NCBI RefSeq assembly: GCF_000337895.1
Contig: NZ_AOMA01000203.1
Location: 1 to 49,102 of the forward strand
Source of the DNA: Halobiforma nitratireducens JCM 10879
Lineage (GTDB): Archaea; Halobacteriota; Halobacteria; Halobacteriales; Natrialbaceae
Length of the DNA stretch: 49,102 bases
Reading direction: 5' to 3'
How positions within the stretch are numbered: the first letter of the stretch is position 1; every line of letters starts with the position of its first letter. Below are positions 1 to 49,102 of the stretch, one piece after another. The notes under the pieces are model-generated. The model was not told where the DNA came from, ran no database searches, and saw only the letters and a program-made list of their open reading frames with translations. The position numbers and the translations under genes are program-made.

Positions 1-1
1 T

Positions 2-661
2 TTGGCCCTAATTTCGAAAGCGTGCAACAGGGTATATAACGGTATGCTGCTGGCGACTGTGGACGACGGCACTGTTACTGCCTACGACCTCGACTCATAT
101 GATGAAGTGTGGTCCGTCGATTACGAGGCTCCGAGGCAAGCAGCCTTGTTGCCTGACGACTCGGCTTTTGTTGTGAATGTTGCTGATGGTGTCGTGGCGC
201 TCGACCCTGACGACGGTACTGAACAGTGGCATACCGAGTTCGACGGCGGCGGCGGACTCGGATTCCGTCCGGTCGGAGAAGTAGACGGTATAGTCGGAGA
301 CACGACGTTCTACGATGCTGCTGATGGCCGCGAAAAGCAACTTTCGGGGCTGCTGACTGTCCAAGAGATGACGGATTCCGACGGCGAGGAGATCGAGGAG
401 ACCGACCCCGGCGACTGGGGCCGACCGGAGTACAACACCGCCGACTCCACCGAGTTCATGGAGTACATGGAGCACACTCACGAGTACCGAATTGAAGAAG
501 AGTGGGCACCGGACGACGACGGCGTCACACTCCCCGGCGTCGATCCGGGCGACTGGATGGACAACCCGACCGGCGCGATCGCCGGGCTGGTGATCATCAT
601 GGGAGTCGTGACGGTGATCGCCGGGATCGTCACCGACTTCGTACCGTTCCTGGGTGACTGA
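2..661 (+). CDS. C-terminal part of a membrane-anchored PQQ-like propeller protein (pleolipovirus spike position)
   Basis: The reading frame is open to the left window edge, so this is the 3' part of a longer gene; the TTG at base 2 need not be its start. Residues about 14-90 carry PQQ/WD-like blades (GTVTAYDLD, GVVALDPDDGTEQW). An acidic linker follows, then one hydrophobic segment (about residues 189-217) right before the stop, typical of a C-terminally anchored surface protein. It sits directly upstream of two membrane genes and a P-loop NTPase. That order matches spike VP4, ORF6, ORF7 and VP8 in pleolipoviruses (known family layout), so I infer a virion spike or envelope protein. A cellular propeller lipoprotein cannot be excluded without the missing N-terminus. 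Confidence 0.6.
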   Translation: MALISKACNRVYNGMLLATVDDGTVTAYDLDSYDEVWSVDYEAPRQAALLPDDSAFVVNVADGVVALDPDDGTEQWHTEFDGGGGLGFRPVGEVDGIVGDTTFYDAADGREKQLSGLLTVQEMTDSDGEEIEETDPGDWGRPEYNTADSTEFMEYMEHTHEYRIEEEWAPDDDGVTLPGVDPGDWMDNPTGAIAGLVIIMGVVTVIAGIVTDFVPFLGD

Positions 662-664
662 GCC

Positions 665-1369
665 ATGAACCGGACTTTTTCATTTTTCGTGGTGGCAGCC
701 CTGGCTATCGCGATCGCGATGGGTATGGGCGTCGGCACGATCGCGGCGGAGGACGACCCCGACGACGAACTCCATTCGATTATCGATCGAACCGACCCGG
801 AGAATGCGAGCTCCGTTCAGGTCGAGACGGTCCAGGAGTGGGCGACCGACGAGCAACTCGAGCAGCTGAACGAATCGCAACGCGATCGCGTCGGCGAGTG
901 GCTCGAGGACACACCGGAGATCGAGGACGACGGCCCGGCGAACTACACGGTGGCGATCGACTCCGAGACGTACATCACCGACTGGGAGTTTCGAGACGGC
1001 CAGTTCGTGGTGGACATCTACGCAGAGAACCCGACGACGGTGACGATGGCCGAGAGCGCCGACTGGGAGGAAGGCGAAGGCGAGTATCGGACGATGCGTG
1101 AAGACCTCGATGAAGGCGAAAACGTCGTCTACGTGCCGACGTTCGCGGGCGAGGACGACGGCGTGGCGCTGTCGTTCGCAACGGAGCTATCGATGCAGGA
1201 GGAACGCGGGCCGTACATCAGCACCGGAACGGAAGCCGCGGAAGATCCGTTCCGGCACTTCGGCGGCACCAGCGGGTTGTTCTCCGGTGTCGCCATGACG
1301 ACGCTGCTGGCCGCTGTCGGTGGCTGGTACGTCGTCCGCACGGAGGAGACCGGGGTGAACAAGGCATGA
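665..1369 (+). CDS. Secreted/membrane-anchored viral protein, pleolipovirus ORF6-like
   Basis: The 234-residue protein has an N-terminal signal peptide (residues 1-28, hydrophobic core FFVVAALAIAIAMGMGVG), an acidic extracellular domain and one C-terminal membrane helix (about residues 206-224) with a short charged tail. It starts 3 bases after the upstream stop, and its stop overlaps the next start as ATGA, so the genes are translationally coupled. No catalytic motif is visible. Position and topology fit the ORF6-type protein of the conserved pleolipovirus block between spike and NTPase. The role (envelope assembly or membrane modelling) is unknown. Confidence 0.55.
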   Translation: MNRTFSFFVVAALAIAIAMGMGVGTIAAEDDPDDELHSIIDRTDPENASSVQVETVQEWATDEQLEQLNESQRDRVGEWLEDTPEIEDDGPANYTVAIDSETYITDWEFRDGQFVVDIYAENPTTVTMAESADWEEGEGEYRTMREDLDEGENVVYVPTFAGEDDGVALSFATELSMQEERGPYISTGTEAAEDPFRHFGGTSGLFSGVAMTTLLAAVGGWYVVRTEETGVNKA

Positions 1370-2181
1370 GTGGCGATACCAGCGGCACGTTCGGCAGTTG
1401 GTCGGATCGATTCACGTACATCGCGGCCGAGGGACAGTTGGTCGTCCTGGCCGTGCTGTTCTCGCTCGGCGCGGCGTTGATCTGGATTCGACCCTCGCTG
1501 CCCGGCGTTCCGCCGATCGTCTACGGCTGGTTCGCGGCGATGCTCTTACTCGGCCCGCCGCTGCTTTCGCTATTCATCACGGGCGCGCGGAAGCTCCGAA
1601 ACCGCCGCATGGTTCCGGTTCACCACATCAACGGCGTCAAAGACGTGCGAGAGAAGTATTACGTCGAACCGGGCGTCTGGGAAAACAAGACGATCGAAGG
1701 CCCAAGCCCATACCCGGTCAACGACGGTGAGGCGTTCGAAGTCCGGGAGTTCGACTGGCACGACGACACCGAGACGCTGGTGGTCCGCGGCTGTTACTTC
1801 AGCCAGCTTGCCGACTCGAAGCTGGTGACGGTGAAGGCCATGCTCGAGGACATCCACGGCGACCTCGTAGAAGAGTACCTGGCGGCAAACCGACTTCGGG
1901 GCCGGATCAGCAAGATGGGGCTCCAGATCCAGAAGGACGTGATCAACGAGGAAGCGCAGGCCGACGAGCGCGGGTTGATGAATCCGAAAACCTCGGTGAA
2001 GAACCGATTCGAGAGCGCGCGCGACGACGCTGACAAGAACGCGACGGACGGGATCGAGGACATCACCGGCTTCGTCGAGGACTACGCTACCGAGCATGGC
2101 ATCGAGACGACGAGCGGCCCGCCCGCGACTCGAGAACAGGCACAGCAAGCAGCAGCAACCGATGGAGGGTCTGAACGATGA
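1366..2181 (+). CDS. Membrane protein, pleolipovirus ORF7-like
   Basis: The 271-residue protein has two adjacent membrane helices (about residues 24-43 and 48-70) followed by a basic stop-transfer stretch and a long soluble, presumably cytoplasmic domain ending in a Gln/Ala-rich tail. Both ends overlap the neighbours by ATGA. It lies between the secreted protein and the P-loop NTPase, the place of ORF7 in pleolipovirus genomes. I see no enzymatic motif. A virion or assembly membrane protein is the best inference. Confidence 0.55.
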   Translation: MSGDTSGTFGSWSDRFTYIAAEGQLVVLAVLFSLGAALIWIRPSLPGVPPIVYGWFAAMLLLGPPLLSLFITGARKLRNRRMVPVHHINGVKDVREKYYVEPGVWENKTIEGPSPYPVNDGEAFEVREFDWHDDTETLVVRGCYFSQLADSKLVTVKAMLEDIHGDLVEEYLAANRLRGRISKMGLQIQKDVINEEAQADERGLMNPKTSVKNRFESARDDADKNATDGIEDITGFVEDYATEHGIETTSGPPATREQAQQAAATDGGSER

Positions 2182-3401
2182 ACGACAAGCGAACGGAGTA
2201 CCGGAAGAACGGCAAGCGACTGATGACCGACGGCGGCCGGGAACAGGACAACTACACCGTCGGCGGCTTTCGCGAGTTCCAGGACGGCAACCTCGAGCGC
2301 GATCCCGACGAGGTGCTCCAGCACTCGGGATTCGTTCGAGACGAACAGGTCGATCGCCAGCTCGCGATGCGCGCGATTCACCACGACGTCGACCGCTGGG
2401 ACGGCAAGGCCGCGAAAGACTACATGGCCGTGGGCAAGAACCGCGACATCCTGAAAGCCAGCGGTAGCGAAACCGCTCGCAACGCCCTCGAGAACGGGGA
2501 CACGCTCACCCTGAAACACTACATCGGCGATCCATCGCAGGAGGCTGATCTCGCAGGGATCAAAGCGGTGACTCGCCTCCAGGAGATCGTCGCCGGACCC
2601 GCGCCGGTGATCGTCATCTTGGGCGAGATGGGCGCAGGAAAGACCGACTTCGCTGGGCTGTGTGGGCAACTTCGCGAGCGGTGGGTCGACGGCGATCTCC
2701 TCGTCGGGAGCAACATCCGCACGCTGGACCGGATCGATCGGTGGGTCCGCGACGACGGCAGCGTCGAGGACGGCTGGATTCCCCACTACCCGCTCCTCGA
2801 GGAGTGGGTCCAGCAGGACGGCGATCCCGTCGACAACCCCCAGCAGCCGAAGCTGTTCATCGGTGACGAGTTCTCGAGCAACGCTTCTGGGACGGGCGAA
2901 GACGGCCACAAGGTCCGCCAGAAGATGGGGCCGCTGGTCTACAAGATCCGGAAGTACGGAGGTGCGCTCATCTACATCGCACACGGTGAATCGTCGATCC
3001 ACCCGATGCTGTGGCGGGTCGGCACGATCATCAAGAAGAAATCCAAGAAGCGGGCGATCGTCGCAGACCGGGTTTCCGGTGGAAAGCTCCAGGACGTCGA
3101 CCCGCGCCCGCTCGAGGGCATCCCGCCGACGGACTGGAACTTCAACACGAAGGACGAAGCCGACTGGAGCTGGGAAGCGCCGAGCAGCGACGACAAAGAA
3201 GACGACCCGATCGCCGAGGAGGACGTGAAGCGAGTGGCCGCCTGGACGATGGAAGAGTGTCGACGCCAGGGCATGTCGGCCCGCGAAACCGCCGAGTTCG
3301 TTCCCTACAGCCATGCTACCGTCTCGAACTGGTGGAAAGAGATCGATGAAGGCGGCGAGAAGGCAAACTGGGTTAACACCGTCGAGCAGGTGATTGCATG
3401 A
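2178..3401 (+). CDS. P-loop NTPase with C-terminal helix-turn-helix (pleolipovirus VP8-like)
   Basis: The 407-residue protein has a clear Walker A (residues 149-156, GEMGAGKT) and Walker B (KLFIGDE, ending at D230-E231). After an acidic linker, residues about 366-388 (SARETAEF then SHATVSNWW) read as a helix-turn-helix. VP8-like NTPases are one of the few conserved pleolipovirus proteins; their role is not firmly known and is usually proposed to be in virion assembly or genome handling. The gene overlaps the upstream membrane protein by ATGA and closes the structural operon. The C-terminal DNA-binding module suggests that it contacts DNA. Confidence is high for the NTPase fold and moderate for the viral assignment. 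Confidence 0.75.
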   Translation: MNDKRTEYRKNGKRLMTDGGREQDNYTVGGFREFQDGNLERDPDEVLQHSGFVRDEQVDRQLAMRAIHHDVDRWDGKAAKDYMAVGKNRDILKASGSETARNALENGDTLTLKHYIGDPSQEADLAGIKAVTRLQEIVAGPAPVIVILGEMGAGKTDFAGLCGQLRERWVDGDLLVGSNIRTLDRIDRWVRDDGSVEDGWIPHYPLLEEWVQQDGDPVDNPQQPKLFIGDEFSSNASGTGEDGHKVRQKMGPLVYKIRKYGGALIYIAHGESSIHPMLWRVGTIIKKKSKKRAIVADRVSGGKLQDVDPRPLEGIPPTDWNFNTKDEADWSWEAPSSDDKEDDPIAEEDVKRVAAWTMEECRRQGMSARETAEFVPYSHATVSNWWKEIDEGGEKANWVNTVEQVIA

Positions 3402-3457
3402 CGGCGTCGGGGTGTCAACCTGTAAACCGCAACCGACCCCCCTTTACGTATGGGCGG

Positions 3458-3477
3458 CGCGGCCCGCCAGGGCCGCG
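3458..3477 (+). terminator. GC-rich hairpin after the structural operon
   Basis: A perfect 8-base inverted repeat (CGCGGCCC / GGGCCGCG) with a 4-base GCCA loop lies 56 bases after the NTPase stop and before the TATA box of the next gene. It may be a terminator or mRNA 3' stem; no T-tract follows. Confidence 0.35.
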
Positions 3478-3522
3478 ACGCCTCGGCCCACCGCCACGCT
3501 CGAGCGCAGCCCGGCGGAGGAG

Positions 3523-3530
3523 TATATATA
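3523..3530 (+). promoter_or_regulatory. TATA box for the nuclease gene
   Basis: TATATATA stands out in GC-rich surroundings. Its centre is about 20 bases before the GTG at 3547 and 29 before the GTG at 3556. A leaderless mRNA starting near 3553-3556 would favour the second GTG. Confidence 0.5.
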
Positions 3531-3546
3531 GCGGCGCGCGACGCGC

Positions 3547-3939
3547 GTGGTTCGCGTGAATCGCTCGAAGCGTGCCAACCACTTCGGCACGATCTGCGAA
3601 AAGCGGATGGCGAAGAAGCGACGGTTCGACCTCGAGCGGGCCAGTTGGCACGACGCCCGATTTGGGAACGGCACTCCCGTCGAGATCAAGAGCACCATGC
3701 TCGAGCATTCGGACGGCCAGCCAGGGAATTTCAAGGTCTACCGGGAATATCACGACAAACTCCGGCGCGCGGACGGCTGGTACTGCTTCGTCGTCTACCG
3801 GCCCCACGGCCGATCGGGATTGACGATCGTCAAAGACAAGATGGTGCGAGCGTGCGATCTCCCGCTGCTCCGGTGGCACGGCGGCGGTGATCACCGCGGT
3901 ACTGAACAAGCAAAGATCCCAATTAGCGATGTATTCTGA
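3547..3939 (+). CDS. Putative PD-(D/E)xK nuclease-like protein
   Basis: The 130-residue protein has an N-terminal basic helix, an acidic residue in the WHDARF segment and then the strand PVEIKST, the E-x-K signature of PD-(D/E)xK nucleases and Holliday junction resolvases. The C-terminus ends in GTEQAKIPISDVF. I infer a small nuclease of the integrated element; activity and substrate are unknown. The start is GTG at 3547 or, from the TATA box distance, GTG at 3556. A degraded second copy of its last about 24 codons lies at 6729-6799, showing that the gene has been duplicated or recombined within the element. Confidence 0.5.
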   Translation: MVRVNRSKRANHFGTICEKRMAKKRRFDLERASWHDARFGNGTPVEIKSTMLEHSDGQPGNFKVYREYHDKLRRADGWYCFVVYRPHGRSGLTIVKDKMVRACDLPLLRWHGGGDHRGTEQAKIPISDVF

Positions 3940-4505
3940 GATGTTTTAGAAGTGCCATGCTGTCTCGTCGTGTCGGCGATCACTCCTTTTCGACCTCACC
4001 TTGGGTTAGCACTCCGAATGTTCAAGAGTCCTGAAGACGACGATTCTGGTACCTCGAGTCGTGTTGCAGCGGCAGGCGTTCGAGCATAGGCACCTCGAGC
4101 GTGTGTCGTGCGACTCGAGGCGGGTAATACGGTCTTACGGCCGGGCCGCCGTCGAAGCGGCCCCAATCACAGCACCGACCCGCCTCTTACGGTGGGTTTT
4201 CGACCGTGTCGGCGGCGATACAGTGAACTGGCTTCTCATCATCACCAACGGGTATGCGAAACCGTACGGTTGTGGCGCCGGCGCGGTTATCTACAGCGCT
4301 CGAGTGATGTCGATGCAATCCAACTAGGTGTCAACGGTATCATCGAAAACACAGGGCAGGATACATAACAAAAAGGAACTTAAACCGAAATCGCGACCAG
4401 ATTCTCGAGTGTTGGACCAGTGTATAAAGACAATCGGGAATGTGATACTGACTGGACTATCAATCTCGTAATAGACTAAAATAAGAAGTAAAAGAGGAAA
4501 ACCTG
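3940..4505. other. Intergenic region without a supported gene
   Basis: The first 380 bases are GC-rich; the last 170 become AT-rich towards the 3' ends of the pilin genes (which read leftwards). Short open frames occur on the plus strand (4061-4368) but show no start signal, domain or coupling. I see no tRNA and no clear repeat. Confidence 0.4.
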
Positions 4506-4967
4506 TTAGACTACTTCGAAATCTCCAACGATGGAGTTAGCGCTGGCAGAATCGTCGATCGTGTCGCCATCGCTAACGCTTCCGAAGTACGCCTGAGCTG
4601 TGTAGGAGCCTGTCTCGTCTATTTCTGATGACGCTCCTGTGGATTCAATAGTTGCATCATCTGCATTACCACTCGCAAGCTCAGTGTCTGTAACAACATT
4701 CCCATCATCATCAACGAGCGCAACACCATCAGCATTTCCGAGATCGGTCACAGTTACAGTCACTGAATCGGTATTGTCCCCTTCAATAGATATTCCTGCT
4801 CGTGGATCTTCTTCGAGTCCGCCTCCGATGTCCAGCACGAACGCGGCAATCACGGCCGCCAGAATGACAGTAATGGCGACCATCAGGATAACCCCGATCA
4901 CCGGGGAGACAGCACGCTCATCGTCCGATCCAATCATCTTGTTTCGAAGTTGTTTGCCATCAAACAT
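4506..4967 (-). CDS. pilA: Archaeal type IV pilin (PilA-like), copy 2
   Basis: The 153-residue prepilin has a short charged leader, then the prepilin peptidase site (ER before AVSPVIG) and the H-domain typical of haloarchaeal pilins ([20 protein letters not shown]). The acidic, Ser/Thr/Asp-rich remainder forms the exposed pilin domain. The start lies 3 bases after the stop of the almost identically beginning pilin upstream, and both starts follow the same GTAAACA sequence. Type IV pilins are processed by PibD and build adhesion fibres with PilB/PilC, which are not present here. Lying inside an element that otherwise looks viral, the pair could be cargo altering adhesion or superinfection. Family assignment is secure; role is inferred. 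Confidence 0.85.
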
Positions 4968-4970
4968 TGT

Positions 4971-5411
4971 TTACGCATCCTCTACGGTGAAGTCGCCAAT
5001 AATTGCGTTTGCTTGGGCCGCGTCATCGATATCCTCACCGGAACTCACTTCGCCAAAGTACGCTTGGACAGTGTAATCACCGTCGTCGCTGTCGTCGATA
5101 TTAACTTGCGCTCCTGTGGCGTCAAGGTCGTCCGAATAGACTTCACCGGTGTCGTCAACAATGGCAACGCCGTCGGAGTTGCCTGTGTCAGTGAGGGTGA
5201 CCGTAACATCAGTAGTTCCGTCACCGTCGATATCGACACCCGCCTGTGGCTGCTCGTCAAGTCCTCCTCCGATGTCCAGCACGAACGCGGCGATCACAGC
5301 AGCCAAAATGACGGTAATGGCAACCATCAGGATGACCCCGATCACCGGGCTTACTGCACGTTCCTCTTCCGATCCAACTAGTTTGTCGCGGATTTTTGTT
5401 GCGTCGAACAT
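4971..5411 (-). CDS. pilA: Archaeal type IV pilin (PilA-like), copy 1
   Basis: This 146-residue prepilin has the same class III signal as the next gene: charged leader, cleavage site ER before AVSPVIG and a 20-residue hydrophobic H-domain ending in FVLDIGGGL. The first 47 residues are nearly identical in the two copies, whereas the exposed domains differ but share a YTVQAYFG-type segment and a similar C-terminus. It is the first gene of a two-gene unit and reads away from the coupled pair at 5598-6550. Tandem duplication with diversification of the exposed part is the simplest reading. Base composition is less GC-rich than in the structural operon, which suggests separate acquisition. Confidence 0.85.
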
Positions 5412-5597
5412 GTTTACACAGCACCACTTTCACTCGGGCCGGAAGGACTAACACCCCACGCAGGGTACCCACATCCTGCGCGGGGATTGGGATTCAGGCA
5501 TGACCACCCGTCGCACCCGTCCCGCCGTCCGATTTTGGTGCTGGTAACAACCAGTTGACTACGGGTACATATATTTACCCCATAGTGTATCTCATTG
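5412..5597. promoter_or_regulatory. Divergent promoter region with a TATA box near 5569-5577
   Basis: The region separates the minus-strand pilins from the plus-strand unit at 5598. An AT-rich TATATATT-like box lies about 27 bases before the GTG at 5598, the spacing of a leaderless transcript. Pilin-side signals are less clear. Confidence 0.5.
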
Positions 5598-5753
5598 GTG
5601 AAAACGACAGTCACTGACGGTTTCACATCTGAGAATCAGGCGGGCGTAGAACCGTTACAGCACCGTCTTGAAGACACGCCGTCTTGCGATTCGGTGTTTC
5701 AGCCAACAGTCCGGAACCGACATGAGTTTCGCGTGCTGAAGACAGTCCAATGA
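5598..5753 (+). CDS. Small leaderless protein coupled to the next gene
   Basis: A 51-codon frame begins with GTG 27 bases after a TATA box and ends with TGA overlapping the next start (ATGA). Both features argue for a real gene despite its size. The product starts MKTTVTDGF, contains a single Cys and a His/Arg-rich C-terminal half (VRNRHEFRVLKTVQ). I recognise no family. It could be a small regulator, or a leader peptide coupling translation of the 266-residue protein. Confidence 0.5.
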   Translation: MKTTVTDGFTSENQAGVEPLQHRLEDTPSCDSVFQPTVRNRHEFRVLKTVQ

Positions 5754-6550
5754 CCGACGACGACCGGTTCGTCACCGAGCGCGACCTCGCTGGCACCTAC
5801 GATGGCGGCACCTACGACGACGCCTACAAGATCGTCCAGCAGTACCGCCGCGTCGTCGCGTACCAGGCCGACCACCCGGACAAGGGCTACGTCGCGACGG
5901 CGAACGCCCTCGAGCTGCCCCGCGGCCGCGTCCGGTCGTGGGACGACGGCAAGACGCCCAACGTCGTAGAAGGAATTCGCCGCGCTCGGGAGCGCGGGTG
6001 GCTCGAGGTCGGCTACGACGACGAGCAGTTCACGGCGCTGAACGCCCTCGTCGCGAACGTCTACTCCGGTGGATCAATTCTCCCGAACTGGCAACCGACG
6101 TTCGTCCTGAATGAACGCGGCTATCGTTCACACGCGATCGACGCCCTCGAGTTGGCCGGCGTCGGTCACACGGTCCACGAGGACGACCCGGACGACGTTC
6201 GTGGCCCGGTCGTTCGTCCCGGCGCGGACGGAGCAATCCTTGGGCGCGTCCTCCACGTCCTGGGCGCTCCGCTGGGGAAGAAAAGCGAGATCGACGACTT
6301 CTCGCTGCCCGCCTACCTCGAGGGCGCACCGGACGACACCCGCGAGACGTTTGTCCACTCCTATCTCGCCAACCGGGGCGCGCCGGATACGACAAGTGAT
6401 TCGATCCAGATCGTCGAGGAACGCCCGCCGGAGTACCGCCAGGAACTCGCGGCATTGATCGAATCGGTCGCCGGGGCACCGGTCCGCGCCGGCGAAGAAT
6501 CCGTGACGATCTCAGCCGAGGCAGCCCGGAACCTCGGAAGTATTCGTTGA
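5750..6550 (+). CDS. Haloarchaeal mobile-element protein with N-terminal HTH-like and LAGLIDADG-like segments
   Basis: The 266-residue protein starts at the ATG that overlaps the preceding stop. Residues about 40-66 (YVATANALELPRGRVRSWDDG) look like a helix-turn-helix that reads a repeated unit. The C-terminal half contains LPAYLEGAPDDTRETFVHSY, which resembles one half of a LAGLIDADG homing-type fold. Proteins of this build are common in haloarchaeal viruses and plasmids (recalled, not searched). A DNA-binding or regulatory role is the best inference; nuclease activity is not supported by a complete active site. Confidence 0.5.
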   Translation: MTDDDRFVTERDLAGTYDGGTYDDAYKIVQQYRRVVAYQADHPDKGYVATANALELPRGRVRSWDDGKTPNVVEGIRRARERGWLEVGYDDEQFTALNALVANVYSGGSILPNWQPTFVLNERGYRSHAIDALELAGVGHTVHEDDPDDVRGPVVRPGADGAILGRVLHVLGAPLGKKSEIDDFSLPAYLEGAPDDTRETFVHSYLANRGAPDTTSDSIQIVEERPPEYRQELAALIESVAGAPVRAGEESVTISAEAARNLGSIR

Positions 6551-6612
6551 GCGTTGGGCCACATTGATCGTTTCCGGGGTACTGTCGGCACTTTGAGCGA
6601 AAAGCAACGTTG

Positions 6613-6716
6613 CTATTCTCGCTCGACAGTTACGGACCTCTCGACCTCGAAGTTCGTGAGTCGAGTCGAGAGCGTCTCGGCGATCTCCTCGCGCTGCTCG
6701 TGAGAGAGGTCGCCTC
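6613..6716 (-). pseudogene. Truncated 3' copy of the DUF7692-like gene
   Basis: Read on the minus strand, these bases encode about 32 residues that match the C-terminus of the intact gene at 7956-8210. Shared parts include HEQREEIAETLSTR, then FEVER and TVERE before the stop. Homology ends abruptly at about 6716, where an in-frame stop lies just upstream, so no start remains. It is a broken duplicate created by recombination within the element. Confidence 0.7.
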
Positions 6717-6728
6717 AACTTCCCACTA

Positions 6729-6799
6729 CTCAGGTGGCACGGGGCGGCGATCACCGCGGAACCCAGCAGGCGAAGATCTCGATCGGGGACGTGTTCTGA
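6729..6799 (+). pseudogene. Truncated 3' copy of the nuclease gene
   Basis: These bases match the last about 24 codons of the gene at 3547-3939 up to and including the stop (AKISIGDVF here against AKIPISDVF there). One base is missing in the Gly-rich part, which breaks the frame. The copy begins only about 12 bases after the end of the DUF7692-like fragment, so two unrelated gene tails have been joined. Confidence 0.7.
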
Positions 6800-6809
6800 G
6801 GTCTCCCCA

Positions 6810-7790
6810 TCAGTCGCTGACTTCTGCGCCGGTTCGGAAACTCGTGAGTTCGTCGATACGCGCTTCCAGGTCTTCGATCTCTTCGCGTAGCTCTTCGGCT
6901 CCTTCCTCTTCCGAAGCCGCAAGCTGATCTTTGAGACCCTGGAGTCGCGTCTCCTTGCGTTCTTCATCCACGTCCGCTTTCCGGACGTATTCGGATGTCT
7001 CGATCTCGTACACGTCACTTTCGGCTACTTCCGTGACCTCGAGTGCTTCATCGACCTTCGAACGGTCTACGCCCAGGATCCGCTCGCGATCGATTCCGGC
7101 GTCCTCGAGCGTTTCCACAACCACTTCTTCGTCTTTGAGGGTGCGGTTCTGACGGCTCGTCCGCTGGACCGACCCAAACGGACCGCTTACAGGCCGATCG
7201 TGATGGAGTCGGTTGAGGAGAACGTCGGCGACATCCTGTCGGAGATCGTTCGCGTTACGCTGAACGTCCGAAAGGAGGGTATAGATGTTCACCAGCGCGT
7301 CGGTGTCCACCTCCTCGAGGGTCGTCACATCGTGTCGCTCGAGGGCGTCGACGAGAAGAAGTGCATCCGCGTAGACGTCTACGTCCGGCTCGGTTCGTTC
7401 TTGCTCGTCGCTCTCTGATTCGGGTTCTGCATCGAGTAGCTGGCTGGTGGTCGGCCCCTCTTTCTCGACGATTACGCCTCGGTCCTCGTCGATCTCGAAT
7501 CGCGGGTGAAGACTGAGGACGGCAGGATACGGGTCGGCGTCAGCCGGGAGTCTGTCGAGTTCGAATCCGCCCGGCTCCTCAGTGATCCGTCGGAACAGGG
7601 TTTCGAACTGCTCGCGCTGGAGCGGCCGCGTTTCGTCGATATCGCGGTCGAGAAATTCGATGACGACTCGTTGCTCCTGAACGTCGGTCACCTGAAACCG
7701 CTTGTGCGACAGCGGCGTGATCAGGGTGGCCCCTCCCGGTAGGTCGTCGAGTTCGTCGAGAAGCGTATGCCAGGAGACACTGAATGGCAT
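6810..7790 (-). CDS. Conserved haloarchaeal virus/plasmid protein with C-terminal coiled coil
   Basis: The start chosen is the ATG giving MPFSVSWHTLLDEL (326 residues); an upstream in-frame ATG would add 14 weakly plausible residues. The N-terminal about 75 residues form a compact domain (LPGGATLITPLSHKRFQVTD, then VVIEFLDRD). The middle is acidic, and residues from about 270 form a heptad-rich coiled coil (long Glu/Arg runs with regularly spaced Leu). I have seen this architecture in haloarchaeal mobile elements but know no function. It reads against the preceding plus-strand genes and stands upstream of the gene fragments at 6613-6799. Confidence 0.55.
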   Translation of the reverse strand: MPFSVSWHTLLDELDDLPGGATLITPLSHKRFQVTDVQEQRVVIEFLDRDIDETRPLQREQFETLFRRITEEPGGFELDRLPADADPYPAVLSLHPRFEIDEDRGVIVEKEGPTTSQLLDAEPESESDEQERTEPDVDVYADALLLVDALERHDVTTLEEVDTDALVNIYTLLSDVQRNANDLRQDVADVLLNRLHHDRPVSGPFGSVQRTSRQNRTLKDEEVVVETLEDAGIDRERILGVDRSKVDEALEVTEVAESDVYEIETSEYVRKADVDEERKETRLQGLKDQLAASEEEGAEELREEIEDLEARIDELTSFRTGAEVSD

Positions 7791-7955
7791 ATCAGAAGTG
7801 TAGGCGGCATCCGTCAAAGACCTGCGGGTCACGCTTCGATCTACTGGCCCAGCCCATCCCGGAGGGAGACTACTAACTCGAGCGTCCAGGACGGGAACGC
7901 GATCGTCCCGGTGACGGAACGATTCTGTCGGACGTCGTTTCTGGAATTCCGGTGA

Positions 7956-8210
7956 CTACTCCCGCTCGACGGTTACGTTTCTCTCGACCTCGAAAGTCGT
8001 CACTCTCGTCGAGAGCGTTTCGGCGATCTCTTCGCGCTGCTCGTGAGTGAGGTCGTCCCGCTCGAGGACCTGGCGGGCAGCTGCAACTAAGCGGGGCACG
8101 TCCTCGCAGGCGCTCACCACGGCTTTCGTCTTGTTGCAGTCGTAGAAGTCCGCTGCTCGCTTGATCGCGTCTTCCCGGTATGCGTAGTCGCCGTCGGTTC
8201 GGATTCGCAT
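7956..8210 (-). CDS. Small DUF7692-like protein (putative RHH-type DNA binder)
   Basis: The start at 8210 gives MRIRTDGDYAYREDAI, the usual N-terminus of this haloarchaeal family; the frame runs 7 residues further upstream but those are not needed. The 84-residue protein has a beta strand followed by two helices (AIKRAADFYDCNKTKAVVSA), reminiscent of ribbon-helix-helix regulators, then a charged tail. The family is common in haloarchaeal plasmids and proviruses (recalled). The perfect inverted repeat at 8339-8375 upstream could be its operator. A truncated copy of its C-terminus is present at 6613-6716. Confidence 0.6.
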   Translation of the reverse strand: MRIRTDGDYAYREDAIKRAADFYDCNKTKAVVSACEDVPRLVAAARQVLERDDLTHEQREEIAETLSTRVTTFEVERNVTVERE

Positions 8211-8338
8211 GCTCGTACACACGACCCCCAAAATCCTAGTTTTTTCGACTCACTGGACCGGCCCATTCAGCCCAAAACGGGGGTGGTTCTGTCACTCTGT
8301 CAGAGGAGTCGGTGGGTTCGTCGCGCCGATCGGCGAGC

Positions 8339-8375
8339 AATATGCACACGGGGCTGCTCGGCTCGTGTGCATATT
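8339..8375. repeat. Perfect 12-base inverted repeat between divergent genes
   Basis: AATATGCACACG (8339-8350) and its exact reverse complement (8364-8375) are separated by 13 bases. The centre-to-centre distance is 25 bases, about two and a half helical turns. It lies between the DUF7692-like gene and the resolvase gene, so an operator for a dimeric regulator is plausible; a cruciform or replication element is the alternative. Confidence 0.6.
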
Positions 8376-8515
8376 CGGGAAATGGATTTCGTCGACGTGC
8401 AACCCCTGGGGGGAGGGGTGAGAAACGGGGAATGCTCTCTGAAATCGTCCTTTTCTACATTTCACTTTCACTCCGGTACCATATTGCTTATTATTTTTAA
8501 ACACGTTGTATTGGT

Positions 8516-8932
8516 ATGTCTCAAACAAAAGGTTACGAACGAGAGCGCGAACTCGTTAATCTATTTGACCAGTCCGGTTATGCTGCTACACGAGTACCAA
8601 AATCTGGAGGAGGAACCCAGCGTCCATTGCCAGACGTTCTTGCTGGAAATGGATCCCAGCAGTACGCAATTGAAGCAAAAGCCAGAAACGACGGCACAAT
8701 CTACTTGACAGGATCAGAGGTTGAGGATTTAGTATACTTTTCTCAAAGATTTGGTGCCAGACCTCGAATCGGAATTCGTTTCGATTATGAAGATTGGTTC
8801 TTCTTTCATCCAGCGGACCTTCACGTTACTAACGGTGGTAACTATCGAGTGAAGCGTGAAACGGCGGTTGAGCATGGGAGTAGTTTTGAAGAACTTTGCC
8901 TCAAATCTCAAAATAAACGTAACCCCTTCTAA
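8516..8932 (+). CDS. hjc: Holliday junction resolvase Hjc-like nuclease
   Basis: The 138-residue protein matches archaeal Hjc. It has [10 protein letters not shown] at the N-terminus, then TRVPKSGGG, the active-site D40 (LPDVLAG), E53 and K55 (AIEAKAR), an [22 protein letters not shown] segment split by the conserved Gly, and a C-terminal [10 protein letters not shown] strand. Hjc cuts four-way junctions to resolve recombination and replication intermediates. The codon and base composition is much less GC-rich than the surroundings, and an AT-rich TATA-like stretch (8488-8505) precedes the ATG. A provirus-carried copy is likely, additional to a chromosomal one. Confidence 0.85.
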
Positions 8933-9365
8933 GCGGATTCGGCAAGGCAGGTTATCGAGGTCCCGGCCCATCCTACCAGTGGGGCAGGGCCGCTCTACCG
9001 TCTCGAATCGGCCGGCCCAATTTTTCGCGAGCGCGGCGCGCGCTCTGCGCGCCGCGCAATTACCCTGCCCCCTTAGGGGCACCTACCGTAGGGGTTCCCG
9101 GCAACCCCGATACCCGCGGCAACCGCTTAACTGCCGTATTTCAGCCCACAGAACGCGTGGTTCGTGTGTTCAGATCTTCGATACAATCCGCGAAACTGGC
9201 CGAAAACTCGCTGGGTCAGTTCGTTAACACCCTGGTGAAAGTGAAACTCCGCTCAGAAAACGAGTGTATCGAGCAGGATAGTTCTGAAACGGGTGAGAAC
9301 AGGCGAAAGAAACGCGAAACCGCGAATGCTGTAGCTATCCGCCGACTCGAACCCGGCCGCCGAGA
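8933..9365. other. Hairpin-rich intergenic region, candidate replication origin
   Basis: No supported gene. Three perfect hairpins cluster in it: 9031-9057 (11-base stem GCGCGGCGCGC, 5-base loop), 9067-9080 (5-base stem) and 9091-9108 (6-base stem). The region lies between the resolvase gene and the 3' end of the replication-type gene. Origins of small haloarchaeal replicons are often beside rep genes (known), so an origin or a strong bidirectional terminator are both possible. Confidence 0.4.
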
Positions 9366-11018
9366 TTACTGTAACGGCGGCGGGAGTTCGTCAGCGCGTA
9401 CCCGAACGTCGCGATCGTCGAGTTGCTCGCGTTCCAGGAGGAACGCTACATCGTGGATCGATGCCCCCAATCGTTCGAGGTACTCGAAGCCGATCGTCTC
9501 GGTCTCGCTGTCGGTCTCGTCGCCGTCTTCGTCGTCCGCGTCCACTTGGTCGCCGTCACTCTCGCGCTGCTTACGCCGCTCCTCGGCGCGTTCTGTCTGT
9601 TGCTCGGGTGTGTCGTCCGGGTGGACTTCGCGGAGAATCTCGCGGGCTCGCTCGAGGACGACCTGAGAAACGAAAAACACCATCACGGGATTCCCTTCGC
9701 GTGAGACGACCCCAGTCTCGGCGAGTCGCCGAACATGGTACCGAATCGTCGATCTCGCGAGTCCGGTGCGGTCTTCCAGGACGTCGTAGGTCGCGCCATC
9801 GTTCTCGGCGATTACCCGCAGGATGTCGTAGACGGCCGTGGTCGACTCCTTCAGCGCTTCCCGATAGATATCCGTCGCCAAGTCCTCGTACCGCTCTCGA
9901 AGCATCTCGCGGCGGCCTGTCGGTCGCTCGAACTTCCACGGTGGCGATGCCGGCCCATCGAAGAAATCGTCTTCGACGAGATCCGAGCGCTCGATCCCAG
10001 CCCATCGTGCGTGCGTTGCGACGACCGACCGCAGGTGATCAAGTAGATCGTCCCACTCGCTGACGTGCGGGAGTTCACCGTGGTCGACACCCGCGTACGA
10101 GGCTTCGAGTTTCGGGTGGTGGAGCGGGTCACTCCGGGGTTTCTTGTGCCACTGGTTCGCCTGATAGATCTTCACCTCGGTGCTGTATCGCTGGGGTTCG
10201 AAGCCGAGCAGGTGCCAGCGGTCGCTCTCGACGAGCGCCTCTAACCAGCCCTCTTTTTTCCGCTGCTGGTGAGCCTCGATCTCCGAGTGGCCGCCCCAGT
10301 CGATGAGCGCTTTCGACTGTTCGAGCGTTTCGACAGCTGTGCCCTTCTTGTCGATATCGAACCGAATGTGCGCCTCGGCTTTCGAAATGCGTCGGGCGTC
10401 GTCGACGCGATCGTCAAGGTCCACCGCGTCGGTGCCGTAGACCGCACGGAGTGCATCGTACATCCGGCGCTCGATCTCGAAGGGATCTTCGGCCCACGTC
10501 GTCCAGGCGAGCAGCCGGGTTCCCTCGCCGTAGGGACACTCGAGAGGATCACCGCTCTGGTACACCATATCCCGGAACTGGGGCATGATCTCGACATGCA
10601 ACGCCAGCGGCGGCTTCCGAAGCGGGCGTTCACCGTCGTCGTCTTCCGGCCCCCACTCGCGGAGTTTCAGGTGTTGCTCGTAGTACGCCCGGTAGTCGTC
10701 ACCGCGGCCGGTACCGGCTTTCCAGCGCGAGGACGTGAGCACCAGGGCGTAGTCACCGTCTGGAAGCCAGTCAGCGTCGAAGTCTTCGACCGCGATGTGT
10801 GGCTCGAGGTCGCGATCGCCAACATGCTCGCGCCAGTAGGACAGCGAGCGATCGTACAGCGTGCCGCGTTCGTCACCGCGATCGGCCTGGGGATCGTCGA
10901 CATCGGCGAAGTGATTCATCACCGCAGCGCCGTGGGCTCGTGGGCGGGGGAACGTATCGGCTTCCGACCCGGTTACGTCATCGAATTGCACCGGGTCATC
11001 GGCGGCGTCGACGCTCAC
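9366..11018 (-). CDS. Large winged-helix replication-type protein (DUF7845-like, pleolipovirus/plasmid)
   Basis: The start is GTG at 11018, overlapping the stop of the small zinc-finger gene upstream. The 550-residue protein has a long N-terminal domain rich in conserved-looking aromatic residues (YALVLTSSRWKAG, LHVEIMPQFRDM) and a winged helix at about residues 378-440 (ILRVIAEND, then LARSTIRYHVRRLAETGVV). An acidic low-complexity stretch and a short C-terminal helix follow. The build matches the putative replication proteins of betapleolipoviruses and related haloarchaeal plasmids, which lack rolling-circle motifs (recalled). It is the last gene of the early operon starting at 12202. Confidence 0.6.
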   Translation of the reverse strand: MSVDAADDPVQFDDVTGSEADTFPRPRAHGAAVMNHFADVDDPQADRGDERGTLYDRSLSYWREHVGDRDLEPHIAVEDFDADWLPDGDYALVLTSSRWKAGTGRGDDYRAYYEQHLKLREWGPEDDDGERPLRKPPLALHVEIMPQFRDMVYQSGDPLECPYGEGTRLLAWTTWAEDPFEIERRMYDALRAVYGTDAVDLDDRVDDARRISKAEAHIRFDIDKKGTAVETLEQSKALIDWGGHSEIEAHQQRKKEGWLEALVESDRWHLLGFEPQRYSTEVKIYQANQWHKKPRSDPLHHPKLEASYAGVDHGELPHVSEWDDLLDHLRSVVATHARWAGIERSDLVEDDFFDGPASPPWKFERPTGRREMLRERYEDLATDIYREALKESTTAVYDILRVIAENDGATYDVLEDRTGLARSTIRYHVRRLAETGVVSREGNPVMVFFVSQVVLERAREILREVHPDDTPEQQTERAEERRKQRESDGDQVDADDEDGDETDSETETIGFEYLERLGASIHDVAFLLEREQLDDRDVRVRADELPPPLQ

Positions 11019-11134
11019 AGCGGACCCTCCCGGGCGTCACGAACGTCCCGCGTGCAGTCGCTACAGAGTCGACGAAGCGCACCGACGCGATCCCCGCAAC
11101 GCTCGCACTCGTCATCCTCGACGAGCCGGCTCAT
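11015..11134 (-). CDS. 39-residue zinc-ribbon micro-protein
   Basis: This very short gene is seen only by reading the operon closely. The ATG at 11134 overlaps the stop of the upstream HTH gene (ATGA), and its own TGA overlaps the GTG of the replication-type gene. The product carries two CxxC knuckles (CERC and CSDC) separated by 11 residues, enough for one zinc site, and little else. Coupling at both ends and the paired knuckles make it very likely real. Zinc-ribbon micro-proteins are frequent in haloarchaea; the function is unknown. Confidence 0.65.
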   Translation of the reverse strand: MSRLVEDDECERCGDRVGALRRLCSDCTRDVRDAREGPL

Positions 11135-11334
11135 CGTTGACCCCCGTTCTCGAGTTTCGCCTCAGCTCGGGCGAGCAGGTTCCCAATCGTGCCCGGCCGT
11201 CGCTCCGTTTCGCGAGCGTACTCGCGAACGCCGGTTCCTTCGATCCGACAGGCGCGGTACGCCTCTCGCTCGGCGTCTGTAAGCGCTGAGAGGTCCGGCT
11301 CGAAGTCCACGAGCGTTGCCTGCTCACTGGACAT
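11131..11334 (-). CDS. Small HTH protein, sigma-70 region 4-like
   Basis: The 67-residue protein is nearly all helical. LTDAEREAYRACRIEG, then VREYARETERRPGTIGNLLARAE, forms a helix-turn-helix of the sigma-70 region 4/LuxR type. Its start overlaps the preceding gene by 11 bases and its stop overlaps the next start as ATGA. It is probably a DNA-binding regulator of the integrated element. Confidence 0.6.
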   Translation of the reverse strand: MSSEQATLVDFEPDLSALTDAEREAYRACRIEGTGVREYARETERRPGTIGNLLARAEAKLENGGQR

Positions 11335-11692
11335 GCTCGCTCACCTCCCGTTCCGGAACCGGCACGTGACGCACGTGCTCATCGGTGAACCGAAGTTCAA
11401 CGCCGGTCCACCCATCGATCATTGCGCCGGCATCGGAACCGCCGGCTCGCATCGGCATCACGACCTCGTAGGGGTGACGATCGCACGACCAGCCGAACGT
11501 CACGAGTTCGTCGAATGACGCCGCGAGGACGACGTTCACGAGGTCCGGTTTCTCGATTCGCTGCGACCCCTTCGAGTTCGCGACGGGATGCCCGCACTCG
11601 GGGCAAATCGGAATGTCGTCGCTATCGCGGGTTGGTTCGCGGACGATCGTCGGCGGCATCACGCCGAACCGCCCTAGTCCGGTCCGACTCAT
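11324..11692 (-). CDS. Unknown protein of the early operon with a CxxC knuckle
   Basis: I place the start at 11692 (MSRTGLGRFGVMPP) because this ATG overlaps the upstream stop as ATGA; the frame is open further upstream but would cross the neighbouring gene. The 122-residue product has one CxxC knuckle (CPECGHPV) near residue 30, the segment DLVNVVLAASFDELVTFGWSC and a C-terminal acidic tail. A metal-binding accessory protein is possible. I do not recognise the family. Confidence 0.5.
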   Translation of the reverse strand: MSRTGLGRFGVMPPTIVREPTRDSDDIPICPECGHPVANSKGSQRIEKPDLVNVVLAASFDELVTFGWSCDRHPYEVVMPMRAGGSDAGAMIDGWTGVELRFTDEHVRHVPVPEREVSEHVQ

Positions 11693-11967
11693 CGATTCAA
11701 CCCCGTATCGGGAAGGGCCTGCTCGAGGCGATCCGTGTCCGCAACGCGGCGTTTCAGTTGATCCTCGTACCGCTCGGTCGCGACGAACTTGACCTTCCCA
11801 CACTCCCGCGGTGGGAGCAACCCGGACGTACCGGACCACTCGGTGAATTCGAGCCAGCCGGTCTCGCGAACGGTCGCGTCCGCGACGTACACCAGGCCGT
11901 CGCGAGTCTCGATAAATGCCGGCGAGTACCCGCCCGGCAGATCACGCGGATCAACCCGCTCAGACAT
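11689..11967 (-). CDS. Unknown small protein of the early operon
   Basis: The start at 11967 (MSERVDPRDLPGGY) is preferred over an ATG 9 bases upstream, because it leaves only a short overlap with the preceding gene. The 92-residue protein is predicted to be mostly beta strands (GLVYVADATVRETGWLEF, then CGKVKFVA) with a helical C-terminus. Its stop overlaps the next start (ATGA). No known domain is visible. Confidence 0.5.
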   Translation of the reverse strand: MSERVDPRDLPGGYSPAFIETRDGLVYVADATVRETGWLEFTEWSGTSGLLPPRECGKVKFVATERYEDQLKRRVADTDRLEQALPDTGLNR

Positions 11968-12202
11968 CGGCCTCACCTCCGTGACGACCCTCGGCGGTCT
12001 CTGGGTCCGGTATCTCGACGGCTTTCCCAGCTGCGGACCCGCGGGTCATCCGTCGGTACGAATCGCAGTCGGGACAGCGATGGGCGCGGTCGCGATTATC
12101 GCCGTAGACGCGGCAGAATTGGTCGGTGACGTGGGCTCCGCAATGCAGACACGTCGAACCAGTACCGGCCGACGGCCACGGGGCGATCGTCACGCAGACC
12201 AC
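11960..12202 (-). CDS. DUF7563-like zinc-ribbon protein, first gene of the early operon
   Basis: The product has two CxxC knuckles (CLHCGAHV and CPDCDSY) flanking the segment FCRVYGDN, matching the haloarchaeal DUF7563 family (recalled) that is common in viruses and plasmids. The GTG at 12202 or the in-frame GTG at 12193 could be the start; the zinc-ribbon begins shortly after either. It overlaps the next gene by 8 bases and is the first of six tightly packed genes. The region before it is only 59 bases to the tRNA, so the operon promoter must lie there or within the att region. Confidence 0.55.
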   Translation of the reverse strand: MVCVTIAPWPSAGTGSTCLHCGAHVTDQFCRVYGDNRDRAHRCPDCDSYRRMTRGSAAGKAVEIPDPETAEGRHGGEADV

Positions 12203-12224
12203 CCCCTACGAGAACAATGTCGAG

Positions 12225-12251
12225 AAGGCGAGAAAAACCGTTTCTCGCCTT
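12225..12251. terminator. Perfect 11-base hairpin between provirus and tRNA-Trp
   Basis: AAGGCGAGAAA (12225-12235) pairs exactly with 12241-12251 across a 5-base loop and is followed by TTTTATTT on the plus strand. It could terminate tRNA-Trp transcription or mark the right end of the element. Confidence 0.5.
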
Positions 12252-12261
12252 TTATTTCATA

Positions 12262-12435
12262 TGGGGTCGGAGGGATTTGAACCCCCGATCGACTGATATC
12301 TCCGGTGCGCCTCGGAACTCCAGAGGGTCATCACACGGACGCTGATCAGGCGTCCGATCAGTATATCAGTCTGGAGTGTCGTCCCGGGCGCGTGCCTCTG
12401 GAGTCAGTCGCCATGCCTGGCTTGGCCACAACCCC
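12262..12435 (-). tRNA. trnW: tRNA-Trp (CCA) with a 100-base intron
   Basis: Exon 1 (12398-12435) begins GGGGTTG and contains the anticodon loop CTCCAGA with anticodon CCA. Exon 2 (12262-12297) resumes with A-TCAGT, forms the T arm (GGGGG-TTCAAAT-CCCTC) and closes the acceptor stem with CGACCCC plus discriminator A. The 100-base intron lies after position 37, the canonical archaeal bulge-helix-bulge site. It contains a box C-like GTGATGA (12328-12334, minus strand), as in haloarchaeal tRNA-Trp introns that act as C/D guides for methylation of their own tRNA (known). The 3' end abuts the integrated element, so this is the likely attachment target. Confidence 0.93.
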
Positions 12436-12486
12436 TCGCTTCTTCGTAGGGGGGTTTTCCCTAAAGTGGTTTCGATTCGCGATACG

Positions 12487-13653
12487 CTACAGCCACGGGG
12501 CCCGGCCCGCCGTGTCCGTGGTATCGTCGCCCGGGTAGGCGTCCTCGTCCTCACTCTCGGTTCCACCGTCGTCTCCGCGTTCATCGTCCCCAACCGCATC
12601 CGAATCGTCACTCGAGTCCGCGAGCCGATCGCTGGCAGTCGCCGTGCCGGGGTCCGACCCGGTCGGGGTCGCCGACCGCTTGCCGGAGCCGTCGGTCTCG
12701 AGGTCGTCGTGCGTGTCCGCGTTCCCGACCGTGTTCGGGGGCCTGATCGCGCTCGCACTCGCATTCGCACTCGAACTTGCGGCTGTGCCGGATCGATCGT
12801 CCGCAGACCCAGAGTCGCTCTCGGAACTCGCCGTCGTGCCGGAGCCTGGCCCCCAGCTACCGCCGTCCGCCAGCGGCCCCGTTCCGACCGCGGGGGCGAA
12901 CGACTCGTCGTCTTCGTCCTCCGGGCGCTCGAGAGGCGGGTCGATGGCGAAGATGGCGGCGACGATCAGGGCCGCCAGCGGTGCCTGACCGAAGGTGTCG
13001 GCGACCAGTGCGATAGGCAGCAGGCCCAACGCGACGGCGCTGCCGAACCGGAACCGATCGAGGTCCATGTACTCGCGCAGGTAGGGGCCGCCCAGCGCGA
13101 CGCCGAGGGCGAAGGCGACGCCGACCACCGCGGCGAGCACGGAGTTTGCCACCAGCATGGGGTCGTCCATCAGGACGAGGCTCGCGCCGTTGATGTCGAT
13201 GCTCGCGACCAGCCCGAGACCGATGATGACGCCGGGACTGGGCAGATACTCGCCGATCGTCGCGCTGGCGGTCTTCGCGGCGATAGCCAGGATCACCAGC
13301 GCGGCGAACCGCTCGAAGATGACGATGTTGACGACGCTTTCGATGGCGGGTGCCAGCGCGGCCTGAATCGCCGACAGCAGGATCAGCGGGATGCCCACGA
13401 GCAACACGACGGCAGCCTGCTCGCGGGGCGTCCCGGTCATCTCCGCGAGGATGACCGCGACCGTTGCGCTGCCGCCGAAGATCAGCAGGCCGACCTGGAT
13501 CGCACCCAGCGGGTCGTCCAGGGCTCCCGCCAGGATCAGGGCCGGGAAGACCCCGTCGATCAGCGGGAGCATCATCACGAGGGCGAGCAACTTGGCGTTA
13601 CCACCGACTAATGACTCGAGACGGAGTGCAACCGGATGTTCGGAGGCGCTCAT
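12487..13653 (-). CDS. DUF5794 family membrane protein
   Basis: The 388-residue protein has about 230 residues of membrane helices (LLALVMMLPLIDGVFPALILAG, split by Gly/Pro turns, then further helices to about residue 225). A long acidic, Ser/Gly-rich cytoplasmic or external tail follows. The N-terminal half matches the haloarchaea-specific DUF5794 family (recalled). The tail is low complexity and probably disordered. The gene lies directly upstream in orientation of tRNA-Trp on the same strand. Function unknown; a transporter-like role is only a guess. Confidence 0.75.
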   Translation of the reverse strand: MSASEHPVALRLESLVGGNAKLLALVMMLPLIDGVFPALILAGALDDPLGAIQVGLLIFGGSATVAVILAEMTGTPREQAAVVLLVGIPLILLSAIQAALAPAIESVVNIVIFERFAALVILAIAAKTASATIGEYLPSPGVIIGLGLVASIDINGASLVLMDDPMLVANSVLAAVVGVAFALGVALGGPYLREYMDLDRFRFGSAVALGLLPIALVADTFGQAPLAALIVAAIFAIDPPLERPEDEDDESFAPAVGTGPLADGGSWGPGSGTTASSESDSGSADDRSGTAASSSANASASAIRPPNTVGNADTHDDLETDGSGKRSATPTGSDPGTATASDRLADSSDDSDAVGDDERGDDGGTESEDEDAYPGDDTTDTAGRAPWL

Positions 13654-14080
13654 TTCTTAGGGTCGATGGCCATGACCCGAGGCCGACGGGTGATGTGACG
13701 GACGATCACGTTGATAGTGGGGAATCTGGGGGCAGGATCGGAGAATTGGCCACCAGTTCGTCCGTGTAAGGCCTCGTGCTGTGAGTTTCATATTCCCGAA
13801 TTTAAAGTTGGAGGCGGAGACGGCACTCATCCGACCACCGATTCGGGCTTCGCTGGAACTCACAGCGTGCATATCCAGATGCACGAGCGGATTGTCCATA
13901 AACGTTGTGTGAGACGGCGTTTCACGATACATTTGGTCTGCGACACTAGCCACCACATCCGGCTCGTGATGTACGAATCTGCCTCGTATCGCCGGGATTT
14001 CCCGTCACGACGACCGTGCGGACCGTTCACAGTCGATCGCATCTCGCAACGTTTTTTGCCGGCGGGTTCGGACGGTTTAC
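13654..14080. other. Intergenic region upstream of guaB with inverted repeats
   Basis: No convincing gene. A 10-base inverted repeat (GCTGTGAGTT near 13779, AACTCACAGC near 13857) encloses about 70 bases, and a 6-base stem-loop (GTGCAT/ATGCAC, 13867-13884) follows. The last 35 bases hold a T-rich box (14051-14057) about 27 bases before the guaB ATG, consistent with a leaderless promoter. Confidence 0.4.
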
Positions 14081-15583
14081 ATGGCGAACGACGTTCCAGA
14101 GCACGAGCCCTATTCTTCGAAACTGCAGGTACCGGAAGCGCTAACGTTCGACGACGTCCTCCTTCGACCGAAAGAGAGCCGGGTCGAACCGGACGACGCG
14201 GATCTCACCTCGCAAGTCTCCACGAACGTCGAGGTGTCGGTCCCGATCCTCTCGGCGGCGATGGACACCGTTACGGAAAGCGAGATGGCCATCGCGATGG
14301 CCCGCCACGGTGGCCTCGGCGTCCTCCATCGCAACATGAACATCGACGAGATGGTCGAGGAGATCGAACGCGTCAAAAGTGCCGACGAACTCGTCATCCC
14401 CGCCGAGAACGTCGTCACCGCCGATCCCGAGATGTCGGTCCGTGAGGTCGACAACCTGATGGCCCGCGAGGGCGTCGGCGGCGCGCCCGTCGTCAACACG
14501 CGCGGCGAGGTACTGGGAATCATCTCGAGTACCGACATCCGTCCGCACCTCGAGGTCAACGAGGACGATCCCGTCACGGAAGCGATGACTGACGAGGTCA
14601 TCACGGTCGATGAAGGCGTCGATCCCCGCGACGCGTTCGACCTGATGTACGAGCACAAGATCGAACGTGTCCCGGTCGTCGACGACGAGAACCTGCTCGT
14701 TGGTCTGGTCACGATGCAGGGTATCCTCCAGCGTCGTGAGTACAAGGAGGCCGTCCGCGACGAGGAGGGACGGCTCCGGCTCGGCGTCGCGGTCAGCCCC
14801 TTCGAGGACGACCGTGCCGAGGCGGCCGACGAAGCCGGCGCGGATATCCTCTTTATCGACACCGCACACGCCCACAATCGGAACGTCATCGAGGGCGCAC
14901 GCGAGATCAAGGAAACCGTGGAGGCAGACGTCGTCGTCGGCAACGTCGGTACCCGCGAGGCCGCCCAGGAACTCGTCGACTTCGCCGACGGGATCAAGGT
15001 CGGTATCGGCCCGGGTTCGATCTGTACCACCCGCGTCGTCTCCGGTGCCGGAATGCCCCAGATCACCGCGGTCGCGCAAGTCGCCGACGTTGCCAGTCAG
15101 GAAGACGTTCCGGTCATCGCGGACGGCGGCATCCGTTACTCCGGCGACGCCATCAAGGCGGTCGCCGCCGGTGCCGACGCCGTCATGCTCGGCTCGTACT
15201 TCGCCGGTACCGACGAGGCTCCGGGCCGCGTCGTCACGATGAACGGCAAGAAGTACAAGCAGTACCGCGGCATGGGTTCGGTCGGAGCGATGAAATCCGG
15301 CGACAGCGACCGCTACCTCAAAGACGAGCCCGACGAGGAGGAAGACTACGTCCCCGAAGGGGTCGAGGCCGCGACGCCGTACAAGGGCACCCTCAAGTCC
15401 GAACTCCACCAGCTCGCCGGCGGGATGCAGTCCGGTATGGGCTACGTCGGTGCCGAGACGATCCCCGAGTTCAAAGACCGCAGCGAGTTCGTCCGCGTCT
15501 CCTCGGCGGGTCAGGCCGAGAGCCACGCCCACGACGTCGTCATCACCGACGAAGCGCCAAACTACTCGCCGGACGATAGCTGA
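14081..15583 (+). CDS. guaB: Inosine-5'-monophosphate dehydrogenase
   Basis: GuaB oxidises IMP to XMP with NAD, the committed step of GMP synthesis in the cytoplasm. The 500-residue protein has the usual layout: N-terminal barrel segment with TFDDVLLRP, then two CBS domains (about residues 100-215, with IISSTDIRPH and VPVVDDENLLVGLVT). The barrel then returns with the catalytic loop GPGSICTTR (Cys thioimidate site), the phosphate-binding IADGGIRYSGD and the flap segment YRGMGSVGAM. Length is normal for the family. The gene stands alone, convergent with the cupin gene on the other strand. Confidence 0.97.
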   Translation: MANDVPEHEPYSSKLQVPEALTFDDVLLRPKESRVEPDDADLTSQVSTNVEVSVPILSAAMDTVTESEMAIAMARHGGLGVLHRNMNIDEMVEEIERVKSADELVIPAENVVTADPEMSVREVDNLMAREGVGGAPVVNTRGEVLGIISSTDIRPHLEVNEDDPVTEAMTDEVITVDEGVDPRDAFDLMYEHKIERVPVVDDENLLVGLVTMQGILQRREYKEAVRDEEGRLRLGVAVSPFEDDRAEAADEAGADILFIDTAHAHNRNVIEGAREIKETVEADVVVGNVGTREAAQELVDFADGIKVGIGPGSICTTRVVSGAGMPQITAVAQVADVASQEDVPVIADGGIRYSGDAIKAVAAGADAVMLGSYFAGTDEAPGRVVTMNGKKYKQYRGMGSVGAMKSGDSDRYLKDEPDEEEDYVPEGVEAATPYKGTLKSELHQLAGGMQSGMGYVGAETIPEFKDRSEFVRVSSAGQAESHAHDVVITDEAPNYSPDDS

Positions 15584-15712
15584 TCGGCGTCGGAACCGGC
15601 TCGCCTCCTCACAGAGCGTGAAGCGACCCGTTTCGGCTAACGGTGTCGTGCTCCGTTGCCGTCCGTTTCCCTCTCGCGTTTCTCGAGAGTGGAGAGTGTG
15701 TGGATGTGGCCC

Positions 15713-16198
15713 TTACCCGATCGTAAAGGCCGTCTCACACTCGTTGCACGTCATCTCGAACGCGCCGTCGTCGGTCAACTCGAGTCCGTGGCCTCGTTCC
15801 TGGTCGCAGTGCTGGCAGTACACGATCGATTCGATCTCGTCCCAGTCGTGCCGTGGGCCCGGTGCGCCGAAAGCGAAGCCGACGACGGGATCGGTAGCGT
15901 CCGGATCGTTGTACCCGTGCTGGAACTCGCCGGGCGCGAACCGGATCACCTCGCCGGCGTCGACGCTGACCTCGCCGTCTTCGGTATCGAACGTCGCCGT
16001 TCCCGTCTGTACGTAGAAGACCTCCTCCTGATCGTGGTGGGTGTGGTACCCGCCGGAGAACGATTCGCCGGGCTCGAGTTCGAAGTAGTTCATCGCGAAG
16101 TCGGTACAACCGAGTGCGGCCGAGATCGGCCGTCTGATCGAGTGGACGTCCATCGGGTTCGGCTGCGTTTCGACATCGTCGATCGTGACCTTCTCCAT
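15713..16198 (-). CDS. Cupin protein with C-terminal zinc ribbon
   Basis: The start at 16198 (MEKVTIDDVETQPNP) is the first that fits the fold; the open frame upstream lacks family features. The 161-residue protein has the cupin metal motif (GGYHTHHDQEEVFYV and GEVIRFAPGEFQHG). A C-terminal zinc knuckle pair (CQHC and CNEC) is visible near residues 125-155. Single-domain cupins include isomerases, dioxygenases and sugar-binding proteins; the substrate cannot be told. The combination with a zinc ribbon is a haloarchaeal feature. Confidence 0.8.
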   Translation of the reverse strand: MEKVTIDDVETQPNPMDVHSIRRPISAALGCTDFAMNYFELEPGESFSGGYHTHHDQEEVFYVQTGTATFDTEDGEVSVDAGEVIRFAPGEFQHGYNDPDATDPVVGFAFGAPGPRHDWDEIESIVYCQHCDQERGHGLELTDDGAFEMTCNECETAFTIG

Positions 16199-16313
16199 AG
16201 GGAAGCGTTCTCGCCCCACGACGAAAGGGATTGGTGGTCGTTGACGACCGTCGGGCGATAGGCCAACGAGCCGAAGGGTAACGACTACGTTCGTCCGGCC
16301 CTCAGTCCAGTTC

Positions 16314-16838
16314 GTGAATCGCCGTACGGTACTTCGAACTGCGGGCGTCGCCGCGGTGGCCGGCCTCGCCGGCTGTCTCGAGGGCGTCCAGGAGCACTTC
16401 GACTTCCAGGGAGTCGTCCCGATCGAGGTCGTCAACGAGGGAAGGTCCTCGTACAACCTGCGTCTCGAGGCCCGAGAGACGGACACGGGACGACAGACCT
16501 ACGACGAGAGTTTCTCGATCACGCCGGACGAGCGTGCGATGCCCCACCACCTCGAGCGGGTCGACCAGCGGTTCCGGATCGTCAAGTACGAGGGCCAAGA
16601 GCAGGTGGAAGTCAGGGAAGTGTCGATCACCCCGGAGACGGAACACCTGAACGTCTACGTCCGCGACGACGACCTGATCGTCGATGTCAGACGGGGCGAT
16701 GGGGCGGACGGAAACGAGTCCGTCGAGGCAATTTCGGCCGACGGCAACGTCACCGACGGGAGGGACGACGAGTTCGACGGCGACGGCGAGAGTTCGCCGG
16801 AGTCGAACGACTCGGCCGATTCCAGCGGCGGGGACTGA
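16314..16838 (+). CDS. Tat-exported lipoprotein of unknown function
   Basis: The GTG start gives MNRRTVLRTAGVAAVAGLAG-C, a twin-arginine signal with lipobox LAGC (Cys at residue 21), the standard haloarchaeal lipoprotein export route. The mature part has a beta-rich domain of about 105 residues (VPIEVVNEGRSSYNLRLEA, an Ig/FixG-like strand pattern) and a disordered acidic tail rich in Asp/Ser/Asn. It is convergent with the YcaO gene. No enzymatic motif is visible. Confidence 0.65.
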   Translation: MNRRTVLRTAGVAAVAGLAGCLEGVQEHFDFQGVVPIEVVNEGRSSYNLRLEARETDTGRQTYDESFSITPDERAMPHHLERVDQRFRIVKYEGQEQVEVREVSITPETEHLNVYVRDDDLIVDVRRGDGADGNESVEAISADGNVTDGRDDEFDGDGESSPESNDSADSSGGD

Positions 16839-16969
16839 TTTCGCTCGCCACTGGAGCCGACGCTCGTTTTCCTGTCTCCAGTTCCGTGACCGACAGCTCC
16901 CGTCGACGAACGACGCTCGGTTCCGGACTCGAGTCGCTCTCGCCTGTCGTTGCCCGACGCTAGAAGTCG

Positions 16970-18745
16970 CTACGGGTACGGATGGAACGCCCGCTCGAGT
17001 CGAGGTTCGAACCCGAGTTCCGCGGGAACCGTCCGAGCACGGTCGCCGAAGTACGGCTCCCCCGTAAAGAGCGGTTGTGCGCCGGGAACGACGACTCGCA
17101 CTGCCTCGAACCCGATCGACTCGATATCGCGGGTCGTCAGCCGGGTTGCGTAGGGAGTCAGCCCGGCGTCGGTGACGCGATCGACGATCGCGTCGAGCCG
17201 GTCTACGCCCGACGGCACCGAGTCGGGGCCGACGCTCGCTGCGGGTACCGTTCGCTCGTCCGCGACGGTGACGAACTCCCGGACACGTTCGGGGAAGGAA
17301 GCGTACTCCCCGATCGCACCCGACGCCTCGCCGACGTCGTCGGGGCCGAGGTTCCGCAGTTCCATCCAGTTCTGGAGTGCCTCCTCGAGTGCGGAGGCTG
17401 CTGCTGCTGTCGCGTCCAGTCCGGCCGCGGAGCCGGCGGCGAACGCGGGCCAGTTCTCTCCGCCTGGTTCGACGCCGACCTCGTGGCCGGGGTCGCGGCC
17501 GGGGTCGCGGTGGACGGCAACCGCCACCACTGGAACGTCGATGTCCTGGGTGACGAGCAAGGGCGTCACCGACAGCCCCTCACTGCGGGCACGTCGCTCA
17601 AGGGCGTCGAAGCGCTCGTCGTCGACGGACAGTTCCAGCGGCTCGAACGTGGAGTACCACGCGAGCATCGTCGCGTCCCGTTCGATCACCTCGGTCAGTC
17701 CAGAGAGGAGGGCATCGACTGTGGACGACCCCAGGCCCAGTCCGGTCGTAATCGCGGGAACGAGCCGCGGTCCCGGCTGTGGGAACTGGACCGCCGCAGC
17801 CGGCAGGTGGGCCGTGTCGCCGGTATCGAGGTTCTCGCCGGGTACCCAGCGGTACTCCTCGCTCGAGTCGTAGTCGGGTGCATCCGCTGGCCGGACGAGC
17901 GCCGTCGGAGCGACGGCGTTCTCGAGGTCGGTTTCGCTTGCCGTAACGAAGTCCTCGTCGCGGTAGACGCCGGCACAGTAGCGCTCGAGTCCCTCGCCGA
18001 CGGCTTTCATCAGCGCGGCGTTCCAGTCGTCGGCGACACCGGCGGCCTGGCTCGGCGCGTCCGCGTCGCTATAGACGGTCGTGTCGGCGGTCGTCGCGAG
18101 GTAGTATGGCGCTGGGAACGATTCGATCTCGCCGATCGTCTCGACGATGCCAACCCGGTCGTCGATCGCTCCGTCGGCGCGTTCGACTGCGGTCTCGAGC
18201 GCGAGCGAGTCGTCGTCGCGCTCGAGGGTTCGGTCCCGTTTGCCGCCACAGTCACAGCCAGGGACCGGCAAGAAACGACGGCGACGGTGCGGGAGTTCGA
18301 CGACGCTGCCGATGATAGAACGCTCGTCGCCGGAGAACACACGGACACACTCCCGGCCGGCGATCGCGCCGGCGAGCCGGGCCGCGCTGCGGTCGGCCTG
18401 TGGGCTCGCAGCCGGCTCGTCGACGTGGGAGGCGACGCGGGCACGCAGACAGTCGAAACAACCCGTTCCCGAGCCCGGCGCGAACCCGGCTACCGACGCG
18501 TCGACGGACGCTATGGGGTGGCCGCCGACGCCGCCGATTTCGACGGCGATCCAGGGCGTCGAGCCCGCTCGCGTCGCCTCGGTTGCCCGCTCGAAGGTTT
18601 CGCTTCCCGCGACGGCACCGACGACCGCGAACCGCGCGTCGCGCAACTCGTCGGGGGTGGCTTCTTCGACCGTGACGTCGACGTCACCGAGCGCGGCGAC
18701 GACGGCCGATCGGACCGGATCGTCGCCGACGACGTGGACTTGCAT
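16970..18745 (-). CDS. YcaO-family protein with N-terminal E1-like domain
   Basis: The 591-residue protein starts MQVHVVGDDPVRSAVVAAL, a Rossmann-like segment with a CFDC knuckle, resembling the partner domain of azoline cyclodehydratases. A second zinc-like motif (CDCGGKR) precedes the YcaO domain. The YcaO part has the ATP-binding acidic helices (AALMKAVGEGLERY and LTEVIERDATMLAWYS) and ends HPYP, a shortened version of the PxPxP tail. YcaO enzymes use ATP to activate peptide amides for azoline or thioamide formation (known). No precursor peptide gene is visible, so the substrate is open. A TATA-like box about 25 bases upstream suggests a leaderless mRNA. Confidence 0.85.
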   Translation of the reverse strand: MQVHVVGDDPVRSAVVAALGDVDVTVEEATPDELRDARFAVVGAVAGSETFERATEATRAGSTPWIAVEIGGVGGHPIASVDASVAGFAPGSGTGCFDCLRARVASHVDEPAASPQADRSAARLAGAIAGRECVRVFSGDERSIIGSVVELPHRRRRFLPVPGCDCGGKRDRTLERDDDSLALETAVERADGAIDDRVGIVETIGEIESFPAPYYLATTADTTVYSDADAPSQAAGVADDWNAALMKAVGEGLERYCAGVYRDEDFVTASETDLENAVAPTALVRPADAPDYDSSEEYRWVPGENLDTGDTAHLPAAAVQFPQPGPRLVPAITTGLGLGSSTVDALLSGLTEVIERDATMLAWYSTFEPLELSVDDERFDALERRARSEGLSVTPLLVTQDIDVPVVAVAVHRDPGRDPGHEVGVEPGGENWPAFAAGSAAGLDATAAAASALEEALQNWMELRNLGPDDVGEASGAIGEYASFPERVREFVTVADERTVPAASVGPDSVPSGVDRLDAIVDRVTDAGLTPYATRLTTRDIESIGFEAVRVVVPGAQPLFTGEPYFGDRARTVPAELGFEPRLERAFHPYP

Positions 18746-18851
18746 ACCCGAACGGTCACCCGGAGGGGGCAAAAGAGCCGCGCTCGATCCCGGCGAGAGG
18801 GCCGTCGATCCGGGGATGGCAGAACCAGATTCGCGTGGTTCGTCCGCCGAT

Positions 18852-20000
18852 TCAGTTCGATCCCGAGTCGGCGTCCGGCTCAGTGCCCTGGCGTGTCTCC
18901 GCGATATCGATGGCGTCACCGCCCTCCGCCGACATATCTTCTCCTTCCTTGATCGCCTGGGCCTCCTGTTCCATCGCCTCGACGTCCACCTCGGCGTCTT
19001 CGATCTCGCCGATGATTTCGCTGATGTCGTCGAGCCCGATCAGCTCGCGCGTTTCCTCGTCGAACTCGAGACTCTCGAGTTGCCCGTCCTCCTGGGCGAC
19101 GTCGCTCCCGGTGAGGTGCTTGCCGTAGCGCCCGACCATCGAGGACAGCTCCTGTGGGAGGACGAAGGTCGTCGAGTCGCTCCGGCCGATCTCTTCGAGC
19201 GTCTCCATTCCCTTGTCGATGACCGCTCGCTCGCCCATCGATTCGGCGGAGCGAGCGCGGAGCACGGTCGAAATCGAATCACCCTGCGCTTCCAGGATCT
19301 GGCTCTGTTTCTCACCCTGGGCGCGGATGATGTTGGACTGTTTCTGTCCTTCGGCCTTCTCGATCGCACTGCGACGTTCTCCCTGTGCCTCGAGGATCAT
19401 CGCACGGCGTTTCCGCTCGGCGGAGGTCTGTTGCTCCATCGCACCCTTGACGTCACGGGACGGTGTCACTTCGCGGACCTCGACGCTTTCCACGCGAATC
19501 CCCCACTCGTCGGTGGGTTCGTCGAGCTCGGTACGGATTCGCTCGTTGATCATCTCCCGTCGGGAGAGGGTGTCGTCCAGTTCCATGTCGCCGATCACCG
19601 CACGCAGGGTGGTCTGTGCGAGGTTCGACACCGCTCGCTGGTAGTCGTCGACCTCGAGGAACGCGCGTTTGGCGTTCATCACGCGGATGTAGACGACCGC
19701 GTCGGCAGTCACGGGGGAGTTGTCGCGGGTGATCGCTTCCTGGCTCGGTACGTCGATCGTCTGCGTTCGCATGTCGAACGTGTAAATCCGGGAGACGAAC
19801 GGTGGGACGATGTTCAGTCCGGGCTCGAGGAGCTTGCGGTACTCCCCGAAGACGGTGAGTGCGGCTCGATCGTACGCGTCCACGATTTCGACCATCGACC
19901 AGACGGTCGCGAGGACGACGACGAGTACCAATCCGCCGACGAACAAAAGCGGATCGCCGAGGTCGACCTGTAGTGGGACGAATGTGTATGTGTCCATCAT
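18852..20000 (-). CDS. SPFH/band 7 (stomatin-like) membrane protein
   Basis: The 382-residue protein has one N-terminal membrane helix (residues about 18-37), the band 7 domain (DAYDRAALTVFGEYRKLLEPG, then TITRDN-like and VYIRVMNAKRAFLEV segments), and a long coiled-coil region with AQGE/AEGQ repeats (SAIEKAEGQKQSN). An acidic tail ends it. Such proteins form membrane-bound ring scaffolds that organise microdomains and often regulate proteases. An AT-rich box about 25-28 bases upstream suggests leaderless translation from one of the two adjacent ATGs. The usual NfeD partner is not adjacent. Confidence 0.92.
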   Translation of the reverse strand: MMDTYTFVPLQVDLGDPLLFVGGLVLVVVLATVWSMVEIVDAYDRAALTVFGEYRKLLEPGLNIVPPFVSRIYTFDMRTQTIDVPSQEAITRDNSPVTADAVVYIRVMNAKRAFLEVDDYQRAVSNLAQTTLRAVIGDMELDDTLSRREMINERIRTELDEPTDEWGIRVESVEVREVTPSRDVKGAMEQQTSAERKRRAMILEAQGERRSAIEKAEGQKQSNIIRAQGEKQSQILEAQGDSISTVLRARSAESMGERAVIDKGMETLEEIGRSDSTTFVLPQELSSMVGRYGKHLTGSDVAQEDGQLESLEFDEETRELIGLDDISEIIGEIEDAEVDVEAMEQEAQAIKEGEDMSAEGGDAIDIAETRQGTEPDADSGSN

Positions 20001-20122
20001 GCATGGTACGTCCGCGAAACGAATAACTCTTGGCCGTAACGGGGTCGAAACTCCCCCTCAGCAACGTCTCTTCGACACCGTGTCGTCGCGCCCGGGAGAA
20101 ATCGGTCGGGGCGACTCGAGCG

Positions 20123-20626
20123 TCACTCGTCGTCACGCAGCCGCTCGAGGACTTCCTCGGCGTTGTCGACGGCCTGCTCCTTTTTCGCCGGATAGGCCTC
20201 GACTTTCCCGCGGAAGGTGATCCCCTCGCCGAGCCGGACGTCGCCGCCGAAGGCGGCCTGTTTGTCGAGTCGCAAGAAGAGTTCGGTGTTCTCGGTGACT
20301 CGGTCGTCGAGTTCGTCGATCAGGCGATCGAACCCCTCTAAATCGGCGAGCCGCGAGAGGACGTGTCGTACGTCGTCGGCGTTCTCTACGCGGGCCGAGA
20401 GCACGAGGATGCGATCACCGTAGTGACCCTCGCTCTCGGTGCGTTCGATGGGGAACGATTCCCCGCTATCGGTAGCGCTATCGCTCTCTCCGTCGCCGTC
20501 ACCGGCGCTGTCGGCGTCCCCGTCGCCGGGAAGGAACGTCCGCAGCGCCTCCTCGACGCGCTTTTCGTCCTCGGTCGCGTAACAGAACGTCCGTAAATCG
20601 ACGTAGTGAAGCGGAATCTGTGGCAT
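20123..20626 (-). CDS. RNA-binding protein of the DUF54/COG1325 family
   Basis: The product begins MPQIPLHYVDLRTFCYATED, the family's typical N-terminus, and continues with an RNA-binding fold (DRILVLSARVENADDVRHVL, then FLRLDKQAAFGGDVRLG). A haloarchaeal acidic insertion of about 25 residues (Gly/Asp/Ser) interrupts the domain near residue 35. The family is archaeal and proposed to bind structured RNA, possibly in ribosome or RNase P related roles (known only loosely). At 167 residues it is slightly long because of the insertion. Confidence 0.8.
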   Translation of the reverse strand: MPQIPLHYVDLRTFCYATEDEKRVEEALRTFLPGDGDADSAGDGDGESDSATDSGESFPIERTESEGHYGDRILVLSARVENADDVRHVLSRLADLEGFDRLIDELDDRVTENTELFLRLDKQAAFGGDVRLGEGITFRGKVEAYPAKKEQAVDNAEEVLERLRDDE

Positions 20627-20779
20627 CTGCGTGTCGTAGCGTCGGTTCGAACTCGAGGATCGGTCGGCGAGATCGGTTTTGTTTCCGTCTCGTCCTGTCC
20701 CCGATCGTCGGCTCCGGCCAGTCAGCCGGTCGGATAGTCGGCAGTCAGACGGATCGTCGATCCGTCGTGCCGGCTGTCG

Positions 20780-20992
20780 TTACTCGTCGGCGTCTTCGTC
20801 TTCGCTTTCGTCCTCGTCGGCAGCCTCGAGAGAGTCCTCGGGGACGCCGGCTTCCTGTCCGTCCTCGAAGCTGACGGTGTAGGTGACGTCGCCGAACATC
20901 GATTCCATCGTCTGGGTGATCGTGCCGGTCTCTCCGTCGAACTCGCTGTGTTCGTCGTGCAGAACGACCTGATCGTCTTCCTCGAAGCTCAT
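20780..20992 (-). CDS. Small acidic DUF1918-like protein
   Basis: The start at 20992 (MSFEEDDQVVLHDEHSEFDG) is supported by an AT-rich box 27 bases upstream. The 70-residue product has an SH3/KOW-like strand pattern (GETGTITQTMESMFGDVTYT, then VSFEDGQEAGV) and an extremely acidic tail. KOW-like modules often bind RNA or protein partners; a housekeeping role is likely but unknown. Confidence 0.65.
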   Translation of the reverse strand: MSFEEDDQVVLHDEHSEFDGETGTITQTMESMFGDVTYTVSFEDGQEAGVPEDSLEAADEDESEDEDADE

Positions 20993-21179
20993 GGCCGATA
21001 CTTCCCCGGCGTCTCGTAAAAAGGGACTGATTCGCGCATCGTCGACTACAGCCGATGCCGGTCGTAGCGGACTCCTCACGTCGGTCTCCTCGACGGTGCC
21101 CGAGGCCTTGGTCGTGGTGTCCCCTTCCGCTCGCTGTCGAGGGTGCGAGCAAAGCGCGACGACGAACACAGAATCGACG

Positions 21180-21347
21180 CTATCGCATGTTCTCGAGCGC
21201 GACGACGGTGTCGGACATGAGCCACGCGTCCTCGCTGTCGGCGTCCTCGATGCTGAGCGCGTAGAACGAATCCCGTCCCTCGTCGACGGTGATGCGGTAG
21301 CTGCGACTCTGTAGCGTCCGGGGCGAGTTCGGTTCGGCAGGGACCAC
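21180..21347 (-). CDS. Small leaderless haloarchaeal protein
   Basis: A TATA box (GTTATAGA on the minus strand, 21369-21376) lies about 25 bases before the GTG at 21347, which fixes the start. The 55-residue product contains YRITVDEGRDSFYALSIED and ends AWLMSDTVVALENMR. The pattern of two strands plus a C-terminal helix is seen in small haloarchaeal proteins of unknown role. It stands alone between the acidic KOW-like gene and the DJ-1 gene. Confidence 0.6.
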   Translation of the reverse strand: MVPAEPNSPRTLQSRSYRITVDEGRDSFYALSIEDADSEDAWLMSDTVVALENMR

Positions 21348-21433
21348 ACGACCCCTCGGGGAGCAGCGTCTATAACTGACTCGGTCCGAAACGGACGTGT
21401 GAGGAGACCTACCGTTCTCCCGTGGCGATCCAG

Positions 21434-22114
21434 TCAACTCTCGAGTTCCTCAAGCAGCGTTTCGGCCGCCGCCGCCGAGGACCCGGGGCCGCGTGCAGTG
21501 AGCAGGTCCCCATCGACGGTGACGCTGGTGTCGCTGTCGAGTTCGGCGTCCCAGTTGCCTCCGGCGGCCACGACCTCGTCTTCGACCCAGTAGGGGAGCT
21601 TCCGGCCGTTGGGCATGCAGTCGTTCTCGTCGACGATCCCCTCCTCCCACTCGTTGGGGAAGCCGGTCACGTCCCGGCCGTTGACGAGGAACGCACCGTG
21701 GCTGTCCCGGGCGAACGCGAGGATGCCGACGGCGTGACAGACGACGAGCGCTTTCCCGTCTTCCCCCTCGACGGCGTCTCGGAGCAACCGCCGAGCGTCG
21801 CTGTCCTGGTTGATGTCCCACTCGGTGCCGTGGCCCCCGGGGAAGACGACAGCGTCGTAGGGCTCGGCGTCGGCTCGGGCCGTCGGGATCGGATCGTTCA
21901 GCCGGTCGTCCGTCTCGTGAACCTCGCGAACGTGCTCGGCGGTCTCCTCGCCCACCTCGTCGGGGTCGATCGACTGTTCGTCGATCTCCGGCGGGCCTCC
22001 CGACGGCGTCGCGACCGTAATCTCGATACCCGCATCCGAGAGCGTCTCGAGCGGTTCGATACATTCCTCTCCCCAGTAGCCTTCCTCGCTGACGACGAAC
22101 AGTGCGGAACTCAT
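21434..22114 (-). CDS. DJ-1/PfpI (Hsp31-like) protein
   Basis: The 226-residue protein has the DJ-1 superfamily catalytic set: E17 in EEGYWGEEC, the oxyanion segment FPGGHGTEWD and the nucleophile elbow VVCHAVG with C126-H127. Members act as glyoxalase III/deglycase, chaperone or protease-like hydrolases; the His after Cys and the covering insertion resemble the Hsp31 class. It probably detoxifies methylglyoxal or repairs glycated proteins (inference). A TATA-like AAAAAC box lies 26 bases upstream, consistent with leaderless translation. Confidence 0.88.
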   Translation of the reverse strand: MSSALFVVSEEGYWGEECIEPLETLSDAGIEITVATPSGGPPEIDEQSIDPDEVGEETAEHVREVHETDDRLNDPIPTARADAEPYDAVVFPGGHGTEWDINQDSDARRLLRDAVEGEDGKALVVCHAVGILAFARDSHGAFLVNGRDVTGFPNEWEEGIVDENDCMPNGRKLPYWVEDEVVAAGGNWDAELDSDTSVTVDGDLLTARGPGSSAAAAETLLEELES

Positions 22115-22254
22115 ACCCCCGTTACGTCGAGGACGCTAAAAACGTCCGGCCCTGGCCTCGGTTCTGCCGCCTTCCCGGGAATTAACCTGTTCGAGCCGCC
22201 GACCGTCTCCACGATCGGACCCGTCTTTTTCCGGCACGGGCCCGTACCGTCGTC

Positions 22255-22797
22255 GTGACCATGCCGACGCGCTCCAACGGGCCGGACGGCGACGGAGCCG
22301 ACATCGAGCCAAACGGCGATGCGCCCTCGAGCGAGCGTCCCCGCCTCGGACGCCGACTCGAAGACGCAGTCCGGACCTGCCTGCGAACGATCGACGACCG
22401 AAGCCGGCTCGACCTGTCGCCCGGCCGGCGGCGCACGAAACTCGACCTCGTCGACATCGGCGCGGCGTTCGTCCTCACCGTCGACGTTCCGGGTTACGAG
22501 CGCGCGGAGCTGACGGTGCGACTCGAGCCCGGACGCGTGACGATCAACGGCGACCGAAGCGGCGCTCCCGAGGGGACCGCTTCTCGCGATGACGGCACGA
22601 GCGGACCGAACGGAGCGACCGATCGCCGCTATCTACGACGGGAACGGACGATTCGCTCGTTCGTCCGTTGCGTTCGGCTGCCAGAACCGATCGTGGTCGA
22701 GGCCGCCTCGGCGACGCTTGTCGATGGCGTCCTCACCGTCCAACTGCCGAAGTACGAACCCGACGAGCCGACCCCGAGCGACCTCGACAGCGAGTGA
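22255..22797 (+). CDS. Hsp20/alpha-crystallin family small heat shock protein
   Basis: The alpha-crystallin domain is visible from about residue 60: FVLTVDVPGYERAELTVRLE, then VTINGDR, and the late strands TLVDGVLTVQLPK. An IXI-type C-terminal motif is not obvious. Two starts are possible: GTG at 22255, which sits about 27 bases after a T-rich box and would be leaderless, and ATG at 22261. The Pro/Gly-rich N-terminal arm of about 50 residues is variable in the family. The protein prevents aggregation of unfolded proteins without ATP. Confidence 0.82.
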   Translation: MTMPTRSNGPDGDGADIEPNGDAPSSERPRLGRRLEDAVRTCLRTIDDRSRLDLSPGRRRTKLDLVDIGAAFVLTVDVPGYERAELTVRLEPGRVTINGDRSGAPEGTASRDDGTSGPNGATDRRYLRRERTIRSFVRCVRLPEPIVVEAASATLVDGVLTVQLPKYEPDEPTPSDLDSE

Positions 22798-22835
22798 CGA
22801 ACAGGGGTACCGAGCGCCACCCCCGACTCTCGGTG

Positions 22836-23834
22836 CTACTCCTCGCTCTCGAGATTCAATGCATCGAAAAACCGGCGCGTGAGTCGTCCGCCGACGAACT
22901 CGAGCAGTGCCGCAGTATCGTCGGACTCGTCCGCGAACAGCCCGAGTTCGATCCGGCCACCACCCATGTCGTGGTGGCCGCCGACTTCGCCGAACTCGCC
23001 GTACCCGTCCTCGAGCGTTTCGCCCATGTGGACACGGGGGTCGATCGAGCGGCCACTCATCCGGATCGCGTCGTCGATGATGCCGTAGACGAGGACGGTA
23101 TCGACCCCCTCGAGGTTGAGCAGGTAGTCCGCAGCCTGGGGTAAGGCGTCGGTCTCGCTGGTCTTGCCCGCGCTTGCGACCAATGACGATCCACGACGTT
23201 CGCGGGTGGCGATCGCTCGCCCGATCGCGTCGAGGGTCCCCGGCGAGAAGGCGCTTCCGTACAGCTGTTCGAGCGTCTCGAGGTCCGCTTCGGGGTAGAC
23301 CGACAACGCGGCCTCGTACTCCCGCCGGGTCGGCTCGCGGACGAAATCGAGTCGCTCGCGATGCAACGCGAACAGCAGCGCCGAAGCGAGGCGGGTCGTC
23401 AACTCCACCTCGAGTTCGGTGAGATACTCGACGAAGATCGTCGCCGTCGCACCGTAGTCGGTCCGTACGTCCGCAAAGGCGACGTCGTCGGGGTCGTCAG
23501 GGTGGTGATCGATGACGATAGCCGGTTCGACGTCGACCTCGGTGTTCGCGCCCGAGCGAGTGTGATCGACGAACGCGATACACTCGTGGTCTTCGACTGC
23601 GACCGACGAGACGTGTGAGAGGTCGATCGCGAGCATGTTGACGAACGCGCGGTTTTGCTGGTGGGAAATCTCGCCGCCGTAGGTGATCGTCACTTCGTCC
23701 GTGCCGGCCTCGAGCGCGATTGCCTCGAGCGCGAGAGCACTTGCCAGACAGTCCGGGTCCGGGTTGTCGTGACAGACGATCGCCAGCGACTCCGCCGACT
23801 CGAGGACGGCTGCCAGGTCCGCCGCGCGGGTCAT
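22836..23834 (-). CDS. DHH-family phosphoesterase
   Basis: The start at 23834 (MTRAADLAAVLESAES) is chosen because DHH motif I follows at the usual distance. The 332-residue protein has HDNPDPD (residues 22-28), FVDHTRSG and the signature VIDHHPDD, all manganese ligands of the DHH domain. The C-terminal DHHA1 part ends with GGHHDMGGGRIELG, the substrate-binding loop. Such proteins hydrolyse nano-RNA, cyclic dinucleotides or pAp. No membrane segment or extra domain is present, so a cytoplasmic nucleotide phosphoesterase is likely. Confidence 0.9.
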   Translation of the reverse strand: MTRAADLAAVLESAESLAIVCHDNPDPDCLASALALEAIALEAGTDEVTITYGGEISHQQNRAFVNMLAIDLSHVSSVAVEDHECIAFVDHTRSGANTEVDVEPAIVIDHHPDDPDDVAFADVRTDYGATATIFVEYLTELEVELTTRLASALLFALHRERLDFVREPTRREYEAALSVYPEADLETLEQLYGSAFSPGTLDAIGRAIATRERRGSSLVASAGKTSETDALPQAADYLLNLEGVDTVLVYGIIDDAIRMSGRSIDPRVHMGETLEDGYGEFGEVGGHHDMGGGRIELGLFADESDDTAALLEFVGGRLTRRFFDALNLESEE

Positions 23835-24001
23835 GGATCTGACTGGAAGTACGGGCGGGGGACGCTTCAACTTCCCCCTGGACGGGGGCCGAGAGACGTT
23901 GGTCGCTCGAATCGGCGACCCCGTCCTGGAGATGGCGTGTCCGTAGCCGAACCTGTTCGAATCGCTGAAAGAACGTTGCCGCTCCGTCGACATCGACCGA
24001 T

Positions 24002-24535
24002 ATGGTCTCGATTCGCCCCGCAACGCCGGCTGATACGGACGCGATGGTCCGCATTCAGACCGACGCCCTCCGCCGCCGAGCAGCCGAGAGCTACGCGGAC
24101 GCACAACTGGCGGCACTGCTCCCGGACGGAGACGTTCCCGACCAGGAGTTCGAAAGCACCGCGACGAACCCGGTCGTCGCCGAGATCGACGGGGAGATCG
24201 TCGGGTGGGGGAGTCTGCACCTCGAGAACGACCACAGCAGGGGAGACGCTGCCGACGATCCACAGCCGGTCCGAGCCGTCCTCGCCGCGACGTTCGTCGA
24301 TCCCGACCACGCCGAACGGGGAGTCGGGACGGCCCTCGTCGAGCGGCTGCTGTCCGTCGCCCGCGACGCGGGCTGTGAGACGGTCGTCGTCCACGCCTCG
24401 CGCAACGCGGTCGGCTTCTACGAGGCGGTCGGGTTCGAACGGATCGAGCGGATCGACGTTAGCGGGCCGGACCACGAGGACCTCGAACTTCCCGGGGTGG
24501 TGATGCGAACGGTGCTGTCTTCCTCCCGGACGTAA
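24002..24535 (+). CDS. GNAT-family N-acetyltransferase
   Basis: The 177-residue protein starts MVSIRPATPADTDAMVRIQT, the usual GNAT opening. It has the acetyl-CoA loop (AERGVGTALVERLL, the Q/RxxGxG/A-type motif A) and the C-terminal RNAVGFYEAVGFERIER segment. The acceptor substrate cannot be deduced. It is transcribed away from the DHH gene. Confidence 0.9.
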   Translation: MVSIRPATPADTDAMVRIQTDALRRRAAESYADAQLAALLPDGDVPDQEFESTATNPVVAEIDGEIVGWGSLHLENDHSRGDAADDPQPVRAVLAATFVDPDHAERGVGTALVERLLSVARDAGCETVVVHASRNAVGFYEAVGFERIERIDVSGPDHEDLELPGVVMRTVLSSSRT

Positions 24536-24735
24536 CCGCTCGAGCACCCGAACGGATTCGGGAGGAAAAATAGGGAGAGACGGTTCGTTCGATCGCATAT
24601 AGACGGCCGTCTCGCCGATTCTCGCCGGGGCGGCCGACCGGACGGGTACCGATAGCGGCGTCCGCGTTCGGTGGCCAGTGACCCGCTACCGGCCACTCGA
24701 CGCCACATCGGCCCCGCGAGAACGCGAGGGATACT

Positions 24736-26199
24736 ATGATACCAACGATCGATCGTCGACGGTTCGGAGACCTGCTCGGGGCGACGGCAATCGCCGCGTA
24801 CCTGTTGATCGCCCTCGGAACAGCCGTGTCCACGACCGGCAGCGGCTCCTCCTGTACGACCTGGCCCAGCTGTTCGACCGACTGGACGATTGGCCCCATG
24901 ACCGGCGAGGCGCTGCTGTTCTGGAGCCACCGTGCCGCCGCACTCCTCGCGGGCGTCCTCGTCGTCTCAACCGCTCTCGCTGCCTGGCGGCTCGACGTCG
25001 ACTGGCGCGTGAAAGCCGGCGTCGCGGTCGCACTCGTGCTCTTCCCGGTTCAGGTCGCTCTGGGTGCTATGCTCGTCGTCGGGGGGTCGACGCTGGTCAG
25101 CGTCGCACACCTCCTGTTCGCGATGGTCATCTTCGGAGGGCTGCTCGGTGCGCTGATCGTCGCCCTCGAGAACCGCGCGCTCGAGGACGCAGGCGAACGC
25201 GCGGACGAGTTCACGGAACCGATCGACCCGGACCCGTCCCTCGAGCCGGACGACTCCGACGAGCCCGTCGCCACGGAGCCGACCGCCGATCGTGTCCAGG
25301 TCGAGGACCTGGAACCGCTCGAACGACTTCGCCGGACCGCCGGCGCGTACCTGACGTTGACCAAGCCAAAACTCGTGTGGCTGCTCTGTCTGGTCGCGCT
25401 CGCCGGTATCGGCCTGGCGACGGTCACTGGCGAGTCGGTCGCGGTGAGTACCGTCCTCGCGACGTTGCTCGGTGGTACCCTCGCGATCGGCGCGTCGGGT
25501 ACGTTCAACCACGTCCTCGAGCGCGATCGCGATCGGCAGATGGATCGGACGAACGACCGGCCGCTCGTCCACGACCTCGTTCCCGTTCGTAACGCCGTCG
25601 CGTTCGGAAGCTTCCTCGTCGCGGCCTCGATGACCGTGATGTTGACCTGGGTGAACGCGCTTGCGGCCGTCCTGACGCTGGCGGCGATCGCCTACTACGT
25701 CGTCCTCTATACAGCCGTACTGAAGCCGAACACGTCCTGGAACACCGTTCTCGGTGGTGGTGCAGGCGCGCTACCGGCGCTGATCGGCTGGGCGGCCGTC
25801 ACCGGCAGCGTCGGGCTCCCGGCGCTGGTGCTCGCGGCGGTCATCTTCTGGTGGACGCCGGCACACTTCTACAGCCTCGCGATTGCCTACCGCGAGGATT
25901 ACGCGAACGGCGGGTTCCCGATGTTCCCCGTCGTCGAGGGAGTGTTGACCGCACGCCGGCACGTCCTGCTGTTCCTGGGTGCGACGCTGCTGTCGGCGAG
26001 CCTGCTCGGCTGGCTCGCCGGCCTCGGCTGGCTCTACACCCTGACCTCCGTCGCACTCGGTGGCGTCTTCCTCCGTTCGGTCGTCCGCCAGTACCGCGAA
26101 CCGACCGACGACGCCGCCCTCCGGTCGTTCTACGTCTCGAACTACTATCTCGGGGCGATCCTCGTCGCGATCGTCCTCGAGACGGTCGTGGTGGCCTGA
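24736..26199 (+). CDS. ctaB: Heme O synthase with CtaA-like N-terminal half
   Basis: The C-terminal about 290 residues are a UbiA-type farnesyltransferase that converts heme B to heme O: LTLTKPKLVWLL, the Asp-rich NHVLERDRDRQMDRTNDRPL, VLYTAVLKPNTSWN and WTPAHFYSLAIAYREDY. The N-terminal about 150 residues hold four membrane helices. They include ALGTAVSTTGSGSSC, WPSC and HRAAALLAG, and resemble one half of heme A synthase CtaA (COX15). An acidic linker joins them. At 487 residues the protein is far longer than plain CtaB (about 300). It probably supplies heme O/A to terminal oxidases and opens the respiratory island. Confidence 0.9.
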   Translation: MIPTIDRRRFGDLLGATAIAAYLLIALGTAVSTTGSGSSCTTWPSCSTDWTIGPMTGEALLFWSHRAAALLAGVLVVSTALAAWRLDVDWRVKAGVAVALVLFPVQVALGAMLVVGGSTLVSVAHLLFAMVIFGGLLGALIVALENRALEDAGERADEFTEPIDPDPSLEPDDSDEPVATEPTADRVQVEDLEPLERLRRTAGAYLTLTKPKLVWLLCLVALAGIGLATVTGESVAVSTVLATLLGGTLAIGASGTFNHVLERDRDRQMDRTNDRPLVHDLVPVRNAVAFGSFLVAASMTVMLTWVNALAAVLTLAAIAYYVVLYTAVLKPNTSWNTVLGGGAGALPALIGWAAVTGSVGLPALVLAAVIFWWTPAHFYSLAIAYREDYANGGFPMFPVVEGVLTARRHVLLFLGATLLSASLLGWLAGLGWLYTLTSVALGGVFLRSVVRQYREPTDDAALRSFYVSNYYLGAILVAIVLETVVVA

Positions 26200-26379
26200 C
26201 GGCGACGCGGGTCGGTAGCCTGCCGTCCCGTGCTCGGCAGGTGTCGCGTCGCGTTCACGCTACGCGTCTCTCCCGTCCCCTTCTCCACCCCCACTTCATC
26301 TGTGGACACGTCCGTGATCGCTCCCGAAGTCTGGGAACCGAATGGAATCGTAAACGACTCGCCACCCGTAGACGGACGT

Positions 26380-26751
26380 ATGAGCCGAGCAACCGAATCG
26401 TCCGAGCCCTGCAACGGGGAGAAACGACCACGGGAGCAGAGGTGTGATCCGTCCCTGATCGTCGAAGCGATCGCCGATCCCACCGCGAGGCGACTGTACA
26501 AAGCCGTCGAACTACCGACGACGGCTCGAGAGCTATCCGAAGAACTCGACGTGTCCGAGTCGACGGTCTACCGAAAGCTCTCGCGGCTCGAAGAGGCCGG
26601 CTTGCTCCGGGAGCTAGAGCAGGGGCCGAACGTCGACGGGCCGACCAGATACGTCCGACGGATCGACCGTGTCTCCGTAACCAGCGGCGACGAGGTGCGG
26701 ATCGACTGCAGGAAGAAAGGGGCCGACGTGTTCTGCAGGCCGGACCTCTGA
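26380..26751 (+). CDS. Winged-helix (ArsR-like) transcription regulator
   Basis: The 123-residue protein contains an ArsR-type helix-turn-helix: IVEAIADPTARRLYKAVE, TARELSEELDVSESTVYRKL and RLEEAGLLREL. A beta wing and short C-terminal part with two Cys follow. The start at 26380 is the ATG nearest the domain. It lies downstream of the heme O synthase and converges with the ferredoxin gene, so it may regulate the island (inference). Confidence 0.75.
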   Translation: MSRATESSEPCNGEKRPREQRCDPSLIVEAIADPTARRLYKAVELPTTARELSEELDVSESTVYRKLSRLEEAGLLRELEQGPNVDGPTRYVRRIDRVSVTSGDEVRIDCRKKGADVFCRPDL

Positions 26752-26927
26752 TACGGCAGGCAGACCGCCGTGACGTCGATCGTTCTCACGAACCGGTGGC
26801 CCGGACCCGTCGCTCGAACCGGGTGCTGAAGCCGTCAGTGTTAGCCGCTGGTGTAGACCGACGTCGTCGTGACTGCTGTCAGACAGTCCGTGTGTCGCGT
26901 TCGACTCCGGCCGCTCTCCGTGTGTTT

Positions 26928-27347
26928 TCACTCCCTCCGCACGACGAGATCGCCGCGAACCGTCGTTTGACAGGCCAGTCGACGCTGTTGTCGGTCGTCT
27001 CCGTCACCGTCACCGTCACCGTCACCGTCACATGGCGCGTTCCCCTCGCCACCCTCGCAGCCGTCATCCGCCGCTCCTAACCGCTTGCGCTCGGCCTCTG
27101 TCGGATCGTTCGTCTCGCCCTCGACGGTGACGGTACACATCCCACAGATGCCGTTCCCACAGAGGGAGACGGGGGTCGAACTCGAGAGGGCGTCGCGTGG
27201 CAGCGCCCGCAGGAGGTTTTGACCGTCATCGGACTCGATCCGTTCGCCATCGTACCGTATCGTCGGCACGTCCCGCTGTGTGTCCGGGCCGTCGTCTCCG
27301 TTCGCGGTCGCGCTCGAATCCGATCGGTTTCGCTCACTCCCCGTCAT
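26928..27347 (-). CDS. Plant-type 2Fe-2S ferredoxin with an expanded acidic insertion
   Basis: The 139-residue protein has the 2Fe-2S ligand set C63-x4-C68-x2-C71 (LCGNGICGMC) and C126 (RLACQTTV). In standard ferredoxins about 29 residues separate the last two ligands; here there are 54. The extra part contains two more Cys and an Asp-Gly run encoded by five CCGTCA repeats. The start overlaps the end of the hemA-like gene by 14 bases, so it is the last gene of the d1 operon. It probably passes electrons to the radical SAM enzyme or another biosynthetic step. Confidence 0.8.
   Translation of the reverse strand: MTGSERNRSDSSATANGDDGPDTQRDVPTIRYDGERIESDDGQNLLRALPRDALSSSTPVSLCGNGICGMCTVTVEGETNDPTEAERKRLGAADDGCEGGEGNAPCDGDGDGDGDGDDRQQRRLACQTTVRGDLVVRRE
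27001..27030. repeat. Hexanucleotide repeat (CCGTCA) x5 inside the ferredoxin gene
   Basis: Five perfect tandem copies encode an Asp-Gly run on the minus strand. The unit keeps the frame, so changes in copy number would lengthen or shorten the acidic loop between the third and fourth cluster cysteines. Confidence 0.9.
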
Positions 27348-28758
27348 CGTCGTTGGTGGGGTCCGTGGGGAGGTCGAACAGTTCTCCCGCGGCCCGGAGC
27401 AACTCGGGATCGTCCTCCCTGGCGGCCTCCCGAAGTCGATCCGTCGGCGGCCCGAACAGCCGTCCCGCGAACGAGGTGGCAAACTCCTCGAGCACTCGCT
27501 CGGGATCGGCGTCGCCGTCCCGAAGGCGGTTGCGCGCCCGCTCGAGTTCGGTCTCCCGGACGGCCGCGGCGTGTTCGTGTAACGCTCGCAGCGTCTCTTC
27601 GGCACGGTTCTCGCGCTCGCGTCGGACGAACCGCCGTACGTGCTCCTCGACGACCGCCTCGGCCTCGGGAACGGCCTCGCGGCGGCTCGTTCGGGCGCTG
27701 GCTCGGCGCTGGACGTCCACGAGCGATCGGTACGCGACGTCGGCTCGGTCGCCGACGGTCGGATCGACGTCCGGGGGGTTGCCCAGATCGACGACGGCGC
27801 TTGGCCCTTCTGTCACGGCGTCCGCCCCGACGACCGGCTCGTCGGCCCCCGTCGCCGCGACGACGCCGTCGGCCGACGTGACGATCTCCCCAACTCGCTC
27901 GAGTCCGACGGCGACCCCGTCGTCCGTGGCGAGATTGCAGGCCCGTTCGACGGTCCGATTCGCGGCGTCGATCCGGACGGCAGGCCAGCACTCCCGAAGT
28001 GCATCGACGGCTGCCTGAATCACCTCGCCGGCACCGACGACGGCGATCCGATCCGGCGAGTCGACCTCGGCGGCGAGGAGGTCCCGTGCCGCGGTGCCGT
28101 AGTCGAGGCTGCCGTCGGCGATCCCCGTCTCGGTTCGACAGGCACGGCCGGCCCGAAGCCCGGCCTCGGCTGCGCGGCCGACGACGCCGTCGACGAGCCC
28201 CGCTTCGTCGGCGTCTTCGAGCGCGCGCCGAAGCTGGCCGATGATCTCGTCCTCGCCGAGAATCGGGCTCTCGAGGCCGGCTGCGAGCCGCGCCAGGTGG
28301 GCGACGGCGTCGGTGCCAGCGTACAGTCGGCCGATACTGGCGTCGGCCGGCATCGACAGCGTTTGCCGGACCGCCTCGAGCGCAGCGGGACAGTCGCCCG
28401 GTGAGCGGCCAGCGACGTAGACCTCGACGCGGTTGCAGGTTGCGAGTACGAAACACTCCGTGACGCGGTCGGTCGCGGCGATCGCTTCCGCCGTCCCGAC
28501 CGGGTCCGTCGGCGCGAGGTCGCCGATCCGCTCGAGCGAGCCGCCGCCGTCCAGTCCCGAGACGGTCAGGCAGGCGATACGCTCGATCGAGCGTGGCGGT
28601 GTCGGTCGTCTCTCGGGGTCGACTCGGTCGTTCGAGTCCGCGGTCGCGATCGGCCTCGATCGTGACTGTGGCGGCTCGCTCGAACTCGGGTTGCTCGAGT
28701 GTGATCGAGAGCGCGACCACAGCGGGCGATGGGTCGGGGGGTGGATCGGATCGGACAT
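27334..28758 (-). CDS. hemA: Glutamyl-tRNA reductase (HemA-like), operon copy
   Basis: HemA reduces glutamyl-tRNA to glutamate-1-semialdehyde, the first committed step of tetrapyrrole synthesis. The catalytic Cys is in FVLATCNRVEVY (C108), the substrate-site signature SPILGEDEIIGQL follows, and the NADPH site is VVGAGEVIQAAV. A C-terminal dimerisation helix bundle is present. The 474-residue protein carries a Ser/Pro/Arg-rich extension of about 60 residues before the catalytic domain. It starts 3 bases after the radical SAM gene. Its N-terminal sequence differs from the usual haloarchaeal HemA, so I infer a second copy dedicated to this operon. Confidence 0.88.
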   Translation of the reverse strand: MSDPIHPPTHRPLWSRSRSHSSNPSSSEPPQSRSRPIATADSNDRVDPERRPTPPRSIERIACLTVSGLDGGGSLERIGDLAPTDPVGTAEAIAATDRVTECFVLATCNRVEVYVAGRSPGDCPAALEAVRQTLSMPADASIGRLYAGTDAVAHLARLAAGLESPILGEDEIIGQLRRALEDADEAGLVDGVVGRAAEAGLRAGRACRTETGIADGSLDYGTAARDLLAAEVDSPDRIAVVGAGEVIQAAVDALRECWPAVRIDAANRTVERACNLATDDGVAVGLERVGEIVTSADGVVAATGADEPVVGADAVTEGPSAVVDLGNPPDVDPTVGDRADVAYRSLVDVQRRASARTSRREAVPEAEAVVEEHVRRFVRRERENRAEETLRALHEHAAAVRETELERARNRLRDGDADPERVLEEFATSFAGRLFGPPTDRLREAAREDDPELLRAAGELFDLPTDPTNDDDGE

Positions 28759-28761
28759 GGG

Positions 28762-30060
28762 TCAGGTGCCGGGTGCGTCGATCGGTACGTCGGTCGGTTC
28801 GTGGGCGGTTCCGCCATCGTCGCCGACGAGGCCGAGCTCCTCGTCGGTCAGGTAACACCGTGGGTCCTCGGCCCAGAGGTCGTCGTTCTCCGCGAGTGCT
28901 CGAGCGCGGGAGTTTCCGCCACAGACCTCCCTGAACGGACACTCGCCACACCGTCCCTCGAGGTGGGGGCTGGGCTCGGCGAGCTTCGACCAGACGTCGC
29001 TGTCGGCCAGTATCTCGTCGAGGCGACGCTCACGGACGTTGCCCATCGTGATCGTCGGCAGGAACATGCTCGGGTGGACGTCGCCACGGTAGTCGACGTT
29101 GACCACTTTCGGACCGCTGTCGCCTTTCTTGACGACCCGGCCGGGGCCGTCGTCGAACAGCAACTCCCTGGCGCGATCGGCTCGCTCGGGCAGTTCCCGC
29201 TGTATCTTCCGATAGAGGTAGACTGCATCGGCGTAGTTCCCCGCCGACAGCAGCTGCATCTCGGGGTTCGTCTCGGCCAACTCGAGCGTCCGCTCGAAGA
29301 GATAATCGACCATCTCCCGGCTGCGCTCGAAGGGGAGGTCGGTGTCGGTGATCGTCCCTCCCCGGCCGGTGTAGATCAGGTGGAACACGTTGAGCCGATC
29401 CACCTCGAGGTCGACGGCGAGATCGACGAGGTCGGGCAGGTCGTCGATCGTCTCCCGGGTCATCGTCGAACGGATGCCGGTGCTCATGCCGGCGTCCTGG
29501 GCGTTTTCGATCCCGTCGATGGCTTCCTCGAACGAGCCGTCCTTGCCGCGGAACTCGTCGTGGGTGTCGCCGACGCCGTCGAGCGAGACGCCGACGTAGG
29601 CCATCCCCGCGTCGGCGACCGCTCGGGCACGGTCGGGCGTCAGATAGGTGCCGTTGCTCGAGGCGATCGGTCGCATCCCCTGTCGGTCGGCGTAGGCTGT
29701 GAGTTCGGCGATGTCCTCGCGGACGAACGGCTCGCCGCCGCTGAACACGAGCACGGGGACGTTCATCGAGGCGAGTTCGTCGATGAACGCTTTCGCCTCC
29801 GCAGTCGACAGCTCCTCGTCCGACCGGCTGTCGACGGCCCCGAAGTAGCAGTGTTGACACCGCAGGTTGCAGGCGGGTGTGGTGTTCCAGACGACGAGCG
29901 GAACCAGCGGCGAGTCGGTTCCGTCCCGGCCGGCTCCGTCGTCCGGACCCTCGGAGCCGCACCGCTTGCGACCCTCGCTGCCGTCGCCGAACGACTGCTC
30001 GTATTTCATCCCCTCGGGCCGGTTGTCGATGCCGTTGACGAATCTGGTGAGGTCGATCAT
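28762..30060 (-). CDS. Radical SAM enzyme, NirJ/AhbC/AhbD-like (heme d1 biosynthesis candidate)
   Basis: The 432-residue protein has the radical SAM cluster motif C64-x3-C68-x2-C71 (CNLRCQHCYFG), the GGE motif (FSGGEPFVRED) and a C-terminal auxiliary-cluster set C371, C374, C380 and C402. That C-x2-C-x5-C pattern is typical of NirJ and Ahb proteins, which modify siroheme-derived porphyrins. NirJ makes the propionate changes of heme d1 (known). The neighbours are two NirF-like propellers and a d1-domain protein, so NirJ is the favoured role; AhbC/AhbD-type heme synthesis is the alternative. The ATG overlaps the preceding stop (ATGA). Confidence 0.82.
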   Translation of the reverse strand: MIDLTRFVNGIDNRPEGMKYEQSFGDGSEGRKRCGSEGPDDGAGRDGTDSPLVPLVVWNTTPACNLRCQHCYFGAVDSRSDEELSTAEAKAFIDELASMNVPVLVFSGGEPFVREDIAELTAYADRQGMRPIASSNGTYLTPDRARAVADAGMAYVGVSLDGVGDTHDEFRGKDGSFEEAIDGIENAQDAGMSTGIRSTMTRETIDDLPDLVDLAVDLEVDRLNVFHLIYTGRGGTITDTDLPFERSREMVDYLFERTLELAETNPEMQLLSAGNYADAVYLYRKIQRELPERADRARELLFDDGPGRVVKKGDSGPKVVNVDYRGDVHPSMFLPTITMGNVRERRLDEILADSDVWSKLAEPSPHLEGRCGECPFREVCGGNSRARALAENDDLWAEDPRCYLTDEELGLVGDDGGTAHEPTDVPIDAPGT

Positions 30061-31235
30061 GGCTGGAAGATACCGCTCGGCATCTCGCCGAGTCCGTCGA
30101 TTCGGTCGACGACCGTCACTTCGTCCGGCCGGTCCGCACGGAGCGGCTCGAGATCGAGGACGGTCACCGAGGGGCGATCCATGTTGCCGACGTAGCACTC
30201 GCTTCCGTCGTCTCCGACGACCAGATGCAGTGGTTCGCCGTCCACCGTCACGTGACCGGCAACCGACAGCGTCTCGGCGTCGACGATCGTCACGCGTGGC
30301 TCGTCGTAGGAGTCGACCAGCACGTACCGGTCGTCGGCTGCGGTCGCGGCGAAGCCGGTCGTCGTCTCGACGTCGACGAACGTCGTGGGATCGTCGTCGC
30401 CGGCTGTGACCGCGCCGATGTCGATCGCCGCGACCCGTTCGTCGTCACGGGCGGGGACGTAGGCTCGTTTCCCGCCGGGACCGTCGGCGAACGTAATCCC
30501 GTGTGGGTTCTCGCCGGTGGGAGCCGCTCCTCGAACTGCCCCCTCTGCGGCGTCGACGAACGTAGTAAACGATTCGCCGGCGTTGTTGACCGCGATCAGG
30601 TCCGTTCCGGGAACCGGATAGATGTCGTGTGGCTCGCTCCCGACGTGATACCGCTCGAGCTCGGACAGCTCGGCCGTCGGCGACAACGCGACCAGCTCGC
30701 CGGCCTTCTTGTCGGCGACGTACACCAGCCCGTTGGGACCGATACACATCCCGGCACAGCGGCCAATCGGCTGTGTACCGATCCGCTCGAGGCGGATCGA
30801 CGAGTCGCCCGCATCGCCTTCGTCCCCGTCAGCACCGACGACTCGGAGGGCGACGACGCCCGGCTCCGGATCGTCCGGTAGCTCCGCGGCCGTACCGACG
30901 AACAGCCGCTTTCCATCGCGGGTAAGCGCGCTGCCGACGGTCGCGACCCCCAGATCGTCGATCCGCTGGACCGTCTCCAGCCGTTCCAGATCGACCACCT
31001 CGAGGTGGGAACTCGAGATATACAGCAGGATCGCGTGTCTCCCGTCGGGATGGAAGACGGCGGTGTGGGGGTAGCTGCCGTCGCCGAGCCGGGCGATCTC
31101 CTCACGATCGGCCGGATCGACGGCGCTGAAGTAGCTGCTGCCCGCGTTTTTGACGATCGCGAAGCTGTCACTGTCCGTCTCCGGAACCGTTCCGGAGGTC
31201 TCCTCCGTTCGTGTCGTCTGTGTGGGACGAGTCAT
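30057..31235 (-). CDS. Cytoplasmic NirF-like d1-type beta-propeller, copy 1
   Basis: The 392-residue protein consists of blade repeats of the YVTN/d1 type (HTAVFHPDGRHAILLYISS, LEVVDLERLETV, then YVLVDSYDEPRVTIVDAETL). It has no Tat or Sec signal, so it should stay in the cytoplasm. In NirS-type bacteria NirF is a propeller related to the d1 domain and needed for heme d1 assembly (known). The gene is coupled by ATGA at both ends, between its paralog and the radical SAM gene. I infer a NirF-like assembly or dehydrogenase protein. An exported reductase is unlikely without a signal. Confidence 0.7.
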   Translation of the reverse strand: MTRPTQTTRTEETSGTVPETDSDSFAIVKNAGSSYFSAVDPADREEIARLGDGSYPHTAVFHPDGRHAILLYISSSHLEVVDLERLETVQRIDDLGVATVGSALTRDGKRLFVGTAAELPDDPEPGVVALRVVGADGDEGDAGDSSIRLERIGTQPIGRCAGMCIGPNGLVYVADKKAGELVALSPTAELSELERYHVGSEPHDIYPVPGTDLIAVNNAGESFTTFVDAAEGAVRGAAPTGENPHGITFADGPGGKRAYVPARDDERVAAIDIGAVTAGDDDPTTFVDVETTTGFAATAADDRYVLVDSYDEPRVTIVDAETLSVAGHVTVDGEPLHLVVGDDGSECYVGNMDRPSVTVLDLEPLRADRPDEVTVVDRIDGLGEMPSGIFQP

Positions 31236-32413
31236 GGCGTATCACCGGTCGCGTGCTCCGTCAGGAAACAACTCGAGGGGGCACTGTCCTCGGGAAGGTC
31301 GACCGTCCGTTCGACGGTCGGCGGTCCGTCTGTCGTTCGAAAGAGTGGTTCCGTGTCGAGTACTGAAAACGAATCCCCGCTCACGTTCGGGACGTAACAC
31401 CGCCGTCCGTCTGCGCCGAACCGCGGATGGCGGGGTTCCGGCCCCGTCTCGACGCGTGCGACGACTTCGAGGGACGCGACCTCGAGGAACGTCACGCGGT
31501 CGTCCTCGTAGGCGTCGACGACGGCGTACTCGCCGTCGGGAGTTACGTCGGGGAAGGCCGTCGGCGTGGCGAGCGAGCGCTGCTCGACGAGTTCGGGACC
31601 AGCGTCGCTGCCGGCGTCGTCGCCGAGGTCGATCACGGTCACGCCGTCCCCCTCGGTATCCCCGACGAGCCAGCGGCCGTGTTCGACCGACGCGACGCCG
31701 CCCCGCGGGTTCGGGGCGTCGACCGTCCCGACGAGCGTCCGGCGGTCGACATCGACGAACGAGACGCTGCCGTCGTCGACGTTGTTCACACCCAGTAGCC
31801 CCAGTTCCGGTGCGTACGCCAGGTCCTGGGGATCGCCGGGCACCTCGAGTCGATCGCGCATCTCGAACGGCGGTTCGGCGTCCAGCCGGACGACCGCGTC
31901 GTCGTCTTTCAGTGCGATCCAGAGATCGTTCGATCGATCGACGACCGCGCCGGCACACTTCCCGATCCGACGGGTCGCGAGGAGTTCGAGCGAAGGGTCG
32001 GACGAGTTGCGTTCCCCGGGTCGCCGTTCGTCCTCGGCCCGAAGCACCGTCAGGCCCGGCTCGTCCGCGCCGGGTAACTCGCCGTAGCCGGTGACGAACA
32101 GGTAGCGGCCGTCGCGAGCGTACTCGATCCCGATCGGTGCCGTCCCGACCGTCTCGGTCCGGTCGAGGACCGACAGCGACCGACGATCGACGGTCTGGAT
32201 CGTGCTCGAGCCGGCGAACGCGATGGAGACCCACCTGCCGCCGGGGTGAAACGCCAGGCCGTGTGGGTGGCGTCCGTCGCCGACGGTCGCGACGTGGGTG
32301 CCGGCGTCGACGTCGATCACGGCGACGCCGGTGTCGCGCATCAGCTTGACGAACGCCAGGTCGGTTTCGGCCGGAGTCGGGGCTTCGTCGGCGGTCGTGG
32401 TGGGATGGGACAT
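31232..32413 (-). CDS. Cytoplasmic NirF-like d1-type beta-propeller, copy 2
   Basis: This 393-residue paralog of the next gene has the same blade pattern: VAVIDVDAGTHVATVGDGRH, HPHGLAFHPGGRWVSIAF, then VVDAYEDDRVTFLEVASLEV. Again there is no export signal. Tandem duplication followed by divergence is clear from equal length and matched blade order. Two cytoplasmic propellers could work as a heterodimer or act at successive steps of heme d1 synthesis, like NirF and NirN in bacteria, although NirN is periplasmic there. It follows the CuA-d1 gene by 129 bases and overlaps its paralog by ATGA. Confidence 0.7.
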   Translation of the reverse strand: MSHPTTTADEAPTPAETDLAFVKLMRDTGVAVIDVDAGTHVATVGDGRHPHGLAFHPGGRWVSIAFAGSSTIQTVDRRSLSVLDRTETVGTAPIGIEYARDGRYLFVTGYGELPGADEPGLTVLRAEDERRPGERNSSDPSLELLATRRIGKCAGAVVDRSNDLWIALKDDDAVVRLDAEPPFEMRDRLEVPGDPQDLAYAPELGLLGVNNVDDGSVSFVDVDRRTLVGTVDAPNPRGGVASVEHGRWLVGDTEGDGVTVIDLGDDAGSDAGPELVEQRSLATPTAFPDVTPDGEYAVVDAYEDDRVTFLEVASLEVVARVETGPEPRHPRFGADGRRCYVPNVSGDSFSVLDTEPLFRTTDGPPTVERTVDLPEDSAPSSCFLTEHATGDTP

Positions 32414-32542
32414 GGATCGGTGGGAAACGACGGCTCGAGTCGGACCGTCTCTGCGTCGGATGGCGGGTATGGGATGGGTGGTAGCTTGTCGGTGGACACG
32501 ATCGGTCGTCGACCGACGTGACTCCTCGGTGCGACGGGACGA

Positions 32543-34405
32543 TCAGCCGTCCCAGCCGAACCGGAACTTCTCGGCGCGGTTCATCGGGAACTTGCCAGTC
32601 GGGGTGATGTAGTCGTCGTGGACCTGTTCGATGTGTTCGCCAGTGTGACTGTCGTAGACGTGGATCTCTCCTTCGGGCCAGTGACTGACGAAGAGACGCT
32701 GGCCGTCGCGGGAGAAGATCGGGTGGATGGCGTGATCGCTGCCGGTTTCGATCTCCATCTCGACTGTGTGGTCCCAGCGGTCGATCGCGTAGATCAGCTG
32801 ATCGAGTTCGGGGTCGTCTCGCAGGGCCACGTCACACCAGATGTAGTCACAGTCGGGGTGTTCCCGCAGGAACAGGCCGCCGCCGGGGACCTCGACCTCC
32901 GCCTCGACTTCCCAGGTCTCGGTGTCCCAGGCCGTCGTTACGGGTTCGCCGAGGTGGGTCGTCCAGGCCAGTCCCGTGTCGGGGTCCATCGCGCCCGGGC
33001 CGGGGTGTGGGACCTCGCCGGTCGGAATGTTGCGGACGAGTTCCTGTTCTTCGACGTCGACGACCGACATGACGCCGTCGGTCTGGGAGGCGACCATGAA
33101 GTACCGGCCGTCGGGCGTGAAGAACCCGTCGTGGAGGGTTCGTGCACAGTCGATCTCGGCGACGACGGGGAAGGCCTCGTCACCCTCGTCTTGCGTGTAA
33201 TCGATCAGCCAGACCTGGCCGAGTTCCTTGAGTGCGGCAACGAACACGCCCTGGTTAGGGGCGTCGTACAGCGCACAGACGCGACTCTCGACGAACTGGC
33301 CGTCGAGGTCGATCCCCTGCGTGGAGATCTGTTTGAGCGGCTCCATCGTCTCGGCGTCGACGATGAACAGCTGTCCGGGGTTGTAGAGGCCGCCGATGAG
33401 GTAGTTGCTGTTCCGGGACAGCGCCAGGTCGCGGGCGTCGGTCCCGACACGACAGCTGGCGACGCGGTTGAGCCCGAACAGATCGAGCTTGAATAGCTGT
33501 CCGTCGCGGGCCATCGTGTACGCGTAGGCCCCTTCGCGTTCGTTCTCGGGAATGTCACGGTGGAACTCGACGACGTGGATGGCGTGACCGACGTCCTCGA
33601 TCCGTCCCAGGTTCTCGTGGTTCGCCTGGTCGTAGTAGGAGACGGAGGCGTTGTCCCGCTCGATCACCATGTGGATGTCCATGATGTCGTCGACCAGCTC
33701 CGGCTCCTGTGGGAGTTCCTCTTCCTCGTGATGAATCTCGTGAGTCGTACGGACGTCCTCGATGTCGCGGTAGTCGAACTCCGCTGCCTCGTCGCCGACG
33801 AACAGTTCGCCCTCCATCTGGGCGTGGCCGTCACCACAGTACAGCGTACACTCGTAGAGGTGCCGGCCCGGCTCGTCCGCCACGAACTCGATGGACTCGG
33901 TCACCGTGTCGGGGTCCGTGTCTTCCGGAAGCACGACGTGTTCGTCGTACGGATCGAGCAGGTGCCAGTCGTGGAGTTCGAAGTCCGGATTCTCCTCGAA
34001 CGTCGACTCGATGAAGTCGATGTGGACGATGTCGCCTTCGGGAACGTGGATCTCCTGTGGCTCGAACCCGTACTGGTACGCGGTCATCTCGAACTCGTGG
34101 ACTTCCGCGTCGTCGTCGACGGGTTCGTCTTCGTCATCGTCCCCGTCCTCGGCTTCGTCGTCCTCGTCTGCCGGGTCTTCGTCCCCCATACAGCCGGCGA
34201 TAGCTGCGGTGCCGGCCGCCGCGGTTCCCGCGAGGAATCGACGACGTTCCGGCACGTCGAGGTCGACCCACTCTGGGAAATCCATCCGGTCTTTGATTCC
34301 CAGCTCCTCGGCGTCGTCGGCTTTCATCGCGTAGGCTTTCTTGATCCGCTCGATACGTTCTTCCGTCGTTTCGACATCGTCTGATGGGCGTTCGCTTTCG
34401 GACAT
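32543..34405 (-). CDS. CuA cupredoxin fused to a cytochrome-d1 domain: putative nitrite reductase
   Basis: This 620-residue protein is exported by Tat (RRRFLAG near residue 54) and lipid-anchored at C72 (IAGC). After an acidic linker, residues about 103-205 form a cupredoxin with a complete CuA set: H145 (FELHDW), C186, C190, H194 and M197 in CTLYCGDGHAQM. Residues about 240-610 form a d1 propeller like that of NirS. It keeps the proximal ligand (GHAIH, H277), both distal histidines (TLHDG, H425; VPHPG, H467) and the TPTGKF end motif. NirS reduces nitrite to NO and normally gets electrons through a cytochrome c domain; here CuA stands in that place. The 50-residue stretch before the twin arginines is unusual, and M41 is an alternative start. 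Confidence 0.85.
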   Translation of the reverse strand: MSESERPSDDVETTEERIERIKKAYAMKADDAEELGIKDRMDFPEWVDLDVPERRRFLAGTAAAGTAAIAGCMGDEDPADEDDEAEDGDDDEDEPVDDDAEVHEFEMTAYQYGFEPQEIHVPEGDIVHIDFIESTFEENPDFELHDWHLLDPYDEHVVLPEDTDPDTVTESIEFVADEPGRHLYECTLYCGDGHAQMEGELFVGDEAAEFDYRDIEDVRTTHEIHHEEEELPQEPELVDDIMDIHMVIERDNASVSYYDQANHENLGRIEDVGHAIHVVEFHRDIPENEREGAYAYTMARDGQLFKLDLFGLNRVASCRVGTDARDLALSRNSNYLIGGLYNPGQLFIVDAETMEPLKQISTQGIDLDGQFVESRVCALYDAPNQGVFVAALKELGQVWLIDYTQDEGDEAFPVVAEIDCARTLHDGFFTPDGRYFMVASQTDGVMSVVDVEEQELVRNIPTGEVPHPGPGAMDPDTGLAWTTHLGEPVTTAWDTETWEVEAEVEVPGGGLFLREHPDCDYIWCDVALRDDPELDQLIYAIDRWDHTVEMEIETGSDHAIHPIFSRDGQRLFVSHWPEGEIHVYDSHTGEHIEQVHDDYITPTGKFPMNRAEKFRFGWDG

Positions 34406-34873
34406 AGGGTGATTCGGTCGGCTACGGTCGATCGTACGGGTCGCTACAGGCGGAGCATGGCGGTACTGATCACTTGGTACCGAAGTTCCACACCCACCCG
34501 CTGAGAACGGATACGAACGATTCCGCCTCCATCCTCAGCCGCTGGGACGGGCGGCGAATCGATTCGCCTCGCCTTTCATATGCCTCGAGTGTGCTGCCAG
34601 CTACCGCTCTTTTGCCCCCGAAACGCGGGGCCACCTCGAGCGGTGCGTCCCTCGCGACGACCGGCTCGGACGACGCCGGTCTCAGGGACGGCGCAGGGCG
34701 TATAATTGTTCGCGGACGAGCGAGCGTTCGCGAACGTGTAGGGTCCGTTCGGTTCGCTGTCGAGAGCAGTTATATAACACCCGTTTCACCCGAACGCGTT
34801 CCGGTGGGTTCCTGCGGTGCGAGAACCCGAGTAGGGGTATTAGCGATGCAAGCGACGAGTTCCAGCCGAGACG
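34406..34873. promoter_or_regulatory. Divergent promoter region of the respiratory island
   Basis: No supported gene. A TATA box (AGTTATATAAC, 34768-34778) serves the plus-strand SCO unit with a leader of about 77 bases. Upstream of it lies an inverted repeat GTTCGCG (34708-34714) / CGCGAAC (34729-34735), a possible site for a dimeric activator. No equally clear box is seen for the minus-strand d1 operon. Confidence 0.5.
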
Positions 34874-35632
34874 ATGGACTCCGAACGACTCCCGCCCTCG
34901 TCCCTGCCGTCGCTGGAGAGACGGTCGTTCCTCCGAGCGACCGGTACGGCAGGGATGCTGGCTGTGGCGACGACAGCCGGTTGTACCGAACTCCGTGCCT
35001 CCGAGGGCCCTGACGACGTCATCCTCCCGCCGCCGGAGGAGTACGACGAGGATATCGCCGCGGAGATTTCCCACCCGACCTACGGCGACGAGGTCCCCGA
35101 AGTGACCGTTCCGGCCCCGCTCGAGGACGAGACGATCACGACGACCGACTTCGTCGGGGAGCGTCACTCGCTGTACACGTTCCTGTTTACGCGGTGTCCG
35201 AGCGCCTGTCCGGGGCTGCTGGAGAGTCTTCGACACGTGCAACACGATTCGATCGAGGAGACCTACGCCGACGACGTGGCGTTGCTCCCGGTGACGTTCG
35301 ACCCGGAGCACGATACGCCGGACGTCCTCGCGTCGTACGAGGATGATTACGGAGTCGCCCAGGATGTCGACAACTGGTACACGCTGCGTCCGGAGACCCC
35401 GGCTGCCGCCCAGGAAGCAGTCACGGATGGGTTCGGCGTCGCGTTCGCGGAGAACGACGACGAGGAGGACGACGGAAACGGCGAGGACATGGAGATGGAC
35501 ATGGCGTTCATCCACACCAACCTCGTCCTGTTCGTCAACAAGAACGGCTACGTCGAGCGGGCCTACACCGGCGATCCGCCGACGCCCGCCGCCGTCGTCG
35601 ACGACGTGACCACCGTCATCGAGGAGTGGTAG
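34874..35632 (+). CDS. SCO1/SenC-type copper chaperone
   Basis: The 252-residue protein begins with a twin-arginine lipoprotein signal (ERRSFLRATGTAG, lipobox Cys at residue 37). It has the SCO copper site C108-x3-C112 (TRCPSACP) and the distal H214 (FIHTN) in a thioredoxin fold. SCO proteins deliver copper to the CuA site of heme-copper oxidases (known). Here two CuA proteins are neighbours: the d1 fusion and the oxidase subunit II. A Met/Asp-rich loop (DMEMDM) just before H214 could add copper affinity. The stop is one base before the next start. Confidence 0.9.
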   Translation: MDSERLPPSSLPSLERRSFLRATGTAGMLAVATTAGCTELRASEGPDDVILPPPEEYDEDIAAEISHPTYGDEVPEVTVPAPLEDETITTTDFVGERHSLYTFLFTRCPSACPGLLESLRHVQHDSIEETYADDVALLPVTFDPEHDTPDVLASYEDDYGVAQDVDNWYTLRPETPAAAQEAVTDGFGVAFAENDDEEDDGNGEDMEMDMAFIHTNLVLFVNKNGYVERAYTGDPPTPAAVVDDVTTVIEEW

Positions 35633-35633
35633 T

Positions 35634-36191
35634 ATGAAACGACGCGACCTCCTCGCCGGCGCGGCCGCAGTCGGCGTCGCGGGTGCCGGTGCCGTCTTCG
35701 CGACCGGCGGGTTCGGCAGCAGCGTCGAGGGCGTCGAGCCGTTCGAACTCGAGACGATCGACGCGCCCGGCAGCGAGGCCGGAACGCTCGCGGTCCCCGA
35801 ACCCGGACGCGTCACCTTCCTCGAGCTGTTCGCGACGTGGTGTGACGCCTGCGCACGGACCGTCGCGACGAAAGGCGAGGTCTACGACGAGCTGGGGGAG
35901 CGAGACGACCTCCAGTTCGTCTCGGTGTCGAACGAACCGCTCGGCCACACCGTCACGAGAGACGATGTCGCCGACTGGTGGGACGAACACGACGGTCGCT
36001 GGACGGTCGCGATCGACGACGACCTCGCACTAACGGAAACACTCGATGCTTCGGGCGTTCCCTACAGTTTCGTCCTCGACGCGGAGAACCGCGTCACCTG
36101 GTCCCGACAGGGCGACGTAGCCGCCGACGAACTACGGGACGCGATCACGAGCGCACTCGAGTCCGAAACGGACGAGAACGGAGAGAACTGA
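35634..36191 (+). CDS. TlpA/ResA-like exported thioredoxin
   Basis: The 185-residue protein has a Tat-like signal (MKRRDLLAGAAAVGVAGAGA) and a thioredoxin fold with the redox pair C70-x2-C73 (TWCDAC) and the cis-Pro loop VPYSF. TlpA-like proteins reduce disulfides outside the membrane, including the CuA cysteines of oxidase subunit II and of SCO (known from bacteria). It sits between SCO and CcdA, which completes a CuA maturation set. Confidence 0.9.
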   Translation: MKRRDLLAGAAAVGVAGAGAVFATGGFGSSVEGVEPFELETIDAPGSEAGTLAVPEPGRVTFLELFATWCDACARTVATKGEVYDELGERDDLQFVSVSNEPLGHTVTRDDVADWWDEHDGRWTVAIDDDLALTETLDASGVPYSFVLDAENRVTWSRQGDVAADELRDAITSALESETDENGEN

Positions 36192-36195
36192 CGAC

Positions 36196-36852
36196 ATGAC
36201 TGGGGGAGAACTGGTCGGCACGGCGGCGTTCGCGCTCGGAGCCGGAGTGGCGACGTTCTTCTCGCCGTGTTCGTACGCCTTGCTCCCCGGATACGTCGGC
36301 TACTACGTCTCCGCGACCGGGCGCGAGAGCCCGCCGCTTGGTGGCGCAGTCGCCCGCGGCGTCGCTGCAGCTGCAGGCGCTATCCTCGTCCTCGGGATTC
36401 TCTCTGCCGTTGCACTCGTCGCCGGCGACACGCTCGAGCGTGTGCTCCCGACGTTCGAGTACGCCGTCGGCGTCGCACTGATCGGCCTCGGCGGCTGGAT
36501 CGTGGCCGGGGGACCGGGCGCGATCCACGGGATGTTGCCGAAACGACGCTCGAGTGTGCTGGGGTTTGGCCTGTTCGGCGGGATGTACGCGCTGGCGGCG
36601 ACGGCTTGTGTGTTGCCGCTGTTTCTCGGGATCGTCCTCCGAACGTTCACGATGTCGACGCTCGAAGGGGCGTTCGTCCTGGGGGCGTACGTCGCCGGCT
36701 TCGCCGCCTTACTGCTGGCGGTTACCGTGGCGACGGCGGTCGGTCACGCGATCGGCGCTGGTCGGCTGACCGGCTACGTCGATCGACTCGTCAGAGCCGG
36801 TGGTGTCGTGCTCGTCCTGGCCGGGTTCGGCCAGCTGTACGTCGCGGCGTAG
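36196..36852 (+). CDS. ccdA: CcdA/DsbD-type membrane electron carrier
   Basis: The 218-residue membrane protein has six helices and the CcdA cysteine motifs FFSPCSYALLPGY (helix 1) and LAATACVLPLF (helix 4). CcdA moves electrons from cytoplasmic thioredoxin to exported thioredoxins such as the TlpA-like protein encoded 4 bases upstream. It follows that gene without a promoter, so the three genes SCO, TlpA and CcdA form one unit. Confidence 0.92.
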   Translation: MTGGELVGTAAFALGAGVATFFSPCSYALLPGYVGYYVSATGRESPPLGGAVARGVAAAAGAILVLGILSAVALVAGDTLERVLPTFEYAVGVALIGLGGWIVAGGPGAIHGMLPKRRSSVLGFGLFGGMYALAATACVLPLFLGIVLRTFTMSTLEGAFVLGAYVAGFAALLLAVTVATAVGHAIGAGRLTGYVDRLVRAGGVVLVLAGFGQLYVAA

Positions 36853-36987
36853 TCGCGATTCTTCCTTCGTTTATATTAGTTCAATAAAATCGGTAGAAAA
36901 TCCAATATCCGTTCTAATCTGGTCTATCGAATATGTGCGGCAGAATGAATAGGGGAGGGCAGTACCGAGTTTGGAACGAAACGAGCT

Positions 36988-37137
36988 ATGACGACCACAG
37001 AAAACGGCGAAGAGATCCCGTTCATGCAACGGTTGTACAACCGGATCTGGCTCCTGGCAGCGGCATCGCTGGTGTTCTTTGCGCTGTCGTACATCGGCTG
37101 GGGCATGCTGGATCTGCTGACGATTCCAATGGGGTGA
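36988..37137 (+). CDS. 49-residue single-helix subunit of the heme-copper enzyme
   Basis: The small frame begins MTTTENGEEIPFMQRLYNR and continues with one membrane helix (about residues 20-44, ending IGWGMLDLLTIPMG). Its stop is 6 bases before the CuA subunit II gene. Single-helix accessory subunits of this kind occur in ba3-type enzymes (subunit IIa). Position and topology make it very likely real despite its size. It stabilises or shields subunits I/II by analogy. Confidence 0.7.
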   Translation: MTTTENGEEIPFMQRLYNRIWLLAAASLVFFALSYIGWGMLDLLTIPMG

Positions 37138-37143
37138 TTCGAA

Positions 37144-37701
37144 ATGACGTCACCGATCAAACCGCCGAAAGGTAACTGGTGGGATCAACCCGTCAACAGA
37201 CGCGAATCGATCTGGCTCGGACTCGGCGTCGGCTGGGCGCTGGTCCTGTTCGGGTGGATGAGTGCGTTCACACGGATCGGCGATCAGAACCCGATCGGCG
37301 AGACTTACCGGGTTACCGAGGACGAGCTCCGCGAGAAAGTACAGGCGTTCGAAGAAGCAGCCGAGCAGCGCGACGACGGCGCGTACGTTCCGGCGGGCGA
37401 CGACGTCTACGTCGTCGGCTATCAGTTCGACTGGGACGGGCTCCCGGTCGTCCTCGAGACCGGTCAGGAGTACGATTTCCACCTCGGCTCCTACGATGTC
37501 CAGCACGGCTTTTCGATCCGGCCGGAACACGCCTACAGCCAGCAGATCAACCTGCACGTGACCCCCGGTAAGGAGTGGATCATCCCGATGGAGTTCGACG
37601 AACCCGGGACCTACCACGTCCTCTGTAACGAGTTCTGCGGAGAGGGGCACCGAGGAATGCACAACACCATCATCGTGGAGGAGGGTGACGATGGCGAGTA
37701 A
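37144..37701 (+). CDS. coxB: CuA-containing subunit II of a heme-copper oxidoreductase
   Basis: The 185-residue protein has one N-terminal membrane helix (about residues 23-42) and an exported cupredoxin domain with all CuA ligands: H121 (YDVQHGF), C161, C165, H169 and M172 in CNEFCGEGHRGM. It receives electrons from a soluble donor, probably a halocyanin, and passes them to subunit I. The short length and single helix are typical of B-family (ba3-like) enzymes. It overlaps the subunit I gene by 11 bases. Confidence 0.93.
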   Translation: MTSPIKPPKGNWWDQPVNRRESIWLGLGVGWALVLFGWMSAFTRIGDQNPIGETYRVTEDELREKVQAFEEAAEQRDDGAYVPAGDDVYVVGYQFDWDGLPVVLETGQEYDFHLGSYDVQHGFSIRPEHAYSQQINLHVTPGKEWIIPMEFDEPGTYHVLCNEFCGEGHRGMHNTIIVEEGDDGE

Positions 37702-39442
37702 TCTCGACGTCTTCGGCTGGTTCGACAACGACTACGACGAAGACGGGTTCCGAACGTGCTCGGTCACCGGCTTCGACGTCCACCAGTCGGTCGAGAACCA
37801 CGTCAAGCTCTACGGCGTAACCGCCGTCGTCTTCATGCTGATCGGCGGGATATTCGCGCTCACCGTCGCGACGACGCGGTGGGAATACATCGGCCTCCTG
37901 GAGGCCGGCGACTACTACCGCCACCTCAGCATGCACGCCTGGAGTCTGCTGATCTTCTGGATCATCTTCATGGAGATCGCGATCCTCTACGTCGGTGGCC
38001 CGATGGTACTCGGGCGAAAGCTGCCCATCGAGTGGGCCGCGAAACTCGGGTACGTCGTGATGGTCGCCGGTGCGATCATCATCTACTATACGATCTGGAC
38101 GGTCACGGGGAACCCCGTCGAGGACAACGCGCCGCTTTTGACGGCGTATATCCCACTCGAGATCAACCCTCTCTTCTACGTCGGCGCGATCGTGTTCGTC
38201 CTCGGCGTCACGGTGGCAGCGTTGCCGTTCTTCCTCGCGCTGTGGTACGAGAAACGCGAGAATCCCGGACAGACGCTACCGCTGGTGACGTTCGGTGCGT
38301 TCGTCGCGGGGATCATCGCAGTCCAGTCGATCCTCGGCGGCCTCGTCGCGTTCAGCGGCGGTCTGGCCTACCAGCTCGGGCTCGCACCGTGGTTCGACGC
38401 CGGCATGTACCGCCAGTGGTTCTGGATCATCGGTCACGGGACCCAGCAGATCAACCTCGTGGCGATGATCACCGTCTGGTACCTCTTTACCCACGTCATC
38501 GGGGGTGCCGAGGTTGTCAGCGAGAAGGTCTCCCGAACCGCGTTCATCCTCTACCTGTTTTTCATCGTCATGGGGGCGGCCCATCACCTGATGGTCGACC
38601 CCGGTCTCTCCGCGGGCTGGCGCATCTGGAACACGTCCTACGCGTTCTACGGTGCGACCTTCGCCAGCCTCGTCCACGCCTTTACCATCCCCGCCGGCCT
38701 CGAGGCCGGCCGCCGTAAGCGCGGCAAGGGAGGTGGCCTCTTTGGCTGGCTCACGTCCGCGCCGTGGAAGAACCCGATGTTCTCGACGTCGATCTTCGCG
38801 ATCATCCTGTTCGGGTTCCTCGGCGGCATCACGGGCGTGATGATGGGGCAGCTCCAGCTCAACATGAGCTGGCACAACACGTTCGCGACCGTCGGTCACT
38901 TCCACAGCACGGTCGTGCTCGGAACGACGGTCACGTTCATGGGCGTCGTCTACTTCGTCATCAAGACGATGTTCCAGCGGGAGTTCGTCTCCCCGAAGCT
39001 GGCCTCCTTCCAGCCGTACCTCTACTGTAGCGCGATGGCGATCACCGCGCTGATGATGATGTACGTCGGCATCCTCTATGGCATCCCGCGCCGGACCTCC
39101 GAGGTCGTCCGGAACATCCCGGGCACCGACTTCAGCATCATCGGTGCCGCGCCGCTGTTCCACGTCTTCGGCATCTTCGCGCTGATCGCGATCGCCGGCG
39201 GGGCCCTGTTCGTCCTGCTTGCGGTCGGGTCGCTGCTGTTCGGAAAGCGAATCGAGCCCGGCGAGGACGACAGCCTCGTTCCCGACGGCGGCCTCGAGAT
39301 GGCGACCGATCCGGAGGACCCGGTCCACGCCTACGAGATGCGTGGCACGTTCATCCTCTGTCTGATCTTCCTCGGCGTCTTCGTCGTTGCCTACGTACTG
39401 AACTGGTTCCTGCTCACGCAGCTGTGGTCGATCGGGGTGTAA
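37691..39442 (+). CDS. B-family heme-copper subunit I lacking the active-site Tyr (candidate NO reductase)
   Basis: The start is the ATG at 37691 inside the end of subunit II. The 583-residue protein has about 13 membrane helices and the metal ligands H82 (MHAWSLL), H249, H298-H299 (GAAHHLMVDPG), H403 and H405 (VGHFH). In oxygen reductases helix VI reads HPxVY, with the Tyr cross-linked to a CuB histidine. Here it reads H249-GTQ-Q253, so Gln replaces Tyr. A His (H329) stands where Thermus ba3 has a K-channel Thr (recalled alignment). Loss of the Tyr is a hallmark of NO reductases (known). With the d1 protein next door, NO reduction is the favoured role; an atypical oxygen reductase remains possible. 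Confidence 0.9.
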   Translation: MASNLDVFGWFDNDYDEDGFRTCSVTGFDVHQSVENHVKLYGVTAVVFMLIGGIFALTVATTRWEYIGLLEAGDYYRHLSMHAWSLLIFWIIFMEIAILYVGGPMVLGRKLPIEWAAKLGYVVMVAGAIIIYYTIWTVTGNPVEDNAPLLTAYIPLEINPLFYVGAIVFVLGVTVAALPFFLALWYEKRENPGQTLPLVTFGAFVAGIIAVQSILGGLVAFSGGLAYQLGLAPWFDAGMYRQWFWIIGHGTQQINLVAMITVWYLFTHVIGGAEVVSEKVSRTAFILYLFFIVMGAAHHLMVDPGLSAGWRIWNTSYAFYGATFASLVHAFTIPAGLEAGRRKRGKGGGLFGWLTSAPWKNPMFSTSIFAIILFGFLGGITGVMMGQLQLNMSWHNTFATVGHFHSTVVLGTTVTFMGVVYFVIKTMFQREFVSPKLASFQPYLYCSAMAITALMMMYVGILYGIPRRTSEVVRNIPGTDFSIIGAAPLFHVFGIFALIAIAGGALFVLLAVGSLLFGKRIEPGEDDSLVPDGGLEMATDPEDPVHAYEMRGTFILCLIFLGVFVVAYVLNWFLLTQLWSIGV

Positions 39443-39637
39443 GCGCGAGCGACGCCCCGTTCGTTTTTCGGTGGCGGTGACGCCGGTTCTCCCGGTTCAT
39501 CGTCGCTTTCCGAACTCACTCAGAGGTCCCCGCTCGTCTACGGGGTGTCAGTGCGCGAACCGATTCGGCCACGATTTCACCTTCGACCGACACGAACGAC
39601 CGGATACGATCGATCCGACTCACCCACGATACGACCC

Positions 39638-40327
39638 ATGTCAGACCCACAAACCGCTACGACCGACTCGCGACCCGGTTTCGTCCGGCGAACCCTCCGA
39701 CAGGCCTGGCGAGACCTGTTGAGTGTCTACTACGCCAACACGGTAATCTGGCGCTACCTCAAAAGCGGAGCCCTCCTGTGGTTCGGGCTCATGATCTGGG
39801 CCTTCTCGAACCTCGTCCTGTCGTACCGACCCGACTGGACGTTCATGTACTACGTGATGGCCTACGGGTTCGCCCTCGTGTTGTGGGGGCCGCTGACCCA
39901 CCTCGTCGTCGTCCCGCTTGTCATCCGCCTTCGGAAGTCGGGGGCGACGGGCGTCGCTCGTTCGGTCGCCAGACACGGCTCCAAGATCAATCTGAGCGTG
40001 TTCTTCGCGATCGTGATCCTGCTCGGCGCGATGCCGTTCGGGCCGATGGTGCTTGACTTCCAGCCGACCGCGACCGGCGACGACGACAGTTCCGTCCCGG
40101 CTCCCGAACTCGAGTGTACCGAGACCGACGAGCTCGTCCAGTGTTCGTTCTCCCACGACGAAGGGTACGATCGCGTCGAGGTAACCGGTCCCGACGGCGA
40201 CAGTACCACGATCGAGGAGCCACCATACGAGTTCGAGATCGATCCCGACGAATACGACCGGTTCGTCGTCGAGGTGCTCGACGAGGACGGCGAGATGATC
40301 GATCGACAGGTCCAGCGTCTCGGCTGA
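39638..40327 (+). CDS. Membrane protein with exported beta domain, oxidoreductase-associated
   Basis: The start at 39638 (MSDPQTATTDSRPGF) is preferred over an upstream frame without features. The 229-residue protein has three membrane helices (about residues 43-63, 69-95, 118-137) and a C-terminal acidic beta-strand domain (VEVTGPDGDSTTIEEPPYEF, Ig/fibronectin-like) that should face outside. It follows the subunit I gene by 195 bases on the same strand. I do not recognise the family. An accessory or assembly subunit of the neighbouring enzyme is a reasonable inference. Confidence 0.6.
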   Translation: MSDPQTATTDSRPGFVRRTLRQAWRDLLSVYYANTVIWRYLKSGALLWFGLMIWAFSNLVLSYRPDWTFMYYVMAYGFALVLWGPLTHLVVVPLVIRLRKSGATGVARSVARHGSKINLSVFFAIVILLGAMPFGPMVLDFQPTATGDDDSSVPAPELECTETDELVQCSFSHDEGYDRVEVTGPDGDSTTIEEPPYEFEIDPDEYDRFVVEVLDEDGEMIDRQVQRLG

Positions 40328-40465
40328 CACCGAGCGAGCCGGTCCGGCGGCAGAAGGCTGTCGCTGCCCTCGCCGTCCCCCGCTTTCGCTCTCTCCGTCT
40401 ACGTCTCCATCTACGTCCTTCCGCGAGCGGTAGCGTCTTTGTTCGTCCGTTCCCAACACCGAGCC

Positions 40466-41197
40466 GTGACCGAACTCCGATACCTCCCCGACGCGGACGA
40501 CGTGACGACGTTCACGGCCACCGTCACCGAAGCGGACCAGGACGCCGTCTTCCTCGATGGGACCTACTTCTACCCCGAAGGCGGCGGTCAGCCGGCCGAC
40601 CGCGGCGTCCTCGAGTGGGACGGCGGAATCGCGGACGTAACCGACGTGCGGAAAGACCACGGCGACGTGCGCCACGCCGTCGATATCCGAGACGGCGAGC
40701 CGCCGACGGAAGGGACGACAGTCGACGCACGAATCGACGGGGATCGCCGCCGAGCGGTGAGCCGAATGCACACTGCCCAGCACGTCGTCTCCCGAGTCGT
40801 CCTCGAGGAGTACGGTGCGAGTACCGCCGGCAACCAGGTCTACCCGGACCGGGCGCGGATCGACTTCGAACCCGCGTCGTTCGACGCCGACGATCTGGAA
40901 GAGATCGAACGCCACAGTAACGAGGCCATCGAGCGCGATCTACCGGTCGTCAAGGAGAACCGTCCCCGGCCCGAGGTCGAAGCCGAAGTCGACGAAGGGC
41001 GGGCGCTGCTCGATATGATCCCGGACTCCGTCGATCCGCTTCGAGTCGTCGAAATCGAGGGGTTCGATATGTGCCCCTGTGGCGGCACTCACGCCTCGAG
41101 TCTCGGCGAACTCGGCGGGATCACGATCACGGACACCGTATCGAAAGGTGAAGACGTCGAACGACTCGAGTTCGAACTCGAAGACGAGCCACGGTAG
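40466..41197 (+). CDS. alaX: Alanyl-tRNA editing protein AlaX
   Basis: The GTG start gives MTELRYLPDADDVTTF, matching the family length. The 243-residue protein has the zinc/editing ligands H102 and H106 (MHTAQHVV) and the later C205-x3-H209 (CPCGGTH). The N-terminal glycine-rich loop YPEGGGQPAD is like that of AlaRS. AlaX removes Ser or Gly wrongly attached to tRNA-Ala. It is a housekeeping gene not obviously linked to the island. Confidence 0.92.
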   Translation: MTELRYLPDADDVTTFTATVTEADQDAVFLDGTYFYPEGGGQPADRGVLEWDGGIADVTDVRKDHGDVRHAVDIRDGEPPTEGTTVDARIDGDRRRAVSRMHTAQHVVSRVVLEEYGASTAGNQVYPDRARIDFEPASFDADDLEEIERHSNEAIERDLPVVKENRPRPEVEAEVDEGRALLDMIPDSVDPLRVVEIEGFDMCPCGGTHASSLGELGGITITDTVSKGEDVERLEFELEDEPR

Positions 41198-41422
41198 GAA
41201 ACGGGAGCACGGACCCAGCGGGAGTCAGCGCCATCGAACCGAACACCGTCGCCCGGTGACGGAAACGACACTCGCTGTGGTCGCTCTCGGACCTGAGAGA
41301 CGAGACGTGTGGCTCGTGTTCTGCACTCGCAGTCGACGGCCGAGACAACTGACGAAGCGGCCGTACACTCCCGCCAGCACACTAATGCGACCGGGGCTGC
41401 AACCCCTCTCGTAGGGACACGT

Positions 41423-42442
41423 ATGGGTTCGGGGATCAAACGGTCCAGTATCGATGCACTGCCACACGAAGTGGCGATCGTCGACGCCGACGGCACCATC
41501 GTCGCCGTCAACGAGGCGTGGCGAAACTTCGCCGACGAAAACCACGGCACACATCCCGCCGACTGGATCGAAGAGAACTACTTGACCATCTGCGAACAGG
41601 CCGAAAACGCCCTGTCCAGCGAGGATGTCGCCGACAACTTACGGGCGGTCCTCTCCGGCGACCGTGACCGATACCAACACGAATATCCCTGTCATACCCC
41701 CGACCCCCAGCAGTGGAACCGATTGGACGCGTATCGGTTCACCCACGACGGCGACCCGTATTTGTTGATCGTACACACGAATATCTCCGATCGGAAACAC
41801 GTCGAGTTACAGGCCAACGCCCGGGCGGAACAGCTCGAGACGGCCATCGAGGTCTTACAGCACGATCTCCGCAATCCGCTGAACGTCATCGAGGGCTACG
41901 TCGAGTTGCTCGCAGCCGATCTCGACGACGCGGAGACGATCGAGGGGCTGCAACAGGCGGTAACCCGTATTACCGAAATCACCGAAGCGACGCTCACGTT
42001 CGCCAAATCGGGAGCACTCTCGGAGACCGAACTGCTGTCCGTCGAAGACCTCGCACGCACGGCGTGGCTGTCGGTCGCGACTGCGGACGCAACACTCGTC
42101 GTCGAGGACTCCCATCGGATCATCGGTGACCGGCGGTTACTGCTGCAGCTATTCGAGAACCTGTTTCGAAACGCCATCGAACACGCGGGACCGGATTGTA
42201 GGGTCAGGCTAGGCGTCGTCGAAACGGGGTTCTACGTCGAAGACGACGGGCCGGGCATTCCACCGTCCGTCCGAGAGAAGGCGATCGAGGCCGATTACTC
42301 GACGCGAGGAACGGGCGGGCTGGGGTTGGCTCTCGTTCAGGCGGTCGTACAGGCTCATGGAGCCGACCTCACGATTTCGGCGGCCGCCGATGGGGGTGCT
42401 CGGTTCGACGTTACTGGGCTCGACGTGCCACCGAGCAAGTGA
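41423..42442 (+). CDS. PAS-domain sensor histidine kinase
   Basis: The 339-residue protein has an N-terminal PAS domain (EVAIVDADGTIVAVNEAWR to about residue 120). A dimerisation/phosphoacceptor helix with H147 (LQHDLRNPLNV) and an ATPase domain (N-box LFENLFRNAIEHAG, G1 DDGPGIPP, G2 GTGGLGLAL) follow. No membrane helix is visible, so it senses a cytoplasmic signal. No response regulator is adjacent. Its position between the respiratory genes and the copper ATPase suggests redox or metal sensing, but this is inference. Confidence 0.92.
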   Translation: MGSGIKRSSIDALPHEVAIVDADGTIVAVNEAWRNFADENHGTHPADWIEENYLTICEQAENALSSEDVADNLRAVLSGDRDRYQHEYPCHTPDPQQWNRLDAYRFTHDGDPYLLIVHTNISDRKHVELQANARAEQLETAIEVLQHDLRNPLNVIEGYVELLAADLDDAETIEGLQQAVTRITEITEATLTFAKSGALSETELLSVEDLARTAWLSVATADATLVVEDSHRIIGDRRLLLQLFENLFRNAIEHAGPDCRVRLGVVETGFYVEDDGPGIPPSVREKAIEADYSTRGTGGLGLALVQAVVQAHGADLTISAAADGGARFDVTGLDVPPSK

Positions 42443-42736
42443 ACTGCCTCGGAGTCACGTGGTCCGAGACGCCAAAGGCATCTCGTCATCACGGGAATCG
42501 TTGATTTCCGTCCGACCCCGAGGCACTCGGCCTGCTCAGCCTGTAGAATGGACTCCGCCGATCGCGACGAACGACCGGCGCGCTCACTCGGCACTGCCGT
42601 CGTTCGTCGTTTACGTGCTCTCAACGTGCTGTCGCCGAGATCGGTATCCAGGTCTGGTCTGCGTCCTCGAGCGGACACGAGAGTCCACCGGATGACGGTC
42701 CGGAACCACACCGGGAACCGCGTCACTGCGGGTGAA

Positions 42737-45280
42737 TTACTCCCCGTCGCGGATCACGGGTCGCGAGGAGTTTTTGACCACCAGCAGGCTGCTCGCGGCC
42801 ATCGCGACCGCTGCGAACAGCGGATTGATCATCCCGACCGCGGCAAGCGGGATCGCGACCGCGTTGTACAGCAATGCCCAGCAGATGTTCTCTCGGATGC
42901 GGCGTCGCGTGCCGTCGGCCAGGTCGAAGACAGTGCCGACATCCCGAAGATCGCTGTCGGTGACGATCGCATCGGCGGCGTCGGCCGCTCGAGCGGTGCC
43001 GTTGCCAAGCGCGATCCCCAGGTCCGCGGCGGCCAGCGCGGGCGCGTCGTTGGTGCCGTCGCCGACCATCGTCGTGACGCCCGCGCCCGAAAGCCGACGG
43101 ACGGTCTCGACCTTGCCGTCCGGCGGAACGCCGGCGAACACGCGGTCGACGGCCGGGTGCTCCCGGAACCGTTCGGTCGCCGACTCGTCGTCACCAGTGA
43201 GAACGACGATCTCGCGGTCGCTCGCGTCCGCGTCCTCGAGCACGTCCTGCCACTCGTCGCGCTCGCGGTCGCCGACGACGGCCACGGCGCGGGCACGACC
43301 GTCGTAGCCGACGACGACGGGCAGTCGTCCCCCGTTCCGAGCGTCGGCGACGACCGTCTCGAGGTCGTCGGGGACGGGCCCGACCAGCCGTTCGACGAGC
43401 CCGGGAGTGCCGACGACGACGCGGTCGCCGTCGACGCGGCCGCTGACGCCCTCTCCGGGGTGGCGTTCGAACGCCTCGACGGTATTGGTCCCGTCGGGGA
43501 CGTCGCTTGTCTCGTCCGCGTCCTTGGAGTCCGCGTCCTTGGAGTCCGCATCCCTCGAGTTCGGGGACGGCACGGACGCCTCCGCTGTGCCCGTCGTATC
43601 CGTGACGCCGCCGTCGGCCCGGACCGCGCTCGCGGCGTTTGCCGCGCTCTCGTCGCTCTCGAGGCCGTCGACGAACGCGGTGAGTGCTGTCGCCACGGGA
43701 TGCTCCGAGAGCCGTTCGACCGCCGCGGCCTTCCGAACGGCGTCTTCGTTGCCTTCGACTTCGAGGACCTCCATCTCCCCCTCGGTCAGCGTCCCGGTCT
43801 TGTCGAAGACGATCGTATCCGCGGCAGGTGCGGACTCGAACAGCGCCGCGTTCGTGACGACGACGCCACGCTCGAGGGCGTCCCGCAGCCCGGAGGCGAC
43901 GGCAAGCGGTGTCGCAAGCCCCATCGCACAGGGACAGGAGACGACCAGGACGGTCAGGCCCGTCAACAGCGCCTCGGCGGGCGCGACGCCGGTCACGAGC
44001 CGGTAGGCGGTGACGACGGTCGCGAGCACGAGGACGAAGGGGACGAAGATCGTCGCCAACTTGTCCGCGAACCGCTGGACGCCAGGGGACTCGCTTTGGA
44101 TCTCCCACAGGAGGGTCGCGATCCGATCGAGCGTGCTCTCGGCGTCCTCGTCGACCTCGATCACCAGCGCGCTGTCGGTGACGACCGCGCCGCCGACGAC
44201 TTCGTCGTCTTCGCCCTTGGTCACCGGCAGCGACTCCCCAGTGAGGACGGACTCGTCGACGTCCGCCGTCCCTTCGAGGACGGTGCCGTCGATCGGCACT
44301 CGCTCGCCGGGGCGGACGACGACCTCGTCGCCGGGCTCGAGGTCGTCGACCGAGACGGTTTCGGTTTCAGTTCCGTCGCCGGTTCGACGGGTCGCCTCCT
44401 GGCTCCGCGCGGCAGTCAGGTCCGAGAGAAGGTCGGTCGCCCGGTCTTTGATCTTGCGTTCGTAGTACGTCCCGAGGCTGACGACCATGATCACCGCGAC
44501 AGTGACATCGTAGTAGAGGTGCATGCTCCCCATCGCGAGCGCAACTGTACTGTAGGCGTAGGCGGCGACGGCAGCGATCGAAACCAGCAGGTCCATGTTC
44601 GGCCGGCCGACCCGCAGGCTGACGTACGCCCCACGCAACACCGGGTAGCCGGTATAGAACAGGACCACGGAGGTCATCAGGCCGATGAAGATCATCGGGA
44701 GGTAGCGCCCGACCGGCGTCGTCGAGTCGACCGCGAGAATGCCGGTCTCGATGCCGACGTAGCTCGGATAGAGGTAAAACAGGTACCACGGTTTGATCAG
44801 AAAGGCCATGAGACCGCCGACGAGCAGCCGCTGCATCAGTTCGTCGTCGCGGTCCCGCCGATCGGCGTCCTCGTCCGGGAACCTGGCTGCGTAGCCGTGT
44901 GAGGACAACACGTCGGGCAACTCCGTGCGCTCGAGTTCGTCGGGATCGTAGACGACTCGCGCTGTATCGGTCGCGTAGCTCGCTTCGACCCAGCGGATCC
45001 CGTCGTGGCGCTCGCCGAGCAGGCCGACGAACCCCTCGCAGGTCGAACAGTGCATCCCGTCGATCGCGAGGAACGCCTCTTCGGCGTCGTCGGGGACCTC
45101 GCGGCGCTCGTCGCCGCGGGATCGCTCCCGGACCGCCTCACGGTCGACGTCGAGGTCGTCGGCTGCCGACAACGTCCGGCTGACCTCGAGACAGCCCCGA
45201 CAGCAGAAGGTGCCGTCGACGCCCTCCTCGGTCACCGGCTGCTCCGGCGTCGGCAACTCACAGAGTGAACAGGTAGCCAT
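42737..45280 (-). CDS. Copper-type P-ATPase of the CcoI/CopA group
   Basis: The start at 45280 gives MATCSLCELPTPEQP. The 847-residue protein has an N-terminal Cys-rich metal-binding segment (C4, C7, FCCRGC), a heavy-metal-associated domain (GMHCSTC, C78/C81), eight predicted helices and the Cu motif SCPCAMG near residue 448. Phosphorylation (DKTGTLTEG, about 491) and hinge (GDGTNDAP) motifs are present. The Cys-rich N-terminus is typical of CcoI/FixI pumps that supply copper for oxidase assembly (known). A Ser/Lys/Asp insertion encoded by 15-base repeats lies in the nucleotide-binding region. Together with SCO it could feed CuA and CuB sites of the island. Confidence 0.92.
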   Translation of the reverse strand: MATCSLCELPTPEQPVTEEGVDGTFCCRGCLEVSRTLSAADDLDVDREAVRERSRGDERREVPDDAEEAFLAIDGMHCSTCEGFVGLLGERHDGIRWVEASYATDTARVVYDPDELERTELPDVLSSHGYAARFPDEDADRRDRDDELMQRLLVGGLMAFLIKPWYLFYLYPSYVGIETGILAVDSTTPVGRYLPMIFIGLMTSVVLFYTGYPVLRGAYVSLRVGRPNMDLLVSIAAVAAYAYSTVALAMGSMHLYYDVTVAVIMVVSLGTYYERKIKDRATDLLSDLTAARSQEATRRTGDGTETETVSVDDLEPGDEVVVRPGERVPIDGTVLEGTADVDESVLTGESLPVTKGEDDEVVGGAVVTDSALVIEVDEDAESTLDRIATLLWEIQSESPGVQRFADKLATIFVPFVLVLATVVTAYRLVTGVAPAEALLTGLTVLVVSCPCAMGLATPLAVASGLRDALERGVVVTNAALFESAPAADTIVFDKTGTLTEGEMEVLEVEGNEDAVRKAAAVERLSEHPVATALTAFVDGLESDESAANAASAVRADGGVTDTTGTAEASVPSPNSRDADSKDADSKDADETSDVPDGTNTVEAFERHPGEGVSGRVDGDRVVVGTPGLVERLVGPVPDDLETVVADARNGGRLPVVVGYDGRARAVAVVGDRERDEWQDVLEDADASDREIVVLTGDDESATERFREHPAVDRVFAGVPPDGKVETVRRLSGAGVTTMVGDGTNDAPALAAADLGIALGNGTARAADAADAIVTDSDLRDVGTVFDLADGTRRRIRENICWALLYNAVAIPLAAVGMINPLFAAVAMAASSLLVVKNSSRPVIRDGE
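43514..43558. repeat. Three tandem 15-base repeats inside the copper ATPase gene
   Basis: Two identical units (GTCCGCGTCCTTGGA) and one diverged third unit encode an Asp/Ser/Lys run (DADSK type) in a variable loop of the ATPase. The unit keeps the frame. Confidence 0.85.
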
Positions 45281-45450
45281 CCCGTGCACGAAGATTGGCG
45301 TAGCTCTTCGATAGACGTGGTGTCGAATATGTTCGCCCGAATTCGATCCTCTCGGCGGCCGAAAGCGCAGATTTGGAGATACGGGACGCGATATAAACGG
45401 CTGCAATATAAAGAGCGACCTAAATCAGTTGAGGGTACGTACCGACGAGT

Positions 45451-45636
45451 ATGAGCCAGTATCCGATCCGGGACGGTGGGGAGTCCGCTCCGGCTCCGGT
45501 GCCCAAACGACACGGCGGTCGCTTGTTCGGATCGTCCCGACGGAACCGGACTCGTCGAGGGGGGAATACGGGGCCGTTCGGACGGGACCCAGGTTCGAGA
45601 CTGGAGACGTTTCCCGACGGGGGTGTCCGCCCATGA
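45451..45636 (+). CDS. Small basic protein coupled to the Bat-type regulator
   Basis: The 61-residue frame starts MSQYPIRDGGESAPAP and ends with a TGA that overlaps the ATG of the next gene (ATGA). A TATA-like box (CAATATAAAG, 45402-45411) lies about 40 bases upstream. The product is rich in Gly, Pro and Arg with no recognisable fold. Coupling supports expression; the composition leaves doubt about function. Confidence 0.4.
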   Translation: MSQYPIRDGGESAPAPVPKRHGGRLFGSSRRNRTRRGGNTGPFGRDPGSRLETFPDGGVRP

Positions 45637-46016
45637 GTGATGAACCGGTCGACGACCGGTTCCGGATTACGGTGACGGTAACCGACGAAGAGACGATTCT
45701 GGACCTCGTCGACCGGGTCGACGACGTCGTCGACGCACGCGTCGTACCCGACGGTGGTGGGGACGCACTCACCCGACGGCAGGCCCGCCCGTCGACTGTC
45801 CGTGTTGACCTCCGGGACCTGACACCGAAACAGTGGGAAGCGTTAGAGCTCGCGTTCGACCAGGGCTACTACGATCAGCCGCGATCGGTCGACCTCGAGG
45901 CCCTCTCCGACGACCTCGACATCTCGAAGTCCGCGGTCTCACAGCGCCTCCGGGCCGCGGAGGCGACGGTCGTCGAGAGCGTTCTCGAGGGCGCGATCTC
46001 GGCGTCCACGGAGTGA
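45633..46016 (+). CDS. Bat-type (bacterio-opsin activator) HTH regulator
   Basis: The 127-residue protein has an N-terminal beta-alpha part (FRITVTVTDEETILDLVDRV) and the HTH_10 domain of haloarchaeal Bat-like activators: LTPKQWEALELAFDQGYYD, then LSDDLDISKSAVSQRLRAAE. The start overlaps the upstream stop. It is shorter than full Bat proteins, having no PAS/GAF domain. It stands head to tail with another Bat-type gene of opposite strand at 46100, with a related DNA-binding domain. Confidence 0.85.
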   Translation: MSDEPVDDRFRITVTVTDEETILDLVDRVDDVVDARVVPDGGGDALTRRQARPSTVRVDLRDLTPKQWEALELAFDQGYYDQPRSVDLEALSDDLDISKSAVSQRLRAAEATVVESVLEGAISASTE

Positions 46017-46099
46017 CGCCTCCCTGACCGGGAGTCGTCGCCGGCGTTCACGACGCTTGTCACGCTCGTCGCGTTTGTGGTGCGAGGGCACGGCCACAC

Positions 46100-46717
46100 T
46101 CACGGCCCGATCAACGATCGGAGCAGCTTCGACTCGGCAGCGTTGAGCCGCTGTGAGACCGCCGACCGCGAGACGCCGAGTCGGTCCGCAAGCTCCCCCA
46201 GGTCCGTCCGCCGTGGCTGATCGTAGTACCCCATCTCGACTGCCAGTTCGATCGCCTCGCGTTGTTTGTTCGTGATATCGACCGCTTCGACCGAGCCAGT
46301 TCCGTCCGTCATCTCGTGGTCGGTGATACGCTCGAGTCGAACCGAGCCGCCGGCCTCTCTGATCGCTGCGACGATGTCGGTGATCAGCCCCCGATCCCGA
46401 ACGACGACGGAGACGACGAGCGCCCCGTCCCGAATCGACTCGAGGCTGAAGACGCAGCCGAAAGTCGCGATCGCCGGACAGATGCAGTCCGCGTCGATGT
46501 CGGTCGACGTGTGGACCGTCCTCGCGTCGTCGGGATCGACGGCGATCTCCGCGTGACAGGTGCGACAGCCGTGGCGGCTACACGACAGCGTCTGTGAGAC
46601 GGCCGCCGCGTTCGGCGCTTCTCGGGCAACCGGACAATCCGGTGGTTCGACGACCAACGTCGCCTCGAGCGGCGTCCCCCCAGTCTCCGAAGCCGCTGAC
46701 GGCACGTCGGTAGCCAT
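46100..46717 (-). CDS. Bat-type HTH regulator with NarO-like cysteine cluster
   Basis: The start at 46717 (MATDVPSAASETG) is fixed by a TATA box (46743-46750) about 29 bases upstream. The 205-residue protein has seven Cys in its first 90 residues: C28, C46, C51, C54 (CRTC), C78, C80 and C88 (CICPAIATFGC). A Bat-type HTH_10 domain follows (KQREAIELAVEMGYYDQP, LADRLGVSRSAVSQRL). NarO of Haloferax volcanii has the same architecture with a CXnCXXCX7C motif; it is a proposed oxygen-sensing activator of denitrification genes (known). The C80-x7-C88 spacing agrees, although the preceding pair here is CxC rather than CxxC. It probably controls the island. Confidence 0.85.
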   Translation of the reverse strand: MATDVPSAASETGGTPLEATLVVEPPDCPVAREAPNAAAVSQTLSCSRHGCRTCHAEIAVDPDDARTVHTSTDIDADCICPAIATFGCVFSLESIRDGALVVSVVVRDRGLITDIVAAIREAGGSVRLERITDHEMTDGTGSVEAVDITNKQREAIELAVEMGYYDQPRRTDLGELADRLGVSRSAVSQRLNAAESKLLRSLIGP

Positions 46718-46742
46718 GTGTATACCGACCCCGCTGAGCGAG

Positions 46743-46792
46743 ATATATAATGGATCACATTCCAACTGCGTGGGAACGGCTCGAACGGTTCG
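46743..46792 (-). promoter_or_regulatory. TATA box and upstream palindrome of the NarO-like gene
   Basis: ATATATAA (46743-46750) is the TATA box on the minus strand. About 33-43 bases further upstream lies the palindrome CGAACGGTTCG (46782-46792), a possible site for autoregulation by the Bat-type protein. Confidence 0.5.
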
Positions 46793-46970
46793 CGTGTTTC
46801 AGCCGGACGGTGACGGTCGATCTCCTCGGATCGGACGAAGTCGCCGGGAACCGAGAGTGGGTACCGAAGTGTTCGAGGCGGGAAACTGCCGATCGGCGAA
46901 CGGTCCGTCTGCCACGCGAAAGCAGGACGAAGACGGGAAAGAAGGGAAACGGAACCGGTGAGTGACTGGA

Positions 46971-47186
46971 TCAGTCCGCGTTGAGCGGCGGGCGGGCCGA
47001 CTGGGCCTCGTCAGACGTGTCCGCGGGCGTGTTCACGAACATCGCGTGGCCGATGATACCCATTGCGACGAACGCGGCGATCGGCACTGCTGCTGTAAAC
47101 GACAGTCCGACTACCAGAAGGGCTGCGGTGATGCCAAGCAGTGCGACTGGGATGAGGCCAAGAACGATGTCGTAGTATCCAGTCAT
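46971..47186 (-). CDS. Small two-helix membrane protein
   Basis: The 71-residue protein starts MTGYYDIVLGLIPVALLGIT and has two membrane helices (about residues 6-28 and 31-50) with a polar tail. A TATA box (TTATATAC on the minus strand, 47212-47219) about 29 bases upstream supports this start and a leaderless mRNA. I have seen similar small proteins near haloarchaeal respiratory genes but know no function. Confidence 0.65.
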   Translation of the reverse strand: MTGYYDIVLGLIPVALLGITAALLVVGLSFTAAVPIAAFVAMGIIGHAMFVNTPADTSDEAQSARPPLNAD

Positions 47187-47546
47187 AATCTATCCAATAG
47201 TATGGCAAATGCGTATATAAGTGTTTCCCATAATCGGACAGTACTTGATGAGTTTCTAATTCGTATCCACAGCATTGAATTCTCATAAGTTATGAGTTGG
47301 ATATTTTGCCCTCCTCAAGGACGAAATATTATCAGTCACGGATCGAATACGTGAACGAGAGCTAGTAAGAATTAGTGTAAATATGTTGTTAACCCGAAGA
47401 CGGGAGCGACTCCACTGTTTCGGAATCACGAATTTCGTGGAGATTAGTATACTGATCGATGCTGTTGTTTTATTCGGGGCGGTAGAATACGTATCCTCTT
47501 CGTGATACGAACGGTCGACACTAACTGAACGAACCGAATCAGCGAG
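47187..47546. other. AT-rich intergenic region
   Basis: No supported gene on either strand. The left end holds the TATA box of the small membrane protein gene; the remainder is clearly richer in A and T than the flanking genes and has no repeat that I can see. Confidence 0.4.
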
Positions 47547-47975
47547 CTACTCGGATCGGTTCGCGTACGTCGCGTAAATGACTCGCCACCCCACGAGTGC
47601 GACGAGACCGGTCCCGGTCATAACGACGGTGAACGTCCACGGAGCGCCCCCGGCAAACGCCGGCGAAGCTCGGAGGATAAACCCCACGTTTGCGGCAGCG
47701 AGCCACGAAACCGCGGTCAGCCGGGCGACCCGTGGCACCGACGTAGTGATGCCCCGCCCGTAGAGACCGACGAGCGACGACGCAACGATCCAGCCGATCG
47801 CGAACGGAACGATCGTCTCGAGAGACGCTACGGGGTCCGTCACCGGACTGATGTCGTGGGATCGTTGTCCGAAGACGATCAGCGCGGCCAGTACCGCGAG
47901 GTCGGCGACGCCGAGCGTCAGCGAACTGCGGTCGGGGAGTCCGCGACCGACGCCGATTCGAGTTGCCGTATCCAT
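47547..47975 (-). CDS. DUF3054 family membrane protein
   Basis: The 142-residue protein has four membrane helices and the family's features: an N-terminal DLAVLAALIVFGQRSHD and a C-terminal GTGLVALVGWRVIYA helix. DUF3054 proteins are found in haloarchaea and actinobacteria, function unknown. Length is normal for the family. It is the only gene between two long non-coding stretches. Confidence 0.82.
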   Translation of the reverse strand: MDTATRIGVGRGLPDRSSLTLGVADLAVLAALIVFGQRSHDISPVTDPVASLETIVPFAIGWIVASSLVGLYGRGITTSVPRVARLTAVSWLAAANVGFILRASPAFAGGAPWTFTVVMTGTGLVALVGWRVIYATYANRSE

Positions 47976-48353
47976 ATCGACCGATGGGTGCTACGGGACT
48001 ATCGGTGTCCCGGTTCGCCACGGAACTGTGGAACACCGACGAGCGGAGACGAACGGACGGCCCGTCACGACCGGATCGCCGACGGGAGTCGGAACCGTCA
48101 CCGGGAGGCCTCCCGCCGACGGGTTGCTCGTCCGACGGAACGCATGCGGCTGCGGGGTCGAGCCCCGCAGGTCGGTCTCGTCCAGTCTCCCCTTCGTTAT
48201 CCGTCCCGTTCACCGTTCGGAGCGTACGCGAGCGACAGCAGCCGTCGAGTAATTCGGTCCTATGCAGTGTCACCGCGGGTTTCCTGGATTTCGACGGCGT
48301 TTTCGCGTTCCGTAATTACCACGTAGGACTCATTAGGGAGGCCTGCAAACCAC
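47976..48353. other. Intergenic region without a supported gene
   Basis: GC-rich open frames occur on both strands, but none shows a domain, a start signal or agreement with neighbours. The last bases hold GGGAGG (48336-48341), a possible ribosome-binding site for the following gene. Confidence 0.35.
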
Positions 48354-49102
48354 GTGACTGTGTCGGGACAACGACGAAACGGAATCGCGTGTGACGGCTG
48401 CGATCGGGCCGTCCCCGTCGAGGAGACGACGATGGTTCAGATGCCAGGCAGCGACCCCGTCGTCTGCTGTCCCGCCTGCGCCGAGCACGCGAAAGCGGTG
48501 TCCGAACGCGCCGATGGAGACGGCGCAACCGTCGGAGCTGAAACGGCAACCGGATACGCCGATTCCGGGTTCGGTTCCGGGTCCGGCCCCGCCTCGCGCT
48601 CCGCTCGTTCGTCCCGTTCCGGCCGCTCGAGCCACACGGACGAGTCGAACGGCTCCGTCGACGGGGCCGCTACCGGGTCGCCCCGGTCCGAGACCACCGC
48701 TTCGGCCGCGAGCGGGTCCCCGACCGAGACGGCGACTGCCGACTCGAGAGCGACCGAACCCGGCTCGATGGATATCGACCACCAGCGATCCACCTGCGAC
48801 GGCTGTGCCCAATCAGTTCCCGACAGCGACCTCGAGACGCTCGTGGTGACCGACGGCACGACGCTGACGTGTTGTCGTTCCTGTGCCCGAGAAGCAGCCA
48901 AACGCGACGACGTAGTGCGACCTGCTGGGGAGCGCGAGTCGAAATCGGCCTCGAGTTCCGACACGGCTTCGAGGTCGGCCACACGCTCTGGCTCCGGCTC
49001 CGACACCCATTCCGACACTGATTCGGATTCGAGTCACGGCCACTCTCGGTCCGACACGGCCTCGAGTCGCCGGTCGTCCGCCCGCTCGAGCGCTCGAGAC
49101 GA
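48354..49102 (+). CDS. Zinc-finger protein with two CDGC/CCxxC modules, 3' end cut by the window
   Basis: The frame from GTG at 48354 stays open to the window end (249 codons). It encodes two similar zinc modules: the first has CDGCDRAV and CCPAC, the second, about 110 residues later, has CDGCAQSV and CCRSC. The spacer and C-terminal part are low-complexity Ser/Arg/Asp/Gly runs. Repetition of the same knuckle pattern in one frame argues strongly for this reading over the antisense frame. Such modules may bind nucleic acid or protein. The true start could also be the GTG at 48360. Confidence 0.6.
   Translation, partial: MTVSGQRRNGIACDGCDRAVPVEETTMVQMPGSDPVVCCPACAEHAKAVSERADGDGATVGAETATGYADSGFGSGSGPASRSARSSRSGRSSHTDESNGSVDGAATGSPRSETTASAASGSPTETATADSRATEPGSMDIDHQRSTCDGCAQSVPDSDLETLVVTDGTTLTCCRSCAREAAKRDDVVRPAGERESKSASSSDTASRSATRSGSGSDTHSDTDSDSSHGHSRSDTASSRRSSARSSARD

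Follow-up and report, generated by a model that had tools for sequence, protein, structure and literature searches.

A CuA–heme d1 fusion protein of haloarchaea, predicted to be a nitrite reductase

Cytochrome cd1 is the textbook nitrite reductase in which electron transfer from heme c to heme d1 controls the release of NO. Here we consider a locus in a 49,102-nucleotide stretch of the genome of Halobiforma nitratireducens JCM 10879 (contig NZ_AOMA01000203.1; hereafter the window), where a heme d1 propeller is preceded by a copper domain, and ask whether the encoded protein is a nitrite reductase that works without heme c. A sequence-only reading of the locus had proposed a NirS-type enzyme with a CuA domain in place of cytochrome c. 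Our analysis points to a nitrite reductase that is exported by the Tat pathway, anchored by lipid and equipped with binuclear CuA where cytochrome cd1 has heme c (probability about 0.68).

Domain anatomy of the fusion protein

The gene and its parts are as follows:

32543..34405, minus strand: CuA–heme d1 fusion protein (CuA-d1), 620 amino acids, predicted nitrite reductase
34190..34246, minus strand: Tat signal core and lipobox (R54, R55 ... A70-G71-C72)
33794..34114, minus strand: CuA cupredoxin domain, residues 98–204 (ligands H145, C186, C190, H194 and M197)
32579..33688, minus strand: heme d1 propeller, residues 240–609 (H277 proximal, H425 and H467 distal, TPTGKF end)

The coordinates of the gene, the numbers of the eight ligand and active-site residues and the TPTGKF end had all been given correctly in the sequence-only reading; the strand, which it left unstated, is minus, and the plus strand carries stops. 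From the N- to the C-terminus, the protein consists of a long n-region, the Tat motif, the lipobox, an acidic linker, the cupredoxin, a short linker and the d1 propeller. It was aligned with its relatives in 18 CuA-d1 rows representing 16 distinct haloarchaeal proteins (the row of genome G161 duplicates the Natronomonas row, and that of G272 the Halorubrum salipaludis row). R54, R55, A70, G71 and C72 are invariant in this alignment, as is H222 in the short linker between cupredoxin and propeller. The protein would thus be exported and lipid-anchored; a match to TIGR01409 at the Tat signal lies below the cut-off of that model. The heme c motif CxxCH is absent from all 18 rows, in agreement with the claim that the protein has no cytochrome c domain.

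The five copper ligands are invariant in the 18 rows and have the canonical spacing (His, Cys, Cys, His, Met). In Pfam, the region matched Cupredoxin_1 alone, below threshold (E = 0.07), whereas the hits to residues 90–205 (approximately) were exclusively CuA proteins both in NCBIfam (L-NosZ, NosZ, CoxB) and in a single-sequence search of the PDB (NosZ, ba3-type CoxB). A profile of the CuA region aligned the Cys-x3-Cys-x3-His-x2-Met loop with its counterpart in NosZ and CoxB (best E = 1.4e-5); the same profile gave E-values above 0.04 with NirK, auracyanin and plastocyanin. When the domain was modelled alone (pLDDT 79), the top three Foldseek matches were CuA domains (E about 2e-5, TM 0.64–0.66), followed by the cupredoxin AcoP and then by further CuA proteins, so that the structural comparison suggested earlier came out, for the predicted model of this part, with CuA structures first. 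In its ligands and its predicted fold, the cupredoxin domain is of the CuA type. It has the cupredoxin fold and the His...Cys-x3-Cys-x3-His-x2-Met ligands in common with CoxB, NosZ and the clade III L-NosZ (NF052460). NosZ likewise pairs CuA with a propeller, but the propeller of NosZ carries a copper cluster and its CuA sits C-terminally (as also seen from the C-terminal match in NCBIfam), whereas in CuA-d1 it is N-terminal to a heme d1 propeller.

Residues 240–609 match the Pfam family Cytochrom_D1 (PF02239) with E = 8e-72. H277, H425 and H467 are invariant in the 18 rows and align with the corresponding residues of all seven bacterial NirS, and the PHPG and TGK motifs are also kept. In a comparison with plasmid-borne reference proteins (7 NirS, 5 NirN-type, 4 NirF), the position of H425 was occupied by His in 12/12 CuA-d1 and 7/7 NirS, by Asp in 5/5 NirN-type proteins and by Tyr in 4/4 NirF. 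Since this distal histidine is shared with NirS and not with NirN or NirF, the propeller is of the NirS kind, as had been claimed. The identity of the d1 domains is about 41% with NirS of Ruegeria sp. B32, 39% with that of Aliiroseovarius, 30–33% with the five other NirS, 28–30% with the NirN-type proteins and 24–27% with NirF.

A model of the full protein had a pLDDT of 66.7, with most 10-residue blocks of the propeller between 70 and 95 and weak regions around the CuA loop and at residues 465–468. In a Foldseek search with the whole model, NirN (6rtd) ranked first and NirS behind it, with an rmsd of 3.0 over 434 columns to NirS 6tsi; NirN was also first, by a small margin, in the single-sequence PDB search. 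In the superposition proposed by the sequence-only reading, the predicted propeller fits NirN and NirS structures best, with NirN ahead of NirS.

Distribution and descent

A genome search found full-length CuA-d1 in 13 of the 125 genomes of the window's family. A scan of named genomes with two short patterns, which reaches close relatives only, yielded 9 loci from 37 pattern matches, all of them haloarchaeal (Halobiforma haloterrestris, five Natrinema species, Halorubrum salipaludis, Halorubrum amylolyticum and Natronomonas sp. LN261). The search for the domain pair across genomes that the sequence-only reading had called for therefore recovered the fusion in 13/125 family genomes and in three named species outside the family, and because of this recurrence we reject chance and misassembly as its origin. 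Frameshift is likewise ruled out by the presence of the same fusion in 16 distinct proteins. In a class-wide sample of 391 genomes, a strong d1 domain was present in 15 (6 of 86 genera); in every case, the open frame that contains the best d1 match is 631 codons long or longer, and all 15 read as CuA-d1. A search of plasmids for CuA-d1 outside the haloarchaea gave 38 matching records, none of which covered 80% of the query.

In a tree of d1 domains (33 rows), the haloarchaeal sequences form one group (support 84/96) apart from NirS (98/96), NirN and NirF, which agrees with the treatment of a haloarchaeal protein as an additional outgroup by Pold et al. 2024 (PMC10999283), discussed below. A clade uniting haloarchaeal d1 with NirS was not rejected (AU p = 0.145), whereas an origin beside the NirS of Ruegeria and Aliiroseovarius alone was (AU p = 0.018), despite the identity of 41%. 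In the best tree, a d1-only paralog is nested inside CuA-d1; CuA-d1 as a single clade had p = 0.085.

Operon and genomic neighbourhood

The fusion gene is followed on the same strand by four genes, at spacings of 129 bp, an overlap of 4, an overlap of 4 and a gap of 3 bp:

31232..32413, minus strand: first YVTN/d1-type propeller, candidate heme d1 biosynthesis protein (PF02239, 6e-7)
30057..31235, minus strand: second YVTN/d1-type propeller, candidate heme d1 biosynthesis protein (PF02239, 6.5e-8)
28762..30060, minus strand: radical SAM/SPASM protein of the NirJ/AhbC group, intact CxxxCxxC
27334..28758, minus strand: HemA, glutamyl-tRNA reductase (tetrapyrrole supply)

We compared 15 loci (the 13 of the family and those of G161 and G272). 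CuA-d1 was followed by two propellers, neither with an apparent signal peptide, and the radical SAM/SPASM gene in all 15 and then by HemA in 14; in G082, the second propeller is called as two pieces. Profiles of the two propellers match NirF (6tv2) with 4e-11 (first propeller) and 1.8e-7 (second), in both cases behind a YVTN surface-layer protein and hydrazine synthase beta, so that their sequences are weakly NirF/NirN-like and make them candidates for heme d1 biosynthesis.

The radical SAM protein falls on the NirJ/AhbC side and not on the TIGR04053 side, forming a clade of its own that is not nested in bacterial NirJ, in a tree that carried a long-branch warning and contained no bona fide AhbC reference. 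It scores under the cut-offs of the NirJ, NirJ1, NirJ2, AhbC and TIGR04347 models. Judged by score band (350–363 bits with the AhbC model), place and, for two non-carriers, the tree, the operon gene was present in 8/8 carriers of CuA-d1 and 0/7 non-carriers tested, and an ordinary housekeeping heme enzyme is rejected since among these 15 genomes the gene was found in carriers alone. AhbA/B-type siroheme decarboxylase domains were found in 8/8 carriers tested and in 4/7 others. This operon context supports a real heme d1 enzyme.

Divergent from CuA-d1 runs a second set of genes, and the cluster is bordered on both sides:

34874..35632, plus strand: SCO1/SenC, copper delivery factor (PF02630, 7.5e-15)
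35634..36191, plus strand: TlpA/ResA-type thioredoxin (Redoxin, 1.3e-9; ResA, 4e-8, below cut-off)
36196..36852, plus strand: membrane protein that we take to be CcdA-like from its appearance (no Pfam match; order conserved)
37144..37701, plus strand: eNOR-type subunit II with its own CuA motif (CoxB, 1.2e-11, below cut-off)
37685..39442, plus strand: eNOR-type heme-copper subunit I, HGTQQ (COX1, 6e-53)
39545..40327, plus strand: third gene of the eNOR cluster, labelled by position only (no family match; order conserved)
24736..26199, plus strand: CtaA-CtaB fusion (heme a/o synthase), bordering the cluster on the left
42737..45289, minus strand: copper P-type ATPase (CopA), right border of the cluster (order conserved)

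SCO1 and TlpA act in the assembly of CuA. In the HGTQQ motif of subunit I, Gln takes the position that Tyr has in O2 reductases, the signature of eNOR as tabulated in PMC8756737. A scan of the neighbouring loci for the motif W..GHG gave nine subunit I rows from eight distinct genes (that of G052 appears twice), and all had the Gln.

In the window and in genomes G081 and G082, the stretch from CtaAB to eNOR-CopA is occupied by the CuA-d1 operon. Four relatives (G083, G119, G017 and G052) have the order CtaAB, NirK, maturation genes, eNOR and CopA, with SCO1 not called in G052, and a fifth (G060) has the same order but lacks CtaAB on the left; a small lipoprotein follows NirK in 4/5 of these genomes. 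All except G083 also have CuA-d1, located elsewhere in G119, G017 and G060 and farther along the same island in G052. In G011, CtaAB, eNOR and CopA are present with neither NirK nor the CuA-d1 operon between them. The occupation of the NirK slot is the best contextual sign of a role in the reduction of nitrite to NO, but it is a local pattern, as four of the five genomes with NirK in this slot carry CuA-d1 too and G081 and G082 have NirK at other places. Only 4/13 CuA-d1 loci of the family adjoin eNOR. At five further loci, the downstream region encodes a large molybdoenzyme (split into two called pieces in L030 and L035); that of L031, the one scanned, had its best NCBIfam match, below cut-off, in the type II DMSO reductase family, and the other four were assigned by their similar start sequences. 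Three others have an apparent WtpA/WtpB (Mo/W) transporter, scanned in L034, and the locus of G119 adjoins neither eNOR nor a molybdoenzyme nor a Mo/W transporter.

Among the 125 family genomes, eNOR subunit I was found in 12/13 carriers of CuA-d1 and 27/112 non-carriers (Fisher p = 2e-6), NirK in 12/13 and 56/112 (p = 0.003) and the d1-only paralog in 8/13 and 0/112 (p = 1e-9), p-values that overstate independence because the genomes are related. The window's own genome contains NirK, and with NirK in 12/13 carriers a genome-wide replacement of NirK by CuA-d1 is rejected. G081 and G082 retain two NirK genes outside this slot, accompanied by a SCO1-TlpA-CcdA set of their own, and in G054 CuA-d1 is present while NirK and eNOR are both missing at the thresholds applied.

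The assumption of a host poor in cytochrome c is supported for the families searched. The two cytochrome c families searched for, PF00034 and PF13442, had no match in any of the 13 carrier genomes of the family (the window's genome is 85% complete, the other 12 at least 99%); as positive controls, 8 and 7 of 14 control genomes were matched, respectively. Such a lack would explain the exchange of heme c for CuA, and it offers a simple and testable reason for the domain swap.

Predicted function, alternatives and earlier accounts

In the proposed mechanism, a reduced donor on the outer face of the membrane would give one electron to CuA. As no cytochrome c was found, this donor is probably a small cupredoxin; the halocyanin model matched with E ≤ 1e-10 in only 6/13 carriers, in four of them above its cut-off. 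CuA would pass the electron to heme d1, held by H277, and H425 and H467 would bind and protonate nitrite, with NO being released and taken by eNOR to N2O. Directly observed are the anatomy, the conserved ligands, the operon, the synteny and the lack of matches to two cytochrome c families; export and anchoring, cofactor loading, the route of the electrons, nitrite as the substrate and any rate of turnover are predictions. For the loading of the cofactors, heme d1 may be made from didecarboxysiroheme (AhbA/B) by way of the radical SAM protein and the two propellers of the operon, and CuA may be assembled by SCO1 and the TlpA-like protein.

Foremost among the alternatives is an enzyme with heme d1 and CuA whose main task would be to reduce O2, or to deal with NO during micro-oxic or nitrosative stress, leaving nitrite to NirK. 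Reduction of O2 is a known side reaction of cytochrome cd1, electrons usually enter O2 reductases through CuA, and the PDB matches of the whole model include dioxygen complexes of cd1. It is a main rival because NirK is present: with NirK in 12/13 carriers, nitrite reduction is already provided for. We nevertheless consider this role unlikely, given that both distal histidines of nitrite-reducing NirS are retained and that in three genomes the operon occupies the place of NirK next to eNOR; the general association with eNOR also speaks against it, although eNOR could itself serve in NO defence.

Somewhat less probable still is a counterpart of NirN, which would complete heme d1 synthesis by oxidizing dihydro-heme d1, the electrons going to CuA rather than to heme c. 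NirN too has an electron-transfer domain ahead of a d1 propeller, its structure 6rtd leads the rankings given above, and the operon is shared with genes of the d1 biosynthesis type. The Asp of NirN-type proteins is, however, found at the H425 position in none of the 12 CuA-d1 compared, and the identity to a NirS (41%) exceeds that to NirN-type proteins (28–30%). A second strong d1 protein was not found in 5/13 carriers, including the single-contig genomes G017, G061 and G119, where a NirN-like function would mean that heme d1 is made for no enzyme. Both H425 and these carriers disfavour such a role.

It is least probable, and in our view improbable, that the propeller binds another tetrapyrrole or substrate, such as a sulfur or selenium oxyanion produced by the neighbouring molybdoenzyme, while the operon makes a related heme: the separate clade and sub-cut-off scores of the radical SAM protein and the type II DMSO-reductase-family enzyme near the gene in Natrinema-type genomes would fit, but the histidines of the NirS heme d1 site, along with the PHPG and TGK motifs, are all retained and the cluster in the window is of the denitrification type.

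The preferred reading, a nitrite reductase fed through CuA, can be set against the known d1 proteins. With NirS (e.g. 1qks/1nir; Ruegeria-type), CuA-d1 shares the d1 propeller with its proximal and both distal histidines, the TPTGKF end, an export signal and a neighbourhood with a NO reductase and genes of the heme d1 biosynthesis type; it differs in having CuA instead of a cytochrome c domain with CxxCH, a lipobox and a d1 clade of its own, and in residing in carriers without a match to the cytochrome c families searched. NirN (6rtd) and NirF (6tv2) have the d1-binding propeller fold in common with it, but differ at the H425 position as described; the N-terminal electron-transfer domain of NirN is a cytochrome c, and NirF is a propeller alone. 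On balance, we lean towards regarding CuA-d1 as a third design of NO-forming nitrite reductase, in which heme d1 is fed by CuA and which works with a CuA-containing eNOR in archaea that would respire nitrogen oxides with no cytochrome c. If this is true, d1 chemistry would be independent of heme c, and the haloarchaeal clade could be a d1 lineage dating back to the separation of NirS and NirN.

The sequence-only reading had suggested an undescribed enzyme type. A haloarchaeal protein of this kind has very probably been noticed before: Pold et al. 2024 (PMC10999283) mention in their main text a NirS-like "cytochrome d protein" of Halobacteriota without a c domain, used as an additional outgroup and left out of the nirS counts, and in PMC11052009 the presence of nirS (KEGG K15864) together with nirK is listed for 21 haloarchaeal genomes, including Halobiforma and Natrinema. 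The genera with nirS given there match those with CuA-d1 (Halobiforma, Natrinema, Halorubrum and Natronomonas), and the clade seen in both studies is very probably that of CuA-d1, although the KEGG assignment could also take in the d1-only paralog. What stands of the claim is the architecture: the term CuA is absent from the main texts of both papers, and among the open-licence main texts searched we found no description of a CuA-d1 fusion, which may nonetheless be known to a few people.

If it reduces nitrite, CuA-d1 is an unstudied design for a key enzyme of the nitrogen cycle, and the natural exchange of heme c for CuA allows the contribution of heme c to be asked directly. Surveys of nirS that exclude the clade (PMC10999283) or report haloarchaea to have NirK only (PMC8400030) may miss potential for denitrification in hypersaline environments. 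A copper domain ahead of NirS in one polypeptide is also found in the C1-C2-NirS proteins of Chloroflexi with an N-terminal cupredoxin, as described in PMC8756737; these retain their cytochrome c domains, so that copper was added there and not substituted as in CuA-d1.

A d1-only paralog without the CuA domain

A paralog of CuA-d1 (the predicted nitrite reductase that fuses a CuA cupredoxin to a heme d1 propeller) was found in 8 of the 13 genomes that encode the fusion and in none of the 112 others searched in the family.

L018-L025 and L038-L045 (example L038:8478-9737): d1-only paralog

The protein is about 420 aa long and has no CuA, cytochrome c or apparent signal peptide. The proximal and both distal histidines were retained in all five paralogs aligned (five of the eight found). 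The paralog appears to be a heme d1 protein that stays in the cytoplasm. A sulfite-oxidase-type molybdopterin protein adjoins it in three of the eight loci (one of these was scanned).

Neighbors of the CuA-d1 gene

Window 37144-39442: eNOR-type NO reductase (CuA subunit II and Gln-type subunit I), close to the CuA-d1 gene
L030-L033 and L035: large Tat-type molybdoenzyme, a member of the type II DMSO reductase family, encoded downstream of the operon that CuA-d1 heads

Among the relatives compared, NirK frequently adjoins the eNOR-type NO reductase. The molybdoenzyme lies near the operon in Natrinema-type genomes; that of L031, the one scanned, comprises 1053 aa, and its match to the type II DMSO reductase family was under the family cut-off.

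Copper protein genes near bacterial NirS

L108:12173-12580, Ruegeria sp. B32
L113:21487-21813, Azospirillum
L109:7193-7609, Aliiroseovarius

Each of these is a gene for a copper-binding protein (plastocyanin/azurin-type or other) and the second gene downstream of NirS; its product is a possible copper donor to NirS.

AhbA/B and TIGR04347 proteins

The AhbA/B domain (PF17805) had no match in three near-complete haloarchaeal genomes (G080, G083, G030), two of them from the window's own genus, which raises the question of their heme synthesis route.

L118:937-7146, Halobaculum plasmid: TIGR04347 protein with Htur_1727-type RiPP candidate, halocyanin and TIGR04053 radical SAM protein

The CxxxCxxC motif is intact in this TIGR04347 protein and five relatives compared, despite the family name pseudo-SAM. 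The group lies near a large, perhaps qNOR-like, cbb3-type subunit I.
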